From assembly GCA_016218065.1 (NCBI GenBank), contig JACRFA010000056.1, positions 1-50,199 on the forward strand: a stretch of 50,199 nucleotides of DNA, in the 5' to 3' direction. The position numbers and the translations under genes are program-made. Origin of the DNA: Ignavibacteriota bacterium (GTDB lineage: Bacteria > Bacteroidota > Ignavibacteria > UBA10030 > UBA6906). The notes under the pieces are model-generated. The model made no database searches, was not told the origin of the DNA, and was given only the letters and a program-made list of their open reading frames with translations. Of this stretch, positions 1 through 50,199 are shown piece after piece. Numbering within the stretch: the stretch's first letter is position 1; the number at the start of each line of letters is the position of its first letter.

Positions 1-201
1 ACTAACGGCGATGCGGTCGTTGACAAGCTATTGGGTGGATTTGTTGGGATGGAATATTTCTTTCACCGCCGATTCAGCGTTGGCGGCGAATTGCAGGTGA
101 ATGTCATTTGGTCGGATCAGTCATCGAATCGATTCGGAAATCCCGGAAAGGTGAACATCAACACTGGCTCCGCACTCTTTGCGACGTTCTATTTCAACTG
201 A
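1..201 (+). CDS. C-terminal end of an outer-membrane beta-barrel protein (partial)
   Basis: Frame 1 is open from the window edge to TGA at 199-201 (66 residues). The visible part alternates polar and hydrophobic residues as amphipathic strands do (GMEYFFHRRFSVGGELQVN, then ALFATFYFN) and ends in aromatic-rich FYFN, close to the terminal aromatic signal of BamA-dependent barrels. I infer the last strands of a small outer-membrane barrel of the OmpA/Omp_b-brl kind. The N-terminus lies outside the window and no family can be named. Confidence 0.6.
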   Translation, partial: TNGDAVVDKLLGGFVGMEYFFHRRFSVGGELQVNVIWSDQSSNRFGNPGKVNINTGSALFATFYFN

Positions 202-663
202 AGGTACAAAACTCGACGTAGCCCATCACCCGCCTTCTAATCCTATGCTTCGGGTTGTTGACAACAAACAGCGCTGATCTTGCGGCATGCATTGATGTTG
301 GCAAGAAAGATAGCTCGATTCGTCGTTCTGTTTGGCGTGCTCACCCCCAGACTCAGCGCGGCGCAGGCAGAATTTGTTACCGTAATCTTCAGTGGCTCTC
401 TCGGTGGTCATGCTCAAAGGTGGTATCGACATTCGATTGCGATTGAGCGCTTATCCAGTTGGACTTATGCGGAAGTTTGTAAAATCAAAAGCGAATGCCA
501 ACGGAGGCTTGGGATTCTTTTTCGGGTTCGACGGCTTTTGATGTGTCGGGGGCGAGCACGCCGTGTCCCTATTTTTTCACTCGCCGGCCTAACACATCGC
601 GCATCGGTTGGCTTTTGTCAATCTCATTGGCTATACTTTGCCGGGAGTATTTGAGGATAAGCC
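202..663. other. Non-coding stretch with a possible degraded secreted-protein ORF
   Basis: No convincing gene. A plus-strand ORF at 280-654 begins with a signal-peptide-like stretch (basic residues, then RFVVLFGVLTPRLSAAQA) but soon turns into Arg/Cys-rich sequence without family character, so it is either a decayed exported protein or chance. The last 60 bases hold a promoter-like site for the antitoxin gene at 664. Confidence 0.3.
608..640 (+). promoter_or_regulatory. Putative promoter upstream of the orphan antitoxin
   Basis: TTGGCT (608-613), an 18-base spacer and TATACT (632-637), followed by TTTG. The core TTGGCTATACTTTGCCG recurs almost unchanged upstream of rfaE1 (21274-21290) and in variant form upstream of the TRAP gene dctP (36400-36414). 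That recurrence supports a lineage promoter signal related to the Bacteroidota -7 element TAnnTTTG. It lies 24 bases before the ATG at 664. Confidence 0.4.
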
Positions 664-903
664 ATGAACGCAATCGAATTCACAACAACGCCACAGGCCG
701 GTGTTATCACTATCCCGCAGGAATATCGGGACGAGATTGAAGGAGAAGTACGAGTGATCGTTCTGAAGGAGAACGATAAGAAAACTGGCGTAGAGTTACG
801 CAAAGAGTTGGAGGCGGTCTTCGAGAAATACAAAGGTGTCACTCCCTTTCAAGGTATCGATCCTGTAGAATGGCAACGAGAACAACGCCGTGAATGGCAT
901 TAG
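664..903 (+). CDS. Orphan type II antitoxin-like small protein
   Basis: This 79-residue acidic protein has an N-terminal strand-rich segment (TTTPQAGVITIPQEYRDEI) followed by a charged helical half ending in WQREQRREWH. That is the layout of small antitoxins that precede PIN toxins: DNA-binding N-terminus and toxin-binding C-terminus. AGGATAAG just before the ATG serves as ribosome binding site. Such genes normally overlap a PIN toxin. Here a GTG at 890 opens a frame reading (V/M)NGIREL, like a PIN toxin start, but a palindromic repeat follows at once. The protein is therefore probably an antitoxin left without its toxin. Family assignment is from character, not a firm match. Confidence 0.6.
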   Translation: MNAIEFTTTPQAGVITIPQEYRDEIEGEVRVIVLKENDKKTGVELRKELEAVFEKYKGVTPFQGIDPVEWQREQRREWH

Positions 904-912
904 AGAACTGAG
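890..912 (+). pseudogene. Possible toxin start cut off by a palindromic element
   Basis: GTG at 890-892 overlaps the antitoxin end and encodes (M)NGIREL, like the first residues of VapC/PIN toxins. From 912 on the frame runs into an 83-base inverted-repeat element and shows no PIN residues. I read it as the relic of a toxin whose body was lost or displaced. The evidence is only seven codons plus context. Confidence 0.3.
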
Positions 913-994
913 GTGTCATTCCGAACGACTACCGATTGCATTTCTCCGAGGGATCTGGATTCTTCACTTCGCTCCGCTCGTTCAGAATGACACC
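912..994. repeat. Small palindromic intergenic element
   Basis: The left end GGTGTCATTCCGAACG (912-927) pairs with the right end CGTTCAGAATGACACC (979-994), 15 of 16 positions complementary. The 83-base unit can fold into one long imperfect hairpin and encodes nothing. It resembles widespread mobile intergenic palindromes whose ends read GTCATTC...GAATGAC. A longer relative with the same end motif lies at 32857-33036. Confidence 0.65.
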
Positions 995-1280
995 GAGAAG
1001 CACACGTCATTTTTCCCAAATATCCACGCCATAATCCATAGCCTACTCCCTCTTCGGAAACGTAATCCCGATTTGCAAGCCCATTCTCATCCGATCGAGA
1101 ATACTGATCCGGGGAGTAATCGTATCGCATGATGAATTCAAAGATCGCCAATGAAAAACTCAACTACTCGTTCTCTTGGTTGCCTCGCTGTTCGCCAGCA
1201 ACACCATCTTTACTCAAATGTCCTCTTACTGTCCGCACGAACCGAAGAAATCGAGATGCTGTCTCTCCCTCAAAAGAAAA
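995..1280. other. Intergenic stretch with a signal-peptide-like relic
   Basis: No intact gene. From an ATG at 1151, a single-base frame change gives MK followed by TQLLVLLVASLFASNTIFTQ, a good signal-peptide core, then unrecognisable sequence up to the end of the converging anti-sigma gene. It may be the 5' relic of a lost exported protein. No promoter or terminator is obvious. Confidence 0.25.
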
Positions 1281-2117
1281 CTAAATTCGCGGCGTGCCCA
1301 TCATGTACATGTCGCCGGTTGGCTGCGGCACTCCCCCCTTCGGCTCGAGTGTGACGGCAAATGCATTGATAGCTTTTGGATCGGTGACAGCGAGGTTTTC
1401 GATCTTGAAGAAGTTTGCTTCTCCGTTGCGCACAGAGAAGACCCCGGCGCTGATCGGCTTCTTGTCCTTGATGACCCACAGCTGATAGTCCTTGTCCGAC
1501 GGAACCGCAGGCAGATTTGATACCTGCAGAATTGCCGTCCCGCGCTCCGGATCCCAAATAATCTTCCCGTACGCGATCGCGTGCGCTTCCAATCCTCTCA
1601 TCATCGACATCTGAAGATCTCTTGCAGCAAGGACTTTCAACTGTTCGTCTTTGCGCGTAAGTTCATCGCGTAACTCCACGAGACGCGTATTCAACAACTG
1701 CGTCTCCTCTCGCGCGGCAAGCAACTCTTCATTCTGTTTATTGATGGTATTCATCAGATTCACGACGAACAAAGAGAAGATCACAACCATGGCAAGCGCG
1801 ATTCCAATACCCCAGGGCATCCAGTTGCGAGAAGGAGCGATACTTGAGGTGAGCGTCGCCGTGCGTTGTTGGGCCGACGTGCGCGCACGCGATGAAAGTG
1901 AGATCTTCTGCATTAATTCCTGCTTGACTGCAGGCGACGGAGATTTTCGCTCAAGCGCAAGTGGAAGCAACGCGGCAGTTCCCGTCAGCTCGCCGAATGT
2001 CTCCAACTCCTGAGGCGAAGCAGTTTTCAAATACGATTCGAAATTATGCAGCTCGTCGCCTTCGAGTCCGCCGAGGGCATATTCAGCGCTGAGTTGTATG
2101 AAGTTTTCTTTTTCCAC
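1281..2117 (-). CDS. RskA-type anti-sigma factor
   Basis: A 278-residue single-span membrane protein that would hold the upstream-encoded ECF sigma factor at the membrane. Residues 1-90 form the cytoplasmic sigma-binding part (LSAEYALGGLEGDELHNFES is the anti-sigma-K start). One membrane helix lies near 100-125 (GIGIALAMVVIFSLFVV), a coiled coil spans about 127-165, and the C-terminal extracytoplasmic anti-sigma-K domain contains LPAVPSDKDYQLWVI and ends GDMYMMGTPRI. No zinc-binding HxxxCxxC is seen, as usual for the RskA branch. The start is GTG, sharing one base with the sigma stop (TAGTG), which implies translational coupling. Confidence 0.9.
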   Translation of the reverse strand: MEKENFIQLSAEYALGGLEGDELHNFESYLKTASPQELETFGELTGTAALLPLALERKSPSPAVKQELMQKISLSSRARTSAQQRTATLTSSIAPSRNWMPWGIGIALAMVVIFSLFVVNLMNTINKQNEELLAAREETQLLNTRLVELRDELTRKDEQLKVLAARDLQMSMMRGLEAHAIAYGKIIWDPERGTAILQVSNLPAVPSDKDYQLWVIKDKKPISAGVFSVRNGEANFFKIENLAVTDPKAINAFAVTLEPKGGVPQPTGDMYMMGTPRI

Positions 2118-2728
2118 TATGCTTCGATATGCCTCTGCAAAGAGTCCCGAAGTTTCATCAGCCCCTGTCGCATGCGGGTCTTGATCGTGCCGAGCGGTGC
2201 ATTGAGCCGCTCCGCAATCTGTTCTTGTGTGTACCCCTCAAAGTAGCTCAACTCAATTACCGTCCGTTGTTCCGCGCTGAGCTGGGCAAGTCCCTCGCGC
2301 ATCAACGCTTCGTATTCATTGCTGATTGCCGCGTGTAACGGATTCGCCATGTACGCTGCATCCGGTACGCTAATGATCGCGCTGTCATCATCCAAACTTT
2401 GTCCCCTGTTCACCAGATCCTTCGACCGTAGCCGATCGATCGCTTTCCTCCGCGCAATCGTCACGATCCATGTGTACACGCTGCCTTTGTCGGCGGCAAA
2501 CATGGATGCTTTGTTCCAGACCTGAAGAAAAATCTCCTGCACCAAATCTTCCGCTTCATCGGTCGCCTTCACGACTTTCAACACGAACGTATAGACGAGC
2601 GAAGAGTATCGGTCGTACAATTCGCTGAGCGCCCCCTCGTCGCGATCCTTAACACGCAGCAGAAGCTTCAAGTCTTCTTCATTGCGCGCCGCCTGATTTA
2701 CGATAGCTGCGAGAAGAATGAATGTCAT
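2117..2728 (-). CDS. ECF RNA polymerase sigma factor (SigK-like)
   Basis: A 203-residue extracytoplasmic-function sigma factor with regions 2 and 4 only. Region 2 includes LYDRYSSLVYTFVLKVV and DEAEDLVQEIFLQVW, then the -10-reading GSVYTWIVTIARRKAIDRLR. Region 4 has the helix-turn-helix YFEGYTQEQIAERL followed by PLGTIKTRMRQGL. It is followed by its membrane anti-sigma factor with a one-base overlap, so the pair forms one signalling unit. The regulon is unknown; sigma-K-type pairs often respond to redox or envelope stress, and autoregulation is likely. The true start may be internal, since the first ~15 residues are not conserved in the family. Confidence 0.92.
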   Translation of the reverse strand: MTFILLAAIVNQAARNEEDLKLLLRVKDRDEGALSELYDRYSSLVYTFVLKVVKATDEAEDLVQEIFLQVWNKASMFAADKGSVYTWIVTIARRKAIDRLRSKDLVNRGQSLDDDSAIISVPDAAYMANPLHAAISNEYEALMREGLAQLSAEQRTVIELSYFEGYTQEQIAERLNAPLGTIKTRMRQGLMKLRDSLQRHIEA

Positions 2729-2796
2729 CGTTCAATTAGAATACGAAGCCAGAGGGCACTTGGATTAAGCGAATCGTCAAAGCCCCCAACTTGGGG

Positions 2797-3054
2797 TTAT
2801 TTGCTTATCAGCCTATCATAATCGGCATGTGAGCCAATCCAGAGCCACAAGAGTCCGCCAGTCGCATCGACAGCAATAGCGCGATAATGTTGTCCAACTC
2901 TTGCAGACCAAAATCGACCGACTTTCTTGAGATGCAGCGACGGGTGCTGCGGATCGGACTTGAGAAGCGCGAAAGACTTGTCTGCCAGTCTTCGAACCTG
3001 TAAAGGGAGGCGGAAATAGGATCGCCAAAAGTCTGTGTCAGCGTAATGGTTCAC
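2797..3054 (-). CDS. RelE/ParE-superfamily toxin
   Basis: An 85-residue protein with the compact RelE/ParE fold signature: N-terminal helices (FWRSYFRLPLQVRRLADKSF), a central LHLKKVGRFWSARVGQHYRAIA strand region and a C-terminal strand carrying WLWIGSHADYDRLI. Members act as ribosome-dependent mRNA endonucleases or gyrase inhibitors; HYRAI...GSHADYD resembles the mRNA-interferase branch. It starts with GTG overlapping the antitoxin stop by four bases (GTGA), the classic antitoxin-first arrangement. Target not determinable here. Confidence 0.82.
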   Translation of the reverse strand: MNHYADTDFWRSYFRLPLQVRRLADKSFALLKSDPQHPSLHLKKVGRFWSARVGQHYRAIAVDATGGLLWLWIGSHADYDRLISK

Positions 3055-3251
3055 AATGGCGTGGAATGACCGCCAGCGTGGCGACGTAACGCCTCGTCTG
3101 CAAGTCGGTCGAGTTTTCCGGCGTTCACATCAGCTTCGAACTGCTCGTCCCATGTTTTCCAATCGCGCTCGACAAGCCAATCGCGCAACTCAGCAAATTC
3201 CCGTTCAGACAAATTAGAAATTTCAGCTTGCAGCTCTTTGACTCTCGACAT
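3051..3251 (-). CDS. Antitoxin of the RelE/ParE-like pair
   Basis: A small acidic helical protein that precedes and overlaps the toxin gene. It reads SRVKELQAEISNLSEREFAE, then a Trp- and Asp-rich part (WLVERDWKTWDEQFEADV) and a basic tail. Two ATGs compete, at 3255-3257 and 3249-3251. I chose the second because AAGGA lies six bases upstream of it and directly abuts the first. The gene would both neutralise the toxin and repress the pair. It begins 59 bases after the end of the ATP-grasp-like gene, so it may also be read through from that operon. Confidence 0.75.
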   Translation of the reverse strand: MSRVKELQAEISNLSEREFAELRDWLVERDWKTWDEQFEADVNAGKLDRLADEALRRHAGGHSTPL

Positions 3252-3309
3252 GATCATTCCTTAGTTGAGATTCTGGATGAATATACCTTCGGCTGTACTC
3301 AAATTCAAA

Positions 3310-4518
3310 TCATGCTTTTGCACGCAGAGGAACATACAATCCCGACGAACTTCCTACCCATGCCATGTTCTTGTTGTGGTCCACGCCCATCATTTTGCCG
3401 CGACCCATGCGGACAAGATTTGCGACGGGCGTCAGCGATCCGCCTTCAGGCCAAATGAACATTACGCGGACTTCCGCCTTCGTTCCGCCGTGGGGCGTTT
3501 GGACGAACGCGCCGTACTCAACTTTTTCCTGCAGAATGTAGCCGCGCTTCATGTGGTCGGGCACAGCTTGCAGTTCCTCGCGCGTGGGTCCGACAATGAC
3601 GCCGCTGCCTGCGAACGAGAAGAGCGGCTTCATTACCCAATTCTGTAGATCGTCCGGAAGCGTCTTCAGTTCGTTGAGGAAGATTGTTTTCGGGACAGTC
3701 GGATGATGAATGAACGGAAGCGAAAATTTGCTGATGCGAAAGAACCAGTTCGGGTGTCCAGCCCATTCCACTTCAAGCTCATCACAGAAGCTGAACGGAA
3801 GCTGCGCGTCGATCTTCGAAAGCTCGTCGGCGATTGCACGATTGTAGATGCGATGAATCGGAACGAGGCGACCGTCGCGACGATAGAGCAGCTTGCTTCC
3901 TTCCTTCACCACGTCGCGGATATTGACTGTTTGCGTTCCGCAGATTCTATCCGTGAGAATGAAATCGCAGCGCGTCTTCTGACGGTCGGGATCGATTTCC
4001 ATCAGCACAACATTTTCCGGATCATGCGTGCCGAGAACAGCCGTCCTGAACAAAGTATAGTATTGCTCGAGGTCCATGTCGTTGAGCAAACATGTTGCTT
4101 CGTGAGGCAAGCCGAAAGTCTCTTTGAACAACATGGACTGCACGGGCTGGAACGCGAACAGAGTCGGGAAGCCCTGCAACTCAATCAACCGCGGAGCAAA
4201 TCCGCCATCGGGAAGCTGCACGATACCGAAATCCACCGCGATAAACATCGGATGCTCGAGCTCGTGCGGCACATTGAAGTCGTGCGGTATCGTTCGTCCG
4301 GCGGCGGCATGGTATTCGGGATTGTTCACAAGCTGCAAAACGATTTCCGATCCCGACTCCACCATCGCTTGCATCAGCTCACTCGGAATGAAGACGGGCG
4401 TTTCGGAAATTCGGAATTCGATATGTGCGCCACATACCGCGTCGAGGCGTTTGAGGAAGCTGCGGTACTTCGCTTCGGTAAAGTTCGTGTTGTAGTATTC
4501 ACGCAGGTGAGGGATCAT
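3310..4518 (-). CDS. ATP-grasp-like ligase, probably circularly permuted
   Basis: A 402-residue cytosolic protein without signal peptide. NWVMKPLFSFAGSGVIVGP (about 293-310; K297 and the GSG turn) looks like an ATP-grasp nucleotide loop, and YILQEKVEY (E331) like its hinge. A possible metal-binding LIELQGFP (about 111-118) and RRDGRLVPIHRIYNR (about 213-227) come before this loop, an order seen in circularly permuted ATP-grasps such as glutathionylspermidine-synthase relatives. It would join a carboxylate to an amine using ATP; the substrate is unknown. It follows vapC by 10 bases and the cluster of two other ligases and an M29 peptidase, so it probably belongs to the same pathway. Family call is moderately sure. 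Confidence 0.6.
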   Translation of the reverse strand: MIPHLREYYNTNFTEAKYRSFLKRLDAVCGAHIEFRISETPVFIPSELMQAMVESGSEIVLQLVNNPEYHAAAGRTIPHDFNVPHELEHPMFIAVDFGIVQLPDGGFAPRLIELQGFPTLFAFQPVQSMLFKETFGLPHEATCLLNDMDLEQYYTLFRTAVLGTHDPENVVLMEIDPDRQKTRCDFILTDRICGTQTVNIRDVVKEGSKLLYRRDGRLVPIHRIYNRAIADELSKIDAQLPFSFCDELEVEWAGHPNWFFRISKFSLPFIHHPTVPKTIFLNELKTLPDDLQNWVMKPLFSFAGSGVIVGPTREELQAVPDHMKRGYILQEKVEYGAFVQTPHGGTKAEVRVMFIWPEGGSLTPVANLVRMGRGKMMGVDHNKNMAWVGSSSGLYVPLRAKA

Positions 4519-4528
4519 CGTTGTGTGC

Positions 4529-4966
4529 TTACCGTTGGGTGGCAGTTAGCTCGCCTATCAGAATCACTCTGATCTCCTCTATCGCCTTGAGCTTGCTATC
4601 GTTCGTGATGAAAGCGTCGCACTTCTCAGCAAGCGCCGCTCCAATCTGGAGGGCGTCTAAGCCTCGCAGAAACGAATAGCGTGCCCTGAGTTTCGATGCG
4701 TTCTTTGCGATCTCGACAGTAACATCGGAGGGAAGGATTTGATATTGAAGAAAAAACGAACTGAGGTCATTCAACAGTTGAAAATTGTTGTTGCGATATG
4801 GTTCGACGGAGAATTCCATGATTGAAACCACACTTGTACATAATTCGCCTCCCCCCGAGTCAATGTCTGCAAGAATAGCTGTGGTGATCGGCGAGAATGC
4901 CGGATGTTTCTCAAGGTGATAGATCAGGAAGACGGAATCGAGGAATGCCCGTTCACAATCTATCAT
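4529..4966 (-). CDS. VapC-type PIN-domain toxin
   Basis: A 145-residue PIN nuclease, normally cutting tRNA or rRNA when free of antitoxin. The acidic metal-binding residues are in place: D10 (AFLDSVFLIYHLEKHP), E51 (SIMEFSV), D104 (RGLDALQIGAAL) and D123 (AFITNDSKL). Its start lies inside the antitoxin gene (14-base overlap). Ten bases after its stop the ATP-grasp-like gene begins, and the antitoxin starts ten bases after the M29 peptidase stop, so this module sits seamlessly inside a ligase operon. Confidence 0.9.
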   Translation of the reverse strand: MIDCERAFLDSVFLIYHLEKHPAFSPITTAILADIDSGGGELCTSVVSIMEFSVEPYRNNNFQLLNDLSSFFLQYQILPSDVTVEIAKNASKLRARYSFLRGLDALQIGAALAEKCDAFITNDSKLKAIEEIRVILIGELTATQR

Positions 4967-5177
4967 CGCTGCGCATTCGGTTTATGTAGTCTTGAGCATC
5001 CTCTCCCCAGTAGTGGGGGGCGATGCCACAATATTTCATGGCGCGCACAAGAGCCTCTTCCCTCGATCTCCTTCTCTTCTTGAGCTGCATGTAGAGTTTA
5101 TCTTGTGCATCTACATCGAGCTTTTCTATTTCACCAAGCAGGCGATTGATCTCGCTTTGTGTTGCATTATCAGCCAT
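4953..5177 (-). CDS. Antitoxin partner of VapC
   Basis: A 74-residue charged protein: an N-terminal helix (TQSEINRLLGEIEKLDVDAQ), a basic stretch KKRRRSREEAL, then an acidic C-terminus (YWGEDAQDYINRMRSDDRL) of the kind that plugs a PIN active site. The 14-base overlap with vapC supports the assignment. No specific DNA-binding family is recognised. Confidence 0.72.
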   Translation of the reverse strand: MADNATQSEINRLLGEIEKLDVDAQDKLYMQLKKRRRSREEALVRAMKYCGIAPHYWGEDAQDYINRMRSDDRL

Positions 5178-5186
5178 GAGTTCACC

Positions 5187-6206
5187 CTAAATCAAAAACT
5201 CCCCTCGTTCCATGATCTTCTGTCCGTCAATCCAAATATCGAACTTTGTCCCGACAACATCAATGTGCGTGGATGACGACCAATCGGCGCCGGTGTGCTC
5301 GGAGTACGGATGGCCAAACGCAATGTGAACGCCGGGAATCTTTTCATCCTGCAGGATGTGCCCAATGACGTGCTTGAGTTGGATGTTTGTGCCGATGGCG
5401 AACTCACCGACGCGGTCGCTGTTCTTGTCGGTGTGGCAATACTCCCAGAACTCGCGCTCCAGTTCCTTGTTGTCGCACCGTGCGCTCACCATGCGGCTGT
5501 CTTTGATTTCAATCGAGACGGGCGTGTCGTTGAGGTCGCCGTACTTTGCGCAGAGATAGTCGCCAACAACGCCGTCGACGATGAACGTGCCGTTCAGTTT
5601 CGCCGGCGACGTGAAGATTTCTCCGCCGGGGAGATTGCCCCATTTGTCGGGCGAAATAATGCCGCTCGTCTTGAGCCACTTCAACTTCGGACTGAGGTCA
5701 GCGGTGATGTTTGTGCCGAAGGGGGACTTGCAGACGACCGTGCGTGCGATGCGCGCCAGGTTCCAGATGCGCGTACTGATTTCGTCCACCTTGGTGAAAT
5801 CGGCTCGCATCCCATCCGTCATGATCTGCCGGTTGATGTTGATCATGTGGCCGTGCCGGATGCGATGGTCGGTGACCACCCTCGTCATTTGCATGCGCGT
5901 GCGCAGCTCGCCCGTTTGTCCCCAGGCCGCGTACACGCTCACCTGGCTTGTGGCAAGATCATCAAGAATCGGCTGCGGCATGTCCGTGTGCGGGCGAGGG
6001 GCAAAATCTTCGAGAAGAAACTTGGTGCAGCGGGCGCCAACCTTGGCAACTTCGCTGCAGATCGCGTCTGCGATGTCGTGCGTTCGCTCGTCGGTGATGA
6101 CAGTGACTTTTTCATGCGGCTTGACGCGCAGACACACGTTGACGGCGTTGTACGCACCCTCAATCAAATCTTCATCAACCATCACATCGGTCGTCCCAAT
6201 GTTCAT
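5187..6206 (-). CDS. M29-family metallo-aminopeptidase
   Basis: A 339-residue protein of the AmpS/PepS/aminopeptidase T family, which removes N-terminal residues with a two-metal centre. The family's late metal ligands appear in order: RVGEFAIGTN (Glu), KIPGVHIAFGHPYSEHTG (His, Tyr) and SSSTHIDVV (His, Asp); the N-terminal Rossmann-like part has LRVKPHEKVTVITDERT. It is somewhat shorter than the usual ~400 residues. It overlaps the GCS2 gene by four bases (ATGA), so it is translationally coupled to a ligase. This suggests it trims or recycles the peptide-like product, or processes its substrate. Confidence 0.88.
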   Translation of the reverse strand: MNIGTTDVMVDEDLIEGAYNAVNVCLRVKPHEKVTVITDERTHDIADAICSEVAKVGARCTKFLLEDFAPRPHTDMPQPILDDLATSQVSVYAAWGQTGELRTRMQMTRVVTDHRIRHGHMININRQIMTDGMRADFTKVDEISTRIWNLARIARTVVCKSPFGTNITADLSPKLKWLKTSGIISPDKWGNLPGGEIFTSPAKLNGTFIVDGVVGDYLCAKYGDLNDTPVSIEIKDSRMVSARCDNKELEREFWEYCHTDKNSDRVGEFAIGTNIQLKHVIGHILQDEKIPGVHIAFGHPYSEHTGADWSSSTHIDVVGTKFDIWIDGQKIMERGEFLI

Positions 6207-7342
6207 TGCAGCGTCGAGGAGAGGATGGTTTGGGGAGTTTCAAGCCCGACCTTTGTCTCATCGATGATGTAATCGACGACTGCTTTGAAGTCGCCCGTCT
6301 GTTCCCAGACGCGTAGTTGGCGCTCGGCGCCCGTTCCCATCTCGAGCATCTTGTGGATGTGGTTGATCTCCTGCCGGCTGTCCAGCTCGTCAATGACATC
6401 ATCAACAAATTGCAGGAGTTCGTAAATGAGATCGCGTGCCGGAAGTTCCATCTGTCGCCCGAAGTCGATGAGCTTGCCATGAACGCCGTAACGGCTTGCG
6501 CGCCATTTGTTCTCCATAATCAGCAAGCGGCGGTAGAGACGAAATCCCATGTTTGAGGAGTAAAGATTGTAGAGCTTCACGATCACCGCCTGCATCAGCG
6601 CCGCGAGAGCTATTGTCTCGTCGGCGCGCATCGGGATGTCGCAGATGCGAAACTCCAGCGTGTCGAAGAACGGATGTGGGCGCATGTCCCACCAGATCTT
6701 CTTCGCGTTGTCGATGCACTTTGTCTTGATGAGAAGATTGACGAAGCTCTCGTACTCGCCGTAGCTCTGGAAATAGTCAGGGATGTTCGTGCGTGGAAAT
6801 TTGTCGAATACTTTGCACCGGTACGACATCAGTCCGGTGTTCCGTCCCATCCAGAATGGCGAGTTGACCGACAGGGCCAGAATGTGCGGCAAGAAATATC
6901 GTGCGGCGTTCATCAGATGAATCGTCGCTTCTTTGTCTTAGATACCGACGTGCACGTGAATACCGAAGATCAGAATTGCGCGAGCAACATGCTGCATTTC
7001 TTCAACCATCGTGTGATAGCGTTGATCGGGGAAGAATCCCTGGCGGTGCCAGTCGGCAAAAGGATGCGTTCCGGCTGCAGCGAGTCGCAAACCGTTATCG
7101 TGTGCCAGTTGCACCATGTTGCGCCGCAACTCGAAGACTTCTTCCTTCGCCTCCTTGATGTTCTTGCAGATGCCGGTCCCGACTTCAACAACCGATTGAT
7201 GCATTTCGGGCTTCACGCGTTCCTGTAGGCGAAGCTTCCCCTTCGCAATGATCTCCGCGTTGATATGCGATCGCAAATCCCGCGTCAGGGGATCGATCGT
7301 CATGAATTCTTCCTCGATGCCGAGTGTAAAACTGGGGCGCAT
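6203..7342 (-). pseudogene. GCS2-family carboxylate-amine ligase with an in-frame TAA
   Basis: The frame of 380 codons matches the YbdK/EgtA-like GCS2 family (usual length about 370-380). It starts LGIEEEFMTIDP and contains VVEVGTGICKN, AAAGTHPFADW, IFGIHVHVGI, NSPFWMGRNTGLMSYR and IPMRADETIALAALMQ. TAA at 6938-6940 interrupts it immediately after HVHVGI; in the family Glu-Asp follows, and DKEATIHLMNAAR continues in the same frame. One G-to-T change (GAA to TAA) explains it. The intact enzyme would join glutamate or another acid to an amine using ATP. It overlaps the M29 gene and follows the ATP-grasp gene by 15 bases. A sequencing error, true nonsense mutation or readthrough are all possible. 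Confidence 0.85.
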
Positions 7343-7357
7343 AGTCGTTCCTCCGCT

Positions 7358-8329
7358 CTATTTCCTGCTTTGTGCCTTCGCGTATTTTGTCGAATCGGCG
7401 TTGCCATTCAAAAACCACGACCACCGGAGTTCCTTCACTTCGCGCGTGTTTGCCAACGCTTTCGTGATGCACATCTCTGCCATCGCATTTACCATCCACG
7501 TAAAATTCTCCGCGCCGACGGAATGGTAATCTGCATCGGGCGCCGGATTGAGAAAATCAATCGCGTACGGAATTCCGTCGCGCACCGCAAACTCAATTGT
7601 GTTCATGTCATAGCCAAGCGTGCGACAAATGGTGAGACAATCTCTAATGATGCGCTGCTCGAGATCGGGCGAGGGCGGCGTGTTCGGTTTTACGTAGCGC
7701 ATGTCGTGCGGCTGCTTCGGATCGTAGCGCATGATGTGTACCTTCTCCTGTCCAATGCAGTAGCAACGATAGTAATCTTCGAACTCAATCCCCTCTTGCA
7801 GCGTCATCACGATGTCGCCGGTCTGATGGTAGAAGTGGAAGAAGTCGCCCTCGTTATGACACTTGTACACGTGCTTCCATCCGCCGCCGCTGTGCGGCTT
7901 GAGAAATGCCGGGAAGCCGACATACTCGAACACATCTTTCCACTCAAGAGGATAATGAAGATTCCGGAACGATTGCGACGTCGTTTCGGGCGGATGAGTG
8001 TATGAAGGGAGCAGAACCGTTTTCGGAATCGCGACGCCGAGCTTCGACATCAACGCGTAGTTGAAGAACTTGTCGTCGGCGCTCCACCAGAAGGGATTGT
8101 TCACGACGGCGGTTCCGTTGAGCATCGCATTCTTCAAGTACGAACGATAGTAGGGAACATCCTGCGAAATACGATCGACAATCAGATCGTACTTGACCGG
8201 CTCGGCCATGACAGTGATGCCGAGATCGACGTACTCGGCAATCACGCCCTGGTTCATTTCGTTGATGCGAGCAACGACAGCGCCCGGAAATGTATTCTCC
8301 ATGCCGAAGAGAAAGCCGACTCGTTTCAT
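7358..8329 (-). CDS. RimK/D-Ala-D-Ala-ligase-like ATP-grasp enzyme
   Basis: A 323-residue ATP-grasp ligase. GFPAFLKPHSGGGWKHVY (K144 and the glycine loop) binds ATP. The C-terminal lobe has TIEFAVRDGIPYAIDFLNP with the metal-binding residues E246, D258 and N261, followed by the family-like tail NPAPDADYHSVG. The enzyme would form an acyl phosphate and then an amide or peptide bond; substrate unknown. I chose the ATG at 8327-8329 because the 23 upstream residues of the longer frame are not ATP-grasp-like. First gene of the ligase-peptidase operon, diverging from pepF. Confidence 0.85.
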   Translation of the reverse strand: MKRVGFLFGMENTFPGAVVARINEMNQGVIAEYVDLGITVMAEPVKYDLIVDRISQDVPYYRSYLKNAMLNGTAVVNNPFWWSADDKFFNYALMSKLGVAIPKTVLLPSYTHPPETTSQSFRNLHYPLEWKDVFEYVGFPAFLKPHSGGGWKHVYKCHNEGDFFHFYHQTGDIVMTLQEGIEFEDYYRCYCIGQEKVHIMRYDPKQPHDMRYVKPNTPPSPDLEQRIIRDCLTICRTLGYDMNTIEFAVRDGIPYAIDFLNPAPDADYHSVGAENFTWMVNAMAEMCITKALANTREVKELRWSWFLNGNADSTKYAKAQSRK

Positions 8330-8619
8330 GCAAACCCCATTCTCAGTGGTGTATGAATGACAGCTCTTTGTTACGTTGTGAAGGAATCGTGGGATCACGG
8401 TCTACGACCTCGTAGAGGAGCAGATCCCGCAATACAGAGAAGAGAAGCGAAAAGCTTGGCTCATGATAGAAAATTCACCTGCGAGAGTCAAGACATTGGA
8501 CATCGAGATATCTCGTGATGAACAACAACCCGAATATCTCTCCGGTTGCCCTTTCGCCCCCTTCATCGTACATTGGCTACCAGATTTTTCCGACACGTGT
8601 TCCTTATCCGGTGAGAAAA

Positions 8620-10509
8620 ATGATGCTCTCAAAAGAAAACGCTTTCCCCCTGAACAGATTTCACTCCACTGTTTCTTCAAAAGAGTTAATTGGTGAACGT
8701 GACCGATCGAAAATTCCCGACACATTCAAATGGAATCTTGCGGACATCTATCCGAACGAGGACGCATGGCGCGACGCAAAGCTGCGGCTGACAGCGCGAC
8801 TGTCGGAAATTGAGAGCTATCGCGGAAAGGTCGCCGGTTCACCCGATGCGCTGTATTGTTGTCTCGATCTCGTGAGCCAACTCAGCAAGGAATTCAACCG
8901 ACTCTATTGCTACGCGAGCATGAACTCCGATCTCGATACGCGCAACGCGACGTATCTCGGCATGGAGCAGGAGGTGGGTCAGATCGGGACCGACCTCGGC
9001 GCGAAGTCGTCGTTCATTGAGCCGGAAATTCTGAAGTGCGAGCAGTCGGCGATCGATGAGTTCATTCGTCGTGACTCGCGGCTCGAAGTGTATCGCCATT
9101 ACCTCCACGAGACCATCCGTCGGAAAGCGCATACCGGCACGGAGGGCGAAGAGAAGATTATTGCTGATGCGGGACTCATGAGCGACACGCCCAACAGCGT
9201 GTATGGCATTTTCTCGAATGCAGATTTTCCGTTTGCTGAAATTGAGACGCACGACGGCAAGAAAGTGAAGCTCGACCAGGCGGCGTTTGCCTTGCACAAG
9301 AGCGCGACCGACAGAGATGACCGGAAGAAAGTGTTCAGCGCATACTTCGGCAAGCTGAACGAGTTTCATAGGACGTTTGGCGCCAACCTCTACGCCGAGA
9401 TCAAGAAGAACATGTTCTACATGCGGGCGCGGAAGTATAACTCGTGCCTGGAGCATGCTCTCGACGGCGGGAACATTCCCATTGCCGTCTATACCGGACT
9501 CATCGATAACGTGAATGCGAATCTCGCGACGTTCCACCGCTACTTGAACCTTCGCAAACGTCTGCTCGGCGTCGAGCAGCTTCACTACTATGATCTTTAC
9601 GCCCCGCTGGTGAAGGACATCGATCTGCAGTACTCCATCGAAGAGGCGTACAAGCATACGCTTGCATCATTGTCTCCGCTCGGAGAAGAGTATCTCTCAG
9701 TCTCGCAAACATGCTTCAATGATCGTTGGGTGGATGTGTTCGCGAACGAAGGGAAGCGATCGGGGGCATACAGCAATGGCGCCGTGTACGACGTTCATCC
9801 GTACATCCTCCTGAACTACAACGCGAAGTATGACGACGTGAGCACGCTGGCGCACGAACTTGGTCACACGATGCACAGCTATTTCTCCAACAAGCATCAG
9901 CCGTACCCCACGTCGCACTACTCGATCTTCGTCGCTGAAGTTGCTTCGACATTCAATGAAGCGCTGCTCATGGACTACATGCTCAAGACCATCACCGACG
10001 ACAACATCCGGCTCTCGCTGCTCGGTAATTATCTCGACGGCGTGCGGGGCACGGTGTTCCGCCAGGTACAGTTCTCAGAATTCGAGTTGAAGATTCATGA
10101 GCTGGCGCAGAAGGGGGACGCGTTGACGGGCGAACGGTTCAGCGAGTTGTACAATGATCTGGTGAAGAAGTACTACGGCCATGATCAGGGCGTGTGTATT
10201 GTTGATGATGAAATCAAAGTCGAGTGGGCGCACATTCCGCATTTCTATTATCACTTCTATGTCTATCAGTACGCGACATCGTTCACCGCCTCCGCGGCTC
10301 TCTCCGAGCAAGTGTTGGCGGGCGACAAGGAAGCGACGCAGCGGTATATGAACCTGCTTGCGGCCGGCGGGTCCGATTATCCGATTGAGCTGCTGAAGCA
10401 AGCGGGCGTCGATATGACGACGCCGTATCCGTTCGAGCTGACGATGAAGAAGATGAATCGCGTGATGGATGAGGTGGAAGAAATTCTCGCGAAAACGCAA
10501 CGGCGGTGA
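8620..10509 (+). CDS. pepF: Oligoendopeptidase F (M3B), cytosolic paralogue
   Basis: A zinc oligopeptidase of about 630 residues. The motif HELGH (H412, E413, H416 from this start) binds zinc, and FNEALL downstream supplies the third ligand; the substrate-gating KRSGAYSNGAVYDVHPYILL and HIPHFYYHFYVYQYATSF are typical of M3B. GGTGAG five bases before the ATG at 8620 decides the start; the longer frame from 8515 adds 35 residues without family character. No signal peptide, so it should degrade peptides in the cytosol. The next gene is a close paralogue with a signal peptide. The divergent position next to the ligase cluster is suggestive but not proof of a link. Confidence 0.92.
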   Translation: MMLSKENAFPLNRFHSTVSSKELIGERDRSKIPDTFKWNLADIYPNEDAWRDAKLRLTARLSEIESYRGKVAGSPDALYCCLDLVSQLSKEFNRLYCYASMNSDLDTRNATYLGMEQEVGQIGTDLGAKSSFIEPEILKCEQSAIDEFIRRDSRLEVYRHYLHETIRRKAHTGTEGEEKIIADAGLMSDTPNSVYGIFSNADFPFAEIETHDGKKVKLDQAAFALHKSATDRDDRKKVFSAYFGKLNEFHRTFGANLYAEIKKNMFYMRARKYNSCLEHALDGGNIPIAVYTGLIDNVNANLATFHRYLNLRKRLLGVEQLHYYDLYAPLVKDIDLQYSIEEAYKHTLASLSPLGEEYLSVSQTCFNDRWVDVFANEGKRSGAYSNGAVYDVHPYILLNYNAKYDDVSTLAHELGHTMHSYFSNKHQPYPTSHYSIFVAEVASTFNEALLMDYMLKTITDDNIRLSLLGNYLDGVRGTVFRQVQFSEFELKIHELAQKGDALTGERFSELYNDLVKKYYGHDQGVCIVDDEIKVEWAHIPHFYYHFYVYQYATSFTASAALSEQVLAGDKEATQRYMNLLAAGGSDYPIELLKQAGVDMTTPYPFELTMKKMNRVMDEVEEILAKTQRR

Positions 10510-10987
10510 CGTAACGATTGCTGACGGGCTTATCAGGTTGTGAAAAACTCCTACTTCTTTATCCACGAAGTTCACGCCTGCGTGCCGAAACGCACTACGG
10601 CGTGCAGGCACGAATGAACACGAAGAAAAAGTTTTGGTTTGTATCAGAAGAACCTTCATGCACATTCGTGCCAGCACGCCGAAGTGCCTTGCCGTCCGGC
10701 AGGCGGCCGGTCGGAAGCCCATCAAACAGAAGTCAGAGGTCGGGAGTCAGATTCAGTGTGCCGCGCGAATTGCGACGACTCATGAGATTCTTCTCTACGA
10801 GAACGAGGCGGCACCGAAACGCGCTCCTCAGTGTAAAGATGCATCACGCTTGACAATGGTGACTTCGTTTTACTTTTGGCTTAAGCCCTTCGTTTGCAAC
10901 TAATCGCCTTCCGGTTTCGTACACACGGTCAACCTCTCCGCACGTAACTACTGGTCAACAATCAAAAACAACAAGAAAGGATTCATC
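10510..10987. other. Repeat-containing spacer between the two oligopeptidase genes
   Basis: No gene seen. It holds an inverted repeat at 10576-10609 (GCCTGCGTGCC against GGCGTGCAGGC), a GC-rich palindromic patch at about 10688-10712 (CCGTCCGGCAGGCGGCCGG), and degenerate octamer-like repeats near 10731-10752 (AGTCAGAGGTCGGGAGTCAG). No clean terminator with a T-run follows pepF. Confidence 0.5.
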
Positions 10988-12862
10988 ATGCGGCGCTCTA
11001 TGCTATTGGTTGCGTTTGCCGTTTCACTCATCGTCTCCGGCTCAGCGCAGGAACGGGACAGAGCTAAAATTTCCGACAAGTGGAAATGGAATCTCATCGA
11101 TCTGTATCCGTCGGATGAAGCCTGGATGCAAGCGAAGGAGAAATTCAAGGCTGAGTATCCCAAGCTCGGGGAGTTCAAGGGAACACTTGGTTCGTCGGGG
11201 AGCCAACTGCTGAAGTGTCTGGATTTCGGATTCAGTCTCTACAAAGAGTACAATCGTTTGTACCTGTACACGAGCTTGCAATCGGATCAGGACACGCGCG
11301 ATCCGAAGTACCTTGGGTTGGTGCAGGACATGGGACAGCTCGGCGCTGACTTAGGCGCGAAGGGATCGTTCATCGAGCCGGAGATTCTGGCAATCGATCA
11401 GGCGAAAGTTGCCGCGTGGCTATCGCAAGAGAAAGGTCTCGGCGTGTACAAGTTCTATATCGACGACATTCTTCGTCGCAAACCGCACACAGGCACGGAA
11501 GCTGAAGAGAAGATCATTGCCGATGCCGCGTTGGTGTCGGACGCTGCATCGAACACGTACGGAATCTTCACGGACGCAGACTTTCCGTATCCGACCGCGA
11601 CGTTGAGTAACGGACAGTCGGTGAAGCTCGACAAAGCGGCGTATGAGCTGTACCGCGCCGGCTCGAACCGCGACGATCGGCGGATTGTGTTCAAGGCATT
11701 CTTCGAGAAGCTGAACGAGTTTCGCACAACGTTCGGCACCATGATGTATGGCGAGGTGAAGAAGAACATGTTTTTCGCGAAGGCGCAAAAGTACAACTCG
11801 GCGCTCGAGCGTTCGGTGAATGGCGCGAACATTCCTGTGCAAGTGTACAAGAGTCTCGTCGAGAACGCGAACAGCAATGTGAACACGCTGCACCGCTATC
11901 TCTCGCTGCGCAAGCGGCTGCTCGCCGTTGACACGCTGCACTACTATGATCTCTACGCGCCGCTGCTCAAGAGCGTTGACCTCACGTATCAGCCTGAAGA
12001 AGCAACGAAGCTTGTGCTGGCATCGCTCTCGCCTCTCGGCAAGGGATATGTCGATGTCGTGAACAAGGCGCTCAATGAACGCTGGCTCGATTGGTATCCG
12101 ACGACGGGAAAACGATCGGGCGCGTACTCCAACGGCGGCGCGTACGACGTGCACCCGTACATGCTGCTCAATTATAACGGCAAGTACAACGACGTCCGCA
12201 CGCTGACGCATGAACTCGGGCACACGATGCAGAGTTATCTCTCCAACAAAGCGCAACCGTACCCGACAGCGGGCTATCCGACATTTACAGCCGAGGTGGC
12301 GTCGACATTCAACGAAGCGCTGCTGAATGATTACATGCTGAAGACTGTCAAGGACGACAACGTGCGTCTCTCGCTTCTGGGAAGCGTACTCGAAGGACTG
12401 AAGGGAACATTCTTCCGCCAAACGCAGTTTGCGGAATTCGAGATGCGCATCCACGAGCTTGCAGAGAAGGGCGAGTCGCTGACCGGAGACAAGCTGAACG
12501 AACTCTATCTCGAGATCACGAGAAAGTACTACGGCCACGCGAAGGGCGTGTGTGTGGTTGATGATGAGATCAAGGCGGAGTGGATGTTCATCCCGCACTT
12601 CTACTACAACTTCTACGTCTATCAGTATGCGACTTCGTTCACCGCATCCGCTGCGCTTTCCGAGCCTGTGCTCGCAGGCAACAAGGATGCGACGAAGCGC
12701 TACATGGAATTCATTTCATCCGGCGGCTCGGACTACGCCATCAACCTGCTGAAGAAAGCCGGCGTTGACATGACGACATCGCAGCCATTTGAGATTACGA
12801 TGAGGAAGATGAACAAGGTGATGGATGAGATGGATAAGCTGCTGGACAAGTTGAAGAGATAG
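10988..12862 (+). CDS. Exported oligoendopeptidase F paralogue (M3B)
   Basis: A 624-residue M3B zinc peptidase, alignable along its length with the preceding pepF. Zinc ligands are H408 and H412 in HELGH, with FNEALL after it. It differs by an N-terminal signal peptide (RRSMLLVAFAVSLIVSGSAQ, cleavage after SAQ or nearby), so it should work in the periplasm or outside. AAGAAAGG stands eight bases before the ATG. The substrate loop KRSGAYSNGGAYDVHPYMLL is retained, so both copies look active. The pair probably arose by tandem duplication with relocation of one product. Ends convergent with the glycosyltransferase gene. Confidence 0.9.
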   Translation: MRRSMLLVAFAVSLIVSGSAQERDRAKISDKWKWNLIDLYPSDEAWMQAKEKFKAEYPKLGEFKGTLGSSGSQLLKCLDFGFSLYKEYNRLYLYTSLQSDQDTRDPKYLGLVQDMGQLGADLGAKGSFIEPEILAIDQAKVAAWLSQEKGLGVYKFYIDDILRRKPHTGTEAEEKIIADAALVSDAASNTYGIFTDADFPYPTATLSNGQSVKLDKAAYELYRAGSNRDDRRIVFKAFFEKLNEFRTTFGTMMYGEVKKNMFFAKAQKYNSALERSVNGANIPVQVYKSLVENANSNVNTLHRYLSLRKRLLAVDTLHYYDLYAPLLKSVDLTYQPEEATKLVLASLSPLGKGYVDVVNKALNERWLDWYPTTGKRSGAYSNGGAYDVHPYMLLNYNGKYNDVRTLTHELGHTMQSYLSNKAQPYPTAGYPTFTAEVASTFNEALLNDYMLKTVKDDNVRLSLLGSVLEGLKGTFFRQTQFAEFEMRIHELAEKGESLTGDKLNELYLEITRKYYGHAKGVCVVDDEIKAEWMFIPHFYYNFYVYQYATSFTASAALSEPVLAGNKDATKRYMEFISSGGSDYAINLLKKAGVDMTTSQPFEITMRKMNKVMDEMDKLLDKLKR

Positions 12863-12870
12863 AGAAGAGC

Positions 12871-13147
12871 GTCAGTGGTCATTGGTCATTAGCCATTGAT
12901 GTTATGCAAAAGTGGAAGTTTCCTGCTTATTCCCAACCGACCTCATCCCCCAGCCCCTTCTCCTGAGAGGAGAAGGGGAGGTTTGTCCGTAGGACTCCTT
13001 CGGAGAGCGCAGATTCAATAAAGTCCCTCTCCCTGCGGGAGAGGGATTTAGGGTGAGGGCATCAATCGACAAGAAACATATCCGCTGCGTAACATCAATT
13101 AATCAATTACTCATTTGGGATTCGGCTAATGACCGATGACTAATGAC
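12871..13147. repeat. Long inverted repeat flanking a double-hairpin element
   Basis: The left arm 12871-12894 (ending GGTCATTGGTCATTAGCC) is complementary at 21 of 24 positions to the right arm 13124-13147. Between them lies the hairpin element at 12941-13060. The right arm supplies the last codons and the stop of the glycosyltransferase gene. The arms are themselves built of short GTCATT(A/G)G-like units. Confidence 0.6.
12941..13060. repeat. Double-hairpin interspersed element
   Basis: The ends CCTCATCCCC and GGGTGAGGGC are inverted relatives. Inside are two perfect 10-bp stems: CCCCTTCTCC/GGAGAAGGGG with a 5-base loop (12954-12978) and TCCCTCTCCC/GGGAGAGGGA with a 3-base loop (13024-13046). 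This is the widespread non-coding repeat type that translates as SPSPSGRG-like strings. It lies between convergent genes and could also act as a transcription end for both, though no T-run follows the stems. Confidence 0.65.
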
Positions 13148-14573
13148 GGTTGACTACTTTCACATACCAGCGATCGCCGTCGTCTGAGACAAAGTAGAGA
13201 TCGCGTTCGCTGATTTCCCATCGCGCCTTCGCGTCGTCTCCTTTCCACCATGCAGGCAAGAACCTTGTCGTGTGAATCACCACAACATCCGGCTTGGTCG
13301 TGGTGAACATGGGATAGTACGGAACGAACCGACAGTCCGCCTTCCGCCATACCGCAAGAGCATCGCCTTCCGGATCGAACGCAATACGTGCAGACCCAAG
13401 TGAATCCGTCATCGCATTGAGCCGGTAGATGAGGCGCGATCTCTCCTCTTTGGTAAGGTACTCTCCGGCAGGGTCCATTTGCATTCCAAGCCAGCTCAAT
13501 TTGTCCGGGTAGCGCTTCGGGTTGGCGATAAGCCCCCGGAAGAATGACCAGCCGAGCATTCCAACAAGGAGCACACCGAGAAGACCGATCCGAGTGATTT
13601 CGTTCAGGCGCGTTCGATCGAGCAGGTCGGAGAAAAATCCTATGAACACTACTTGAAGAATAAGCGCCGCGACCGCTACGTAAACATGATACCACATCTC
13701 AAGTCCGATCATTGGCACGATGAGCGATAGTCCACCGAACACAAGCAGCGGAATATGCCGACGCGCGAACTTCGTGCCGATGAGGATGGCGAGACCGTAC
13801 CCGGCCAGCAGGGAAACCATGGTTGAATCGCTGAACAAGCGCTCGAAGGTATTGCGCGACGCCTTTCTCGCCAACTGAAACTGCATATCCATCACAAACT
13901 CCGATTGGTGTTGCAAGACATAAACAACATAAACACCAATCAACAGCATCGCAGTAACAACTGAAATCGTTTGAAGACCGGAAGGGCGAGGCCACGATTT
14001 CCTCCACCTGACTGCCGCATAGACGACGGCTGCTCCGAGATAGTAGAGTCCGTGTGGGTGAATGAGCGTCGAGGCAAGCAACAACGCGATTCCATAGTAC
14101 ACACTGCCCCGCGTCACGAGAAACCATCCCCACACTGCGATGCAAAGAAGCAACGCGTCCATTCTTGCATTGTTCCCCGCGACGATAAAGTGCGGGGCAA
14201 GGAGGAAAGCAGACGTGAGCGCGATGACACTCCAGTACGGCGCGGCGTGTTTCAGCAGGCGAAGCAGTCCCAGAAAGAGCAGCGCGACGAATAGCCAGGA
14301 AAGATCTCGGGCGAGCTGAAGCGAGTAAGGAAGAATCTTGAAGACTGACGCAAGCACAATCGAATACCCGGGCGGCATCCACATGAGATGGCGTTCGGGA
14401 TTGACCTCCGGCGAAAAGAGCGTATGATGATCCGCGAGATTGATCGCGGGAAACACAAACAGACATTCGTCTGCCCAGGGCAACGGCATCCCCAATCCGG
14501 CCAGCCGATGGAGATACCAAGAACCGGCGACGGCGATACCGGCAGCGAGTGCGAGGAGGGAATTCTTGTGCAT
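13140..14573 (-). CDS. GT-C-type membrane glycosyltransferase (ArnT/PMT-like)
   Basis: A 477-residue protein with about ten membrane helices. Near residue 35 the first extracytoplasmic loop carries PLPWADECLFVFPAINL, an acidic Asp-Glu pair of the kind used by polyprenyl-phosphate-sugar glycosyltransferases of the GT39/GT83 fold, and then HLMWMPPGYSIVLA. After the last helix comes a soluble C-terminal domain of about 120 residues. It would move a sugar from a lipid carrier to an envelope acceptor; donor and acceptor unknown. Its last codons lie in the right arm of an inverted repeat. Confidence 0.75.
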   Translation of the reverse strand: MHKNSLLALAAGIAVAGSWYLHRLAGLGMPLPWADECLFVFPAINLADHHTLFSPEVNPERHLMWMPPGYSIVLASVFKILPYSLQLARDLSWLFVALLFLGLLRLLKHAAPYWSVIALTSAFLLAPHFIVAGNNARMDALLLCIAVWGWFLVTRGSVYYGIALLLASTLIHPHGLYYLGAAVVYAAVRWRKSWPRPSGLQTISVVTAMLLIGVYVVYVLQHQSEFVMDMQFQLARKASRNTFERLFSDSTMVSLLAGYGLAILIGTKFARRHIPLLVFGGLSLIVPMIGLEMWYHVYVAVAALILQVVFIGFFSDLLDRTRLNEITRIGLLGVLLVGMLGWSFFRGLIANPKRYPDKLSWLGMQMDPAGEYLTKEERSRLIYRLNAMTDSLGSARIAFDPEGDALAVWRKADCRFVPYYPMFTTTKPDVVVIHTTRFLPAWWKGDDAKARWEISERDLYFVSDDGDRWYVKVVNRH

Positions 14574-14626
14574 TGAAGTAAGCGGTCAGTGGTCAGTGGG
14601 GTTGGGCAAAATGACTCATGACGATC

Positions 14627-15697
14627 TCATGCTGCTTCAAGTATGCTGAACAACTCCACCTCTTCTTCCTTTCCCCTCAGACGAATTCTCCCGATGCTTT
14701 CAGGACTAAGATATTCCGAGATCGCCAGTCTGCGTAACAGCTCTCCGGAAAGCAGCAGATCTTTTTTGAACGTGGTACACTCCGACCGTATGCGAGCGGC
14801 CGTGTTCACCGTGTCGCCGTGGTACACGATTTCGCGTTTCACATCGCCGATCTCGCCCGTGATGACAGGTCCGTAATGATAACCGGCTTTGAATTCAGGC
14901 AAGAAGCCGAACTGTGACTCATACTTGTCCGATTTGAGGTGAATGGCCGCGGCAATTCTAAAGTAGCAGGCAATGCAATTTGCGTCCCGCAATCCTCGCG
15001 CTTTCGTCCACGTCACGACAACTTCATCGCCGACGTACTGGTAGATGGTTCCCTTGCTTTCGACAATTGCGGGAGAGATGTCGTGGAAAAATTCGTTCAG
15101 AAATTCATGGTACTTAATGTTGCCAAGCTTCTCGGCAATGCTCGTCGATGATTTCAGATCGAGGAACATGAAGATGCGTTCTTCTTCCACCGGTTGATGA
15201 TACTTGCCCGTGATGAACATCAGCAGCGCATTGTGTCCGAGCAGGCGGTTGACCTGACGAATGAAGTTGACCAGGAAGCTCACTCCCAATGCAAACACAA
15301 CAATCTGGAGGAATTCTCCCTCGTAGAGAAATTTCTCAACCTTCGGCGTCGCGATAGTTTCCGTCACTGTCATCGACGCCATCAGCGAAGCATGATAGAC
15401 TGCCACCCAGAAGACGGTGCTGCACACAAGCACGAGATAGAACAGAGTTCTCAGCGCGAGGAGGACGCTGAACGTGAAGCGCTGCCGCCTTCTGGTGAAC
15501 ACAAACGTTTCTACCGTCGATCCAACGAATCCGATGATGAACCCGATGATAAGTCCGTTGGCGACTGTATGCGGATGAATTTCCACAAACGCGAGAACGT
15601 ACAGCACGCCGATAATCATCATCAGGAGCGTGGACTGAAAGATGGAATGCCAGGCTTTGCGCGTTTCGGTGAAGATGGTGAAGGAACGCCGTCTCAT
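14627..15697 (-). CDS. Membrane-anchored class III adenylate/guanylate cyclase
   Basis: A 356-residue protein with four predicted membrane helices in the first ~150 residues, then a class III cyclase catalytic domain. The two metal aspartates are present: D180 in RIFMFLDLKSSTSIAEKL and D224 in YQYVGDEVVVTW. Later GYHYGPVITGEIGDVKREIVYHGDTVNTAARI carries the transition-state Asn/Arg region. This short-spacing form resembles the cyclase branch often annotated as adenylate cyclase. It starts inside the LOG gene's stop (ATGA), so the two are translationally coupled. The membrane part may sense an unknown signal. Confidence 0.88.
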   Translation of the reverse strand: MRRRSFTIFTETRKAWHSIFQSTLLMMIIGVLYVLAFVEIHPHTVANGLIIGFIIGFVGSTVETFVFTRRRQRFTFSVLLALRTLFYLVLVCSTVFWVAVYHASLMASMTVTETIATPKVEKFLYEGEFLQIVVFALGVSFLVNFIRQVNRLLGHNALLMFITGKYHQPVEEERIFMFLDLKSSTSIAEKLGNIKYHEFLNEFFHDISPAIVESKGTIYQYVGDEVVVTWTKARGLRDANCIACYFRIAAAIHLKSDKYESQFGFLPEFKAGYHYGPVITGEIGDVKREIVYHGDTVNTAARIRSECTTFKKDLLLSGELLRRLAISEYLSPESIGRIRLRGKEEEVELFSILEAA

Positions 15698-16284
15698 GGT
15701 TTGTCAATCCATTTTTCGGTGGACGGTGGTTTCGCAGTCCGTAAGCGTTGGAGGAGAACATGCTGATCGCGCTCGGTGATCAACATGGCGAGGTGTTCAG
15801 GTTTGAGAAAACGTTCACGCACAGTATGAGTCAGGAACGCAGCGAGATGATCAAAGTAGCCCTCCACGTTCAGCAGGCCAAGCGGTTTCACGAGCATGCC
15901 GAGCTGCATCCATGTGAACACTTCGAACATTTCGTCGAGTGTGCCGGTGCCGCCGGGCAACACCACGAAGCCGTCGGAGAGTTCATACATCATCGCTTTG
16001 CGGTCGTGCATATTCTTCACAACGTGCAGCGCGGTGAGGGACTCGTGAGCAACCTCCTTGCGCTTGAGAGCTTCCGGAATGACGCCGACAGCCCTGCCGC
16101 CGTTTGCCAACACAGCATTGGCAACCTGGCCCATCAAACCAACTTTGCCGCCCCCGAAGACCAACGTAATGTCGTTTGCCGCAAGCAACTCGCCGAACGA
16201 GCGCGCTGCTTGCGCGTATGCGCCATTTGCTCCGGGACTTGAACCGCAGAATACACAAAGAGACTTCATAGAATATTGTGACAT
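15694..16284 (-). CDS. LOG-family nucleotide phosphoribohydrolase
   Basis: A 196-residue Rossmann-fold protein of the TIGR00730/LOG family. It has CVFCGSSPG, VFGGGKVGLMG, MHDRK (92-96) and the diagnostic PGGTGTLDE (110-118). Members hydrolyse AMP or cytokinin riboside monophosphates to the free base and ribose 5-phosphate. Two in-frame ATGs are possible; the second (16267-16269) would begin MKSLCVFCGSS, closer to the usual start. It overlaps the cyclase gene by four bases, which links an AMP-cleaving enzyme with a cyclic-nucleotide maker. Confidence 0.9.
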   Translation of the reverse strand: MSQYSMKSLCVFCGSSPGANGAYAQAARSFGELLAANDITLVFGGGKVGLMGQVANAVLANGGRAVGVIPEALKRKEVAHESLTALHVVKNMHDRKAMMYELSDGFVVLPGGTGTLDEMFEVFTWMQLGMLVKPLGLLNVEGYFDHLAAFLTHTVRERFLKPEHLAMLITERDQHVLLQRLRTAKPPSTEKWIDKP

Positions 16285-16398
16285 AATGAAAGGTAAGATC
16301 GGGGACTAAAACACTGAGTCCGGATACGCGTCAGCAGCGTTGTTTCGAAAATCTTGCTAACGCAATATACAAGAGTTGGATGGGAATTACATGGAGGT

Positions 16399-16458
16399 CG
16401 TCATCGCGGGATTCCGACAAACGGCAAGAAAGATTTTGCCGCCGATCCCGGCGTGACG
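16399..16458. repeat. Short imperfect palindrome
   Basis: CGTCATCGCGGGAT (16399-16412) and ATCCCGGCGTGACG (16445-16458) are inverted copies with 11 of 14 positions complementary, spanning 60 bases in the 213-base spacer between the CoA-binding and LOG genes. It looks like another interspersed palindromic unit. No coding function. Confidence 0.4.
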
Positions 16459-16497
16459 CCGACCCGAAACGGCGCGCTGGGTTCTGTCGCGTTCATA

Positions 16498-17001
16498 TCA
16501 TTGATTCGCTACTGCCGGCGAGATGTTGGGATAGGTCCCGGTCACACGCTTCACCCAGCGATGTAACGCATGAAGCGACGTCACCGGTTCCATGAACAGC
16601 AGCACGCAGATGCCATGCACAAGGTTCATGCTATGCTCGTGAGCATACGCGAGCGTTTCTTTCCGCTCCGAACCGGGCTGAAGCCAGACGTTCGTGATCT
16701 CGCGCCACTTGCATTCGGCAACGACTTGCTCCGCAACATCAGGCTTCACGACGATAACGGCGGACTTGACGTCGTCGGGCAATTCCCCGACGTGCTTGTA
16801 GCAGCGCGTCTCCTCGACGACGCTCAGATGAGGGTTCACCGGATAGACCACAAATCCGCGTTCGCGCATTTCGCGAAACACGATGTTGCCAAACTTGCGT
16901 CTATCACCCGAGACCCCCACGACCGCAAATGCCTTCGACGCGAAAAACGTCGCTATGGCGTTGCCGGTCTGCTCGAGTTTGAATCGGCGATGTGAACTCA
17001 T
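16498..17001 (-). CDS. CoA-binding-domain protein (YccU-like)
   Basis: A 167-residue single-domain protein of the CoA_binding family. FAVVGVSGDRRKFGNIVFRE forms the first strand and nucleotide loop, VVYPVNPHLSVVEETRCYKHV and SAVIVVKPDVAEQVVAEC follow as in succinyl-CoA-ligase alpha-type folds, then NVWLQPGSE and a divergent tail HGICVLLFMEPV. Small members may buffer or sense CoA; no defined reaction. I took the ATG at 16999-17001 (GGTGT before it); the upstream 46 codons lack family character. Confidence 0.82.
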   Translation of the reverse strand: MSSHRRFKLEQTGNAIATFFASKAFAVVGVSGDRRKFGNIVFREMRERGFVVYPVNPHLSVVEETRCYKHVGELPDDVKSAVIVVKPDVAEQVVAECKWREITNVWLQPGSERKETLAYAHEHSMNLVHGICVLLFMEPVTSLHALHRWVKRVTGTYPNISPAVANQ

Positions 17002-17209
17002 TCGAACACCTGTTCGAGTGCTTGATAGTGTGAATGGGCCGTCGCGGATATAACGATGAGTTTCATCGTGACCTCGATTGATGATGATCGGTAATGTCGA
17101 AGAACAGAGTGACACTGCAAGGAGAACAAAACTACCCAAATGTACGGCACATTCGGGTGGCGGTCAATAGTGCTGGGGCAAAGAACTGTCCGGGTGTTGA
17201 TCGGACTGC

Positions 17210-18583
17210 CTACCGTAACAGTAGCATGCGTCTTGTTTCGGTGAATGATCCGGCAGTGAGACGATAGAAGTAAACGCCGCTCGGGAGACCTGCCGGGTCA
17301 AATGGTTGTGTGTACTCGCCGGGCTGTTTCACTTCGTTGACCAGCGTCGCGACTTCGCGACCTAACACGTCGAAGACTTTGAGAGTCGTGAACTGTGAAC
17401 TCGAAATTGTGAACCGGATGACGGTAGTGGGATTGAACGGATTGGGATAATTCTGCCGCAGGGCAAACTCCTCCGGCTGTGCCGGACGATTCTGATCAAC
17501 GGACAGAGCGCCGCCGCTCTCGTAGATCGACTTGGCGCGCAATGCACGCACGTTCAGTGTTTGCATGTCCGGCGCGCTGACAACTGCAAACGCGCAGACG
17601 AGCGTATCGTGCGTCGAACCTGTGATCGGCTGAAGCGTAAACGGTCCGACTGAAAGAAGGAAACGCATCTCGGGCGACAGCGGCGGGAACTCTTCAGGGT
17701 CAATCCTGCCCGACGCAAGTACAGCGTAGCGGGATCGATCCTCGACCGGCGACATGGCCGATGATGAAGTTCGCCACGCGATTCTCAGTGAGTCGGTCGG
17801 CCTCGGTGTTTTAAGCAGTGTAACGCCAACGGGAGTTGCGCCGGGATCGACATAATTGCGCGCATAGGCTGTCGTGCTTTGCGGAAAGAAGCCTGTCTGA
17901 TAGTAAGGGGTGTACGGAATGCGATTCGGCCCCAATTGCGGGTCGACAAACATGCCAATGTACGCGCTGTCGATGCGCTTGTTGCCCATGTTGATGAGCT
18001 TGTACTTCATGATATGTATTGCCTCGGCGTACGGATCATTCCACACGAACGAACTCTGAACAACTTTGAGATGCAGTGGTGTGTGATCAGCGACCGGCTG
18101 AACGAAGTCACTGTACGTGCAGTAGTGGTCGTTGTCGGAAAAGGTTCTGTCGCCGATTGCATTCCCCCAATACTGATACCACTCCGGCGGATGAGATATG
18201 TTTCTGCCCACGATGCGCCAGATGGTATCGGCAGCCGATGATCCAGGCAAGAATTCATTCATCGGTCCCGCCCAACCTTCATAGGCGGTGCTTACGAGCG
18301 CGACTTGCGGTCCGTTTCCGGAGGATGAAGTGTCAAGCTTGCCTCCAACCCAGAGTCCCGCTCCCCACACATGATCGACGCGATTGCCAATCGGGTACTC
18401 GACCCCGATCGAGTCGATGTGCGGATTGTTTGAGTACGCCATCTTTCCGAATACGCCTTTGTTGTCGAAGCAGACGCGCATGGAGTATCCCTGTTTCGCT
18501 CGCCGAACATTTGGCTGAGCATTGGCAGTAGTACTAAGGAAAAGAAGGACAAGCATGCAGCTGAGAACTGAACGAGTATTCAT
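17210..18583 (-). CDS. Secreted protein with type IX sorting domain
   Basis: A 457-residue exported protein. The signal peptide is SVLSCMLVLLFLSTTANAQ, the middle ~330 residues resemble no named family (Trp/Tyr-rich, WGAGLWVGGKLDTSSSG), and residues ~370-457 form a C-terminal type A sorting domain: EFALRQNYPNPFNPTTVIRF, VFDVLGREVATLVNEVKQPG, PSGVYFYRLTAG. This signal sends proteins through the type IX system of Bacteroidota/Chlorobi relatives to the cell surface. AAGGAG lies eight bases before the ATG. It is the best taxonomic marker in the window. Function of the main part unknown. Confidence 0.88.
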   Translation of the reverse strand: MNTRSVLSCMLVLLFLSTTANAQPNVRRAKQGYSMRVCFDNKGVFGKMAYSNNPHIDSIGVEYPIGNRVDHVWGAGLWVGGKLDTSSSGNGPQVALVSTAYEGWAGPMNEFLPGSSAADTIWRIVGRNISHPPEWYQYWGNAIGDRTFSDNDHYCTYSDFVQPVADHTPLHLKVVQSSFVWNDPYAEAIHIMKYKLINMGNKRIDSAYIGMFVDPQLGPNRIPYTPYYQTGFFPQSTTAYARNYVDPGATPVGVTLLKTPRPTDSLRIAWRTSSSAMSPVEDRSRYAVLASGRIDPEEFPPLSPEMRFLLSVGPFTLQPITGSTHDTLVCAFAVVSAPDMQTLNVRALRAKSIYESGGALSVDQNRPAQPEEFALRQNYPNPFNPTTVIRFTISSSQFTTLKVFDVLGREVATLVNEVKQPGEYTQPFDPAGLPSGVYFYRLTAGSFTETRRMLLLR

Positions 18584-18618
18584 GATGCACTCTCCTTTCG
18601 CGAACAGAAATGGATGAG

Positions 18619-19617
18619 TCAGATCACGACTTTGTACTGATTCAACGCCTTCATGTAATTCGCCCGCTCGAACGCCGCCGGATCGGCGACAGATTTTTGG
18701 CTCATGCTGCCTTTCATCTGCGAGATGGAGACGTATTCATGCTCAAGCATCCATTCGCGAATCTCGGTGATCACGGTGGTGACGTGTTGCGGTCCGTGCT
18801 TCAACAGCGCCGAACACATCATCGTCACATCGGCGCCGGCCATCAACATTTTGATGACATCGTGCGCGGTGTGAATGCCGCTTGTTGCCGCGAGACTTGC
18901 TTTAACTTTGCTGTGCAGAATGGCAATCCATCGGAGCGGCAGACGCATCGCCATCGGGGTGCTGAGCACGACACCCGGCATGACTTCGAGTGTTTCGAGG
19001 TCGATGTCGGGTTGATAGAATCTGTTGAAGAGCACGAGGCCGTTTGCGCCGGCAGTGTCGAGCCGGAACGCGATATTTGCGAGCGAGCTAAAGAAGGGAC
19101 TAAGCTTCATCGCTACCGGAATCTTGATGGCTTGCTTCACTGCCATCAGCACTTCGAGGTATCGATCTTCGACTTCCTGACCTGTCAGTTGCGGGTCGGT
19201 AGGGATGTAGTAAACGTTCAGCTCCAGCGCATCGGCGCCCGCCTGCTCGATCTTCTTCGCGTAATCAATCCAACCGCCGGAGGAGATGCCGTTCAGACTT
19301 CCGATTATGGGAATCGAGAGCTTGTCTTTTGCGGCATGCAGCAGCTCAACGTACTCGTCGGGACCGAGATTGTATTCCTGCGCTTCAGGGAAGTACGTGA
19401 GCGACTCGGCGAAACTTTCCGTGCCGTAGCTGAGATAATGATTCAGCTCGGCCGCCTCGTGCGCGATTTGTTCTTCGAAGAGCGAGTACATCACGATTGC
19501 CGCAGCGCCCGCATCCTCGAACCGCTTCATGCTGTCGAGTTAACGCGAAAGCGGCGACGCCGACGGAACAATCGGATTCTTGAGATGCATGCCGAGATAG
19601 TTGGTAGATAGGTCCAT
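18619..19617 (-). pseudogene. Dihydroorotate-dehydrogenase-like gene with an in-frame TAA
   Basis: The reading frame of 333 codons from ATG at 19615-19617 matches the class-1-like DHODH family of unknown substrate: MDLSTNYLGMHLKNPIVPSA at the N-terminus, then [49 protein letters not shown] and [20 protein letters not shown] (FMN barrel). TAA at 19540-19542 cuts it after SASPLSR, with [11 protein letters not shown] continuing in frame. ATG at 19530 could restart a protein lacking the first strand of the flavin barrel. One base change from Gln, Lys or Glu would explain the stop. The intact protein would be a cytosolic flavin oxidoreductase. Confidence 0.85.
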
Positions 19618-20038
19618 GGTGTTTTTTCCCTTTTAAATTTTGAGCGAAGCGCCCACCTGCCGCCGTGCCTGCCGCCTGCCTGCCGGTAGGCAGGGGCAGG
19701 CAGGGACGGGCAGGAAGGATATTATTCTTTTTGAGTGCAAAATGAAAAATGCAAAATTGAAAAACCGAGGCGGTCGGACTCTTTCATCAATCAGTAAGAA
19801 ATCAGGAGTTAGAAATCAGAAACTAAAAAGTCATCTTCAAAAGCCAAAAAAGCAAACTGCTGCGACATTATACCACGCTTCACCAATCAACAAATCCAAT
19901 AATACACTACTTCGATTCGATGCACGATGCCGCTTCGAAGAAAGTAGGAAAGTCCTGAGCAAAGGATCTCAACCCAATTCACGTTGTTCAATCGTTCCGG
20001 CAAACATGCCCTTCGCAAAAAGCGCTCAGGGCTTCAGG
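19618..20038. other. Low-complexity spacer with hairpins
   Basis: No gene seen. At 19671-19712 there are GCCTGCCTGCCGGTAGGCAGG-like nested palindromes, and at 19738-19765 AAAATGAAAAATGCAAAATTG-like tandem repeats; degenerate AAATCAGGAGTTAGAAATCAG follows near 19800. These resemble repeats in other spacers of this window. The stretch up to 20038 is AT-rich without motifs I can name. Confidence 0.5.
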
Positions 20039-20866
20039 TCAGGATTTTGCCTTGGTTTTTCCCTGCGCCGCGACTGCCTCCATCGCTTTCTTCACCGCCT
20101 CGGGATCGCCCAGATAATAACTCTTCAACGGCTTCAGGTTCTCATCCAATTCATACACCAACGGCAATCCGGTCGGGATGTTCAACTCGGTGATGTCCGC
20201 TTCCGAGATGTTGTCGAGATACTTCACGAGCGCGCGCAAACTGTTACCGTGCGCCGCAATGATGACGCGCTTGCCGCTCTTGATCGTCGGTGCGATTGTC
20301 TCATGCCAGTAGGGAAGAAAGCGCGCGACGGTATCCTTTAAGCATTCCGTTGCCGGGACTTCATTCGACTTCAAATCCTTGTAGCGCGGATCGAAGCCCG
20401 GAAAACGCGGATCGGTTTTCTCAAGGGCCGGGGGCTGCGTGTCGTAGCTGCGCCGCCAGATTTTCACTTGCGACTCGCCGTACTTCTCAGCCATTTCGGA
20501 TTTGTTCAATCCCTGCAGCGCGCCGTAGTGACGTTCGTTGAGTCGCCACGAGTTGTACACAGGAATCCACATCAAATCCAATTCATCCAGTGTGAACCAA
20601 AGCGTGCGGATCGCCCGCTTCAGAACGGACGTAAACGCGACATCGAACACGAAGCCTTTTTCCTTCAGCACCTTGCCGGCGGCGCGTGCCTCTTCTTTTC
20701 CTTTTTCCGATAAGTCAACATCAGTCCAGCCGGTGAAACGGTTTTCTTTGTTCCAGGTACTTTCACCGTGACGGACGAGAACGAGTTTGTAGGTTGAGTT
20801 TGTAGAGTTCATAGAGTTCGTTGAGTTGATAGGGTTCTTAGAGTTGATAGAGTTTGTACCGTGCAT
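20039..20866 (-). CDS. gpmA: 2,3-bisphosphoglycerate-dependent phosphoglycerate mutase
   Basis: A histidine phosphatase that interconverts 3- and 2-phosphoglycerate in glycolysis. The phospho-His is in [47 protein letters not shown] and [17 protein letters not shown] complete the active site; length is about 250 residues without the extension. The frame continues upstream for 26 residues as a tripeptide repeat (NSx)7 made by a 9-base DNA repeat at 20796-20858. Possible starts are ATG 20864-20866 and ATG 20810-20812. Neither has a clear ribosome site, so the start is uncertain. Confidence 0.92.
20796..20858. repeat. Seven 9-base repeats inside the gpmA 5' end
   Basis: Plus-strand units follow GAGTTnnTA: GAGTTTGTA, GAGTTCATA, GAGTTCGTT, GAGTTGATA, GGGTTCTTA, GAGTTGATA, GAGTTTGTA. 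On the minus strand they encode Asn-Ser-X tripeptides at the start of gpmA. Because the unit is a multiple of three, copy-number change alters the leader length but not the frame. Confidence 0.8.
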
Positions 20867-21327
20867 GGAATCAGAACAGAGAACTGCAAATTACATGGCA
20901 GTAGGAATATACTTCTTCCTAAGGACTAATACACGCTACTCGCATAACAAGCCCGCATCCAAAGTATTTTCGTCTTGAAGGAACGCCGAGGCAATTCGAC
21001 GCAACTCGGGTGTACACCAACGGAAAAAGCTCGGAGGCAACGGCTTGGTTTTCCTTGTCGGAGTCGGCCGAGAAGTCTCGCGATTTCGTGAGGATGAAGG
21101 GGTTCCATAGGCTGATCAGTTGCTTCACCTTACATGAATTGAACGAAAGAATCAACATTGCGCGTCACCCGCACCCAGAGGGACGCTTCGACAAGCTCAG
21201 CGTCCACCGTGACAGGCTCAGCGTCCACCTCACCCTCAACCCGTGCGCCCATTCATTGATTCCAACTTACGTATTGGCTATATTTTGCCGCAATCCATCA
21301 CAATCGTCCACCAACTTCGAGGAAGCA
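20867..21327. other. Divergent intergenic region between gpmA and rfaE1
   Basis: No convincing gene. A 79-codon minus-strand ORF (20919-21158) has no recognisable character and I do not call it. The region holds a direct 21-base duplication at 21190-21231 (GACAAGCTCAGCGTCCACC, then GACAGGCTCAGCGTCCACC) and a promoter-like site at 21256-21287. Confidence 0.5.
21256..21287 (+). promoter_or_regulatory. Putative promoter of rfaE1
   Basis: TTGATT (21256-21261), a 17-base spacer and TATATT (21279-21284) followed by TTG. It shares the core TTGGCTATATTTTGCCG with the site at 608-640. It lies 41 bases before the TTG start of rfaE1, a sensible leader length. Confidence 0.5.
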
Positions 21328-22335
21328 TTGGTAACATTCACCGACCAGAGACTCAACGAGCTGCTGAGCAACTTCAAAGGAAAACGCGTTGCCGTTGTCG
21401 GCGACTTGATGGTTGACCGCTACTATTGGGGAAACGTCAGCCGCATCTCACCGGAAGCTCCCGTGCCGGTGGTCGAGGTGATCGAAGAATCCGTGCGACT
21501 TGGCGGCGCGGCAAATGTTGCCAACAACATCCAGACACTCGGCGGCATTCCGATGCTCGTGGGGTTGATCGGCAAGGATCATCCCGGCGAAGTGTTTCTG
21601 GAAATCCTGAAGGAGCGGAATCTTCCCGAGAAAGGAATCGTGATCGATGCGTCGCGCCCGACAACCATCAAGACGCGCGTAATTGCCCATGCTCAACATG
21701 TGGTGCGCATCGATAATGAAACGAAGTCCGAATGCCCGGAACACATCAAGCATCTGATCATCGATGCCGTGAAGTACAACATCCATGAGATTGACGCGAT
21801 CATCATCGAAGACTACAACAAAGGCGTCGTCACGAAGGATGTGATTCACGAGTTGGTGGCGGTGGCGAAGAAGTACAACAAGATCATCACCGTCGATCCG
21901 AAGTTCAACAACTTCCTCGAGTACAAACAGGTCACAGTGTTCAAGCCGAACCGTCGTGAAGTGGAAGAAGCAATCGGCGGGCGACTGAAGTCCGCGGCGG
22001 ACGTGGAGAAGGCGGGGAAGTATCTGCTCGAAAAACTTGAAGCGGAAAACGTACTGCTCACGCGCGGCGAAGAAGGAATGACGCTGTTCGAATCCGATGG
22101 CAGTGTCAGCTCGGTGCAAACACAGGCAACGAATGTGCAGGATGTGTCGGGCGCAGGAGACACAGTCATCTCCACGCTCACCATGTCGCTGGCGAGCGGT
22201 GCGCATATTCGCGAGGCAGCAACGCTTGCGAACTGCGCGGCGGGCGTTGTCGTTGCGGCGGTCGGCATCGTGCCCATTCAACCCGCAGATCTCGTCGATG
22301 CCGCGCTGCGCTTCTCAAAGAACGGACGAGCCTGA
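21328..22335 (+). CDS. rfaE1: D-glycero-beta-D-manno-heptose-7-phosphate kinase
   Basis: A PfkB/ribokinase-family sugar kinase of about 335 residues that makes heptose 1,7-bisphosphate for the LPS inner core. Seen are KRVAVVGDLMVDRYYWG, VRLGGAANVANNIQTLGG (substrate-binding Gly motif), FKPNRREVEEAIGG, LLTRGEEGM and the catalytic VQDVSGAGDTVISTLTM (base Asp in GAGD). I place the start at TTG 21328 because GAGGAAG stands just before it and the protein then begins as the family does; the longer frame from 21010 is unlikely. It shares one base with rfaE2 (TGATG), so the two steps are made together. Confidence 0.93.
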   Translation: MVTFTDQRLNELLSNFKGKRVAVVGDLMVDRYYWGNVSRISPEAPVPVVEVIEESVRLGGAANVANNIQTLGGIPMLVGLIGKDHPGEVFLEILKERNLPEKGIVIDASRPTTIKTRVIAHAQHVVRIDNETKSECPEHIKHLIIDAVKYNIHEIDAIIIEDYNKGVVTKDVIHELVAVAKKYNKIITVDPKFNNFLEYKQVTVFKPNRREVEEAIGGRLKSAADVEKAGKYLLEKLEAENVLLTRGEEGMTLFESDGSVSSVQTQATNVQDVSGAGDTVISTLTMSLASGAHIREAATLANCAAGVVVAAVGIVPIQPADLVDAALRFSKNGRA

Positions 22336-22817
22336 TGGGGAAGATTCTCTCGGTTCCCGCGCTGCAGCGTGTGCGCCGGTCGTTGAAGAAGCGGAAAAAG
22401 AAAGTCGTGTTTACCAACGGCACGTTCGACGTGATCCATCGCGGGCACGTGGAGTATCTGGCGAAAGCAAAGCAGCTTGGCGATGTACTGATTGTGGGAT
22501 TGAATACCGACGCATCGATCAGGCGCATCAAGGGCCCGCGCCGACCGATTAACAGGAATGCCGACCGCGCCGCCGTGCTTGCGGCGCTTGCCTCAGTTGA
22601 CTATGTCTGCCTTTTTGGTGAAGATACACCGCAGCGTCTCATCGAACAAATTGTGCCCGACGTTTTGGTGAAAGGGGCGGATTGGAAAGTCGATGCGATC
22701 GTGGGCAAAGAAGTCGTTGAGCATAACGGCGGTGTCGTTCGTACCATCCGCCTGACGCCCGGTCGTTCAACAACCACTGTCATCCAACGAATACTGGACG
22801 CGCACAGGGATGCCTGA
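22335..22817 (+). CDS. rfaE2: D-beta-D-heptose 1-phosphate adenylyltransferase
   Basis: A 160-residue nucleotidyltransferase that converts heptose 1-phosphate to the ADP-heptose pathway intermediate. The HxGH-type active site is VVFTNGTFDVIHRGHVEYL, with GLNTDASIRRIKGPRRPINR and RSTTTVIQRI completing the cytidylyltransferase-like fold. In Escherichia coli this domain is fused to the kinase as HldE; here the two are separate, coupled ORFs. Phosphatase and epimerase genes of the pathway are not in the window. Confidence 0.95.
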   Translation: MGKILSVPALQRVRRSLKKRKKKVVFTNGTFDVIHRGHVEYLAKAKQLGDVLIVGLNTDASIRRIKGPRRPINRNADRAAVLAALASVDYVCLFGEDTPQRLIEQIVPDVLVKGADWKVDAIVGKEVVEHNGGVVRTIRLTPGRSTTTVIQRILDAHRDA

Positions 22818-22831
22818 GCACACGTCCGGCA

Positions 22832-25800
22832 ATGATACGACGGCGTTCGTATCCCGGGAAATCACTCGTGAAGAAATTTGTCAAATGGCTCCTTATTAGC
22901 ATTGCGGCGTTCATCGTCGTTCTGGTCGCGATGGGTTTCCTCACGCAAACGCAGTTCTTCCGCAATCAACTTCGGTCGTTCGCACTCGCTCAGCTCGACT
23001 CGCTGCTCAATGCCGATGTGCATCTCGGCGAGATCACCGGCAATCTCATCGGCGGGTTTTCCATCGATTCCGTTTCCATCAGTGTACAGGACAAGACTTT
23101 TCTCACGGCGAGCGCGCTAATGATTCGCTACGACTTGTTTCAGCTTCCGTCCAAGCGCGTCACGGTGGGATCGTTGACGCTCGTTCGTCCGCAGATTGCA
23201 TTGCTGCGCGGGCGCGACAGCGTCTGGAATTTCGAGCGCATGATTCGCCCGACGCCCGATGATCCTGAGGCAACGCCGTTCGACTGGCCAATTGTCGTGG
23301 GCAAGCTGCAGATGCAGGAAGGCACGGTGCGGCTCATCGATTCCGCCAGTCTCGCCGACCCGGACCATGAGCGCGGCGATCCGTACTTTGTGGAGTTCCA
23401 CGACTTCCTGCTCCGCAATTTCTCGATGGAGATTTCGTCCGTCCTCATTGCGCCGGACGACAAGCGGGCGAAAATCAACTACATCAGTTTTGTCTCCGAC
23501 ACTCCCACTGTCACGCTGAAGAGACTAGCCGGAACGTTCCGCGTCACGAACCGCGAAGCAACAGTCCAGAATATGACGATCGAGACAACGCGCTCGAAGC
23601 TGTTTCTCGACGCGTCGCTCAAAAACTTTAGCCTGCTCGACGGCATCGAGCTTACGGATCTTCAAACCAAACCCGTTGACCTGACGCTGCGCGCAAATGC
23701 AATCGACTTCGATGAGCTGAAGCGTTTCATTCCGCAAATCGATTTTCTGCACGGCAAAGTAAATCTCGAACTTGCGGCTGATGGCGAGTTCGGCAGGCTG
23801 CGTGTCCGCCAGCTTGATCTCGGCATAGGATCATCGCAAATCTACATGGCGGGTACTGTCTCCAATCTGCATCTCCCCGAAATGCTGCTGCTGAATGTCA
23901 AGTGCCGCGAGAGCAAGATCGCCTACGCCGATGTTCTACGGCTTATGCCGACAAAGGACCTGCCTGATTACACGTCGCTCGGCGCAAGCGCGGTAGATTT
24001 TGATTTCGATGGCGAACCGCACGACTTCGTGACGAAACTCAGCGTGAAGTCGGACGTGGGGAGCGTCTCGACGCCGCGCACGCGCCTGATCGTCGGCGGA
24101 CCGCATTCGCTGACGTACGAAGGCGAGATCGTCGGTCGGGATGTGAATCTTGCCGCCGTGCTGCGCGACGAGAAACTCGATGGACGAGTCAACGGCGCCA
24201 TCACAATCAAAGGACACGGCACGTCGCTCAACACGCTTGTCGCTCAGGTCGAAGCGCAGTTCGACTCCTCCGAAATCTTCAAGACGCAGATCGGTCATTC
24301 GCGGTTCTCGCTCACGTCGCGCAACCGCATCGTTGACGGCACCGTCTCACTCGCGGTCGGGTCGATGCAGGCCACGCTTTCGGGGAATCTCAATCGGACG
24401 AAGCAGGAAGAGCCGTCGTTTGCCGTTGCCGGCGACATCTCATCTCTCAATCTCGCCGACATCCTTCACGACAAATCGCAGAGCAGCGACCTCTCGCTCA
24501 AGCTGAAGGCCGAAGGAACCGGTTTGCAGTGGGACAAACTCAACGGTCATGCGACGCTCGACTTCTCGTCGTCGCGTTACGGCGACTATCAGATCGACTC
24601 CGGCTTGGTGAACCTCAACGTCGATCAACGCGATCGGCAGCACAGCACGATCTCGCTTCGTTCGAGCATCGCGGATTTCACGATCAACGGACAGTTCGAT
24701 CTCGATTATGTTGTGGGCATTCTCCGGTACGAAGTGGAGAACATGAGTCTTGCCATCGGGCAGCGCTTCAAGTCGATGGACTCGTCTCTCGCAACGACAC
24801 TCGACGTGAAGGCAGTGAGCGCACTCGGCAAGCGCATCGCCGCCGAACGGAAGCATATCGACGCCGCGTACGAGCTGCATGTAAAGAACCTGGAGCCGAT
24901 TTCTGTTCTCACACAAAATAGAATGTTCAACGCGGTCGGGCGAGTGAACGGTTCACTCAAGGGCGACTATGAAAATCTTGAGGGCGATGCGCGGCTTGTG
25001 CTGGATGAGTTCTTCTATGGCAACGCCGACTCCGGCATGCTCATTCAGGATGGGATCGCGACGCTCCGGTTCTCCGATCTCAAACCAATCAATCCGCTTA
25101 CCGAACTGAGATTGCGCGTCACCGTCGATGCGGGGAAGATGCATCTCAATCGTACGAAGCTCGATACGTTGAAGTTTGGTATCTTCTACGACAAGGAATA
25201 CGCGGGCTTCAGTGTTCAGGCAGATTACGATCGGGACTTGCATCTCCTGACGAACGGACAGGTAAGCGTATCGGATGATGGTGTGGAGTTCAAGCTGAGC
25301 CGCACGCAAGTTTCGTACAAAGATTTTCTCTGGAAGGTGAATGACGGCGCGATTGCCATGGTCAACCAGAGCGGCATGCGCATTCCGGGATTCACCCTGC
25401 AACGTGATGCACAGAGCATCGGCATCAAGGGCGCGCTGCTCAAAGGCGGAATTCTCGAGGCCTCGATCACCGGCAAGAATCTCGATCTCCGCAATTTGCG
25501 CTACGTGTTGACGAAGGAAGAAGGGAACGCAGCAGACCGCGGGTTTGAGGGCATCGCAAACATCGACGTCTCGGCTTCGGGGCCGATGACCGCGCCTGCA
25601 TACGAGCTGAAGTTCCAGGCTGAGCATGTCGCGTTCCGCGGATTTCCGTTCGGCATTGTGCGCGGCGCGTCGTCGTATCGCGATCTGTTGCTCGACGTCC
25701 ACTTGCTGATCGACAACCGAAGCTCGACCCAAGCGGGCAAACCCGATCTTACGGTCGAGGGAACCATTCCGATCAATCTCGCGCTTGCAGAAGTTGAGAA

Positions 25801-27430
25801 GCGGCTCTCCGATCAGCCGATGAATCTCAAGGTGTACTCGGATGGCTTGCAGATGAACTTACTCGATCCGCTCGTGCCAACGTTCAACGAATTGACCGGC
25901 GTGCTCAAGGCCGATCTGAAAGTTAGCGGCACGCCCCAGCATCCGGTGTACGCCGGACAAATTGGAATTGAGAATTGCGCGTTCAGATTTATGCCGAACA
26001 ACATTCTCTATGAAAAACTCAATGCGCGGCTCGAAGCCGACAACGATCGCATCCGAGTCGTCGAGGCGAGCGTCTATAATATTCCCTCCGACAACAAGCC
26101 GGGCCGACAGGGGAAGCTGACGATCACGGGCGATTTCCGCTTCCGCGATTTTGTGCCGTCCGATTTCAACTTCACTATCAACGGACAGCTCGTCACGGTC
26201 AACAAGAACACAAGGCTCTCCTCGCTTGCCGTGTACGGCGATTTGTTTGTCGAGATTCCGTCGCCGGGTTTGCGCTACACGGGATCGATTGAAAACTCGC
26301 TGCTGAAGGGACGCGTGTTCGTGCGGAACTCGAGCTTCATTCTTCCTCCGACGACATCGAACGTGAGAGAGGAATCGGAGCTTTCGCTGCCGATTGTGTT
26401 TGTGGATGATACGTCGAAGGCGATCCCGACTATTGATCCGGTGGTGTCGCGGTATTTCGCTGTTGCGGAAAGTCTGAGCAGAGTGCAGGAACGATCGCCC
26501 GGTCAGCGGCGGAAATCGTTCATCGACGGCGTGCATTACGATCTCGACGTCGCTTGCATCGGCGGCAACAACGAAATCAGAATCATCTTCAATGCTGCAA
26601 CGAACGAAGAGCTGGTCGCGAGCATCGACGGACAGTTTGCCATCACGGAGGACGGCAGGACGTGGGTGGGCGAGCTTGATGTGAGTCGAGCGTCGTACAA
26701 TTTCTACGGCAAGCGATTTGCCGCCGACGGCACGCTGCTCTATACCGGCGACTTCATGGATCCGGAGTTGAACATCACCGCGACGTACAAAAGCTCGCGT
26801 CCGGTCGAGGATGGGAAGATCGACGAGCGTGTTGTTGTCATCTATAAGATTTCCGGTTCTCGTCTCGCGCCCAGATCGGAAGTGTCGATGAAGATCGATG
26901 ACGTCGATTACGCCTCGTACACCGGCGAGAAGTCCGGCGATGTGCAATCGGACGCGCTCACGTTCGTCATTACCGGCAACTTCCCGATTACACGCGGACA
27001 GGCAAATGCCATCGCCGAGAATCTCAAGCCGGCAGTGACATCGACTGTAGTCGGCGGCGCGACCTCGCTGCTCACCAGCACGTTCTCCGAATTTCTGCGC
27101 GCACGAACGGGCATCATCAACTCGATTGAGTTTGGCTACGAAACCGGCGGCACGACGAGCAAAGATTTTAGCCAACGCGCCGACATCAGGCTGAGCGGAA
27201 CGCTGTTCAAGGGCTACTGGCGGTACGGCGGGAAAATTCTCGAGGACCCGTTCGCGAACGCGAACTTCAGCATACTCTATTCGTTCGGAGATATTTTCGA
27301 TCAGCCGATGCTGCGGAATTTCATGTTCGAGTACGAACGCCGCGTGCTGACATCGACCTACACACAAATCGATGTGACCGATAGGAGAGACGTCAACTCG
27401 GCGCGCCTGTTCTATCGTTTTTCATTCTGA
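22832..27430 (+). CDS. TamB-like translocation and assembly protein (AsmA/DUF490 type)
   Basis: A 1,532-residue protein with one N-terminal membrane helix (KWLLISIAAFIVVLVAMGF) and a very long beta-strand-rich periplasmic part, the lipid- or barrel-conducting groove of the TamB family. The C-terminal ~350 residues are the DUF490/TamB domain: GELDVSRASYNFYGKRF, GDFMDPELNITATYKSSRP, VVIYKISGSRLAPRSEVSM, and a late DIRLSGTLFKGYWRYGGKIL. Such proteins bridge the inner and outer membranes, for barrel insertion or phospholipid transport. ATG at 22832 has a weak ribosome site; GTG at 22868 (GGGA before it) is an alternative start. It follows rfaE2 by 14 bases, so LPS core and envelope transport genes run together. 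Confidence 0.88.
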   Translation: MIRRRSYPGKSLVKKFVKWLLISIAAFIVVLVAMGFLTQTQFFRNQLRSFALAQLDSLLNADVHLGEITGNLIGGFSIDSVSISVQDKTFLTASALMIRYDLFQLPSKRVTVGSLTLVRPQIALLRGRDSVWNFERMIRPTPDDPEATPFDWPIVVGKLQMQEGTVRLIDSASLADPDHERGDPYFVEFHDFLLRNFSMEISSVLIAPDDKRAKINYISFVSDTPTVTLKRLAGTFRVTNREATVQNMTIETTRSKLFLDASLKNFSLLDGIELTDLQTKPVDLTLRANAIDFDELKRFIPQIDFLHGKVNLELAADGEFGRLRVRQLDLGIGSSQIYMAGTVSNLHLPEMLLLNVKCRESKIAYADVLRLMPTKDLPDYTSLGASAVDFDFDGEPHDFVTKLSVKSDVGSVSTPRTRLIVGGPHSLTYEGEIVGRDVNLAAVLRDEKLDGRVNGAITIKGHGTSLNTLVAQVEAQFDSSEIFKTQIGHSRFSLTSRNRIVDGTVSLAVGSMQATLSGNLNRTKQEEPSFAVAGDISSLNLADILHDKSQSSDLSLKLKAEGTGLQWDKLNGHATLDFSSSRYGDYQIDSGLVNLNVDQRDRQHSTISLRSSIADFTINGQFDLDYVVGILRYEVENMSLAIGQRFKSMDSSLATTLDVKAVSALGKRIAAERKHIDAAYELHVKNLEPISVLTQNRMFNAVGRVNGSLKGDYENLEGDARLVLDEFFYGNADSGMLIQDGIATLRFSDLKPINPLTELRLRVTVDAGKMHLNRTKLDTLKFGIFYDKEYAGFSVQADYDRDLHLLTNGQVSVSDDGVEFKLSRTQVSYKDFLWKVNDGAIAMVNQSGMRIPGFTLQRDAQSIGIKGALLKGGILEASITGKNLDLRNLRYVLTKEEGNAADRGFEGIANIDVSASGPMTAPAYELKFQAEHVAFRGFPFGIVRGASSYRDLLLDVHLLIDNRSSTQAGKPDLTVEGTIPINLALAEVEKRLSDQPMNLKVYSDGLQMNLLDPLVPTFNELTGVLKADLKVSGTPQHPVYAGQIGIENCAFRFMPNNILYEKLNARLEADNDRIRVVEASVYNIPSDNKPGRQGKLTITGDFRFRDFVPSDFNFTINGQLVTVNKNTRLSSLAVYGDLFVEIPSPGLRYTGSIENSLLKGRVFVRNSSFILPPTTSNVREESELSLPIVFVDDTSKAIPTIDPVVSRYFAVAESLSRVQERSPGQRRKSFIDGVHYDLDVACIGGNNEIRIIFNAATNEELVASIDGQFAITEDGRTWVGELDVSRASYNFYGKRFAADGTLLYTGDFMDPELNITATYKSSRPVEDGKIDERVVVIYKISGSRLAPRSEVSMKIDDVDYASYTGEKSGDVQSDALTFVITGNFPITRGQANAIAENLKPAVTSTVVGGATSLLTSTFSEFLRARTGIINSIEFGYETGGTTSKDFSQRADIRLSGTLFKGYWRYGGKILEDPFANANFSILYSFGDIFDQPMLRNFMFEYERRVLTSTYTQIDVTDRRDVNSARLFYRFSF

Positions 27431-27450
27431 TCATGTAAGGAGTAACCACG

Positions 27451-29607
27451 ATCAAACACATCAAGAAAGCGCTGCTGACGTTTCTGTCTTCAGATCCCTC
27501 GCAGGCGCACGCCCTCAAAGAAATCTCCCGCCATCTCAAGATACAATCCAAGGAAGACTACCAGGGGCTTCGCGATGCTGTTGATGAGCTGGATCGGAAG
27601 GGAATCATCAGCTCCGATGAACGCGGCAGAGTACGATACGCCGTCGTCAAGAAAGAGTCGCCGAAAAAGAAGAAGCCGAATCGGCTTGTCGGGCGTCTGA
27701 GCACGACGAAGCGAGGCTTCGGATTTGTTGCACTCGAAGGCACGGGCGAAGAGATCTTCATCTCCGATAAGTTTATGGGAACCGCGCTGCACGGCGACAA
27801 GGTTGCGGTCGCGCTGTTTGCGAAATCGATGGGTCGCAGGCATCGTGATGAGAGTGAAAAGGCGGAAGGTGAGGTCATCGAGGTGATCGAGCGTGGATCG
27901 ACGACGATTGTCGGCAGGCTCGAATCGAGCCGCAGCTTCTTCTTTGTGGTGCCGGACAATGAGCGGATCACGCGGGACATTTACGTTGCCAAAGAAGATG
28001 CGGCGCAGGCAAAGCACGGCGACAAAGTTGTGGTGCAGCTTGACGTGTGGAACGATCCGGCGCAGAATCCTGAAGGCACCATCGTTGAAGTGCTGGGCAA
28101 GTCGGGCGACGCCCGCGTCGAGGTGATGAGTGTCGCGCGCAGCTTCGGCTTGCCGATGGACTTTCCTGCCGCCGTTCACAAAGAAGCGCAGTCGTTCAGC
28201 GAGATTATTCCCGCTGACGAAGTGCACAGGCGCGTGGATCTCCGCGCGACAATTTGCGTGACGATCGATCCTGAAGATGCAAAGGACTTCGACGACGCGG
28301 TTTCGTATGAACTGCTGGAGAACGGCAACGCGCGTCTCGGCGTGCACATTGCCGATGTGAGTCACTACGTGAAACCAGGTTCGGCGCTCGATGCCGAAGC
28401 GCTGATGCGCGGCACGAGCGTCTATCTCGTGAACGAAGTGATTCCGATGCTGCCCGAGCGTCTTTCCAACAACCTCTGCAGCCTGCGTCCGCTTCTCGAC
28501 CGCCTGACCTACAGCGTGCTGATGGAGGTGACGCCCGAAGGCGACGTCGTCGATTATGAGATCGCGAAGAGTATCATCCACAGCTCGCGCCGTTTCACGT
28601 ACGAAGAAGTGCAGAAGATTCTCGACAGCAGCAGAGGCGAGTTCGCCGGGATTCTTCTTCCGCTTCACAGACTCACGCGACGACTGGCGCAAGAGCGCCG
28701 CAAGAATGGCAGCATCGACTTCGAAACCGGCGAGGCGAAATTCCGGTTTGATGCGCAGGGATTTCCGTCTGCGATCATCAAGAAAGTCAGGCTTGATGCG
28801 CATCGGCTGATTGAAGAGTGCATGCTGCTCGCCAACAAAGTTGTGGCGCAGCATATCGGCAAAGTCAAAAAGGAAGGCGGCGAAAAGCCGTTCGTCTATC
28901 GCGTGCACGATGCGCCAGACCCGTCGCGGCTGGAAGATCTTGCATCGTTCGTGAAGCAGTTCGGTTATTCACTCCCTGCCAAGCATGGCGTCACGTCGCT
29001 GCAACTCCAGAAACTGCTCGACAAAGTGAAAGGCTCCGAAGTCGAGAGCGTGATCAATGAGGTCGCGTTGCGCTCGATGGCAAAGGCCGTGTACTCCGAG
29101 AAAAACATCGGGCACTACGGTCTCGCTTTCAAATTCTACACACATTTTACCTCGCCTATCCGCCGCTACCCTGACCTGATTGTGCACCGGCTGCTGCATG
29201 AATACGAGAAGGGCATACATGCGCACCGGCGTTCCGAGCTTGTCAAGTCTCTCCCGGCGATATGCCGCCAGTCATCCGAACGCGAGCGCGTAGCGACAGA
29301 AGCCGAGCGTGCATCGGTGAAGGTGATGCAGGTCGAGTACATGAAGCGCCATCTCGGAGATGAGTTCGAGGGCGTGATTGTCGGGGTGACGAACTTTGGC
29401 ATGTTTGTCGAGATCAACGATTTGCTTGTTCAAGGATTGATCAGGGTCAGGGATCTTTTGGACGACTACTACTTGTTTGATGAGAAGAGATATCAGCTTC
29501 GCGGACGTTCGCGCGGAAAAGTGTATAGACTTGGCGACAACGTGCGCGTTCAGGTAGTCTCTCTGAACCCGGAGACGCGAGAAATTGACTTTAGAATCGT
29601 CAAGTAA
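27451..29607 (+). CDS. rnr: Ribonuclease R with an apparent ATC start codon
   Basis: An RNase II/R exoribonuclease of about 718 residues that degrades structured RNA from the 3' end. Order: an N-terminal winged helix (ALKEISRHLKIQSKEDYQGL), cold-shock/OB domains (VGRLSTTKRGFGFVALEGTG; VGRLESSRSFFFVVPDN), the RNB core with ICVTIDPEDAKDFDDAVSYE (catalytic Asp cluster) and FTSPIRRYPDLIVHRLLHEY, and a C-terminal S1 domain (GVIVGVTNFGMFVEINDLLV). The conserved frame reaches back to 27451, where AAGGAG stands eight bases before ATC AAA CAC ATC AAG AAA. There is no ATG, GTG or TTG in frame between the upstream stop at 27436 and ATG 27775. So either AUC initiates or an ATG has been changed. Confidence 0.9.
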   Translation: MKHIKKALLTFLSSDPSQAHALKEISRHLKIQSKEDYQGLRDAVDELDRKGIISSDERGRVRYAVVKKESPKKKKPNRLVGRLSTTKRGFGFVALEGTGEEIFISDKFMGTALHGDKVAVALFAKSMGRRHRDESEKAEGEVIEVIERGSTTIVGRLESSRSFFFVVPDNERITRDIYVAKEDAAQAKHGDKVVVQLDVWNDPAQNPEGTIVEVLGKSGDARVEVMSVARSFGLPMDFPAAVHKEAQSFSEIIPADEVHRRVDLRATICVTIDPEDAKDFDDAVSYELLENGNARLGVHIADVSHYVKPGSALDAEALMRGTSVYLVNEVIPMLPERLSNNLCSLRPLLDRLTYSVLMEVTPEGDVVDYEIAKSIIHSSRRFTYEEVQKILDSSRGEFAGILLPLHRLTRRLAQERRKNGSIDFETGEAKFRFDAQGFPSAIIKKVRLDAHRLIEECMLLANKVVAQHIGKVKKEGGEKPFVYRVHDAPDPSRLEDLASFVKQFGYSLPAKHGVTSLQLQKLLDKVKGSEVESVINEVALRSMAKAVYSEKNIGHYGLAFKFYTHFTSPIRRYPDLIVHRLLHEYEKGIHAHRRSELVKSLPAICRQSSERERVATEAERASVKVMQVEYMKRHLGDEFEGVIVGVTNFGMFVEINDLLVQGLIRVRDLLDDYYLFDEKRYQLRGRSRGKVYRLGDNVRVQVVSLNPETREIDFRIVK

Positions 29608-29718
29608 GGGTGGCAGAATTTTTGTGAGCAACAGAAACTGAGTCGTTGCTTTTTCCTGCCCACTTTGTTAGTATTTTACTAGAGAAGATTGTTCTTTTAT
29701 CACACCAGCGAGGAACGT

Positions 29719-32700
29719 ATGATTGTGCGAGGGCGACTGATTCTCGTGCTGATGGCCGGGTTGTTCATTTTGCCGCTGCGCGTGTTCGCGCAAGACGGCC
29801 TGTTTGGAAAGAACAAAGTACAGTACACACAATTCAACTGGTACTTCATCCAGACAGATCATTTCGATATTTATTTTTCGGATGGGGGAGAGAAGATTGC
29901 CGAGTTCACGGCTACGGCAATTGAAACCGCGTACACCTCGATCAGCAAATCCTTCCGCTATCAGATCGTCAATCGCATTCCGATTATCGTCACCAACTCG
30001 CACAACGATTTCCAGCAGAACAATGTCGTGAGCGAGTACCTCGAAGAAGGAATCGGCGGCGTCACGGAGTTGTTCAAGAACCGCGTCCTGATTCCGTTCG
30101 AGGGCAACTACAAGCAATTCCGTCACGTCATCCACCACGAACTTGTGCACGCGGTGCTGAACGACATGTTTTACGGCGGCTCGATCCAATCCATCATCGC
30201 CAACAATATTACGCTGCAGCTTCCGCTCTGGTTCAACGAGGGAATTGCCGAGTATGAAGCGCAGCGTTGGGAAACAGATTCGGATATGTTTCTGCGCGAC
30301 GCGACAGTGCATGAGTACCTGCCGCCGATCAACCGGCTCTACGGGTACTTCGCGTATCGCGGCGGACAATCGCTCTGGTGGTACATCGCCAACAAGTACG
30401 GTCAGCAAAAGATCGGCGACATCCTGAACAGAATCAAAAGCACGCGCAGCGTCGAAGCCGGATTTCGCGGAGCGCTCGGTCTTGGACTCGAAGAGTTGAG
30501 CGAGCGGTGGCAGAAGGAAATGAAGGTTACCTACTGGCCCGATATCGCGAAGCGTGAAGAGCCTGCCGACTATGCGCGGCGATTAACGGATCATAAGAAG
30601 GACGGCAACTTCTACAACACGAGTCCCGCGCTCTCGCCGCAGGGCGACAAACTCGCGTTTATCTCCGATCGCAGCGACTACCTCGACGTCTTTCTGATGA
30701 ACACGATCGATGGCAAGGTTACCGACAAGATTGTCGATGGGCAGCAGACGAACGACTTTGAGGAACTGAAGCTGCTCACGCCGCGCGTGACCTGGTCGCC
30801 CGACGGAAAGAAAATTGCGTTGGCGGCAAAAGCCGGCGCGCAGGATGCGATTCTGATGGTCGATGTCGAAGAGGGCGATGCGGAAAAACTCACGTTCGAT
30901 CTCAACGCCATCTACTCCGTCGATTGGTCGCCGCAAGGAGATAAGCTGGCGTTCGTCGGCAATCGATTGCATCAGTCGGACATCTACGTGTACGATCTGA
31001 ACACAAAAACGCTGAAGAACCTGACGGGGGATATCTACAGCGATTCCGATCCCGCATTCTCCGCCGACGGAAAGTCGGTGTTCTTCGCATCGGATCGCGG
31101 ATCCAATGTGAATCGCGAGAAGATGGACATGGCGTTCTTCGACTTCTCGCAGCGCGATCTCTATCGCGTCGACGTCGAGAGCGCACAGGTGCAGCGTCTC
31201 ACGCAGGAGATGGAAAGCGATGAGAATTCCGTCGTCGCATCGCCCGACGGGAAGAAGCTTCTCTACATCTCCGACAAGAACGGCATCAACAACATCTACG
31301 AGTACAATCTCGAAACACGAAAGTCGCGACCGATCACGAACTCGCTCAGCGGCGTCTATCAGCTTTCGTTGTCGCGGGATGGGACAAAGCTTGCCTTCTC
31401 GTCGCTCAACTACGCCGGCTTTGACATCTTCCTGATGAGAAACCCGTTCGAGCGCGAGCTGAAGATGACGGAGCTTGAGCCGACCGAATTTCTCAAATCA
31501 AAGTCTGCTCCTATCGTTGCGGCTAAGATCGATACCGTTGCGGTTGCCCCGAAACCGGCGCCGCAAGATTCGTCGGGTTTATACGGCAAGGATATTCAGA
31601 TCGACTTCAGCGCGTTCGCCGCCCACGATGAGCGCCCCGAAAATCTTCCGACCGATTCAACCGTTGCCCGCATGCCGAAGATCGCCGGCAATATGGACAG
31701 CGAAGGGAAGTACAAGATCAATAAGTATAAGCTCAACTTCTCGCCGGATATTATTTACGGCAACGCGGGCTACAATACTTTCTACGGAGTGACAGGCTCG
31801 ACCGTGATGGCGTTCAGCGATCTGCTGGGGAATCATCAGATTATCTTCGTTACAAACTTGCTGCTCGATCTGAAGAACAGCGACTATGGTTTGCAGTATC
31901 TCTATTTGCCGAACCGTATTGATTACGGCTTCTCCGCATTTCACAGCGCCCGCTTCGTCATCGTCAATAGCAGCACGTTTGGCCAGCCATACCTGTATCG
32001 GTTCAGAACGTACGGCGCCGGACTTGCGGCGCAGTACCCGATCGATAAGTTCAATCGAGTCGATTTCGGACTGAGCTGGTACAACATCTCGCGCGAGAAT
32101 CTTGATCGCATCGACGAGCCGACGCAGAAGCGCACGGTGCTCGTTCCGTCAATCGGCTACACACACGACAATTCGTTGTGGGGATTCACGGCGCCGGTGA
32201 ACGGCACGCGTTACAGTCTGAATATTTTCGGAACGCCGAAACTCGGCTCCGCGGGTTTGAGCTTTGTGAATGTTGTGGGAGATTACCGGACGTATCTGCG
32301 TCTCGGCAGAAACTACAGTATTGCGTTGCGACTTGCCGGCGGCGGAAGTTTCGGAGGCAATCCGCAGAAGTTCATCATCGGGGGCGTTGACAACTGGATC
32401 AACAGAACGTTCGAAGGCGATTACGTGCCGCTCGACAGGGCCGAAGACTACGTGTTCCTGCAAACAGGATTGCCGCTGCGCGGCTACAACTACAATGCAG
32501 CAATCGGTTCGCGCTATGGCTTGTTCAACTTCGAATTCCGCTATCCGCTGTTTGCGTTTCTGCAGGCGGGGCCGCTGCCCATCGGGTTGCAGAGTATCGG
32601 CGGCGCGATGTTCTTCGATATGGGCGCCGCATGGAATAAGGAACGCGAGTTCCGCGCGTTTCGTCAGGACGCTGACGGCAACACGATCACCGACGATCTG

Positions 32701-32832
32701 CTGATGGGCATGGGGACCGGCGCACGCATTTACTTCCTCGCCTTCCTTGTCCGGCTCGACGTCGCGTGGGCGTGGTACTGGAACGGCTTCAGCGAACCGA
32801 AATACTACATTTCGCTCGGCGCGGATTTCTAA
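29719..32832 (+). CDS. Zinc peptidase / beta-propeller / outer-membrane barrel fusion
   Basis: An exported protein of about 1,037 residues. The signal peptide (LVLMAGLFILPLRVFAQ) is followed by a gluzincin-like domain with HHELVHAV (H140, E141, H144) and WFNEGIAEYEA. A six-or-so-bladed WD40-like/TolB propeller spans about 290-590 (repeats such as VTWSPDGKKIALAA and VDWSPQGDKLAFVG). A Pro-rich linker leads to a C-terminal Omp85/BamA-like barrel ending WYWNGFSEPKYYISLGADF. GAGGAACGT before the ATG at 29719 sets the start. The barrel would sit in the outer membrane with the enzyme and propeller in the periplasm. Bacteroidota relatives exist, usually unnamed. It lies downstream of the TamB-like gene and rnr on the same strand. 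Confidence 0.85.
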   Translation: MIVRGRLILVLMAGLFILPLRVFAQDGLFGKNKVQYTQFNWYFIQTDHFDIYFSDGGEKIAEFTATAIETAYTSISKSFRYQIVNRIPIIVTNSHNDFQQNNVVSEYLEEGIGGVTELFKNRVLIPFEGNYKQFRHVIHHELVHAVLNDMFYGGSIQSIIANNITLQLPLWFNEGIAEYEAQRWETDSDMFLRDATVHEYLPPINRLYGYFAYRGGQSLWWYIANKYGQQKIGDILNRIKSTRSVEAGFRGALGLGLEELSERWQKEMKVTYWPDIAKREEPADYARRLTDHKKDGNFYNTSPALSPQGDKLAFISDRSDYLDVFLMNTIDGKVTDKIVDGQQTNDFEELKLLTPRVTWSPDGKKIALAAKAGAQDAILMVDVEEGDAEKLTFDLNAIYSVDWSPQGDKLAFVGNRLHQSDIYVYDLNTKTLKNLTGDIYSDSDPAFSADGKSVFFASDRGSNVNREKMDMAFFDFSQRDLYRVDVESAQVQRLTQEMESDENSVVASPDGKKLLYISDKNGINNIYEYNLETRKSRPITNSLSGVYQLSLSRDGTKLAFSSLNYAGFDIFLMRNPFERELKMTELEPTEFLKSKSAPIVAAKIDTVAVAPKPAPQDSSGLYGKDIQIDFSAFAAHDERPENLPTDSTVARMPKIAGNMDSEGKYKINKYKLNFSPDIIYGNAGYNTFYGVTGSTVMAFSDLLGNHQIIFVTNLLLDLKNSDYGLQYLYLPNRIDYGFSAFHSARFVIVNSSTFGQPYLYRFRTYGAGLAAQYPIDKFNRVDFGLSWYNISRENLDRIDEPTQKRTVLVPSIGYTHDNSLWGFTAPVNGTRYSLNIFGTPKLGSAGLSFVNVVGDYRTYLRLGRNYSIALRLAGGGSFGGNPQKFIIGGVDNWINRTFEGDYVPLDRAEDYVFLQTGLPLRGYNYNAAIGSRYGLFNFEFRYPLFAFLQAGPLPIGLQSIGGAMFFDMGAAWNKEREFRAFRQDADGNTITDDLLMGMGTGARIYFLAFLVRLDVAWAWYWNGFSEPKYYISLGADF

Positions 32833-32856
32833 CAGGTTAATGAAAAAGGCTCTCAA

Positions 32857-33036
32857 GTCATTCCGATGGAGCGCTTCGACTTCGCTCAGCACAGGCTGCG
32901 CGACTGAGGAATCTCTCTCTTTTGGGATCAGATTCTTCCGAAGGAATGCCTTCGGCACTCACCCCGCCAAAGAGCGTCGGGGTTCGTCCTGCCGAAGGCA
33001 TCACTTCGTGAGGAGGACCACTTTGGGGGAATGACA
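32857..33036. repeat. Palindromic intergenic element, longer relative of the 912-994 unit
   Basis: It begins GTCATTCCGA (32857-32866) and ends GGGGGAATGAC (33026-33036), again inverted ends with the GTCATTC/GAATGAC core. Inside are further short palindromes (CCGAAGGAATGCCTTCGG near 32938-32955). The 180-base unit fills the space between the converging barrel and histidine-kinase genes and may also end transcription. Confidence 0.55.
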
Positions 33037-33061
33037 TTGATCTCAGTTTTTCAACAGCCTG

Positions 33062-34540
33062 CTAATTGATTGGCAGTCGCACAGTGAACTTGCTTCCCTT
33101 GTTCACCTCACTGTCAACGGTGATTGTGCCCCGATGAAGCTCGGCAATCCACTTGGCAATCGATAATCCCAATCCGCTTCCGCCCATCTCGCGCGACCGC
33201 GCCTTATCGACGCGATAGAACCGGTCGAAAATCCTCTCCAGATCTTCTAACGGAATGCCGATGCCGCTGTCTTCAATTTCTACGCATGCCGATCCGTTTT
33301 GTCGCTCGACGGAAAGAAACACGTGCCCGCCGTCGGGCGTGTACTTGATCGCGTTGTCCACCAGATTGAGAAACAACTGCCGCAAGCGTCCGCGGTCTCC
33401 CACAATCGTCACCGGATCGGCTTTCTTCAATTCCACTTTGATATGTTTGGATTCGGCGAGCATCTCGCTGTCGTCGAACAGATCTTTGATCAACGCGTCG
33501 AGATGCACTTCCTCGAGCTTCATCTCATGCGTGCCGTGATCTGCCTTCCCCAGCGTCAGCAGATTGTCGATAATCGACTTCAGCCTGACGATCTCTTCGA
33601 GTGTGCTGGAGAGAACTTCTCGGTATTCCTGCGGCGGCTTTTCGCTGCGCAGCGCCAGCTCAATCTCTCCGCGGATAATCGTCAGCGGCGTCCTTAGTTC
33701 ATGCGAAGCATCGGACGAGAATTGCCGCGTGAGTGCGAACGAGCTGTGCAGCCTGCCAATCATGTCGTTCATCGTGTTGATGAGCCGCCCGATCTCGTCA
33801 TCGACATCACGCAGCGGAATTGATTGATCGAGATTCGCGGCCGTGATTTTGCGTGCGCGCATGGTAACGTCGTGCACGGGCGCCAGCGCTTTGTTCGCAA
33901 GATACAATCCGCCCAAAATCGAAACGACCGCGACAATAGGGATCAGAATAAGAAACAACGTGAAGAGCGTTTCCAGAACTTCGCTCAGATCGGCCAGCGA
34001 ATGCGCGATGAAGATCGCCAACTTATCATCCTTGTACACGGCGGCGCGAAGTTCTTCCCTGTTCAATGTCGTGGTGAGCAGCGATGTGGTTCCGTATGCC
34101 AGCGTATCGGGAACGATGAGACTATCGGCGCCGAGACTGCCGCTCTTGTAGATGATGGCGCCCCGCCTGTCGGCAATCTGAATGAACGTCTTCTTCGGAC
34201 TGATGAGTGAGTGTTTGAAAATCTGGTTCCAGATTTCGTCGGCCTTGTTTTCGGCTGAGTCCGGCAGTACGGGGCCGACGAACGCAGGAGGGAGCTGCTG
34301 CGATTTCCTCTGCAGAAGCGCTTCGATGGAGCGTTTGCTCGGTTTGACTTTGCTCGCTTGCGGCGAGATGTAGTCTTTCACCCAGCGGACTTCCCGCGTC
34401 AGTGAGAGGTCGAGGTTTTCAGAAAGCGTGTTGCGTGTGTAGAAGTATGTTGCGAGCCCGAATGCAATGAGTGTCGCAAGAACAAGGAGTGTGTACCAGA
34501 CGGTGAGTCGTGTGCGTATGGATTGATACCAAAACGCCAC
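33062..34540 (-). CDS. Sensor histidine kinase (CusS/heavy-metal-sensor type)
   Basis: A 492-residue membrane sensor kinase. Helix 1 is at 12-33, a ~155-residue periplasmic sensor at 35-190, helix 2 at 191-215 (LFLILIPIVAVVSILGGLYL), then HAMP. The kinase core has the H-box QFSSDASHELRTPLTIIRGE (H280), N-box LFLNLVDNAIKYTPDGG, G1 VEIEDSGIGIP, F-box FDRFYRVDKARSREMG and G2 GSGLGLSIAKW. Its gene follows the response regulator with a 4-base gap, so the two form an operon. The input signal cannot be read from the periplasmic domain. Confidence 0.93.
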   Translation of the reverse strand: MAFWYQSIRTRLTVWYTLLVLATLIAFGLATYFYTRNTLSENLDLSLTREVRWVKDYISPQASKVKPSKRSIEALLQRKSQQLPPAFVGPVLPDSAENKADEIWNQIFKHSLISPKKTFIQIADRRGAIIYKSGSLGADSLIVPDTLAYGTTSLLTTTLNREELRAAVYKDDKLAIFIAHSLADLSEVLETLFTLFLILIPIVAVVSILGGLYLANKALAPVHDVTMRARKITAANLDQSIPLRDVDDEIGRLINTMNDMIGRLHSSFALTRQFSSDASHELRTPLTIIRGEIELALRSEKPPQEYREVLSSTLEEIVRLKSIIDNLLTLGKADHGTHEMKLEEVHLDALIKDLFDDSEMLAESKHIKVELKKADPVTIVGDRGRLRQLFLNLVDNAIKYTPDGGHVFLSVERQNGSACVEIEDSGIGIPLEDLERIFDRFYRVDKARSREMGGSGLGLSIAKWIAELHRGTITVDSEVNKGSKFTVRLPIN

Positions 34541-34544
34541 AGAG

Positions 34545-35216
34545 CTATCCCTCTTTCATGACATACCCGACGCCGCGCACCGTGTGGATGAGCTTCGGTT
34601 CAAAGCCTTCGTCCACTTTGTTGCGGAGATGATTCACATACACGTCGATGATATTCGTGCCGGTGTCGAAGTTGTAGTCCCAGATATGTTCGGAGATGAT
34701 CGTGCGGCTGAGGACGCGGTCGCGATTGCGCATGAAATATTCCAGCAACGAATATTCCTTCGCCGTCAGATCGATCGACTTGCCGTTTCGTTTCGCTTTG
34801 TGCGTCACCGTATCAAGCTCGAGGTTCGATACCCGGAGCAGCGTCGATTTTTCCTGGGCGCCGCGGCGCAGCAGCGAGCGGACACGCGCCAGCAGTTCCT
34901 CGAACGCAAACGGCTTCGTCAGATAGTCGTCTGCTCCGCTGTCGAGTCCCGCGACTTTATCTTCCGTGGTGGTCTTTGCGGTGAGTATCAAGGTCGGCGT
35001 GGTCTTGTGTTTGGCGCGCACCGCTTTGATCAGATCGAGTCCGCTCATCTTGGGCAGCATCACGTCGAGGATAAGGAGATCGTAGTTCTCTGCTGTCGCC
35101 ATCTGCAATCCCTTTTCGCCGTCATGAGCAACATCGACGGCATACAGTTCTTCCTCCAGCCCTTGTTGGATAAATCGGGCAACCTTCTTCTCGTCTTCGA
35201 CTACCAGGATGCGCAT
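34545..35216 (-). CDS. OmpR/PhoB-family response regulator
   Basis: A 223-residue two-domain regulator. The receiver has MRILVVEDEKK, phosphoacceptor D51 in LLILDVMLPKMSG, and TAKTTTEDKVAGLDSGADDY with the conserved Lys in LTKPFAF. The C-terminal winged helix contains NGKSIDLTAKEYSLLEYFMR, ISEHIWDYNFDTGTNIIDVY and VRGVGYVMKEG. I use the ATG at 35214-35216 (GGGCAG before it), because the 58 residues upstream in the open frame are not receiver sequence. Partner of the kinase encoded directly downstream; target genes unknown, autoregulation usual. Confidence 0.94.
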   Translation of the reverse strand: MRILVVEDEKKVARFIQQGLEEELYAVDVAHDGEKGLQMATAENYDLLILDVMLPKMSGLDLIKAVRAKHKTTPTLILTAKTTTEDKVAGLDSGADDYLTKPFAFEELLARVRSLLRRGAQEKSTLLRVSNLELDTVTHKAKRNGKSIDLTAKEYSLLEYFMRNRDRVLSRTIISEHIWDYNFDTGTNIIDVYVNHLRNKVDEGFEPKLIHTVRGVGYVMKEG

Positions 35217-35462
35217 CGTCTGCCCCGTTTGTAAGTGAGACTCAAATTCGTGATGTGGTGGATGTTCGTTTGAAAAGTCCACCCCAAAGTAGATTTTTTT
35301 AATGAGAGTTGCAAAGCGGCAAGACGCGAATCTCGACGAAGGCATGAGCAAGATGCAAACGGGGCATACCCCTGATCTTTCTCGCTCCATGCTCGCCGCA
35401 GATGCCTTGGTATCTTTTCCGATTTCTCTCTATATTCATTCCAAGAATTTTCGAAGGCTTGA

Positions 35463-36323
35463 ATGAACACACGTTACCTTCTCCCGCTCACCGCACTTGT
35501 TTTCTTTTCCGGATGTATTCAGACCATTGCTGTTCGCTCCGTCGGCGGAATCGTCGAAGAGGGATTCGGCGCGTTCACCGAAGAAACGGATTTGCAGTTC
35601 GCCGGGCAGGCGCTGCCGGGCAACTTGAAGCTGCTCGAGGTGATGCTGAAGAACGATCCTGAGAACACGCGCATCCTCAAACTCCTGGCAGAAGGATACG
35701 CAAGCTACGCGCTCGGCTGGCTGGAAGACACTGATGTTGAGCGCGCACGCGCATTCTATATGCGAGCGAAGGAGTTCGGAATTCGAATTCTGGTACAAGA
35801 CTCCGATCTCAAGAAAGCATTGAACGGATCCCCCGACGACTTGAAAGCCGCGCTCGCAAGAAAGTCGAAAGACGAGGTGCCGGGAGTTTTCTGGACCGCG
35901 TTTGCCGAGGGGAGCTATCTCAACATCACGCTCACCGATCCGGATGCAGTTGCGTCAATTCCCCGCATCGAGACGATGATGAACTTTGTCGCGGAGAAAG
36001 ATTCCGGCTACTACTTTGGCGGCGCGCATCTGTTTCTCGGCACGTTATACGGCAGCCGATCAAAATTCCTCGGCGGCGATCCCGAGATTTCGCGGAAACA
36101 TTTTGAGAAGGCGCTGCGTTTGAATCAAGGCAAGTTCCTGATGACTCAGGTGTATTACGCAAAATCGTATGCAGCGCAAACGCTGAACGACACGCTGTTC
36201 ACGACGCTGTTGACGGAAGTAGAGGAAGCGTCGATTGACATCCTGCCGGAGTTTCGGCTCGGCAACACCATCGCCAAGAAGAAGGCGAAGCTGCTCCTCG
36301 CGAAGAAGGATGAGTTGTTTTAG
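35463..36323 (+). CDS. TatT-type TPR lipoprotein of a TRAP transporter
   Basis: A 286-residue lipoprotein (YLLPLTALVFFSGC, Cys18 as the lipid site) with TatT/T-component helices: GQALPGNLKLLEVMLKNDPE, RILKLLAEGYASYALGWLED and ISRKHFEKALRLNQGKFLMT. In Treponema pallidum the homologous T component forms a trimeric periplasmic partner for the TRAP binding protein, giving TPAT systems thought to carry hydrophobic ligands. The next genes here are DctP, DctQ and DctM homologues, which supports the role. Starts 246 bases from the divergent response-regulator gene. Confidence 0.88.
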   Translation: MNTRYLLPLTALVFFSGCIQTIAVRSVGGIVEEGFGAFTEETDLQFAGQALPGNLKLLEVMLKNDPENTRILKLLAEGYASYALGWLEDTDVERARAFYMRAKEFGIRILVQDSDLKKALNGSPDDLKAALARKSKDEVPGVFWTAFAEGSYLNITLTDPDAVASIPRIETMMNFVAEKDSGYYFGGAHLFLGTLYGSRSKFLGGDPEISRKHFEKALRLNQGKFLMTQVYYAKSYAAQTLNDTLFTTLLTEVEEASIDILPEFRLGNTIAKKKAKLLLAKKDELF

Positions 36324-36399
36324 CCAACACCTGAGCGCAGCGCGCGCCTGCCTTCTGAGTCCAATGAGGCGGGCAGGAAGGGTCTCCTCCTTCCAAAAC

Positions 36400-36414
36400 T
36401 TGACTACATTTTGG
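36400..36414 (+). promoter_or_regulatory. Promoter-like motif before dctP
   Basis: TTGACTACATTTTGG matches the recurring motif TTGRCTAYAYTTTG seen at 627-640 and 21274-21287. It lies about 90 bases before the DctP start and 77 after the TatT stop, so TRAP genes could have their own promoter. A GC-rich palindromic patch (GCGCGCCTGCCT...AGGCGGGCAGG, 36338-36377) stands between tatT and the motif. Confidence 0.4.
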
Positions 36415-36505
36415 AGATGGGGTTGTGGATTGTTGGATTAGAGGTTCTTCGCAATCGTCGCTCGCTTGAACGCTTCGTGAAAAGCAATTCCTAATCTATT
36501 GAAAG

Positions 36506-37534
36506 ATGAAACCGATGAAATTCCCATTGACCCTACTTGCCGGCGTGAGCATTCTTCTTTCCTCGTTCGCGTTCGCACAGCAGCCGCAATACACAATCAA
36601 GTTTGCCTCGCTCGCTCCCGAAGGCAGCACATGGACAAATGTACTGAGGGAGTTTGATGCCGCGGTCCGAAAAGAGAGCGGCGGCAGGCTCGGCTTCAAG
36701 ATTTACGCAGGCGGCGTGCAGGGCGAGGACAAAGATGTGCTACGCAAAATGCGACTCGGTCAGTTGCACAGCGCCGGCCTTACAGGTTTCGGACTGGGCG
36801 AGATTGCTTCGAAAGTCCGCATTCTCGATTCGCCGTTCCTCTTCCAGAACTACGACGAAGTCGATAACGTGTACACAAAATTTGCCGATGAATTCGACAA
36901 GGCGTTCCGCGACAATGGCTACGTGCTGCTCGGTTGGGCAGAGGTGGGTTGGGTGTACGTGTTGACGAACAAGCCGGTCAGAACGCTTGCCGATATGAAC
37001 GGTGTGAAAATGTGGATGTGGGAGGGAGACAAAGTCGCGGAGGCAACGTTCCGCTCGCTCGGCATCAGTCCAATTCCGTTGTCCGTCATTGACGTTCTGA
37101 CCTCGCTGCAAACCGGACTCATCAATGGCGCGTACACATCGCCGCTGGCAGCGCTCGTGTTGCAGTGGCACACGCGTGTGAAGTACATGATGAATCTTCC
37201 GCTCGCCGACGCCTCCGGCGCAGTTGTGGTGACGAAAAAGAAGTTCGACGAGCTTCCGCCCGATCTGCAGGAAATCCTGCTGCGCAACGGCAAGAAGTAC
37301 ATGCGCGACCTGACGCTGCGCTCGCGCAAAGAAAACGCCGACGCGATCACCGTGATGAAGAAAGCGGGCATTCAATTGGTCGACGTGACCTCGCAGTCTG
37401 CGATTCAAGAGTATGTCGCTGCCGGGAAGAAAGCGCGACAGTCGCTCGTCGGCAAATTGTACGATCAGGATTTTCTGGATCGCGTCGAGAAGTCAGTGAC
37501 CGATTTTCGCAGCTCGAAATCGGGGAAGAAGTAG
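36506..37534 (+). CDS. TRAP transporter solute-binding protein (DctP type)
   Basis: A 342-residue exported binding protein. Signal peptide LTLLAGVSILLSSFAFAQ; then YTIKFASLAPEGSTWTN, GVQGEDKDVLRKMRLGQLHS, a ligand-shell region with NGVKMWMWEGDKVAEATFRS and SPIPLSVIDVLTSLQTGLIN, typical of DctP. The usual conserved Arg of carboxylate binders is not evident in the RMWEGD region, as expected for TPAT-type ligands. ATG 36506 or 36515 may start. It shares one base with the next gene (TAGTG), which is an unrelated nucleotidyltransferase. Confidence 0.9.
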   Translation: MKPMKFPLTLLAGVSILLSSFAFAQQPQYTIKFASLAPEGSTWTNVLREFDAAVRKESGGRLGFKIYAGGVQGEDKDVLRKMRLGQLHSAGLTGFGLGEIASKVRILDSPFLFQNYDEVDNVYTKFADEFDKAFRDNGYVLLGWAEVGWVYVLTNKPVRTLADMNGVKMWMWEGDKVAEATFRSLGISPIPLSVIDVLTSLQTGLINGAYTSPLAALVLQWHTRVKYMMNLPLADASGAVVVTKKKFDELPPDLQEILLRNGKKYMRDLTLRSRKENADAITVMKKAGIQLVDVTSQSAIQEYVAAGKKARQSLVGKLYDQDFLDRVEKSVTDFRSSKSGKK

Positions 37535-37917
37535 TGGAACGGGTCGCGCCATCGGACGATCGTACTGCAACACAGAGTGCAACCGGCAAGCGTGTCCCTT
37601 CAACCCGCGAGGAAATTGCAGCAGCAATCATTTCCGTCGCAAAAGAAATTGGCGCGTCGAAGGCAATTCTCTTTGGTTCATTTGCACGAGGCACTGAAGA
37701 TCGACGGAGCGACGTCGATGTTGTGTTCGTTCAGGAGACGGAAGAGCGATTCGTGCAGCGTCCGGACAAAGCGTTGCGTATGCTCTACCGGCTGATTCGC
37801 GGAAGAGGCATCGACGTATTGATCTACACTCCCCAGGAATTCGAACGCATGTTGACCTCCGGCAACTTCTTCATCACGCGAGTGGTAAGGGAAGGGAAGA
37901 CGCTGTATGAGTCGTGA
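37534..37917 (+). CDS. MNT-type minimal nucleotidyltransferase (antitoxin-like)
   Basis: A 127-residue protein with the pol-beta nucleotidyltransferase core ILFGSFARGTEDRRSDVDVV (GSF...R, then the DxD metal pair). In MNT-HEPN modules the enzyme transfers AMP to the HEPN RNase and inactivates it. The gene starts with GTG inside the dctP stop (TAGTG) and overlaps the HEPN gene by 11 bases. This places a TA-type module between dctP and dctQ, inside the TRAP operon. The first ~25 residues are not conserved, so the exact start is less sure. Confidence 0.85.
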   Translation: MERVAPSDDRTATQSATGKRVPSTREEIAAAIISVAKEIGASKAILFGSFARGTEDRRSDVDVVFVQETEERFVQRPDKALRMLYRLIRGRGIDVLIYTPQEFERMLTSGNFFITRVVREGKTLYES

Positions 37918-38319
37918 GAAGCAACAACGCGACGCGCTGCTATGGCTCGGCCAAGCTCAAGACGATCTGGCGGCTGCCGCGACTCTTGCTTCTTCGGGAA
38001 AACATGCGAAGCGTGCTTTCTCTGCCAACAGGCCGGTGAGAAGGCGCTCAAGTCCGTGTGGTTCTTTTTCGGCCTGGAACCCTGGGGTCACTCGCTGACA
38101 TATTTGATTGAAGATATGGAACATCAGTCTGCAAGGGAAATGCTTGCGTCGCTCGCAGAAGTAGCGGCGACATTGGATAAGCTGTACATCCCGACTCGCT
38201 ATCCGCATAGCTTGCCTGACATGATGCCTCGTGATGCGTATCGCGACAAAGACAGCGCCGGGGCCATGGCCGCAGCCGCGCAAGTTGTGAAGACTGCAAA
38301 AACTATTTGCCGATTTTGA
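37907..38319 (+). pseudogene. HEPN-domain protein, reading frame shifted
   Basis: Two frames together give one HEPN protein of about 137 residues. Frame one from ATG 37907 reads QQRDALLWLGQAQDDLAAAA then TLASSGK. The second frame continues CFLCQQAGEKALKSVWFFFG, HSLTYLIEDM and RYPHSLPDMMPRDAYRDK to TGA at 38319. The switch is -1 and falls at about 37996-38012. A lost G would restore the frame as HAEACF. At the same spot the sequence TCG GGA AAA contains a G GGA AAA slippery heptamer in zero frame, so ribosomal frameshifting is an alternative. The 37942 ATG of the second frame is unlikely to be real. Confidence 0.75.
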
Positions 38320-38393
38320 GTAGCGCCAATCTTTGAACGCATGCCGCGAACGATTTAGTCCACGCAACGACAAATATTTCCACTTAAGATTGT

Positions 38394-38897
38394 ATGAGTT
38401 TCATCCGCACGCTTGACCGCCTCCTCGTCAAATCCGAAACAGCTATTCTCGTCCTCTTTCTCTCCGTGATGATCCTGCTTTCATTCGCTCAGGTTTTCCT
38501 GCGCAACGTGTGGGGCATCGGATTTCTGTGGGCTGATCCGCTCATTCGTCATCTGGTGATTTGGGTCGGATTTCTCGGCGCGGCGGTTGCCACGCACGAA
38601 GATCGCCACATCAGCATCGATGCAATAACGCGATTCCTTCCGCCGAGAATAAAGTCGCTCGCACATATCCTGACCTCAGTGTTCGCGCTTGTTGTGTGCT
38701 ACTTTCTTGCTGATGCGGCGTGGAAGTTTTTCATAGATGAGAAGATTTCCGGCGAAGAGCTTGTGCTTTCCATCCCGTTGTGGGCGGCCATCGTCATTAT
38801 TCCTGTCGGCTACGGACTGATGATGATACATTTTTTGGTGAAGATCGCCGAGCATGCGGTTCTCCTCTTCGCGCGACCGGAGGCGAGGCCACAATGA
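38394..38897 (+). CDS. TRAP transporter small permease (DctQ type)
   Basis: A 167-residue inner-membrane protein with four helices and the DctQ signature around MILLSFAQVFLRNVWGIGFL, WADPLIRHLVIWVGFLGA and THEDRHISIDAITRFLP. It links the binding protein to the large permease. It overlaps the large permease gene by four bases (ATGA). A 74-base gap separates it from the intervening HEPN gene. The gap has no obvious promoter, so it is likely expressed by read-through. Confidence 0.92.
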   Translation: MSFIRTLDRLLVKSETAILVLFLSVMILLSFAQVFLRNVWGIGFLWADPLIRHLVIWVGFLGAAVATHEDRHISIDAITRFLPPRIKSLAHILTSVFALVVCYFLADAAWKFFIDEKISGEELVLSIPLWAAIVIIPVGYGLMMIHFLVKIAEHAVLLFARPEARPQ

Positions 38898-40174
38898 AAC
38901 TCGTTCTGATCGTCCTCGCGTTCGTTCTCGTCGCGCTGCTTGGCGCGCCTCTCTTCACCCTCATCGGGTCGATTGCGATGTTGAGCTTCAGCGCCGAAGA
39001 CATCGACTCGTCGGCAGTGATGGTTGAGTTGTACCGTATTTGCAGCAACCCGACGCTCGTCGCGATTCCGCTCTTCACTTTCGCAGGCTACGTGTTGGCG
39101 GAAAGCAAAACTCCTCAGCGCCTCGTGAATCTCGCGCGGGCGTTCTTCGGCTCATTCACCGGCGGATTCGCTGTTGTCGTGCTGGTAACATGCGCAGTCT
39201 TCACCGCGTTCACCGGCGCATCGGGCGTCACGATCGTTGCGCTCGGCGGACTTCTCTTTCCCATCCTGCTCAAGGAACAGTATCCCGAAAAATTCGCGCT
39301 CGGACTCATCACCACATCGGGCAGCCTGGGATTGTTGTTCCCGCCAAGTCTGCCGATCATTCTGTATTCGGTGACGGCAAAACTGAGCATCGACCAGCTC
39401 TTCACGGCCGGATTGATTCCGGGCATCCTCCTCGTCGTCATTCTCTCCACCTACGGAATTCAGCAAGGCAAAAAAGCCAAAGTGCCCACGACGCCGTTCT
39501 CATGGACGAATGTCAAAAGCTCCGTGCGTGAGGCGATCTGGGAAATTCCGTTGCCGATCATCGTCATCGGCGGCATCTATGCCGGAACGTTCACCGCCAC
39601 CGAAGCGGCCGCGATCACGGCGTTCTACGTGTTGATTGTCGAAGTGTTCATCTACAAAGATCTGAATCTCTTCCGCGACGTTCCGCGTGTGATGCGCGAA
39701 AGCATGGTGCTCGTCGGCGCAATTCTGATGATCATCGGCACCGCGATGGGACTCACCAACTATCTCGTCGATAACGAAGTGCCGCTGAAGCTCTTCGAGT
39801 TCACCAAAACGTTCATCAGCAGTGCGACGATGTTTCTCATCGTGCTGAATCTTTTCCTGATTATTGTCGGGATGATGATGGACATTTTTTCGGCGATCAT
39901 CATTGTCGTTCCGCTCATTATTCCCATCGCGACTGCGTACGGCGTCGACCCGATTCACCTCGGCATCATATTTCTAACAAATCTGGAAATCGGCTACCTG
40001 ACACCGCCGGTGGGGTTGAACCTCTTCATCTCGAGCATCCGGTTCAAAAAGCCCGTCTTCACCATCGTGCGAGCAACGCTGCCGTACATCGGCATTCTGC
40101 TCGTTGCGCTTCTGATCATCACGTACATGCCGTCGATCAGTCTCTGGTTGGTCAATGCGCTCGGCGTGAAGTAG
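38894..40174 (+). CDS. TRAP transporter large permease (DctM type)
   Basis: A 426-residue inner-membrane transporter with about 12 helices, the sodium-coupled transport subunit. DctM features include NPTLVAIPLFTFAGYVLAES, GASGVTIVALGGLLFPIL, GSLGLLFPPSLPIILYS (helical hairpin), GTFTATEAAAITAFYVLIVE and LEIGYLTPPVGLNLFISS. The start is the ATG at 38894 in the DctQ stop overlap; a longer frame from 38780 is only read-through of dctQ sequence. With TatT, DctP and DctQ it makes a complete TPAT-type TRAP importer; substrate unknown. Confidence 0.94.
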   Translation: MKLVLIVLAFVLVALLGAPLFTLIGSIAMLSFSAEDIDSSAVMVELYRICSNPTLVAIPLFTFAGYVLAESKTPQRLVNLARAFFGSFTGGFAVVVLVTCAVFTAFTGASGVTIVALGGLLFPILLKEQYPEKFALGLITTSGSLGLLFPPSLPIILYSVTAKLSIDQLFTAGLIPGILLVVILSTYGIQQGKKAKVPTTPFSWTNVKSSVREAIWEIPLPIIVIGGIYAGTFTATEAAAITAFYVLIVEVFIYKDLNLFRDVPRVMRESMVLVGAILMIIGTAMGLTNYLVDNEVPLKLFEFTKTFISSATMFLIVLNLFLIIVGMMMDIFSAIIIVVPLIIPIATAYGVDPIHLGIIFLTNLEIGYLTPPVGLNLFISSIRFKKPVFTIVRATLPYIGILLVALLIITYMPSISLWLVNALGVK

Positions 40175-40213
40175 CCTTGCGTCGTAGGCTTGCGTCGTAG
40201 ACTTGCGTCTCTT
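40175..40213. repeat. Three tandem 13-base repeats after dctM
   Basis: CCTTGCGTCGTAG, GCTTGCGTCGTAG and the partial ACTTGCGTCTCTT follow directly after the dctM stop, the third degenerate. No function is apparent. Confidence 0.6.
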
Positions 40214-40240
40214 CGCTGAAACAGTATCTTGTTCCACAGT

Positions 40241-40585
40241 ATGAAATGGATTGGCAAAATAGCTCTCATCGTTCTTGCGTCGTTCTACTTGATGACGACG
40301 TCTGCCATTTCGGTGCGGGTCATCAGCGAAGGTATTCCCTGCAGCGGCGCAAATGCAATCGACACGTGGAGCGGCAAGTCCGCCGAGATTCCCGCGAAGC
40401 TCACATCTCAGCGCGGACATGTATCGCTTGCAAAAGCTATCCCTTGCCCCTCTCCTCACGTCAACGCGGCAATTGTTCCTCCCGTCGTCGATGAACAGAG
40501 AACCGTCATCGAGTTGCCCGTAATCGGGAACTCACGCGCGTTCTTCAGCTTATCTCTCTGCGATCGGGCGCCGCCTCTCGCGTAA
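40241..40585 (+). CDS. Small exported hypothetical protein
   Basis: A 114-residue frame beginning with a signal peptide (WIGKIALIVLASFYLMTTSA) and continuing with a Pro/Ser/Ala-rich stretch holding CSGANAIDTWSGKSAEIPAK and three Cys residues. I recognise no family. The good signal peptide argues for a real gene, but no clear ribosome site precedes the ATG and codon usage in the second half is unremarkable. It stands 66 bases after dctM on the same strand. Confidence 0.45.
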   Translation: MKWIGKIALIVLASFYLMTTSAISVRVISEGIPCSGANAIDTWSGKSAEIPAKLTSQRGHVSLAKAIPCPSPHVNAAIVPPVVDEQRTVIELPVIGNSRAFFSLSLCDRAPPLA

Positions 40586-40703
40586 CATCTCTTTCCCATA
40601 ATTCTCAACAATCGAAGCTGCCTGTGTTCCTCGGATTTTGAGGAGCCTCTGTTGACTTCGATCTATTCCATTTTGTTGAATCGATTTCCAAAGGAGAAGA
40701 GCC

Positions 40704-40859
40704 ATGTCACGCGATCAAAAAGAATCGACATCGAAATCATCCCAACACATCTCTCAAGAGCCGCCAGAAACAGGATCATCATGGCAGATCAAGTTCGTTC
40801 TTGCCGTCATCGTCCTGGGTTTGCTCCTTCTGATTCTGAAAGCGCTTGGGTTGGTATAG
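40704..40859 (+). CDS. Small single-span membrane protein, 51 residues
   Basis: ATG at 40704 has a strong AAAGGAGAAG seven bases upstream. The protein begins with a Ser/Gln/Glu-rich cytosolic part (RDQKESTSKSSQHISQE) and ends in one hydrophobic helix FVLAVIVLGLLLLILKALGL before TAG. The spaced Shine-Dalgarno and the amphipathic-free helix support expression. Function unknown; it could be a small regulator or an accessory of a membrane complex. It is convergent with the glycosidase gene 21 bases further on. Confidence 0.6.
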   Translation: MSRDQKESTSKSSQHISQEPPETGSSWQIKFVLAVIVLGLLLLILKALGLV

Positions 40860-40880
40860 ACCGGCGAAGAAGGAACATTT

Positions 40881-42314
40881 TCACTGGTGAGTTTTCAGCA
40901 ACAAGGGGCTGCTCTCGTTGTTCCCTTTGTCGAATGCCGTCACTACGTAGTAGAGCGGCCTCGATGCCTCTGCGTTCGTGTCTGTGAAGTTCGTCTGCGA
41001 CGTGCGGCCCAGGAGAAATCCGGGATTGTTGGTGTTGAATTGCGGAGAGTCGAAGCGATACACTGCGTAGAAGCGTGCCTCGTCTCCGTCTCGTGCCCGC
41101 GCAGGTTGGCGCCATTGTAACTGAACGGTCCGATCGGCTTTCTGCATGACCTGCGGATTGGTCGGAGCAAGCGGCGGAATGCTATCCTTCCACGGCATGG
41201 AAGGCGGAATGGCAAGCGCAGGGTAGCTCGTTCGAAAATCTGTCGAAGCAACATTCTCATACCGGAAGAACACCTGACCCGACGTCTTCAACTTGCGCGA
41301 CGAGATAATCTGATCGGGCAGTTGCGCAAGTATCTCCGGCCTGTACGCGCCGATGCTCACATAGATGTGTCGTCCGCCAGAATCTTTCATCCAGCTGTTG
41401 GTGAGATAGGCGAAGTCGGGCCCGCGCGTTTCGAACTCGAGCGTCCAATAGACTTGCGGCGCAAGGTAATCGAGCCAGCCGTTCTTCAGCCATGATCGGG
41501 AGTTCTGCAGGAAATCGGAGACCGCGCCCGCGGCGATCTTCGTGTTGGGTTGCGCGCTTAACGCTCCGCCGAAATTGCCGAGCGGCGCAGCGCCAACTTT
41601 GAGCATCGGATTGACGCGCAGGAGTTCGTTGTACGCCCGACGCACGAAGTCGTTGATGTTCTCCTGCCGCCACTCGTCGAGCGTCAGCCCGCGTCCGAAT
41701 TTCCGGTACGTCGTGCGATCGGGAAAATCTCTGCCCGGGTAACGAATGAAATCGAAGCAGATGCCGTCGAGATCGTAGTGTTGGGCGAGATCGCGCAGCA
41801 CGGTGAGAATGTAGTCTGTTACCTCCGGTTCGCCCGGGTCGAACCACTGTTCATCTTCGTAGCGCACGACCCAATCGGGGAAGGCGCGGGCGGGATGGTG
41901 CGGCGAGCTTGCCGCCGGCGGACCGGCGCCGCGAATCTTGTACACGTTGAACCACGCGTGGACTTCCATGCCGGCATCGTGCGCGTGTTGAATGACGAAC
42001 GCGAGCGGATCCCAGCCGGGATTCTTGCCGAGCGTTCCCGTGAGGTTCTCTGCCCACGGCTCGTAAGCCGAACGATAGTACGCGTCGCCGCGTGCACGTA
42101 CTTGAAAGAAGATGGCATTGAGATTAGCTTCCCTCATGCTCAAGATCATCTCACGCAACGATTGCTGCTGCTCGGCCGCGTCGTACGACTTGGGCCAATC
42201 GAGTCCGCTGGTGGTAGTGATGTACACGCCGCGCAGCTCGCGCTTCGGCAACGACTGCGCGGACGCAGTCATGACGATCAGAATCAACACACAACAGACA
42301 ATGCCGAATCGCAA
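40881..42314 (-). CDS. DUF187/GHL10-family glycoside hydrolase-like exported protein
   Basis: A 477-residue exported protein. The signal peptide is FGIVCCVLILIVMTASAQ. A TIM-barrel of the family-10-like hydrolases (DUF187, YngK type) follows, with RELRGVYITTTSGLDWP, NLNAIFFQVRARGDAYYRSA, PLAFVIQHAHDAGMEVHAWF, YDLDGICFDFIRYPGR and DYLAPQVYW. A C-terminal fibronectin-type III-like domain (about 385-477) contains TVQLQWRQP and RFYAVYRF. Members probably cleave peptidoglycan or surface polysaccharide; activity is rarely tested. The Asp in FDFIRYPG is a candidate catalytic residue. Confidence 0.86.
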   Translation of the reverse strand: MRFGIVCCVLILIVMTASAQSLPKRELRGVYITTTSGLDWPKSYDAAEQQQSLREMILSMREANLNAIFFQVRARGDAYYRSAYEPWAENLTGTLGKNPGWDPLAFVIQHAHDAGMEVHAWFNVYKIRGAGPPAASSPHHPARAFPDWVVRYEDEQWFDPGEPEVTDYILTVLRDLAQHYDLDGICFDFIRYPGRDFPDRTTYRKFGRGLTLDEWRQENINDFVRRAYNELLRVNPMLKVGAAPLGNFGGALSAQPNTKIAAGAVSDFLQNSRSWLKNGWLDYLAPQVYWTLEFETRGPDFAYLTNSWMKDSGGRHIYVSIGAYRPEILAQLPDQIISSRKLKTSGQVFFRYENVASTDFRTSYPALAIPPSMPWKDSIPPLAPTNPQVMQKADRTVQLQWRQPARARDGDEARFYAVYRFDSPQFNTNNPGFLLGRTSQTNFTDTNAEASRPLYYVVTAFDKGNNESSPLLLKTHQ

Positions 42315-42425
42315 CTGGCGAGTTCAGTTAGTGAGACATGCTTTGTAGATAAGATACGTTCTCCGGGCAGAAATGCAAAAGGGATTTCTTGACTGTCACG
42401 GCAACGAATTCTGCTCGAGCAGACG

Positions 42426-42480
42426 CAACACATTCCCCTCTGTGCGATTGGATGTGTATAGGGGAGAGGGGAAGCGAAGG
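42426..42480. repeat. DUF559-associated 55-base repeat, copy 1
   Basis: It starts CAACACATTCCCCTCTGTG and ends GAGAGGGGAAGCGAAGG, with TTCCCCTCT and AGAGGGGAA as inverted stem arms. Copy 2 lies at 42621-42675 with about five mismatches, and the first 19 bases recur at 43130-43148. Confidence 0.75.
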
Positions 42481-42620
42481 CCTGCCCGCCTCAAAGAACA
42501 CCATAGGCAGGCGGGGGTGTGTTGCAGGTGTAGTGAACACACCCCGTCCCGACTCACTTCGTTCGTCGTGACACCCCTCTCAAGAGGGGAATCAATGTCG
42601 TGCGATGAAAGAAACTTGCA

Positions 42621-42675
42621 CAACACATTCCCCTCTGTGTGATGGGATGTGTGTAGGAGAGAGGGGAAGCGAAGG
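42621..42675. repeat. DUF559-associated 55-base repeat, copy 2
   Basis: Direct repeat of 42426-42480, 195 bases away, sharing the CAACACATTCCCCTCTGTG start and GAGAGGGGAAGCGAAGG end. It ends 25 bases before the DUF559 start codon. Confidence 0.75.
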
Positions 42676-42700
42676 GGTGTGTCAACAGTTGGAACTGACA

Positions 42701-43084
42701 ATGAAAAAGCAATTCGCTCATTACAATCCTCGGTTGAAGGGACTTGCGCGCGAGTTGAGGAACAACAGTACGCTCGCCGAAGTGCTGCTGTGGAACCAAC
42801 TGAAGCGCAAGCAAATGATGGGATACGACTTCCATAGGCAAAAACCGTATGATGAGTACATACTCGATTTCTTTTGTCCGCGACTGATGCTTGCAATAGA
42901 GATAGATGGCGTCAGTCATATGTTCCGGGAAGACAAGGACGAAAAACGTCAAAGACGGTTGGAAGGACTTGGTGTGCGTTTTTTGAGCTTCGATGATCTC
43001 GATGTGAAATTCCGAATGGACGATGTGCTGAAGAGAATCAGACAATGGATTGAAAAACACCAGCACGACAAAACCCAAGTGTAA
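42701..43084 (+). CDS. DUF559 endonuclease-like protein
   Basis: A 127-residue protein of the DUF559 family, a compact PD-(D/E)xK-related fold similar to Vsr. Marks are RLKGLARELRNNSTLAEVLL, WNQLKRKQMMGYDFHRQKP, YILDFFCPRLMLAIEIDGVS and RRLEGLGVRFLSFDDLDV. ATG 42701 starts it; the longer frame from 42605 is repeat sequence. Flanked by 55-base repeats upstream and a 19-base copy downstream (43130-43148), it looks like the passenger or agent of a repeat-bounded element. Proteins of this family are common but have little tested function. Confidence 0.88.
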   Translation: MKKQFAHYNPRLKGLARELRNNSTLAEVLLWNQLKRKQMMGYDFHRQKPYDEYILDFFCPRLMLAIEIDGVSHMFREDKDEKRQRRLEGLGVRFLSFDDLDVKFRMDDVLKRIRQWIEKHQHDKTQV

Positions 43085-43129
43085 CATCCCCGTCTGCGCG
43101 AAGGCACGAGGCAACAAAAAACACGGCCA

Positions 43130-43148
43130 CAACACATTCCCCTCTGTG
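43130..43148. repeat. DUF559-associated repeat, truncated copy 3
   Basis: CAACACATTCCCCTCTGTG, identical to the first 19 bases of copies 1 and 2, lies 45 bases after the DUF559 stop in the same orientation. The rest of the unit is absent. Confidence 0.7.
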
Positions 43149-43250
43149 AAGGTACTCTTCTTCTCGACCCGGCTTCTCCGCTCCAACGAGTTTGAACTTC
43201 CCATCAATGCAGAGTTTCGGCTTGCCGGATAGTTTGCTCATCGGCGCTGC

Positions 43251-43281
43251 TTGACTTTCCCTCCCCATCAACCTACATTTG
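43251..43281 (+). promoter_or_regulatory. Putative promoter of the TIR/KGGT/patatin system
   Basis: TTG (43251-43253), a 20-base spacer and TACATTTG (43274-43281), an exact match to the Bacteroidota pattern TTG...TAnnTTTG. It lies 100 bases upstream of the TIR start codon, and no other promoter-like site is seen before the operon. Confidence 0.5.
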
Positions 43282-43380
43282 TGCGGAAGAAAAGCTCTTC
43301 GATAGTGCTTTCTCTTCAACGTGACGTTCCTTGCATTCGAACGATGCTTCGCAGTCTCATGCTCTCCCGGGGATCCGTGT

Positions 43381-44028
43381 ATGAAAGCTTTTAAGTACGC
43401 GTGCTTCATCAGCTACTGCCATGGACAAGGCGCGCTCGTCAGCAGTTTCATCGAGCAGCTCAAGACATCGCTCAAAGCGTGTCTCGAACCGTACTTCGAT
43501 ACCGACGAGTGCGTCTATATCGATGAAGATCGGTTGAAGTCGGGCGCGCTCTACAACACAGGACTTGCGGATGCGATTTGCCGAAGCATGTCCATGATCG
43601 TCGTGTACATGCCGAAGTATGAGCATCACTCGTACTGTCTGCGCGAGTACACGGCGATGGAGCGATTGGAGGCGGAACGGTTCAAGCTGAGCGGCAACGG
43701 CGCCGCGCAGGACCGCGGCATGATCATCCCGATTCTCTTCCGGGGCCGCGCCGACGATTTGCCCGAACGCATCCGGAAGCACCGGCACTTCTGCGACTTC
43801 TCAAAATTCACCACTGCAACCAGCGACATTCTCAAGAACGAAGAGTTCGTCAGAAAGATCGAAGAGATCGCGAGTTACATCTACGATCTCTCGAAAGAGT
43901 TCGATTCGCTCGCCGCAAATCCGTGCAGCAATTGTTCGTCGTTCCAGCTTCCGGCAGAAACGGAAGTGAAGCCCTGGCACGAAACCATTCCCGTCACGCC
44001 GTTCGTCTTCCGTCAACAGAATCCATGA
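43381..44028 (+). CDS. TIR-domain protein (putative NADase effector)
   Basis: A 215-residue protein whose first ~165 residues form a TIR domain: AFKYACFISYCHGQGALVSS, EPYFDTDECVYIDEDRLKSG, ICRSMSMIVVYMPKYEHHSY and, at the usual catalytic position, Glu89 in SYCLREYTAMERLEAE. Bacterial TIR proteins cleave NAD+ or make cyclic ADP-ribose products. The remaining ~50 residues are low in structure signs. The start at 43381 fits the domain; a longer frame from 43321 adds 20 unrelated residues. It overlaps the ATPase gene by four bases (ATGA). It recalls the TIR proteins paired with KGGXGR ATPases in Actinobacteria. Confidence 0.87.
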   Translation: MKAFKYACFISYCHGQGALVSSFIEQLKTSLKACLEPYFDTDECVYIDEDRLKSGALYNTGLADAICRSMSMIVVYMPKYEHHSYCLREYTAMERLEAERFKLSGNGAAQDRGMIIPILFRGRADDLPERIRKHRHFCDFSKFTTATSDILKNEEFVRKIEEIASYIYDLSKEFDSLAANPCSNCSSFQLPAETEVKPWHETIPVTPFVFRQQNP

Positions 44029-46820
44029 CCCCATACGATCCGACCGGCAAAGTCATCACGTTCTATTCATACAAAGGCGGAACAGGCCGTTCGATGGCGC
44101 TTGCCAACGTTGCCTGTTTGCTCGCGCAGCGCAGCGATGTGCATCGCGGCGTGTTGATGATCGATTGGGATCTGGAAGCGCCGGGGTTGCATCGATTCTT
44201 TCACGATCGCTTCACGAGAAGATTTCCTGCTTCGTCTCTCGCCAACGGCGAGAAAGACTTCGCGCAAGCGCCGGGTCTGATCGATTTCTTCGTCGAGCTT
44301 GAGGCGCGCGTACGCGAGGCCACATCCGACGGCAAGCCGCAATCGGAGCCGCAGTCCGATGAACTGATGGCAAAGGTCGATCTGCGCAAGTATGCTATTG
44401 AGACGGACGTTCCATCGCTGTCGCTCATGAAGGCCGGCGCGTTTGATCAATCGTACTCCAGGCGGGTAACGACATTCAATTGGGAAGACCTCTACAACCG
44501 CTCGCCGTACATCATGCAAGCGTTCGCGGAGCGGCTTGCGCGCGACTACAGTTTCGTGCTCATCGATTCGCGGACAGGCATAAGCGACGCGAGCGGCATC
44601 TGCACAATGTTGCTTCCCGAAAAGCTCGTCGTTGTGTTCACGCCCAATCGGCAGAGTCTTATGGGTGTGGACGACATTGTGCAGCGAGCGACCGAGTACC
44701 GGCGGCAGTCCGACGATCTGCGACCGCTGATCGTGTTTCCGCTTCCGTCGCGCATCGATTTGTCGGAGAAAGAGCTGCAAGCCTGGTGGCGGTCGAACAT
44801 GCAAAGTCCCGACGTGCTTGCATACGAGCCGCTCTTTCAGCGCATGTTCGAGAACGTGTACGGGCTGAAGCATTGCGATCTCGCCGCCTATTTTGATGAA
44901 GTGCGCATTCAGCATTTTCCTTTCTATTCTTACGGAGAGAAGATTGCCGTTTTGCAGAAGGGAGAATCGGATCGTCTATCGCTTGCGCGCAGCTACGCAA
45001 CGTTCACGACCTGGCTCGTCGATCGTCCGTGTCCTTGGAAGGAAGAAGTTCCCGTTCAGGTTCCGACTGCAACCGCCGATGAGGTGAAGCTGGCAGAAAC
45101 CGCGTTTGCGCGTCTCTCATCTGACGAGCAAAAAACACTGCAGCGCATTTTCCTCCGTCTCGTGCGCATAGCTGAGTCGGGCGAGCGGGAGAATGCCAAT
45201 CGAGGATTGAAGGCAAGAATTTCGGATTTTGACAGATCGTCGTTGCCCCTCGTTCGGTCGCTGCAGGAGGAACGGCTTCTGATTGTCGAAGCCGACAAGG
45301 TGAGCGGCGAAGAGACTGTGCAGATCGCGAGTGATGGTTTGATTGATGCATGGCCGCGTTTGAAGACGTGGCTGAAGGAGGACAGAGATTTTCTCGTCTG
45401 GCGTCAGCAGTTGCGGACCAACATGGCGCAGTGGGAAAAATCCAAAGACCACGGGGCGTTGCTGAGCGGCGCGCCGCTCGGAGAAGCGCAGCGATGGCTT
45501 GCAAGCCGGGGATCGGATCTCAGCGCGAGTGAACATGAGTACATCGTCGGCAGCGCCAACGTCGTGAGAAAAGGAAAGCTGAACACCTGGCTTGCTTTGC
45601 TCGGGTTCTTCATCATTGTGGCCGGCATTGCGTTGTGGCAGTATTTCCGAACGCAGCGCGAGCAGGCTGAGTTCTCGAACGTTCTTTCTGACGGATACTC
45701 CTTGTACAAGAACGGCCAGTTGGATTCAGCGATTGTCCGGTTCGGCGACGGGATTGCGATGCGCGACCAAAGCGCAGAGGCGTACTATGCGCGCGGCTCG
45801 GCGCTGCTCAGCAAACGTGACTACAAAAAGGCCGCGGCAGATTTCAGTCAGGCGTTGCAGCGCAAGCCGGATTACGCCGATGCGCTGAACGACCGCGGCG
45901 TTGCGTCTCTGAATCTCGGCGACACGACGCAGGCGATCCGCGACTTCGAGAAGGCGATTGAAGTAAGTCCGAACAGCGCTCTGCCGTACACCAACCGCGG
46001 CATGATCTATTACCGCGAGCAGAATTATTCCAAGGCGCTTGAGTTTCAGGCGAAGGCGGTTTCACTGAACCAGAATTCCTGGGTCAGCTATATCGAACGC
46101 GGCAACGCGTACCTGGAGCTTAAAGACACTGCGAAGGCTCTGCAGGATTACGGCCACGCGATAGACTTGCAACCCGATTCCGCGCTTGGATACTACAACC
46201 GCGGCGTTGTGTATCGCGCGAGCGGCGCGTACGATCTGGCGCTTGCGGAACTTGCCCGCGCGCTCGAGCTGAAGCCGGGCTACGCGGAGGCGTATATGAA
46301 TCGCGCCATCATCTACTTCAAACGCCGATCGCGTCAGGCGGCGATCGATGAGGCGAATCGAGCCTTGCAGTTGGCGGCCGACTCCGTCTTGATTCGCGAA
46401 GCAAACGACTCGCTCCGTTCGTGGGGCGCGGCCGCGCCGATCCGCATCCCGACAGCTCAGGTGACACGCGTGTTCGTTCATTACAATGATCGGCGCGACT
46501 CATTACTGGTTCTTCGCGTCAACTTCGCGCTCGCAGGCAGATTCAAGGTGCAGCCGTCGCAAGTCGTCACGCAGCGTACATTCGGCGACGTGCGGTACTA
46601 CTATGACGCAGACAAGTCAAACGCCGAAGCAGTCCGGCGCCTCGTGCAGAAAACACTGATGGGAGAAGGCATTGCGCTCAGCATCCAGCTTTTGTACTTA
46701 GGCGAATCGTACGCGCAGAACATCCGGGTGAACGCGATGAGGCGTCTTCCGGCCATGGGAACAATCGAAGTCTGGCTCCCGTCACTCCGCGACTATCAAT
46801 CCATGCAGATGGCAAAATGA
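44025..46820 (+). CDS. KGGT P-loop ATPase with STAND-like segment, membrane helix and TPRs
   Basis: A 931-residue multidomain protein. Residues 1-330 are a ParA/MinD-type ATPase: VITFYSYKGGTGRSMALANV carries the signature Lys17 but Arg22 in place of the second Walker lysine; MIDWDLEAPG and FVLIDSRTGISD follow. Residues ~360-515 resemble the winged-helix end of STAND proteins (SLPLVRSLQEERLLIVEA, LIDAWPRLKTWLKEDRDFLV, LGEAQRWLASRGSDLSASEH). One membrane helix is at about 522-544 (WLALLGFFIIVAGIALWQYF), then about six TPRs (555-790), then a ~110-residue tail of unknown fold. A sensor or scaffold role in the four-gene system is inferred. It is coupled by ATGA overlaps to both neighbours. Confidence 0.85.
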   Translation: MTPYDPTGKVITFYSYKGGTGRSMALANVACLLAQRSDVHRGVLMIDWDLEAPGLHRFFHDRFTRRFPASSLANGEKDFAQAPGLIDFFVELEARVREATSDGKPQSEPQSDELMAKVDLRKYAIETDVPSLSLMKAGAFDQSYSRRVTTFNWEDLYNRSPYIMQAFAERLARDYSFVLIDSRTGISDASGICTMLLPEKLVVVFTPNRQSLMGVDDIVQRATEYRRQSDDLRPLIVFPLPSRIDLSEKELQAWWRSNMQSPDVLAYEPLFQRMFENVYGLKHCDLAAYFDEVRIQHFPFYSYGEKIAVLQKGESDRLSLARSYATFTTWLVDRPCPWKEEVPVQVPTATADEVKLAETAFARLSSDEQKTLQRIFLRLVRIAESGERENANRGLKARISDFDRSSLPLVRSLQEERLLIVEADKVSGEETVQIASDGLIDAWPRLKTWLKEDRDFLVWRQQLRTNMAQWEKSKDHGALLSGAPLGEAQRWLASRGSDLSASEHEYIVGSANVVRKGKLNTWLALLGFFIIVAGIALWQYFRTQREQAEFSNVLSDGYSLYKNGQLDSAIVRFGDGIAMRDQSAEAYYARGSALLSKRDYKKAAADFSQALQRKPDYADALNDRGVASLNLGDTTQAIRDFEKAIEVSPNSALPYTNRGMIYYREQNYSKALEFQAKAVSLNQNSWVSYIERGNAYLELKDTAKALQDYGHAIDLQPDSALGYYNRGVVYRASGAYDLALAELARALELKPGYAEAYMNRAIIYFKRRSRQAAIDEANRALQLAADSVLIREANDSLRSWGAAAPIRIPTAQVTRVFVHYNDRRDSLLVLRVNFALAGRFKVQPSQVVTQRTFGDVRYYYDADKSNAEAVRRLVQKTLMGEGIALSIQLLYLGESYAQNIRVNAMRRLPAMGTIEVWLPSLRDYQSMQMAK

Positions 46821-48145
46821 ACAGACCTCTTTGCTTTGTCTTGATGCCGTTCGGCAAGAAGCCGGATGCGGCAGGAGTGCTCATCGATTTCGACGCAGTG
46901 TATCGCGAGTTGATTGCACCGGCGATACTCGATGCCGACCTGCAGCCGCTTCGCGCGGACGAGGAACTCACCGGCGGCATCATTCATAAGCCGATGTTCG
47001 AGCGCTTGATTCTTTGCGACTACGCGATCGCCGATCTCACGACGGTGAACGCGAACGTCTTCTATGAGCTTGGCATTCGTCATGCCGTCCGCCCGCAGAC
47101 GACGATCCTCCTTTTCTCCGACAAGTCGCGCTTGCCATTCGATGTTGCGCTGCTCCGAGCGATGCCATACGGAATCAACGATGCGGGTTCGCCTTCGCAT
47201 ATCGACTCCGACAAACGTGCACTGGCAGATCGCCTGCGTTCGGCGAAGATCAGCGCAACGCATGACAGTCCCATCTTCCAGCTCGTCGAAAATTTTCCCG
47301 ATATCAAACGACTCAAGACCGACGTCTTTCGTCAGCAGGTGGAGTACGCGGCGGCCATCAAAGAACGTCTCGCTCACGCAAGGAAGCAAGACGTGACTGC
47401 GATGAAAACCATCGAACAGGAACTCGGAACGCTCGTCGATCAAGAGTCGGGCGTCATCATCGATCTGTTCCTTTCCTACCGCGCTGTGAAGGCGTGGAGT
47501 GAGATGATCGCGTTGGTGAAGAAGATGCCGCTGCCGCTCGCTTCGTCCGTCATGGTGCAGGAGCAGCTTGCGCTCGCGCTGAACCGCAACGGCGAGAGCG
47601 ATCATGCCGAACGCATCTTGCTCGACCTCATCGCGTTGAAGGGGCCGAGCAGCGAAACATACGGCATACTCGGTCGCGTGTACAAGGATCGGTGGGAGAA
47701 TGCAATGAAGTCCGGCGATGCGTTGCTCGCGAATGGCATTCTGCAGAAGGCGATCGACGCATACCTTCGCGGCTTTGAGGCCGATTGGCGCGACGCGTAT
47801 CCGGGCATCAACGCTGTTACCCTGATGGAGCTGAAGAATCCTCCCGACGATCGGCGCACGAAGCTCATTCCCATCGTCGCCTACGCGGCCGAGCGCAGAG
47901 TTGCAACGGGCAAAGCGGATTACTGGGACCACGCAACGCGACTTGAGCTTGCAGTTCTCGCGAAGCACGAGTCGGCAGCCGCAGCGTCGTTGAGCGATGC
48001 GCTTGCGTGCATCCGTGAACGATGGGAGCCGGAGACGACAGCGCGAAATCTTCGCCTCATCCGTGAAGCGCGCCAGAAGCGGAACGAGTACCTGCCCTGG
48101 GCGCAGCGATTCGAAGATGAGTTGCGCAGCAAAGCAGGCGCGTGA
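46817..48145 (+). CDS. DRHyd (deoxyribosyltransferase-like) plus TRAFs-binding/TPR-S protein
   Basis: A 442-residue cytosolic protein. Residues 1-125 form a nucleoside-2-deoxyribosyltransferase-like Rossmannoid domain: LCFVLMPFGKKPDAAG, IIHKPMFERLILCDYAIADL and TTVNANVFYELGIRHAVRPQ, with Asp69/Asp73, Asn80 and Glu84 as candidate catalytic residues. Residues ~170-440 match the TRAFs-binding (DUF4071) alpha-helical repeat also found at the N-terminus of animal ASK1-type kinases. Relatives may hydrolyse a nucleotide or NAD-derived signal. It overlaps the ATPase gene by four bases. The same TPR-S type recurs in the patatin protein downstream. Confidence 0.85.
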   Translation: MNRPLCFVLMPFGKKPDAAGVLIDFDAVYRELIAPAILDADLQPLRADEELTGGIIHKPMFERLILCDYAIADLTTVNANVFYELGIRHAVRPQTTILLFSDKSRLPFDVALLRAMPYGINDAGSPSHIDSDKRALADRLRSAKISATHDSPIFQLVENFPDIKRLKTDVFRQQVEYAAAIKERLAHARKQDVTAMKTIEQELGTLVDQESGVIIDLFLSYRAVKAWSEMIALVKKMPLPLASSVMVQEQLALALNRNGESDHAERILLDLIALKGPSSETYGILGRVYKDRWENAMKSGDALLANGILQKAIDAYLRGFEADWRDAYPGINAVTLMELKNPPDDRRTKLIPIVAYAAERRVATGKADYWDHATRLELAVLAKHESAAAASLSDALACIRERWEPETTARNLRLIREARQKRNEYLPWAQRFEDELRSKAGA

Positions 48146-48449
48146 ATTCCCGACTCAATGCTCCTCGATCAGATCGATTACGAATTCACAACGAACCGTT
48201 GATCATTGTGAATTGATTCTTTCTCGGACGGCAGGTTCACTTGATTGTTTTGGGCCTTCAGCGGGTGTTCCTCGTCATGACCGAGGTGCATGGCGCGAAG
48301 CGGAGCGTACTACGTCGGTTCAAACGCGGTCGCCCTTGCGAATGACCGAAGACAGAGGACCGAGGACGAGAGAGGCCAGAAGTCAAGACGACGCACAGAA
48401 ATCAGAATGCGAACCCCGAACCCTGAACCCTGAACCACCGGAGGCCGCG
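48146..48449. other. Spacer before the TPR-S/patatin gene
   Basis: No gene seen. It contains fragments of interspersed repeats (GCGAATGACCGAAGAC-like) and, at its 3' end, four 7-base units. Whether the patatin gene is read through from the three upstream genes or has its own promoter is not decided; I find no clear TTG...TAnnTTTG pair here. Confidence 0.45.
48410..48437. repeat. Heptamer tandem repeat next to the patatin ribosome site
   Basis: CGAACCC, CGAACCC, TGAACCC and TGAACCA stand in a row, ending two bases before the GGAGG ribosome binding site (48440-48444). Copy-number change would alter the distance between any upstream signal and the ribosome site. Confidence 0.75.
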
Positions 48450-50199
48450 ATGAAACGTACCATCACCGATAACGTTGCCGCAGCGCGGAGAATCCTCCGT
48501 GGCGAGACCGCAACGCCGGAAGAGATTTTTGACCTCTCGACAGCACTCAAGAAAGAGAATGAGTTCGGATACAGTCGAAAGCTCCTGGGCCGCGCCCTCG
48601 ACGATGCGACGATTCACGCCAAGCCTGCACTCCAGCTGAAGATCTCGCAGGAGTACGCGCTCTGCACATACAAGGATGCCGACCTGCCCGTTCTTGCCCG
48701 ACTCAACCGCGCGCTGGTGATTCTTGATCGCGCCGATCTATTGGTCGGTACGAAGAATCAGGAAACGCTCGGACTCGCCGGAGCGATCTGGAAGCGGAAG
48801 TGGGAAGTGGAGAACCAGAAAACCAATCTCGAGCGATCGCTCTCATACTATCATCGCGGATATCGCTTCGGCATCGACAACGACAACGGCTACACGGCGA
48901 TCAATGCTGCCTTTGTGCTAGACTGCCTGGCCGCCCTCGAGATGAGCGAGGCGTTGCATGCCGGAACAACCTCGGCGACAGCGGCGGCGCGAGTGAATGA
49001 GGCGAAGACAATCCGCAGAGAAATCGTCGCGTCCCTTGAGAAGCAACTCGCCGCCAATCCCGCGCTCGGTTCTCAGTGGTGGTTCGTGGTCACGGTCGCA
49101 CAAGCGTACTTCGGCCTCGCCGATTTTGCGAAAGCCTCCGAGTGGCTCATGAAGGCAACCGCGCTCGACTCGGTTGAGGAGTGGCAGTACGAATCGACGG
49201 CGCGACAGTTTGCCCAACTCGCTTCGCTGCAAGAGCAGCTCACTGGCGGCGCGCTCGACGCAGTCGCGGAAGCCTGGCAAACACTCAGTCAGTTTCTCGG
49301 CAACAATGCCGCAGCTCTGCGAACGTTGGACATCGGCAAGTTCGGGCTTGCGCTTTCAGGCGGCGGATTCCGTGCATCGCTGTTTCATATCGGTATGCTG
49401 GCGCGCCTCGCCGAGCTTGATCTGCTCAGGCATGTCGAGGTGATCTCGTGCGTGTCGGGCGGCTCGATCATCGGCGCTCACTACTACCTTGAGCTGCGAC
49501 GCCTGCTCGAATCGAAAGCCGACCGCGACATTACGCAGCAGGATTACGTCGAGCTTGTGCAACGCGTCGAGCGCGATTTTCTTGCCGGCGTGCAGAGGAA
49601 CATCCGCATGCGGGTCGCGGCCGATTGGCTCGCGAATGTGAAGATGTTGTTCGTGCCGCATTACTCGCGCACACAGCGTGTCGGTGAATTGTTCGAGAAA
49701 GAAATCTTCGCTCGCGTCCAGGGTAACACGCCCGACAAGCCCATCTGGCTGAACGAGTTGTTCATCCAGCCAAAAGATGCTCCCCCGAATTTTCATCCGA
49801 AGTATCACAACTGGAAGCGTGAAGCAAAAGTCCCGATGCTGATCCTCAATGCCACGGCATTGAACTCCGGCCACACATGGCAGTTTACTGCATCGTGGAT
49901 GGGCGAACCGCCAATGGAGATCGATGAGGAGATCGATTCAAACAAGCGTCTGCGGAGAATGTACTATCACGAGGCGCCGGAGAAGTATCGACGATTTCGG
50001 TTGGGTCACGCGGTTGCTGCGTCGGCGTGCGTTCCCGGGTTGTTCGAACCACTCGCGCTGCCGAACCTGTACGAAGACGTGACAGTGCGATTGGTGGACG
50101 GCGGCGTGCACGACAACCAGGGCACGGGCAGTTTGAAAGAGCAAGACTGCACAGTGATGGTGGTGAGCGACGCGAGCGGACAGATGGACTATCAGGAAA
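48450..50199 (+). CDS. TPR-S (TRAFs-binding) plus patatin-like phospholipase, partial
   Basis: The frame is open from ATG 48450 to the window end (about 583 residues, no stop). GGAGG lies five bases before the ATG. Residues 1-280 are TPR-S helical repeats, including SQWWFVVTVAQAYFGLADFA and WQYESTARQFAQLASLQEQL, like the end of DUF4071 proteins. The patatin domain follows: oxyanion loop LSGGGFRASLFHIGMLA (303-308 core), nucleophile Ser339 in ISCVSGGSIIGAHYYLEL, and catalytic Asp550 in RLVDGGVHDNQGTGSL. Active patatins release fatty acids from phospholipids, and in CBASS systems they kill by membrane damage. Expected to be the membrane-attacking effector of the system. Confidence 0.88.
   Translation, partial: MKRTITDNVAAARRILRGETATPEEIFDLSTALKKENEFGYSRKLLGRALDDATIHAKPALQLKISQEYALCTYKDADLPVLARLNRALVILDRADLLVGTKNQETLGLAGAIWKRKWEVENQKTNLERSLSYYHRGYRFGIDNDNGYTAINAAFVLDCLAALEMSEALHAGTTSATAAARVNEAKTIRREIVASLEKQLAANPALGSQWWFVVTVAQAYFGLADFAKASEWLMKATALDSVEEWQYESTARQFAQLASLQEQLTGGALDAVAEAWQTLSQFLGNNAAALRTLDIGKFGLALSGGGFRASLFHIGMLARLAELDLLRHVEVISCVSGGSIIGAHYYLELRRLLESKADRDITQQDYVELVQRVERDFLAGVQRNIRMRVAADWLANVKMLFVPHYSRTQRVGELFEKEIFARVQGNTPDKPIWLNELFIQPKDAPPNFHPKYHNWKREAKVPMLILNATALNSGHTWQFTASWMGEPPMEIDEEIDSNKRLRRMYYHEAPEKYRRFRLGHAVAASACVPGLFEPLALPNLYEDVTVRLVDGGVHDNQGTGSLKEQDCTVMVVSDASGQMDYQE

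What the first reader, a model, noticed from the sequence alone, without database searches (positions are those of the whole stretch)
3310..8329. Amide-ligase and peptidase cluster for an unknown peptide-like product
Seen: a RimK-like ATP-grasp gene, a GCS2 ligase gene (15 bp later), an M29 aminopeptidase (4 bp overlap), then after a TA pair a second ATP-grasp-like protein whose motif order suggests circular permutation, all on one strand with tiny gaps. Known: ATP-grasp and GCS2 enzymes make amide bonds in small peptides and modified amino acids, and comparative genomics has linked such ligases with peptidases. Inference: the cluster makes, and with the M29 enzyme trims or recycles, a short glutamate-like peptide or thiol.
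Basis: partly seen in the sequence, partly recalled or inferred. Interest (0 to 1): 0.7.

Follow-up and report, generated by a model that had tools for sequence, protein, structure and literature searches.

The report
Conserved unexplained amide-ligase gene cluster
Neighbouring genes in this bacterium encode three different enzymes that join molecules by amide bonds plus a peptide-cutting enzyme; the same set recurs across Acidobacteriota, Ignavibacteria and Bacteroidota, so it is almost certainly a real pathway, but what it makes is unknown.

Summary
One strand (8329 to 3310) encodes a RimK-like ATP-grasp ligase, a GCS2 ligase (PRK13515), an M29-type metallopeptidase, an inserted PIN toxin-antitoxin pair and a 402-residue protein without a Pfam model. 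That protein is a full-length permuted ATP-grasp (pLDDT 95.5; Z 26.9 to the peptide-spermidine ligase YgiC). The gene order recurs in Acidobacteriota, Ignavibacteria and Bacteroidota, usually behind an esterase gene. In 296 genomes the two ATP-grasps occur together in 89 and singly in 23 (p=6.5e-51). In other lineages the M29 slot holds a class-I amidotransferase-fold protein, never both, with at least three switches on the tree. Where the permuted ligase is missing, another permuted ATP-grasp can take its place. So this is a real, modular ligase-plus-hydrolase pathway; the product is unknown, probably a short peptide or amide conjugate. A primary thiol is less likely (bacillithiol synthase is present; GCS2 is dispensable in relatives). 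In the window GCS2, the only copy, carries one in-frame TAA. Known kind (ATP-grasp/GCS2 neighbourhoods), new variant.

The parts
7358..8329 (-). RimK-like ATP-grasp ligase (323 aa); one of two core ligases
   Evidence: TIGR00768 8.7e-07, sub-threshold; AlphaFold pLDDT 86.9, Z 22.3 to RimK, 21-22 to LysX/ArgX; E246, D258, N261, K144, P145 and GGG148-150 invariant in 41 homologues
6203..7342 (-). GCS2 / YbdK-type carboxylate-amine ligase, PRK13515 group; frame broken by TAA at codon 135 (6938-6940)
   Evidence: PF04107 1.9e-65; PRK13515 543.7 bits vs cut-off 371; only copy in the genome; intact frame in relatives
5187..6206 (-). M29-type metallo-aminopeptidase-like protein (339 aa)
   Evidence: PF02073 2.2e-15; profile match to AmpS 1zjc 1.3e-05, to NicX dioxygenase only 0.07; E196, E268, H294, H314 and D316 invariant in 10 homologues
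4953..5177 (-). probable antitoxin of the inserted TA pair
   Evidence: ORF overlapping the PIN gene; no Pfam match; spacer 668 bp here against 63 and 67 bp in two same-genus relatives
4529..4966 (-). PIN-domain toxin, inserted between the M29 gene and the permuted-ligase gene
   Evidence: PF01850 3.9e-12; spacer comparison
3310..4518 (-). permuted, GspS/YgiC-type ATP-grasp ligase (402 aa), no Pfam or NCBIfam family; second core ligase
   Evidence: AlphaFold pLDDT 95.5, pTM 0.93; VIA-align Z 26.9 YgiC, 25.3 human GS, 25.1 GspS; non-permuted LysX only Z 8.8 over 169-397; D96, E113, Q115, K264, K297, Q330, R370 invariant in 61 homologues
8515..10509 (+). divergent M3 oligopeptidase (PepF-like), linked to the cluster in the window's own family only; possible accessory
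   Evidence: PF01432 3.5e-71; M3 gene near the cluster in L020-L025 and L027

Best explanation
This is a conserved multi-ligase pathway that builds a short peptide or amide-conjugate metabolite without a ribosome or NRPS. Core: a RimK-type ATP-grasp and a permuted GspS/YgiC-type ATP-grasp, each activating a carboxylate as acyl phosphate and joining it to an amine. A GCS2 enzyme adds, in most species, a (probably gamma-glutamyl) amide. The gene just before the permuted ligase encodes a hydrolase partner, either an M29 metallo-aminopeptidase or a class-I amidotransferase-fold cysteine enzyme, which most likely trims or recycles the conjugate; for the amidotransferase type, feeding ammonia to the ligase is the alternative. 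An alpha/beta esterase usually completes the set. Shown: gene identities, fold, conserved linkage, co-occurrence, slot exchange. Inferred: chemistry, order of steps, product class. In the window species GCS2 has a recent nonsense codon (or the assembly has an error), so the pathway may run there without it.
For: Order EST-RimK-GCS2-(M29 or GAT1)-permuted ligase across three lineages: of 105 distinct loci with at least 4.2 kb upstream, 69 have RimK+GCS2+permuted ligase on one strand within 8 kb; 41 of these have M29, 16 GAT1, 0 both; EST in 49 of the 105. Co-occurrence of the two ATP-grasps in 296 genomes: 89 both, 4 and 19 single, 184 neither, p=6.5e-51, including genomes where they are unlinked. 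Slot switches on the permuted-ligase tree: at least 3 forced by supported branches. Genome level: GAT1 in 19 of 40, cluster-type M29 in 8 of 40, both 0 (Fisher p 0.0036, not corrected for kinship). Most RimK-only genomes that I read carry EST-RimK-[another permuted ATP-grasp]-GAT1. Fold relatives make peptide-amine or peptide-amino-acid bonds: YgiC/YjfC peptide-spermidine ligases (cited in PMC12568646), Cp1B (PMC12568646). Precedent for a GCS2-like ligase family found with either of two unrelated hydrolases: PMC2588565.
Against: No substrate or product is known. The residue aligned by motif with the arginine of the RxD motif of GspS/YgiC is Q, T, A or another residue and never R in 61 homologues, and ExN is ExQ, so activity could be altered or lost. 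About a quarter of the loci (26 of 105) have the permuted ligase without any of the other genes nearby. GCS2 is absent from four relatives, and GAT1 occurs without GCS2 in at least one genome (G071), so a fixed GCS2-product/hydrolase pairing is not strict. A class-I amidotransferase with a typical oxyanion strand may supply ammonia rather than hydrolyse a product.
Confidence: 0.55

Rival explanations
1. The cluster modifies a protein (or a peptide tag on it): the RimK-like enzyme adds amino acids to a protein tail, as RimK does to ribosomal protein S6, and the permuted ligase and hydrolase extend, cap or remove the tag.
For: RimK is the top fold match and LysX/ArgX, which work on the carrier protein LysW, are next; no small-molecule transporter recurs in the clusters examined.
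Against: No small conserved ORF that could be a carrier or target recurs among the neighbour families (ORFs of 70 aa or more only, so a shorter one would be missed); GCS2 and GspS-type enzymes with known activity use small molecules.
Confidence: 0.2
2. The permuted ligase makes a carboxamide from ammonia delivered by the GAT1 protein (as CarA feeds CarB), and M29 lineages use free ammonia or another donor; the product is a C-terminally amidated peptide.
For: GAT1 is next to the permuted ligase in nearly all GAT1 clusters, in some even where RimK-GCS2 sit elsewhere; GAT1 keeps C108, H211, E213 and a GGPG oxyanion strand typical of glutaminases; Pfam GATase.
Against: M29, which cannot plausibly supply ammonia, fills the same slot; nine Ignavibacteria genomes keep GAT1 away from the cluster; some lineages have neither.
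Confidence: 0.2
3. It is a thiol pathway: GCS2 makes gamma-Glu-Cys and an ATP-grasp completes a glutathione-like tripeptide, possibly joined to a polyamine as in glutathionylspermidine.
For: GCS2 family and closeness of the 402-aa fold to glutathione, homoglutathione and glutathionylspermidine synthetases.
Against: BshC present, so a bacillithiol-type thiol is available; nspC-type spermidine route not found in the genome, other routes untested; GCS2 lost in relatives that keep the two ATP-grasps; broken in the window; PRK13515 is named only carboxylate-amine ligase.
Confidence: 0.12
4. Unrelated genes that merely share a neighbourhood by descent.
For: Adjacency could be inherited within one order.
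Against: Linkage across Acidobacteriota, Ignavibacteria and Bacteroidota; co-occurrence of the two ATP-grasps even when unlinked, p=6.5e-51; repeated slot exchanges.
Confidence: 0.02

Closest known systems
E. coli YgiC/YjfC peptide-spermidine ligases and Gss glutathionylspermidine synthetase
   Same: Whole-length permuted ATP-grasp fold (Z 25-27); both ATP-binding lysines, Q, D, E and the late R correspond by motif. Gss also pairs synthetase with amidase, as the slot neighbour here may.
   Different: About 13% identity; RxD is QxD/TxD/AxD and ExN is ExQ in the 61 homologues; lies in a multi-ligase cluster; no fused amidase; acceptor unknown.
Amidoligase gene neighbourhoods of ATP-grasp, GCS2 and hydrolase genes (Iyer, Burroughs, Aravind and colleagues, 2009; from memory, paper not held)
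   Same: Combination of ATP-grasp and GCS2 ligases with peptidases or amidotransferases in one neighbourhood.
   Different: Could not check whether this precise set was listed there; the M29/GAT1 exchange and the replacement of one permuted ATP-grasp by another were found here.
RimK / LysX / ArgX ATP-grasp ligases
   Same: Fold of the 323-aa protein, Z 21-22; ATP-grasp motifs.
   Different: 16% identity; below the family cut-off; metal motif reads DxxN rather than ExN; no RpsF- or LysW-like partner in the cluster.
PRK13515 / YbdK-family carboxylate-amine ligases
   Same: Full-length match above the curated cut-off; YbdK has gamma-glutamyl-cysteine ligase activity (title cited in PMC2588565).
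   Different: Substrate of PRK13515 unknown; the window copy carries a stop codon.

Membership tests
ATP-grasp superfamily, permuted GspS/eukaryotic-GS type (402-aa protein) | whole-domain fold match to solved members | tested here: met
   Z 26.9 (344 residues, rmsd 3.3) to YgiC; 22 Foldseek hits with E<=0.001, all of this type
ATP-grasp superfamily, permuted GspS/eukaryotic-GS type (402-aa protein) | nucleotide-binding lysines and metal-binding acid residues conserved | tested here: met
   K264, K297, D96, E113, Q330, R370 invariant in 61 homologues; correspondence with YgiC/Gss by motif, only the C-terminal part by profile alignment
Glutathionylspermidine synthase family (PF03738) | score above the family cut-off | tested here: not met
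   12.4 bits, cut-off 29.3
Glutathionylspermidine synthase family (PF03738) | Arg two residues before the metal Asp (RxD), and ExN motif | tested here: not met
   R position is Q 39, T 12, A 5, I 2, V 2, C 1 of 61; N is Q in all (placed by motif)
RimK family (TIGR00768) | score above curated cut-off | tested here: not met
   28.6 bits vs 143.4
ATP-grasp superfamily, RimK-like fold (323-aa protein) | fold match to solved members | tested here: met
   Z 22.3, 264 residues, rmsd 3.0 to 5zct
GCS2 / PRK13515 carboxylate-amine ligase | score above curated cut-off | tested here: met
   543.7 bits vs 371, frame read through the TAA as X
GCS2 / PRK13515 carboxylate-amine ligase | intact reading frame | tested here: not met
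   TAA at codon 135
Peptidase family M29 | score above cut-off and five conserved metal ligands | tested here: met
   56.9 bits vs 27; E196, E268, H294, H314, D316 invariant, placed by the AmpS alignment for E196, E268, H294 and by motif for the rest
Peptidase family M29 | peptidase activity | not testable with these tools
   needs assay
Peptide-polyamine ligase (function of YgiC) | polyamine as acceptor | not testable with these tools
   needs assay; one spermidine route (nspC) not found in the genome

The most novel reading that the evidence does not exclude
A widespread but unrecognised small-molecule pathway of Acidobacteriota, Ignavibacteria and Bacteroidota makes a new class of peptide-amine conjugate, using a permuted ATP-grasp family whose active site has replaced the usual RxD arginine and ExN metal motif, with exchangeable unrelated hydrolases that recycle the product.
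Probability: 0.3. Interest if true: 0.75.

Novelty: new variant of a known kind. Interest (0 to 1): 0.52.

Why it matters
Conservation and near-obligate pairing of two ligases point to a metabolite of general use in these abundant soil and sediment bacteria, and a defined five-gene set in a cultivable host makes it directly testable. The repeated exchange of an M29 peptidase for an amidotransferase-fold enzyme is an unusual natural clue to the reaction.

Tried and rejected
R2K-clade ATP-grasp for the 323-aa protein: only a sub-threshold R2K_2 hit (14.6 bits, cut-off 26.2); RimK is the better fold match. NicX-type dioxygenase for the M29 protein: E 0.07 against 1.3e-05 for AmpS, and the glutamate ligands are kept. 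Anbu-type operon with COG2308 permuted ATP-grasp: no CP_ATPgrasp Pfam match was listed for the 402-aa protein, although the replacing protein in RimK-only genomes weakly has one. Defence system: no PADLOC match. Idea that the hydrolase occurs only with GCS2: contradicted by G071 (GAT1 in L208, no GCS2). Decay of GCS2 before the stop codon: not supported; GCS2 is the best conserved of the four genes against G001 (88.7% aa identity, changes mostly at third positions). Iyer et al. 2009 is not in the library; COG-number and keyword searches for this set found nothing.
Full report
What is there. The window is contig C294 of a 5.17 Mb draft genome, 97.5% complete, that groups with Ignavibacteria-type bacteria. 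On the minus strand, from 8329 down to 3310, lie a RimK-like ATP-grasp gene, a GCS2 gene 15 bp further on, an M29-type gene overlapping it by 4 bp, a small antitoxin-like gene, a PIN toxin gene and a 402-codon gene. Family scans give GCS2 (1.9e-65; PRK13515 543.7 bits over a cut-off of 371), M29 (2.2e-15) and PIN (3.9e-12); the RimK-like gene has only a sub-threshold match and the 402-codon gene none of significance. The GCS2 frame is interrupted by one TAA at codon 135, window 6938-6940. It is the only GCS2 in the genome, relatives have an intact frame, and GCS2 is otherwise the best conserved gene of the four against a same-genus genome. The stop is therefore recent or an assembly error.

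The 402-residue protein. AlphaFold with 61 sequences gives pLDDT 95.5 and pTM 0.93. All 22 Foldseek hits with E<=0.001 are permuted ATP-grasp ligases of the glutathionylspermidine / eukaryotic glutathione synthetase type. VIA-align gives Z 26.9 over 344 residues to E. coli YgiC, 25.3 to human glutathione synthetase and 25.1 to GspS, whereas unpermuted LysX and GshB align only from about residue 165 on (Z 8.8 and 8.2). D96, E113, Q115, K264, K297, Q330 and R370 are invariant in 61 homologues. The residue that by motif takes the place of the arginine in the RxD motif of YgiC and Gss is Q, T, A, I, V or C, never R, and their ExN is ExQ. The placing of residue 94 rests on motif order, since profile alignment with YgiC/Gss covered only the C-terminal part and weakly.

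The other enzymes. The 323-residue ligase folds as RimK (pLDDT 86.9; Z 22.3) and next LysX/ArgX. The M29 protein keeps the five metal ligands and matches AmpS rather than NicX.

Conservation. Of 15 relatives' regions, ten hold all four genes in this order and an eleventh is cut by a contig end; two have only RimK and the permuted ligase. A scan of one genome per species found at least 588 loci for the permuted ligase; the best 80 come from Acidobacteriota, Ignavibacteria, other Bacteroidota and one bin named Ectothiorhodospiraceae. In these the same order recurs. Two further genes recur: an alpha/beta esterase in front of RimK, and a class-I glutamine amidotransferase-fold protein (GAT1) in the place of M29. 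Among 105 distinct loci with at least 4.2 kb upstream, 69 have RimK, GCS2 and permuted ligase together; 41 of these have M29, 16 GAT1, none both (loci were picked for similarity, not at random). In a tree of 72 permuted ligases the M29/GAT1 label needs four changes, at least three of them forced by well-supported branches. At genome level GAT1 was found in 19 of 40 and cluster-type M29 in 8 of 40 genomes, never both; nine Ignavibacteria clusters without either gene belong to genomes that keep GAT1 elsewhere.

Co-occurrence. In 296 genomes of the phylum 89 have both ATP-grasps, 4 only the permuted ligase (one a fragment), 19 only RimK and 184 neither (Fisher p 6.5e-51, kinship not corrected). 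In several Bacteroidota RimK-GCS2 and the permuted ligase are on different parts of the genome, so the pairing is not only inherited adjacency. In most of the RimK-only genomes read, GAT1 follows RimK with a gap of about 1.5 kb; in the two whose gap I read, it encodes a different permuted ATP-grasp (about 450 residues, one of them weakly like CP_ATPgrasp_1/2), with visible RxD and ExN motifs. In four genomes of one genus of the window's family the permuted ligase persists without any GCS2, with RimK next to it in three; none of the three tested had M29 or GAT1, and the fourth keeps an M29 remnant.

Interpretation. The invariant core is the pair of ATP-grasp ligases; GCS2, the slot hydrolase and the esterase are add-ons. 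Enzymes with this permuted fold are known to join a peptide to spermidine (YgiC/YjfC, as cited in PMC12568646), an epoxy acid to an amino acid (Cp1B, PMC12568646), or gamma-Glu-Cys to glycine (glutathione synthetase). I therefore infer a short peptide or amide conjugate as product. That two unrelated folds exchange in one slot fits a cognate hydrolase for the product; PMC2588565 reports a similar pattern for another GCS2-like ligase family, found with either an amidotransferase-like thiol peptidase or a gamma-glutamyl cyclotransferase. Supply of ammonia by GAT1 is the main alternative. A primary thiol is less likely because bacillithiol synthase BshC is present and GCS2 is dispensable; a polyamine acceptor is neither supported nor excluded (nspC not found, other routes not tested).

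The window's own peculiarities. The TA pair is an insertion between the M29 gene and the permuted-ligase gene: the spacer is 668 bp here but 63 and 67 bp in two same-genus genomes. No esterase of the cluster type was found beside this cluster; a distant paralogue is elsewhere in the genome. Divergently transcribed M3 oligopeptidase genes flank the cluster, a linkage seen only in this family. The permuted ligase of this family groups with those of Acidobacteriota rather than of other Ignavibacteria, which would fit lateral transfer of the cluster (midpoint root).

Novelty. ATP-grasp/GCS2 neighbourhoods are a known kind; I recall a 2009 survey but could not read it, so I cannot say whether this set was already listed. 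The unclassified permuted ligase with its altered active site, the M29/GAT1 exchange and the replacement of one permuted ligase by another appear undescribed in what I could search.

Noticed in passing
window 4529-5177: PIN toxin-antitoxin pair inserted inside a metabolic operon; spacer is 63-67 bp without it in same-genus genomes.
   Followed up: yes
window 2797-3257: Second small TA-like pair (ParE-like, PF24732) directly downstream of the cluster on the same strand.
   Followed up: partly
window 8515-12862: Two consecutive M3 oligopeptidase genes, divergent from the cluster; M3 next to the cluster in the window's own family only.
   Followed up: partly
window 3310-4518: Permuted-ligase tree places the window's family with Acidobacteriota, not other Ignavibacteria, suggesting lateral transfer of the cluster.
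   Followed up: partly
L209:5576-6931, L210:5177-6700: A different, about 450-residue permuted ATP-grasp stands in for the 402-residue one in genomes that have RimK-GAT1 clusters.
   Followed up: partly
L188:5792-6523 (own genome, contig C15): Distant paralogue of the cluster esterase, away from the cluster.
   Followed up: no
window 43321-46820: Gene with a TIR/SEFIR-like start (CFISYCHGQG) followed by a MinD-like ATPase with TPR-like repeats (read by eye, not searched); possible signalling or defence pair.
   Followed up: no
window 7358-8329: Metal motif of the RimK-like ligase reads D258-x-x-N261 instead of the usual ExN, invariant in 41 homologues.
   Followed up: no

What the first reader, a model, noticed from the sequence alone, without database searches (positions are those of the whole stretch)
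43251..50199. Four-gene TIR / KGGT-ATPase / DRHyd-TPR-S / TPR-S-patatin system
Seen: three genes joined by ATGA overlaps and a fourth 304 bp later, with a single promoter-like site before the first. They encode a TIR protein with the catalytic Glu, a KGGT ATPase with STAND-like, membrane and TPR parts, a deoxyribosyltransferase-like domain on TPR-S, and TPR-S fused to a patatin with intact Ser and Asp. Known: TIRs deplete NAD+, patatins serve as CBASS effectors, and TIR-KGGXGR and DUF4071/DRHyd proteins are associated with prokaryotic conflict systems. Inference: the set forms one immunity or programmed-death system in which TPR-S acts as a shared adaptor, with two chemistries of attack (nucleotide/NAD and membrane lipid). 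I do not know this exact gene set as a named system.
Basis: partly seen in the sequence, partly recalled or inferred. Interest (0 to 1): 0.9.

Follow-up and report, generated by a model that had tools for sequence, protein, structure and literature searches.

The report
TIR-ATPase plus TPR-S lipase immune operon
Four neighbouring genes in an uncultured bacterium look like a cell-suicide defence switch in which an NAD-cutting protein probably makes a signal that is read by a shared sensor domain, related to one in the human stress kinase ASK1, and turned into membrane damage by a lipase.

Summary
The patatin nucleophile is Ser336, not Ser339, and the promoter-like site is no better than chance.

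The set is modular, not fixed. Of 80 genome loci of the DRHyd–TPR-S protein (at least seven phyla), 27 hold a second TPR-S protein: 12 with patatin, 8 α/β-hydrolase, 4 trypsin-like, 3 CHAT. TIR genes are modestly enriched beside it. Of 10 TIR–KGGVGR pairs examined, 7 lack TPR-S neighbours; but a Rhodocyclaceae chromosome holds all four component types with α/β-hydrolase in place of patatin, and a Pyrinomonadaceae genome holds three. The TPR-S modules of genes 3 and 4 are homologous and resemble ASK1. In one genome TPR-S–patatin sits beside TIR genes without DRHyd–TPR-S.

Most likely reading: a Thoeris/CBASS-like abortive-infection system. The TIR, controlled by the ATPase, makes an NAD-derived messenger; TPR-S receives it; DRHyd and patatin execute. 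Function is inferred, not shown. A new variant of a kind that is predicted but, as far as I found, untested.

The parts
   Evidence: 2 sites found in 42300-50199, 2.8 in shuffles
43381..44028 (+). gene 1: TIR protein, 215 aa; TIR_2 at residues 9-144 (43405-43812); putative catalytic Glu89
   Evidence: the Glu column is kept in 10 of 10 aligned TIR partners of KGGVGR ATPases, this one included
44025..46820 (+). gene 2: KGGTGR ATPase, 931 aa, overlapping gene 1 by 4 bp
   Evidence: AAA_KGGVGR 125.6 bits (cut-off 90), residues 9-221 (44049-44687)
45090..45449 (+). STAND-type tail (nSTAND1 model positions 263-376 of 379 only)
   Evidence: the relative L079 has the same tail behind an NB-ARC NTPase
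45573..45650 (+). single predicted membrane helix, residues 517-542
   Evidence: hydropathy; one such helix also behind the tail in L133, L079 and L055
45774..46310 (+). TPR array of gene 2 (residues 584-762); a C-terminal conserved domain follows
   Evidence: TPR_1, TPR_2, TPR_11 and others; C-terminal alignment
46817..48145 (+). gene 3: DRHyd–TPR-S protein, 442 aa, overlapping gene 2 by 4 bp
   Evidence: DRHyd part about residues 1-125, with D73, N78, N80, Y83 and E84 invariant in 41 sequences
47495..47827 (+). TPR-S of gene 3 (residues 227-337)
   Evidence: 90.2 bits; structure model best matched by ASK1 5ulm, Z 22.0, 3.1 A over 254 residues
48244..48339 (+). dispersed ~90-bp repeat inside the 304-bp spacer
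   Evidence: (40 other matches in the genome)
48450..50198 (+). gene 4: TPR-S–patatin, 583 aa visible, cut off by the contig end
48618..48917 (+). TPR-S of gene 4 (residues 57-156)
   Evidence: 57.8 bits (cut-off 27.6)
49347..50117 (+). patatin domain (residues 300-556): oxyanion motif GGGFR, Ser336 (49455-49457), Asp550 (50097-50099)

Best explanation
An abortive-infection type immune operon built from two joined modules. (1) Trigger: the membrane-anchored KGGT-ATPase with STAND-type tail and TPRs (gene 2) senses a threat and licenses the TIR (gene 1), which consumes NAD+ and makes an NAD-derived messenger. (2) Response: the ASK1-like TPR-S modules of genes 3 and 4 receive this messenger and switch on two executioners, the DRHyd nucleotide/NAD glycosidase of gene 3 and the patatin phospholipase of gene 4. 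Shown here by comparison: domains, conserved catalytic residues, homology of the two TPR-S modules, their correlated divergence, effector swapping and TIR neighbourhood. Inferred: that it acts against phages, that the TIR makes a messenger, that TPR-S binds it, and that the ATPase is the sensor. My confidence in 'a conflict system of this general kind' is about 0.8; the value below is for the specific circuit.
For: Gene 3's subfamily was found in 80 loci at 54-68% identity in distant phyla (147 relatives, best 80 kept), which suggests horizontal spread. A second TPR-S protein lies within the fetched flanks of 27 of 80: 12 with patatin, 8 α/β-hydrolase, 4 Trypsin_2, 3 CHAT; a further CHAT protein (L084) has a sub-cut-off TPR-S match. 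Of 89 nearest same-strand neighbours 16 match TPR-S, 11 TIR_2, 8 ThsB_TIR, 7 Patatin; of 89 distant genes 3 match TIR_2 and at most 1 each of the others; one-sided Fisher p 7e-5 for TPR-S, 0.02-0.03 for the rest. Distances of gene-3 and gene-4 homologues correlate over 14 loci (Mantel r 0.66, p 1e-4). The TPR-S modules are homologous; ASK1 is the best structural match of both TPR parts; the patatin part resembles cPLA2 and the CBASS lipases CapE/CapV. L133 carries TIR, KGGT–STAND tail–TPR, TIR–TPR, α/β-hydrolase–TPR-S and DRHyd–TPR-S on one strand, with the same 4-bp TIR/ATPase overlap. TPR-S–patatin beside REC–TIR and TIR–nSTAND1–FGE without DRHyd–TPR-S (L199) fits a TIR-fed receptor.
Against: No activity, ligand or phage data. 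The exact four-gene set was seen nowhere else. DRHyd–TPR-S is near in 3 of 14 KGGVGR loci, and two of those 3 were found through DRHyd–TPR-S itself. TIR neighbours of DRHyd–TPR-S include other TIR types (ThsB 8, CAP12 4 of 89). PADLOC gives no hit for genes 1 and 4, and only partial matches for gene 2 (PDC-M28B, 3e-16) and gene 3 (a TIR effector model, 1e-6). The upstream neighbours scanned (DUF559, GHL10) make no obvious defence island; the rest of the window was not scanned. TIR enrichment is modest (11 v 3), and the distant control proteins are shorter in total (28,605 v 41,143 residues).
Confidence: 0.45

Rival explanations
1. DRHyd–TPR-S (gene 3) is itself the signal generator: its DRHyd domain makes the nucleotide signal that its own TPR-S and the TPR-S of the patatin read; TIR–KGGT is a separate neighbouring defence module.
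For: Gene 3 occurs with TPR-S effectors in 27 of 80 loci and its divergence tracks that of the patatin; 7 of 10 TIR–KGGVGR pairs have no TPR-S gene nearby; the DRHyd glutamate is invariant in 41 sequences.
Against: TPR-S–patatin in L199 lies beside TIR genes without DRHyd–TPR-S, and in L200 and L047 with neither recognised; TIRs are enriched beside DRHyd–TPR-S; L133 and L079 join the TIR–KGGT module with DRHyd–TPR-S again.
Confidence: 0.25
2. TPR-S is a protein-protein adaptor and not a ligand sensor: genes 3 and 4 hetero-oligomerise through TPR-S, as ASK kinases assemble, and the ATPase triggers assembly; no small messenger is involved.
For: The ASK1 central regulatory region is the best structural match of both TPR-S modules; TPR folds commonly bind proteins (general knowledge); TPR-S sits on several effector types.
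Against: TPR-S–patatin in L199 has no second TPR-S protein nearby. The same pattern of invariant residues in both proteins (E280, G286, K290, N332 in gene 3; E105, G111, K115, N152 in gene 4) could be a pocket, but this was not tested.
Confidence: 0.2
3. The four genes are unrelated modules that share a stretch of DNA by chance (defence-island clustering), each working alone.
For: Modules are separable; none of the other 197 relatives has both halves; the fourth gene is 304 bp away behind a dispersed repeat.
Against: 4-bp overlaps across genes 1-3; all four component types on one strand in L133; correlated divergence of genes 3 and 4.
Confidence: 0.1

Closest known systems
DRHyd/TPR-S NAD-signal systems predicted by Burroughs and Aravind 2020 (10.1128/JB.00365-20; recalled, text not held)
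   Same: As recalled: a TPR scaffold (TPR-S) predicted to recognise NAD+-derived signals and taken up into the ASK signalosome. Pfam names PF20308 'Tetratricopeptide Repeats-Sensor', and both genes 3 and 4 carry it.
   Different: I could not check which effectors and partners that paper lists. The KGGT–STAND-tail–TM–TPR trigger and the joint TIR–KGGT / TPR-S–patatin set were not found in the ten searches made here.
Thoeris (ThsB TIR with ThsA effector; definition recalled)
   Same: TIR plus an effector with a receptor domain; ThsB-type TIRs lie beside DRHyd–TPR-S in relatives.
   Different: Gene 1 matches TIR_2 and not ThsB_TIR; no SIR2–SLOG or macro effector among the four proteins.
CBASS patatin effectors CapV/CapE
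   Same: Patatin domain with structural match Z 14.4 (CapE, 3.9 A, 204 residues) and 13.5 (CapV, 5.6 A, 202 residues).
   Different: Sensor is an N-terminal TPR-S; no CD-NTase among the four proteins.
ASK1 (MAP3K5) central regulatory region
   Same: Best structural match of both TPR-S modules and best sequence-profile match in PDB for gene 3 (5e-11).
   Different: ASK1 carries a kinase; here DRHyd or patatin is attached.
TIR–KGGVGR ATPase pairs
   Same: A TIR gene lies directly 5' of the ATPase in 10 of 14 KGGVGR loci.
   Different: Gene 2 has a STAND-type tail, membrane helix and TPRs, aligned here otherwise only with L133, L079 and L055; 7 of the 10 pairs have no TPR-S neighbour.
Swarozyc (DUF4062 TIR-like NADase; PMC13174449, summary and passages seen)
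   Same: DUF4062–STAND/NACHT–FGE proteins neighbour DRHyd–TPR-S in a Nitrospira and a Competibacteraceae locus.
   Different: No DUF4062 match among genes 1-4.

Membership tests
TPR-S (PF20308) | Profile score over curated cut-off in genes 3 and 4 | tested here: met
   90.2 and 57.8 bits against 27.6
TPR-S (PF20308) | Binding of an NAD-derived ligand (recalled prediction) | not testable with these tools
   needs a ligand-binding assay
DUF4071 / MAP3K_TRAF_bd | Profile score over cut-off, gene 3 | tested here: met
   160.2 bits against 24.1
DRHyd (RCL/DNPH1-like) domain | Homology and the YELG glutamate | tested here: inconclusive
   Best PDB profile hits are RCL/DNPH1 at E 0.004-0.013, aligned through YELG; of 15 DRHyd domains none matched PF05014 at E 0.1, two matched a TIR model (CAP12) at best E 0.027 and one TIR_2 at 0.015
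TIR (PF13676) | Profile over cut-off; catalytic Glu | tested here: met
   32.2 bits against 28; Glu kept in 10 of 10 aligned
TIR (PF13676) | NADase activity | not testable with these tools
   needs an enzyme assay
KGGVGR ATPase (NF047398) | Profile over cut-off with KGGxGR motif | tested here: met
   125.6 bits against 90; KGGTGR in sequence
STAND NTPase (nSTAND1) | NTPase part of the model present | tested here: not met
   only positions 263-376 of 379 match
Patatin-like phospholipase (PF01734) | Profile over cut-off; Ser-Asp dyad | tested here: met
   60.7 bits against 27.7; Ser336 and Asp550 invariant in 15 sequences
FxsC | NCBIfam equivalog cut-off | tested here: not met
   38.4 bits against 130
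Thoeris | ThsA effector (SIR2–SLOG or TM–macro) with ThsB TIR | tested here: not met
   no such domains among genes 1-4; other genes of the window were not all scanned
CBASS | CD-NTase cyclase | tested here: not met
   none among genes 1-4; other genes of the window were not all scanned

The most novel reading that the evidence does not exclude
A bacterial immune circuit in which an envelope-anchored KGGT ATPase, having replaced the NTPase of a STAND sensor, drives a TIR to make a messenger that is received by an ASK1-fold TPR-S module shared by two executioners, a nucleotide glycosidase and a membrane lipase. Effectors swap behind the same receptor across phyla, so TPR-S would be a further general messenger receptor beside SLOG/macro (Thoeris) and the CBASS sensors, and ASK1 its animal descendant.
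Probability: 0.3. Interest if true: 0.8.

Novelty: new variant of a known kind. Interest (0 to 1): 0.55.

Why it matters
TPR-S has been predicted (recalled) to sense NAD-derived signals, but my ten literature searches found no experimental test of it. The comparative data here make the question testable: one receptor-like module, related to human ASK1, is coupled to at least four interchangeable bacterial effector types (patatin, α/β-hydrolase, CHAT, trypsin-like) and lies beside TIR genes. If TPR-S reads a TIR product, it joins bacterial immunity to the ASK stress pathway at the level of ligand sensing. The STAND-tail KGGT ATPase would be a new type of trigger.

Tried and rejected
Fixed four-gene system: rejected. 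Of 198 genomes (own and relatives), only the own one has both a KGGVGR ATPase (E <= 1e-15) and a DRHyd–TPR-S gene of this kind; residues 1-560 of gene 2 matched in 3 of 395 genomes of the phylum, the own one included (E <= 1e-25), and in 4 of 300 of the order of G198 (E <= 1e-30).

STAND NTPase for gene 2: rejected; only the tail matches. The NB-ARC-containing relative L079 suggests where the tail comes from.

FxsC for gene 1: rejected, far below cut-off.

A tie between gene 1 and the 231-289 aa proteins beside DRHyd–TPR-S (L078, L090, L096, L117, L065, L066): of the three scanned, only L078 gave a TIR_2 match, at E 0.005 below cut-off; L065 and L117 gave none, and they align poorly with gene 1. 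Not counted as TIRs by me.

The wide gap before gene 4 as a sign of separation: not used. Gaps where patatin follows directly in relatives run from 21 to 430 bp.

DRHyd fold by structure search: the TPR part filled the lists, so the DRHyd fold was barely tested there; the sequence-profile result is weak.

Rfam: no RNA family in 38000-50199. Literature: ten searches listed no paper that I recognised as describing this set or testing TPR-S or KGGVGR; only listed rows were seen, and most subscription papers are not held. The key recalled paper was not held.

Rows dropped: L130 (neighbours of the same lengths as L129), ORFs under 130 aa and ORFs with X; 62 of the remaining 79 loci gave a neighbour. 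34 of 80 loci have under 6 kb on one side, so locus counts are lower bounds. Some anchor ORFs are broken or miscalled in length. Two of the eight α/β-hydrolase calls (L104, L106) rest on clustering and not on Pfam. Five of the seven TPR-S profile seeds came from the 80 loci.
Full report
What is there. The window is the whole contig C294 of a 5.17-Mb, 97%-complete draft genome. Gene 1 (43381-44028) is a TIR protein, gene 2 (44025-46820) a KGGTGR ATPase with STAND-type tail, one membrane helix, TPRs and a conserved C-terminal domain, gene 3 (46817-48145) a DRHyd–TPR-S protein and gene 4 (48450 to contig end) a TPR-S–patatin protein. The 4-bp overlaps are real. The fourth gene is 304 bp away, and the spacer contains a dispersed repeat of about 90 bp with 40 other matches in this genome. 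In relatives where patatin follows DRHyd–TPR-S directly, gaps of 21, 62, 180 and 430 bp occur, so the gap by itself is not unusual. Gene 4 is truncated.

Residues. Glu89 of the TIR is in a column kept in all 10 aligned TIR partners of KGGVGR ATPases. In gene 3, D73, N78, N80, Y83 and E84 are invariant in 41 sequences; the YELG glutamate aligns with the same motif of RCL/DNPH1, whose glutamate is catalytic (recalled), at a weak profile E of 0.004. In gene 4 the oxyanion motif GGGxR, Ser336 and Asp550 are invariant in 15 sequences.

TPR-S is one module in two proteins. Profile-profile comparison aligns residues 243-420 of gene 3 with 61-262 of gene 4 (E 5e-10). AlphaFold2 models (mean pLDDT 83.8 and 87.7) both have ASK1 as best TPR match: Z 22.0 (3.1 A, 254 residues) for gene 3, with the next non-ASK1 row at 15.8, and Z 20.5 (3.5 A, 250 residues) for gene 4, where other TPR rows reach 15.4. 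In Foldseek's own ranking ASK1 leads for gene 3 but is not among the 50 rows shown for gene 4. The patatin part matches cPLA2 (Z 19.5, 3.2 A, 253 residues) and the CBASS lipases CapE and CapV (Z 14.4 and 13.5).

Neighbourhoods. A scan of GTDB contigs gave 80 loci with gene-3 homologues at 54-68% identity in at least seven phyla by record title (147 relatives were found, the best 80 kept). A second TPR-S protein lies in the fetched flanks of 27 of 80: 12 with patatin (in L066 8 kb away, in L096 3 kb, in L093 on the other strand), 8 with α/β-hydrolase (L086, L094, L100, L107, L131, L133 by Pfam, L104 and L106 by clustering), 4 with Trypsin_2 (L068, L071, L115, L126) and 3 with CHAT (L070, seen as G005/L039, L085, L097). 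L084 has CHAT with a sub-cut-off TPR-S match. Of the 89 nearest same-strand neighbours, 16 match TPR-S, 11 TIR_2, 8 ThsB_TIR, 7 Patatin and 4 CAP12-type TIR (one protein can match several TIR models). Of 89 genes at least 6 kb away, 3 match TIR_2, and TPR-S, ThsB_TIR and Patatin have at most one each, because they are not among the 25 families shown. Fisher one-sided p, with one assumed: 7e-5 for TPR-S, 0.02-0.03 for the others. Pairwise distances of gene-3 and gene-4 homologues correlate over 14 loci (r 0.66, p 1e-4), which fits co-inheritance, though shared descent of the hosts contributes.

The TIR–KGGVGR half. KGGVGR ATPases occur in 5 of 198 genomes, the own one included. In 14 loci examined (window, L133, L079, L153, L155, two in L156, L158, L159, L172, L174-L177) a TIR gene lies directly upstream in 10, and DRHyd–TPR-S is near in 3: window, L133 and L079; the last two were found through DRHyd–TPR-S, so this is not an unbiased rate. 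No TPR-S protein was found in the other 11 (L155 is only 4.4 kb long). The version with STAND-type tail, membrane helix and TPRs is seen in window, L133, L079 and L055, and three of those four neighbour DRHyd–TPR-S. L079 has an NB-ARC NTPase between KGGV domain and tail, which suggests that gene 2 descends from such a fusion by loss of the STAND NTPase (inference); in L079 the TIR–KGGV pair lies on the strand opposite to DRHyd–TPR-S, and its TIR was recognised by my own profile only.

L133, a Rhodocyclaceae chromosome, is the best argument for one system: on one strand lie TIR (1221-2501), KGGT–tail–TM–TPR (2498-5083, the same 4-bp overlap), TIR–TPR (5708-8551), α/β-hydrolase–TPR-S (8544-10001) and DRHyd–TPR-S (matched from 10001). 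All four component types are there, with the effector swapped. An Aliarcobacter plasmid carries DRHyd–TPR-S, TIR genes and TPR-S–patatin on one strand.

Reciprocal test. Gene 4 at E <= 1e-60 in 325 genomes of the phylum of G206 (Nitrospira locus L096) and 330 of the order of G198 (locus L133): ten genomes matched, six of them with the TPR-S part. Three of the six were already known to lie near DRHyd–TPR-S (L080, L081, L096; G206 was the centre of the search). The closest to gene 4 (G1171, 59% identity) does not: it lies beside a REC–TIR and a TIR–nSTAND1–FGE protein. G931 has neither, and G994's gene is interrupted by a stop codon. L047 of the window's own family also lacks DRHyd–TPR-S in its neighbourhood. 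So the patatin arm does not need DRHyd–TPR-S next door, and TIR plus a STAND protein can be its company.

Reading. The parts follow one grammar: NADase or TIR, a switch ATPase, TPR-S, interchangeable executioner. I favour TIR as messenger maker and TPR-S as receiver, with DRHyd and patatin as executioners, because ThsB-type TIRs accompany DRHyd–TPR-S and because TPR-S–patatin can occur with TIRs alone. That DRHyd makes the signal, or that TPR-S is only an adaptor, remain open. No call here tests function.

Known or new. TPR-S as predicted sensor of NAD-derived signals and its link to ASK are recalled from Burroughs and Aravind 2020, which is not held. Three related Aravind-group papers were searched for terms and seen as passages (PMC8195603, PMC7159879, PMC9503650); the term TPR-S has no occurrence in them. 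Ten literature searches listed no test of TPR-S or of this set that I recognised. I therefore file it as a new variant of a predicted kind.

Changes made on checking. The share of TIR–KGGVGR pairs without TPR-S was recounted as 7 of 10, the PADLOC result was corrected, and effector types were confirmed by one more Pfam search and script.

Noticed in passing
48244-48339: Dispersed repeat of about 90 bp with GGGC...GCCC ends, 40 other matches in the genome by one search; lies between genes 3 and 4.
   Followed up: partly
42426-42701: Stretches around the start of the DUF559 gene recur elsewhere in the genome (up to 91% over 250 bp, contig C30).
   Followed up: no
42605-43084: DUF559 / REase-like endonuclease gene just upstream of the operon.
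   Followed up: no
L151 (plasmid pM830MA 28000-58000): Aliarcobacter cryaerophilus plasmid published as a putative virulence plasmid (PMC6690266, passages seen) carries DRHyd–TPR-S, TIR genes and TPR-S–patatin on one strand; a defence reading seems at least as likely.
   Followed up: partly
L153:3523-6192: 889-aa protein near a TIR–KGGVGR pair on a Sinorhizobium plasmid has a sub-cut-off patatin match (25.3 against 27.7 bits) and no TPR-S; a lipase may accompany the pair without TPR-S.
   Followed up: partly
L075:11324-13984, L114:1764-4844: DUF4062–nSTAND1/NACHT–FGE proteins next to DRHyd–TPR-S; DUF4062 was reported in 2026 as a TIR-like NADase (PMC13174449).
   Followed up: partly
L078:12046-12834: pYEATS–TIR fusion two genes after DRHyd–TPR-S in Nitrospira; similar 261-aa proteins in L090 and L096.
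   Followed up: no
L078:11417-12112, L117:11369-12094: Family of 231-289 aa proteins, mostly directly after DRHyd–TPR-S, at best a sub-cut-off TIR_2 match (E 0.005); function unknown.
   Followed up: no
L079:2192-6553: KGGV ATPase fused to NB-ARC, STAND tail, membrane helix and TPRs in one 1453-aa protein; a possible ancestor-like form of gene 2.
   Followed up: partly
L154:9802-11442: SIR2–TIR protein next to DRHyd–TPR-S on a Paraburkholderia replicon.
   Followed up: no
L156:3897-6869: Tubulin-like (Tubulin_2) gene next to a TIR–KGGVGR pair in relative G118.
   Followed up: no
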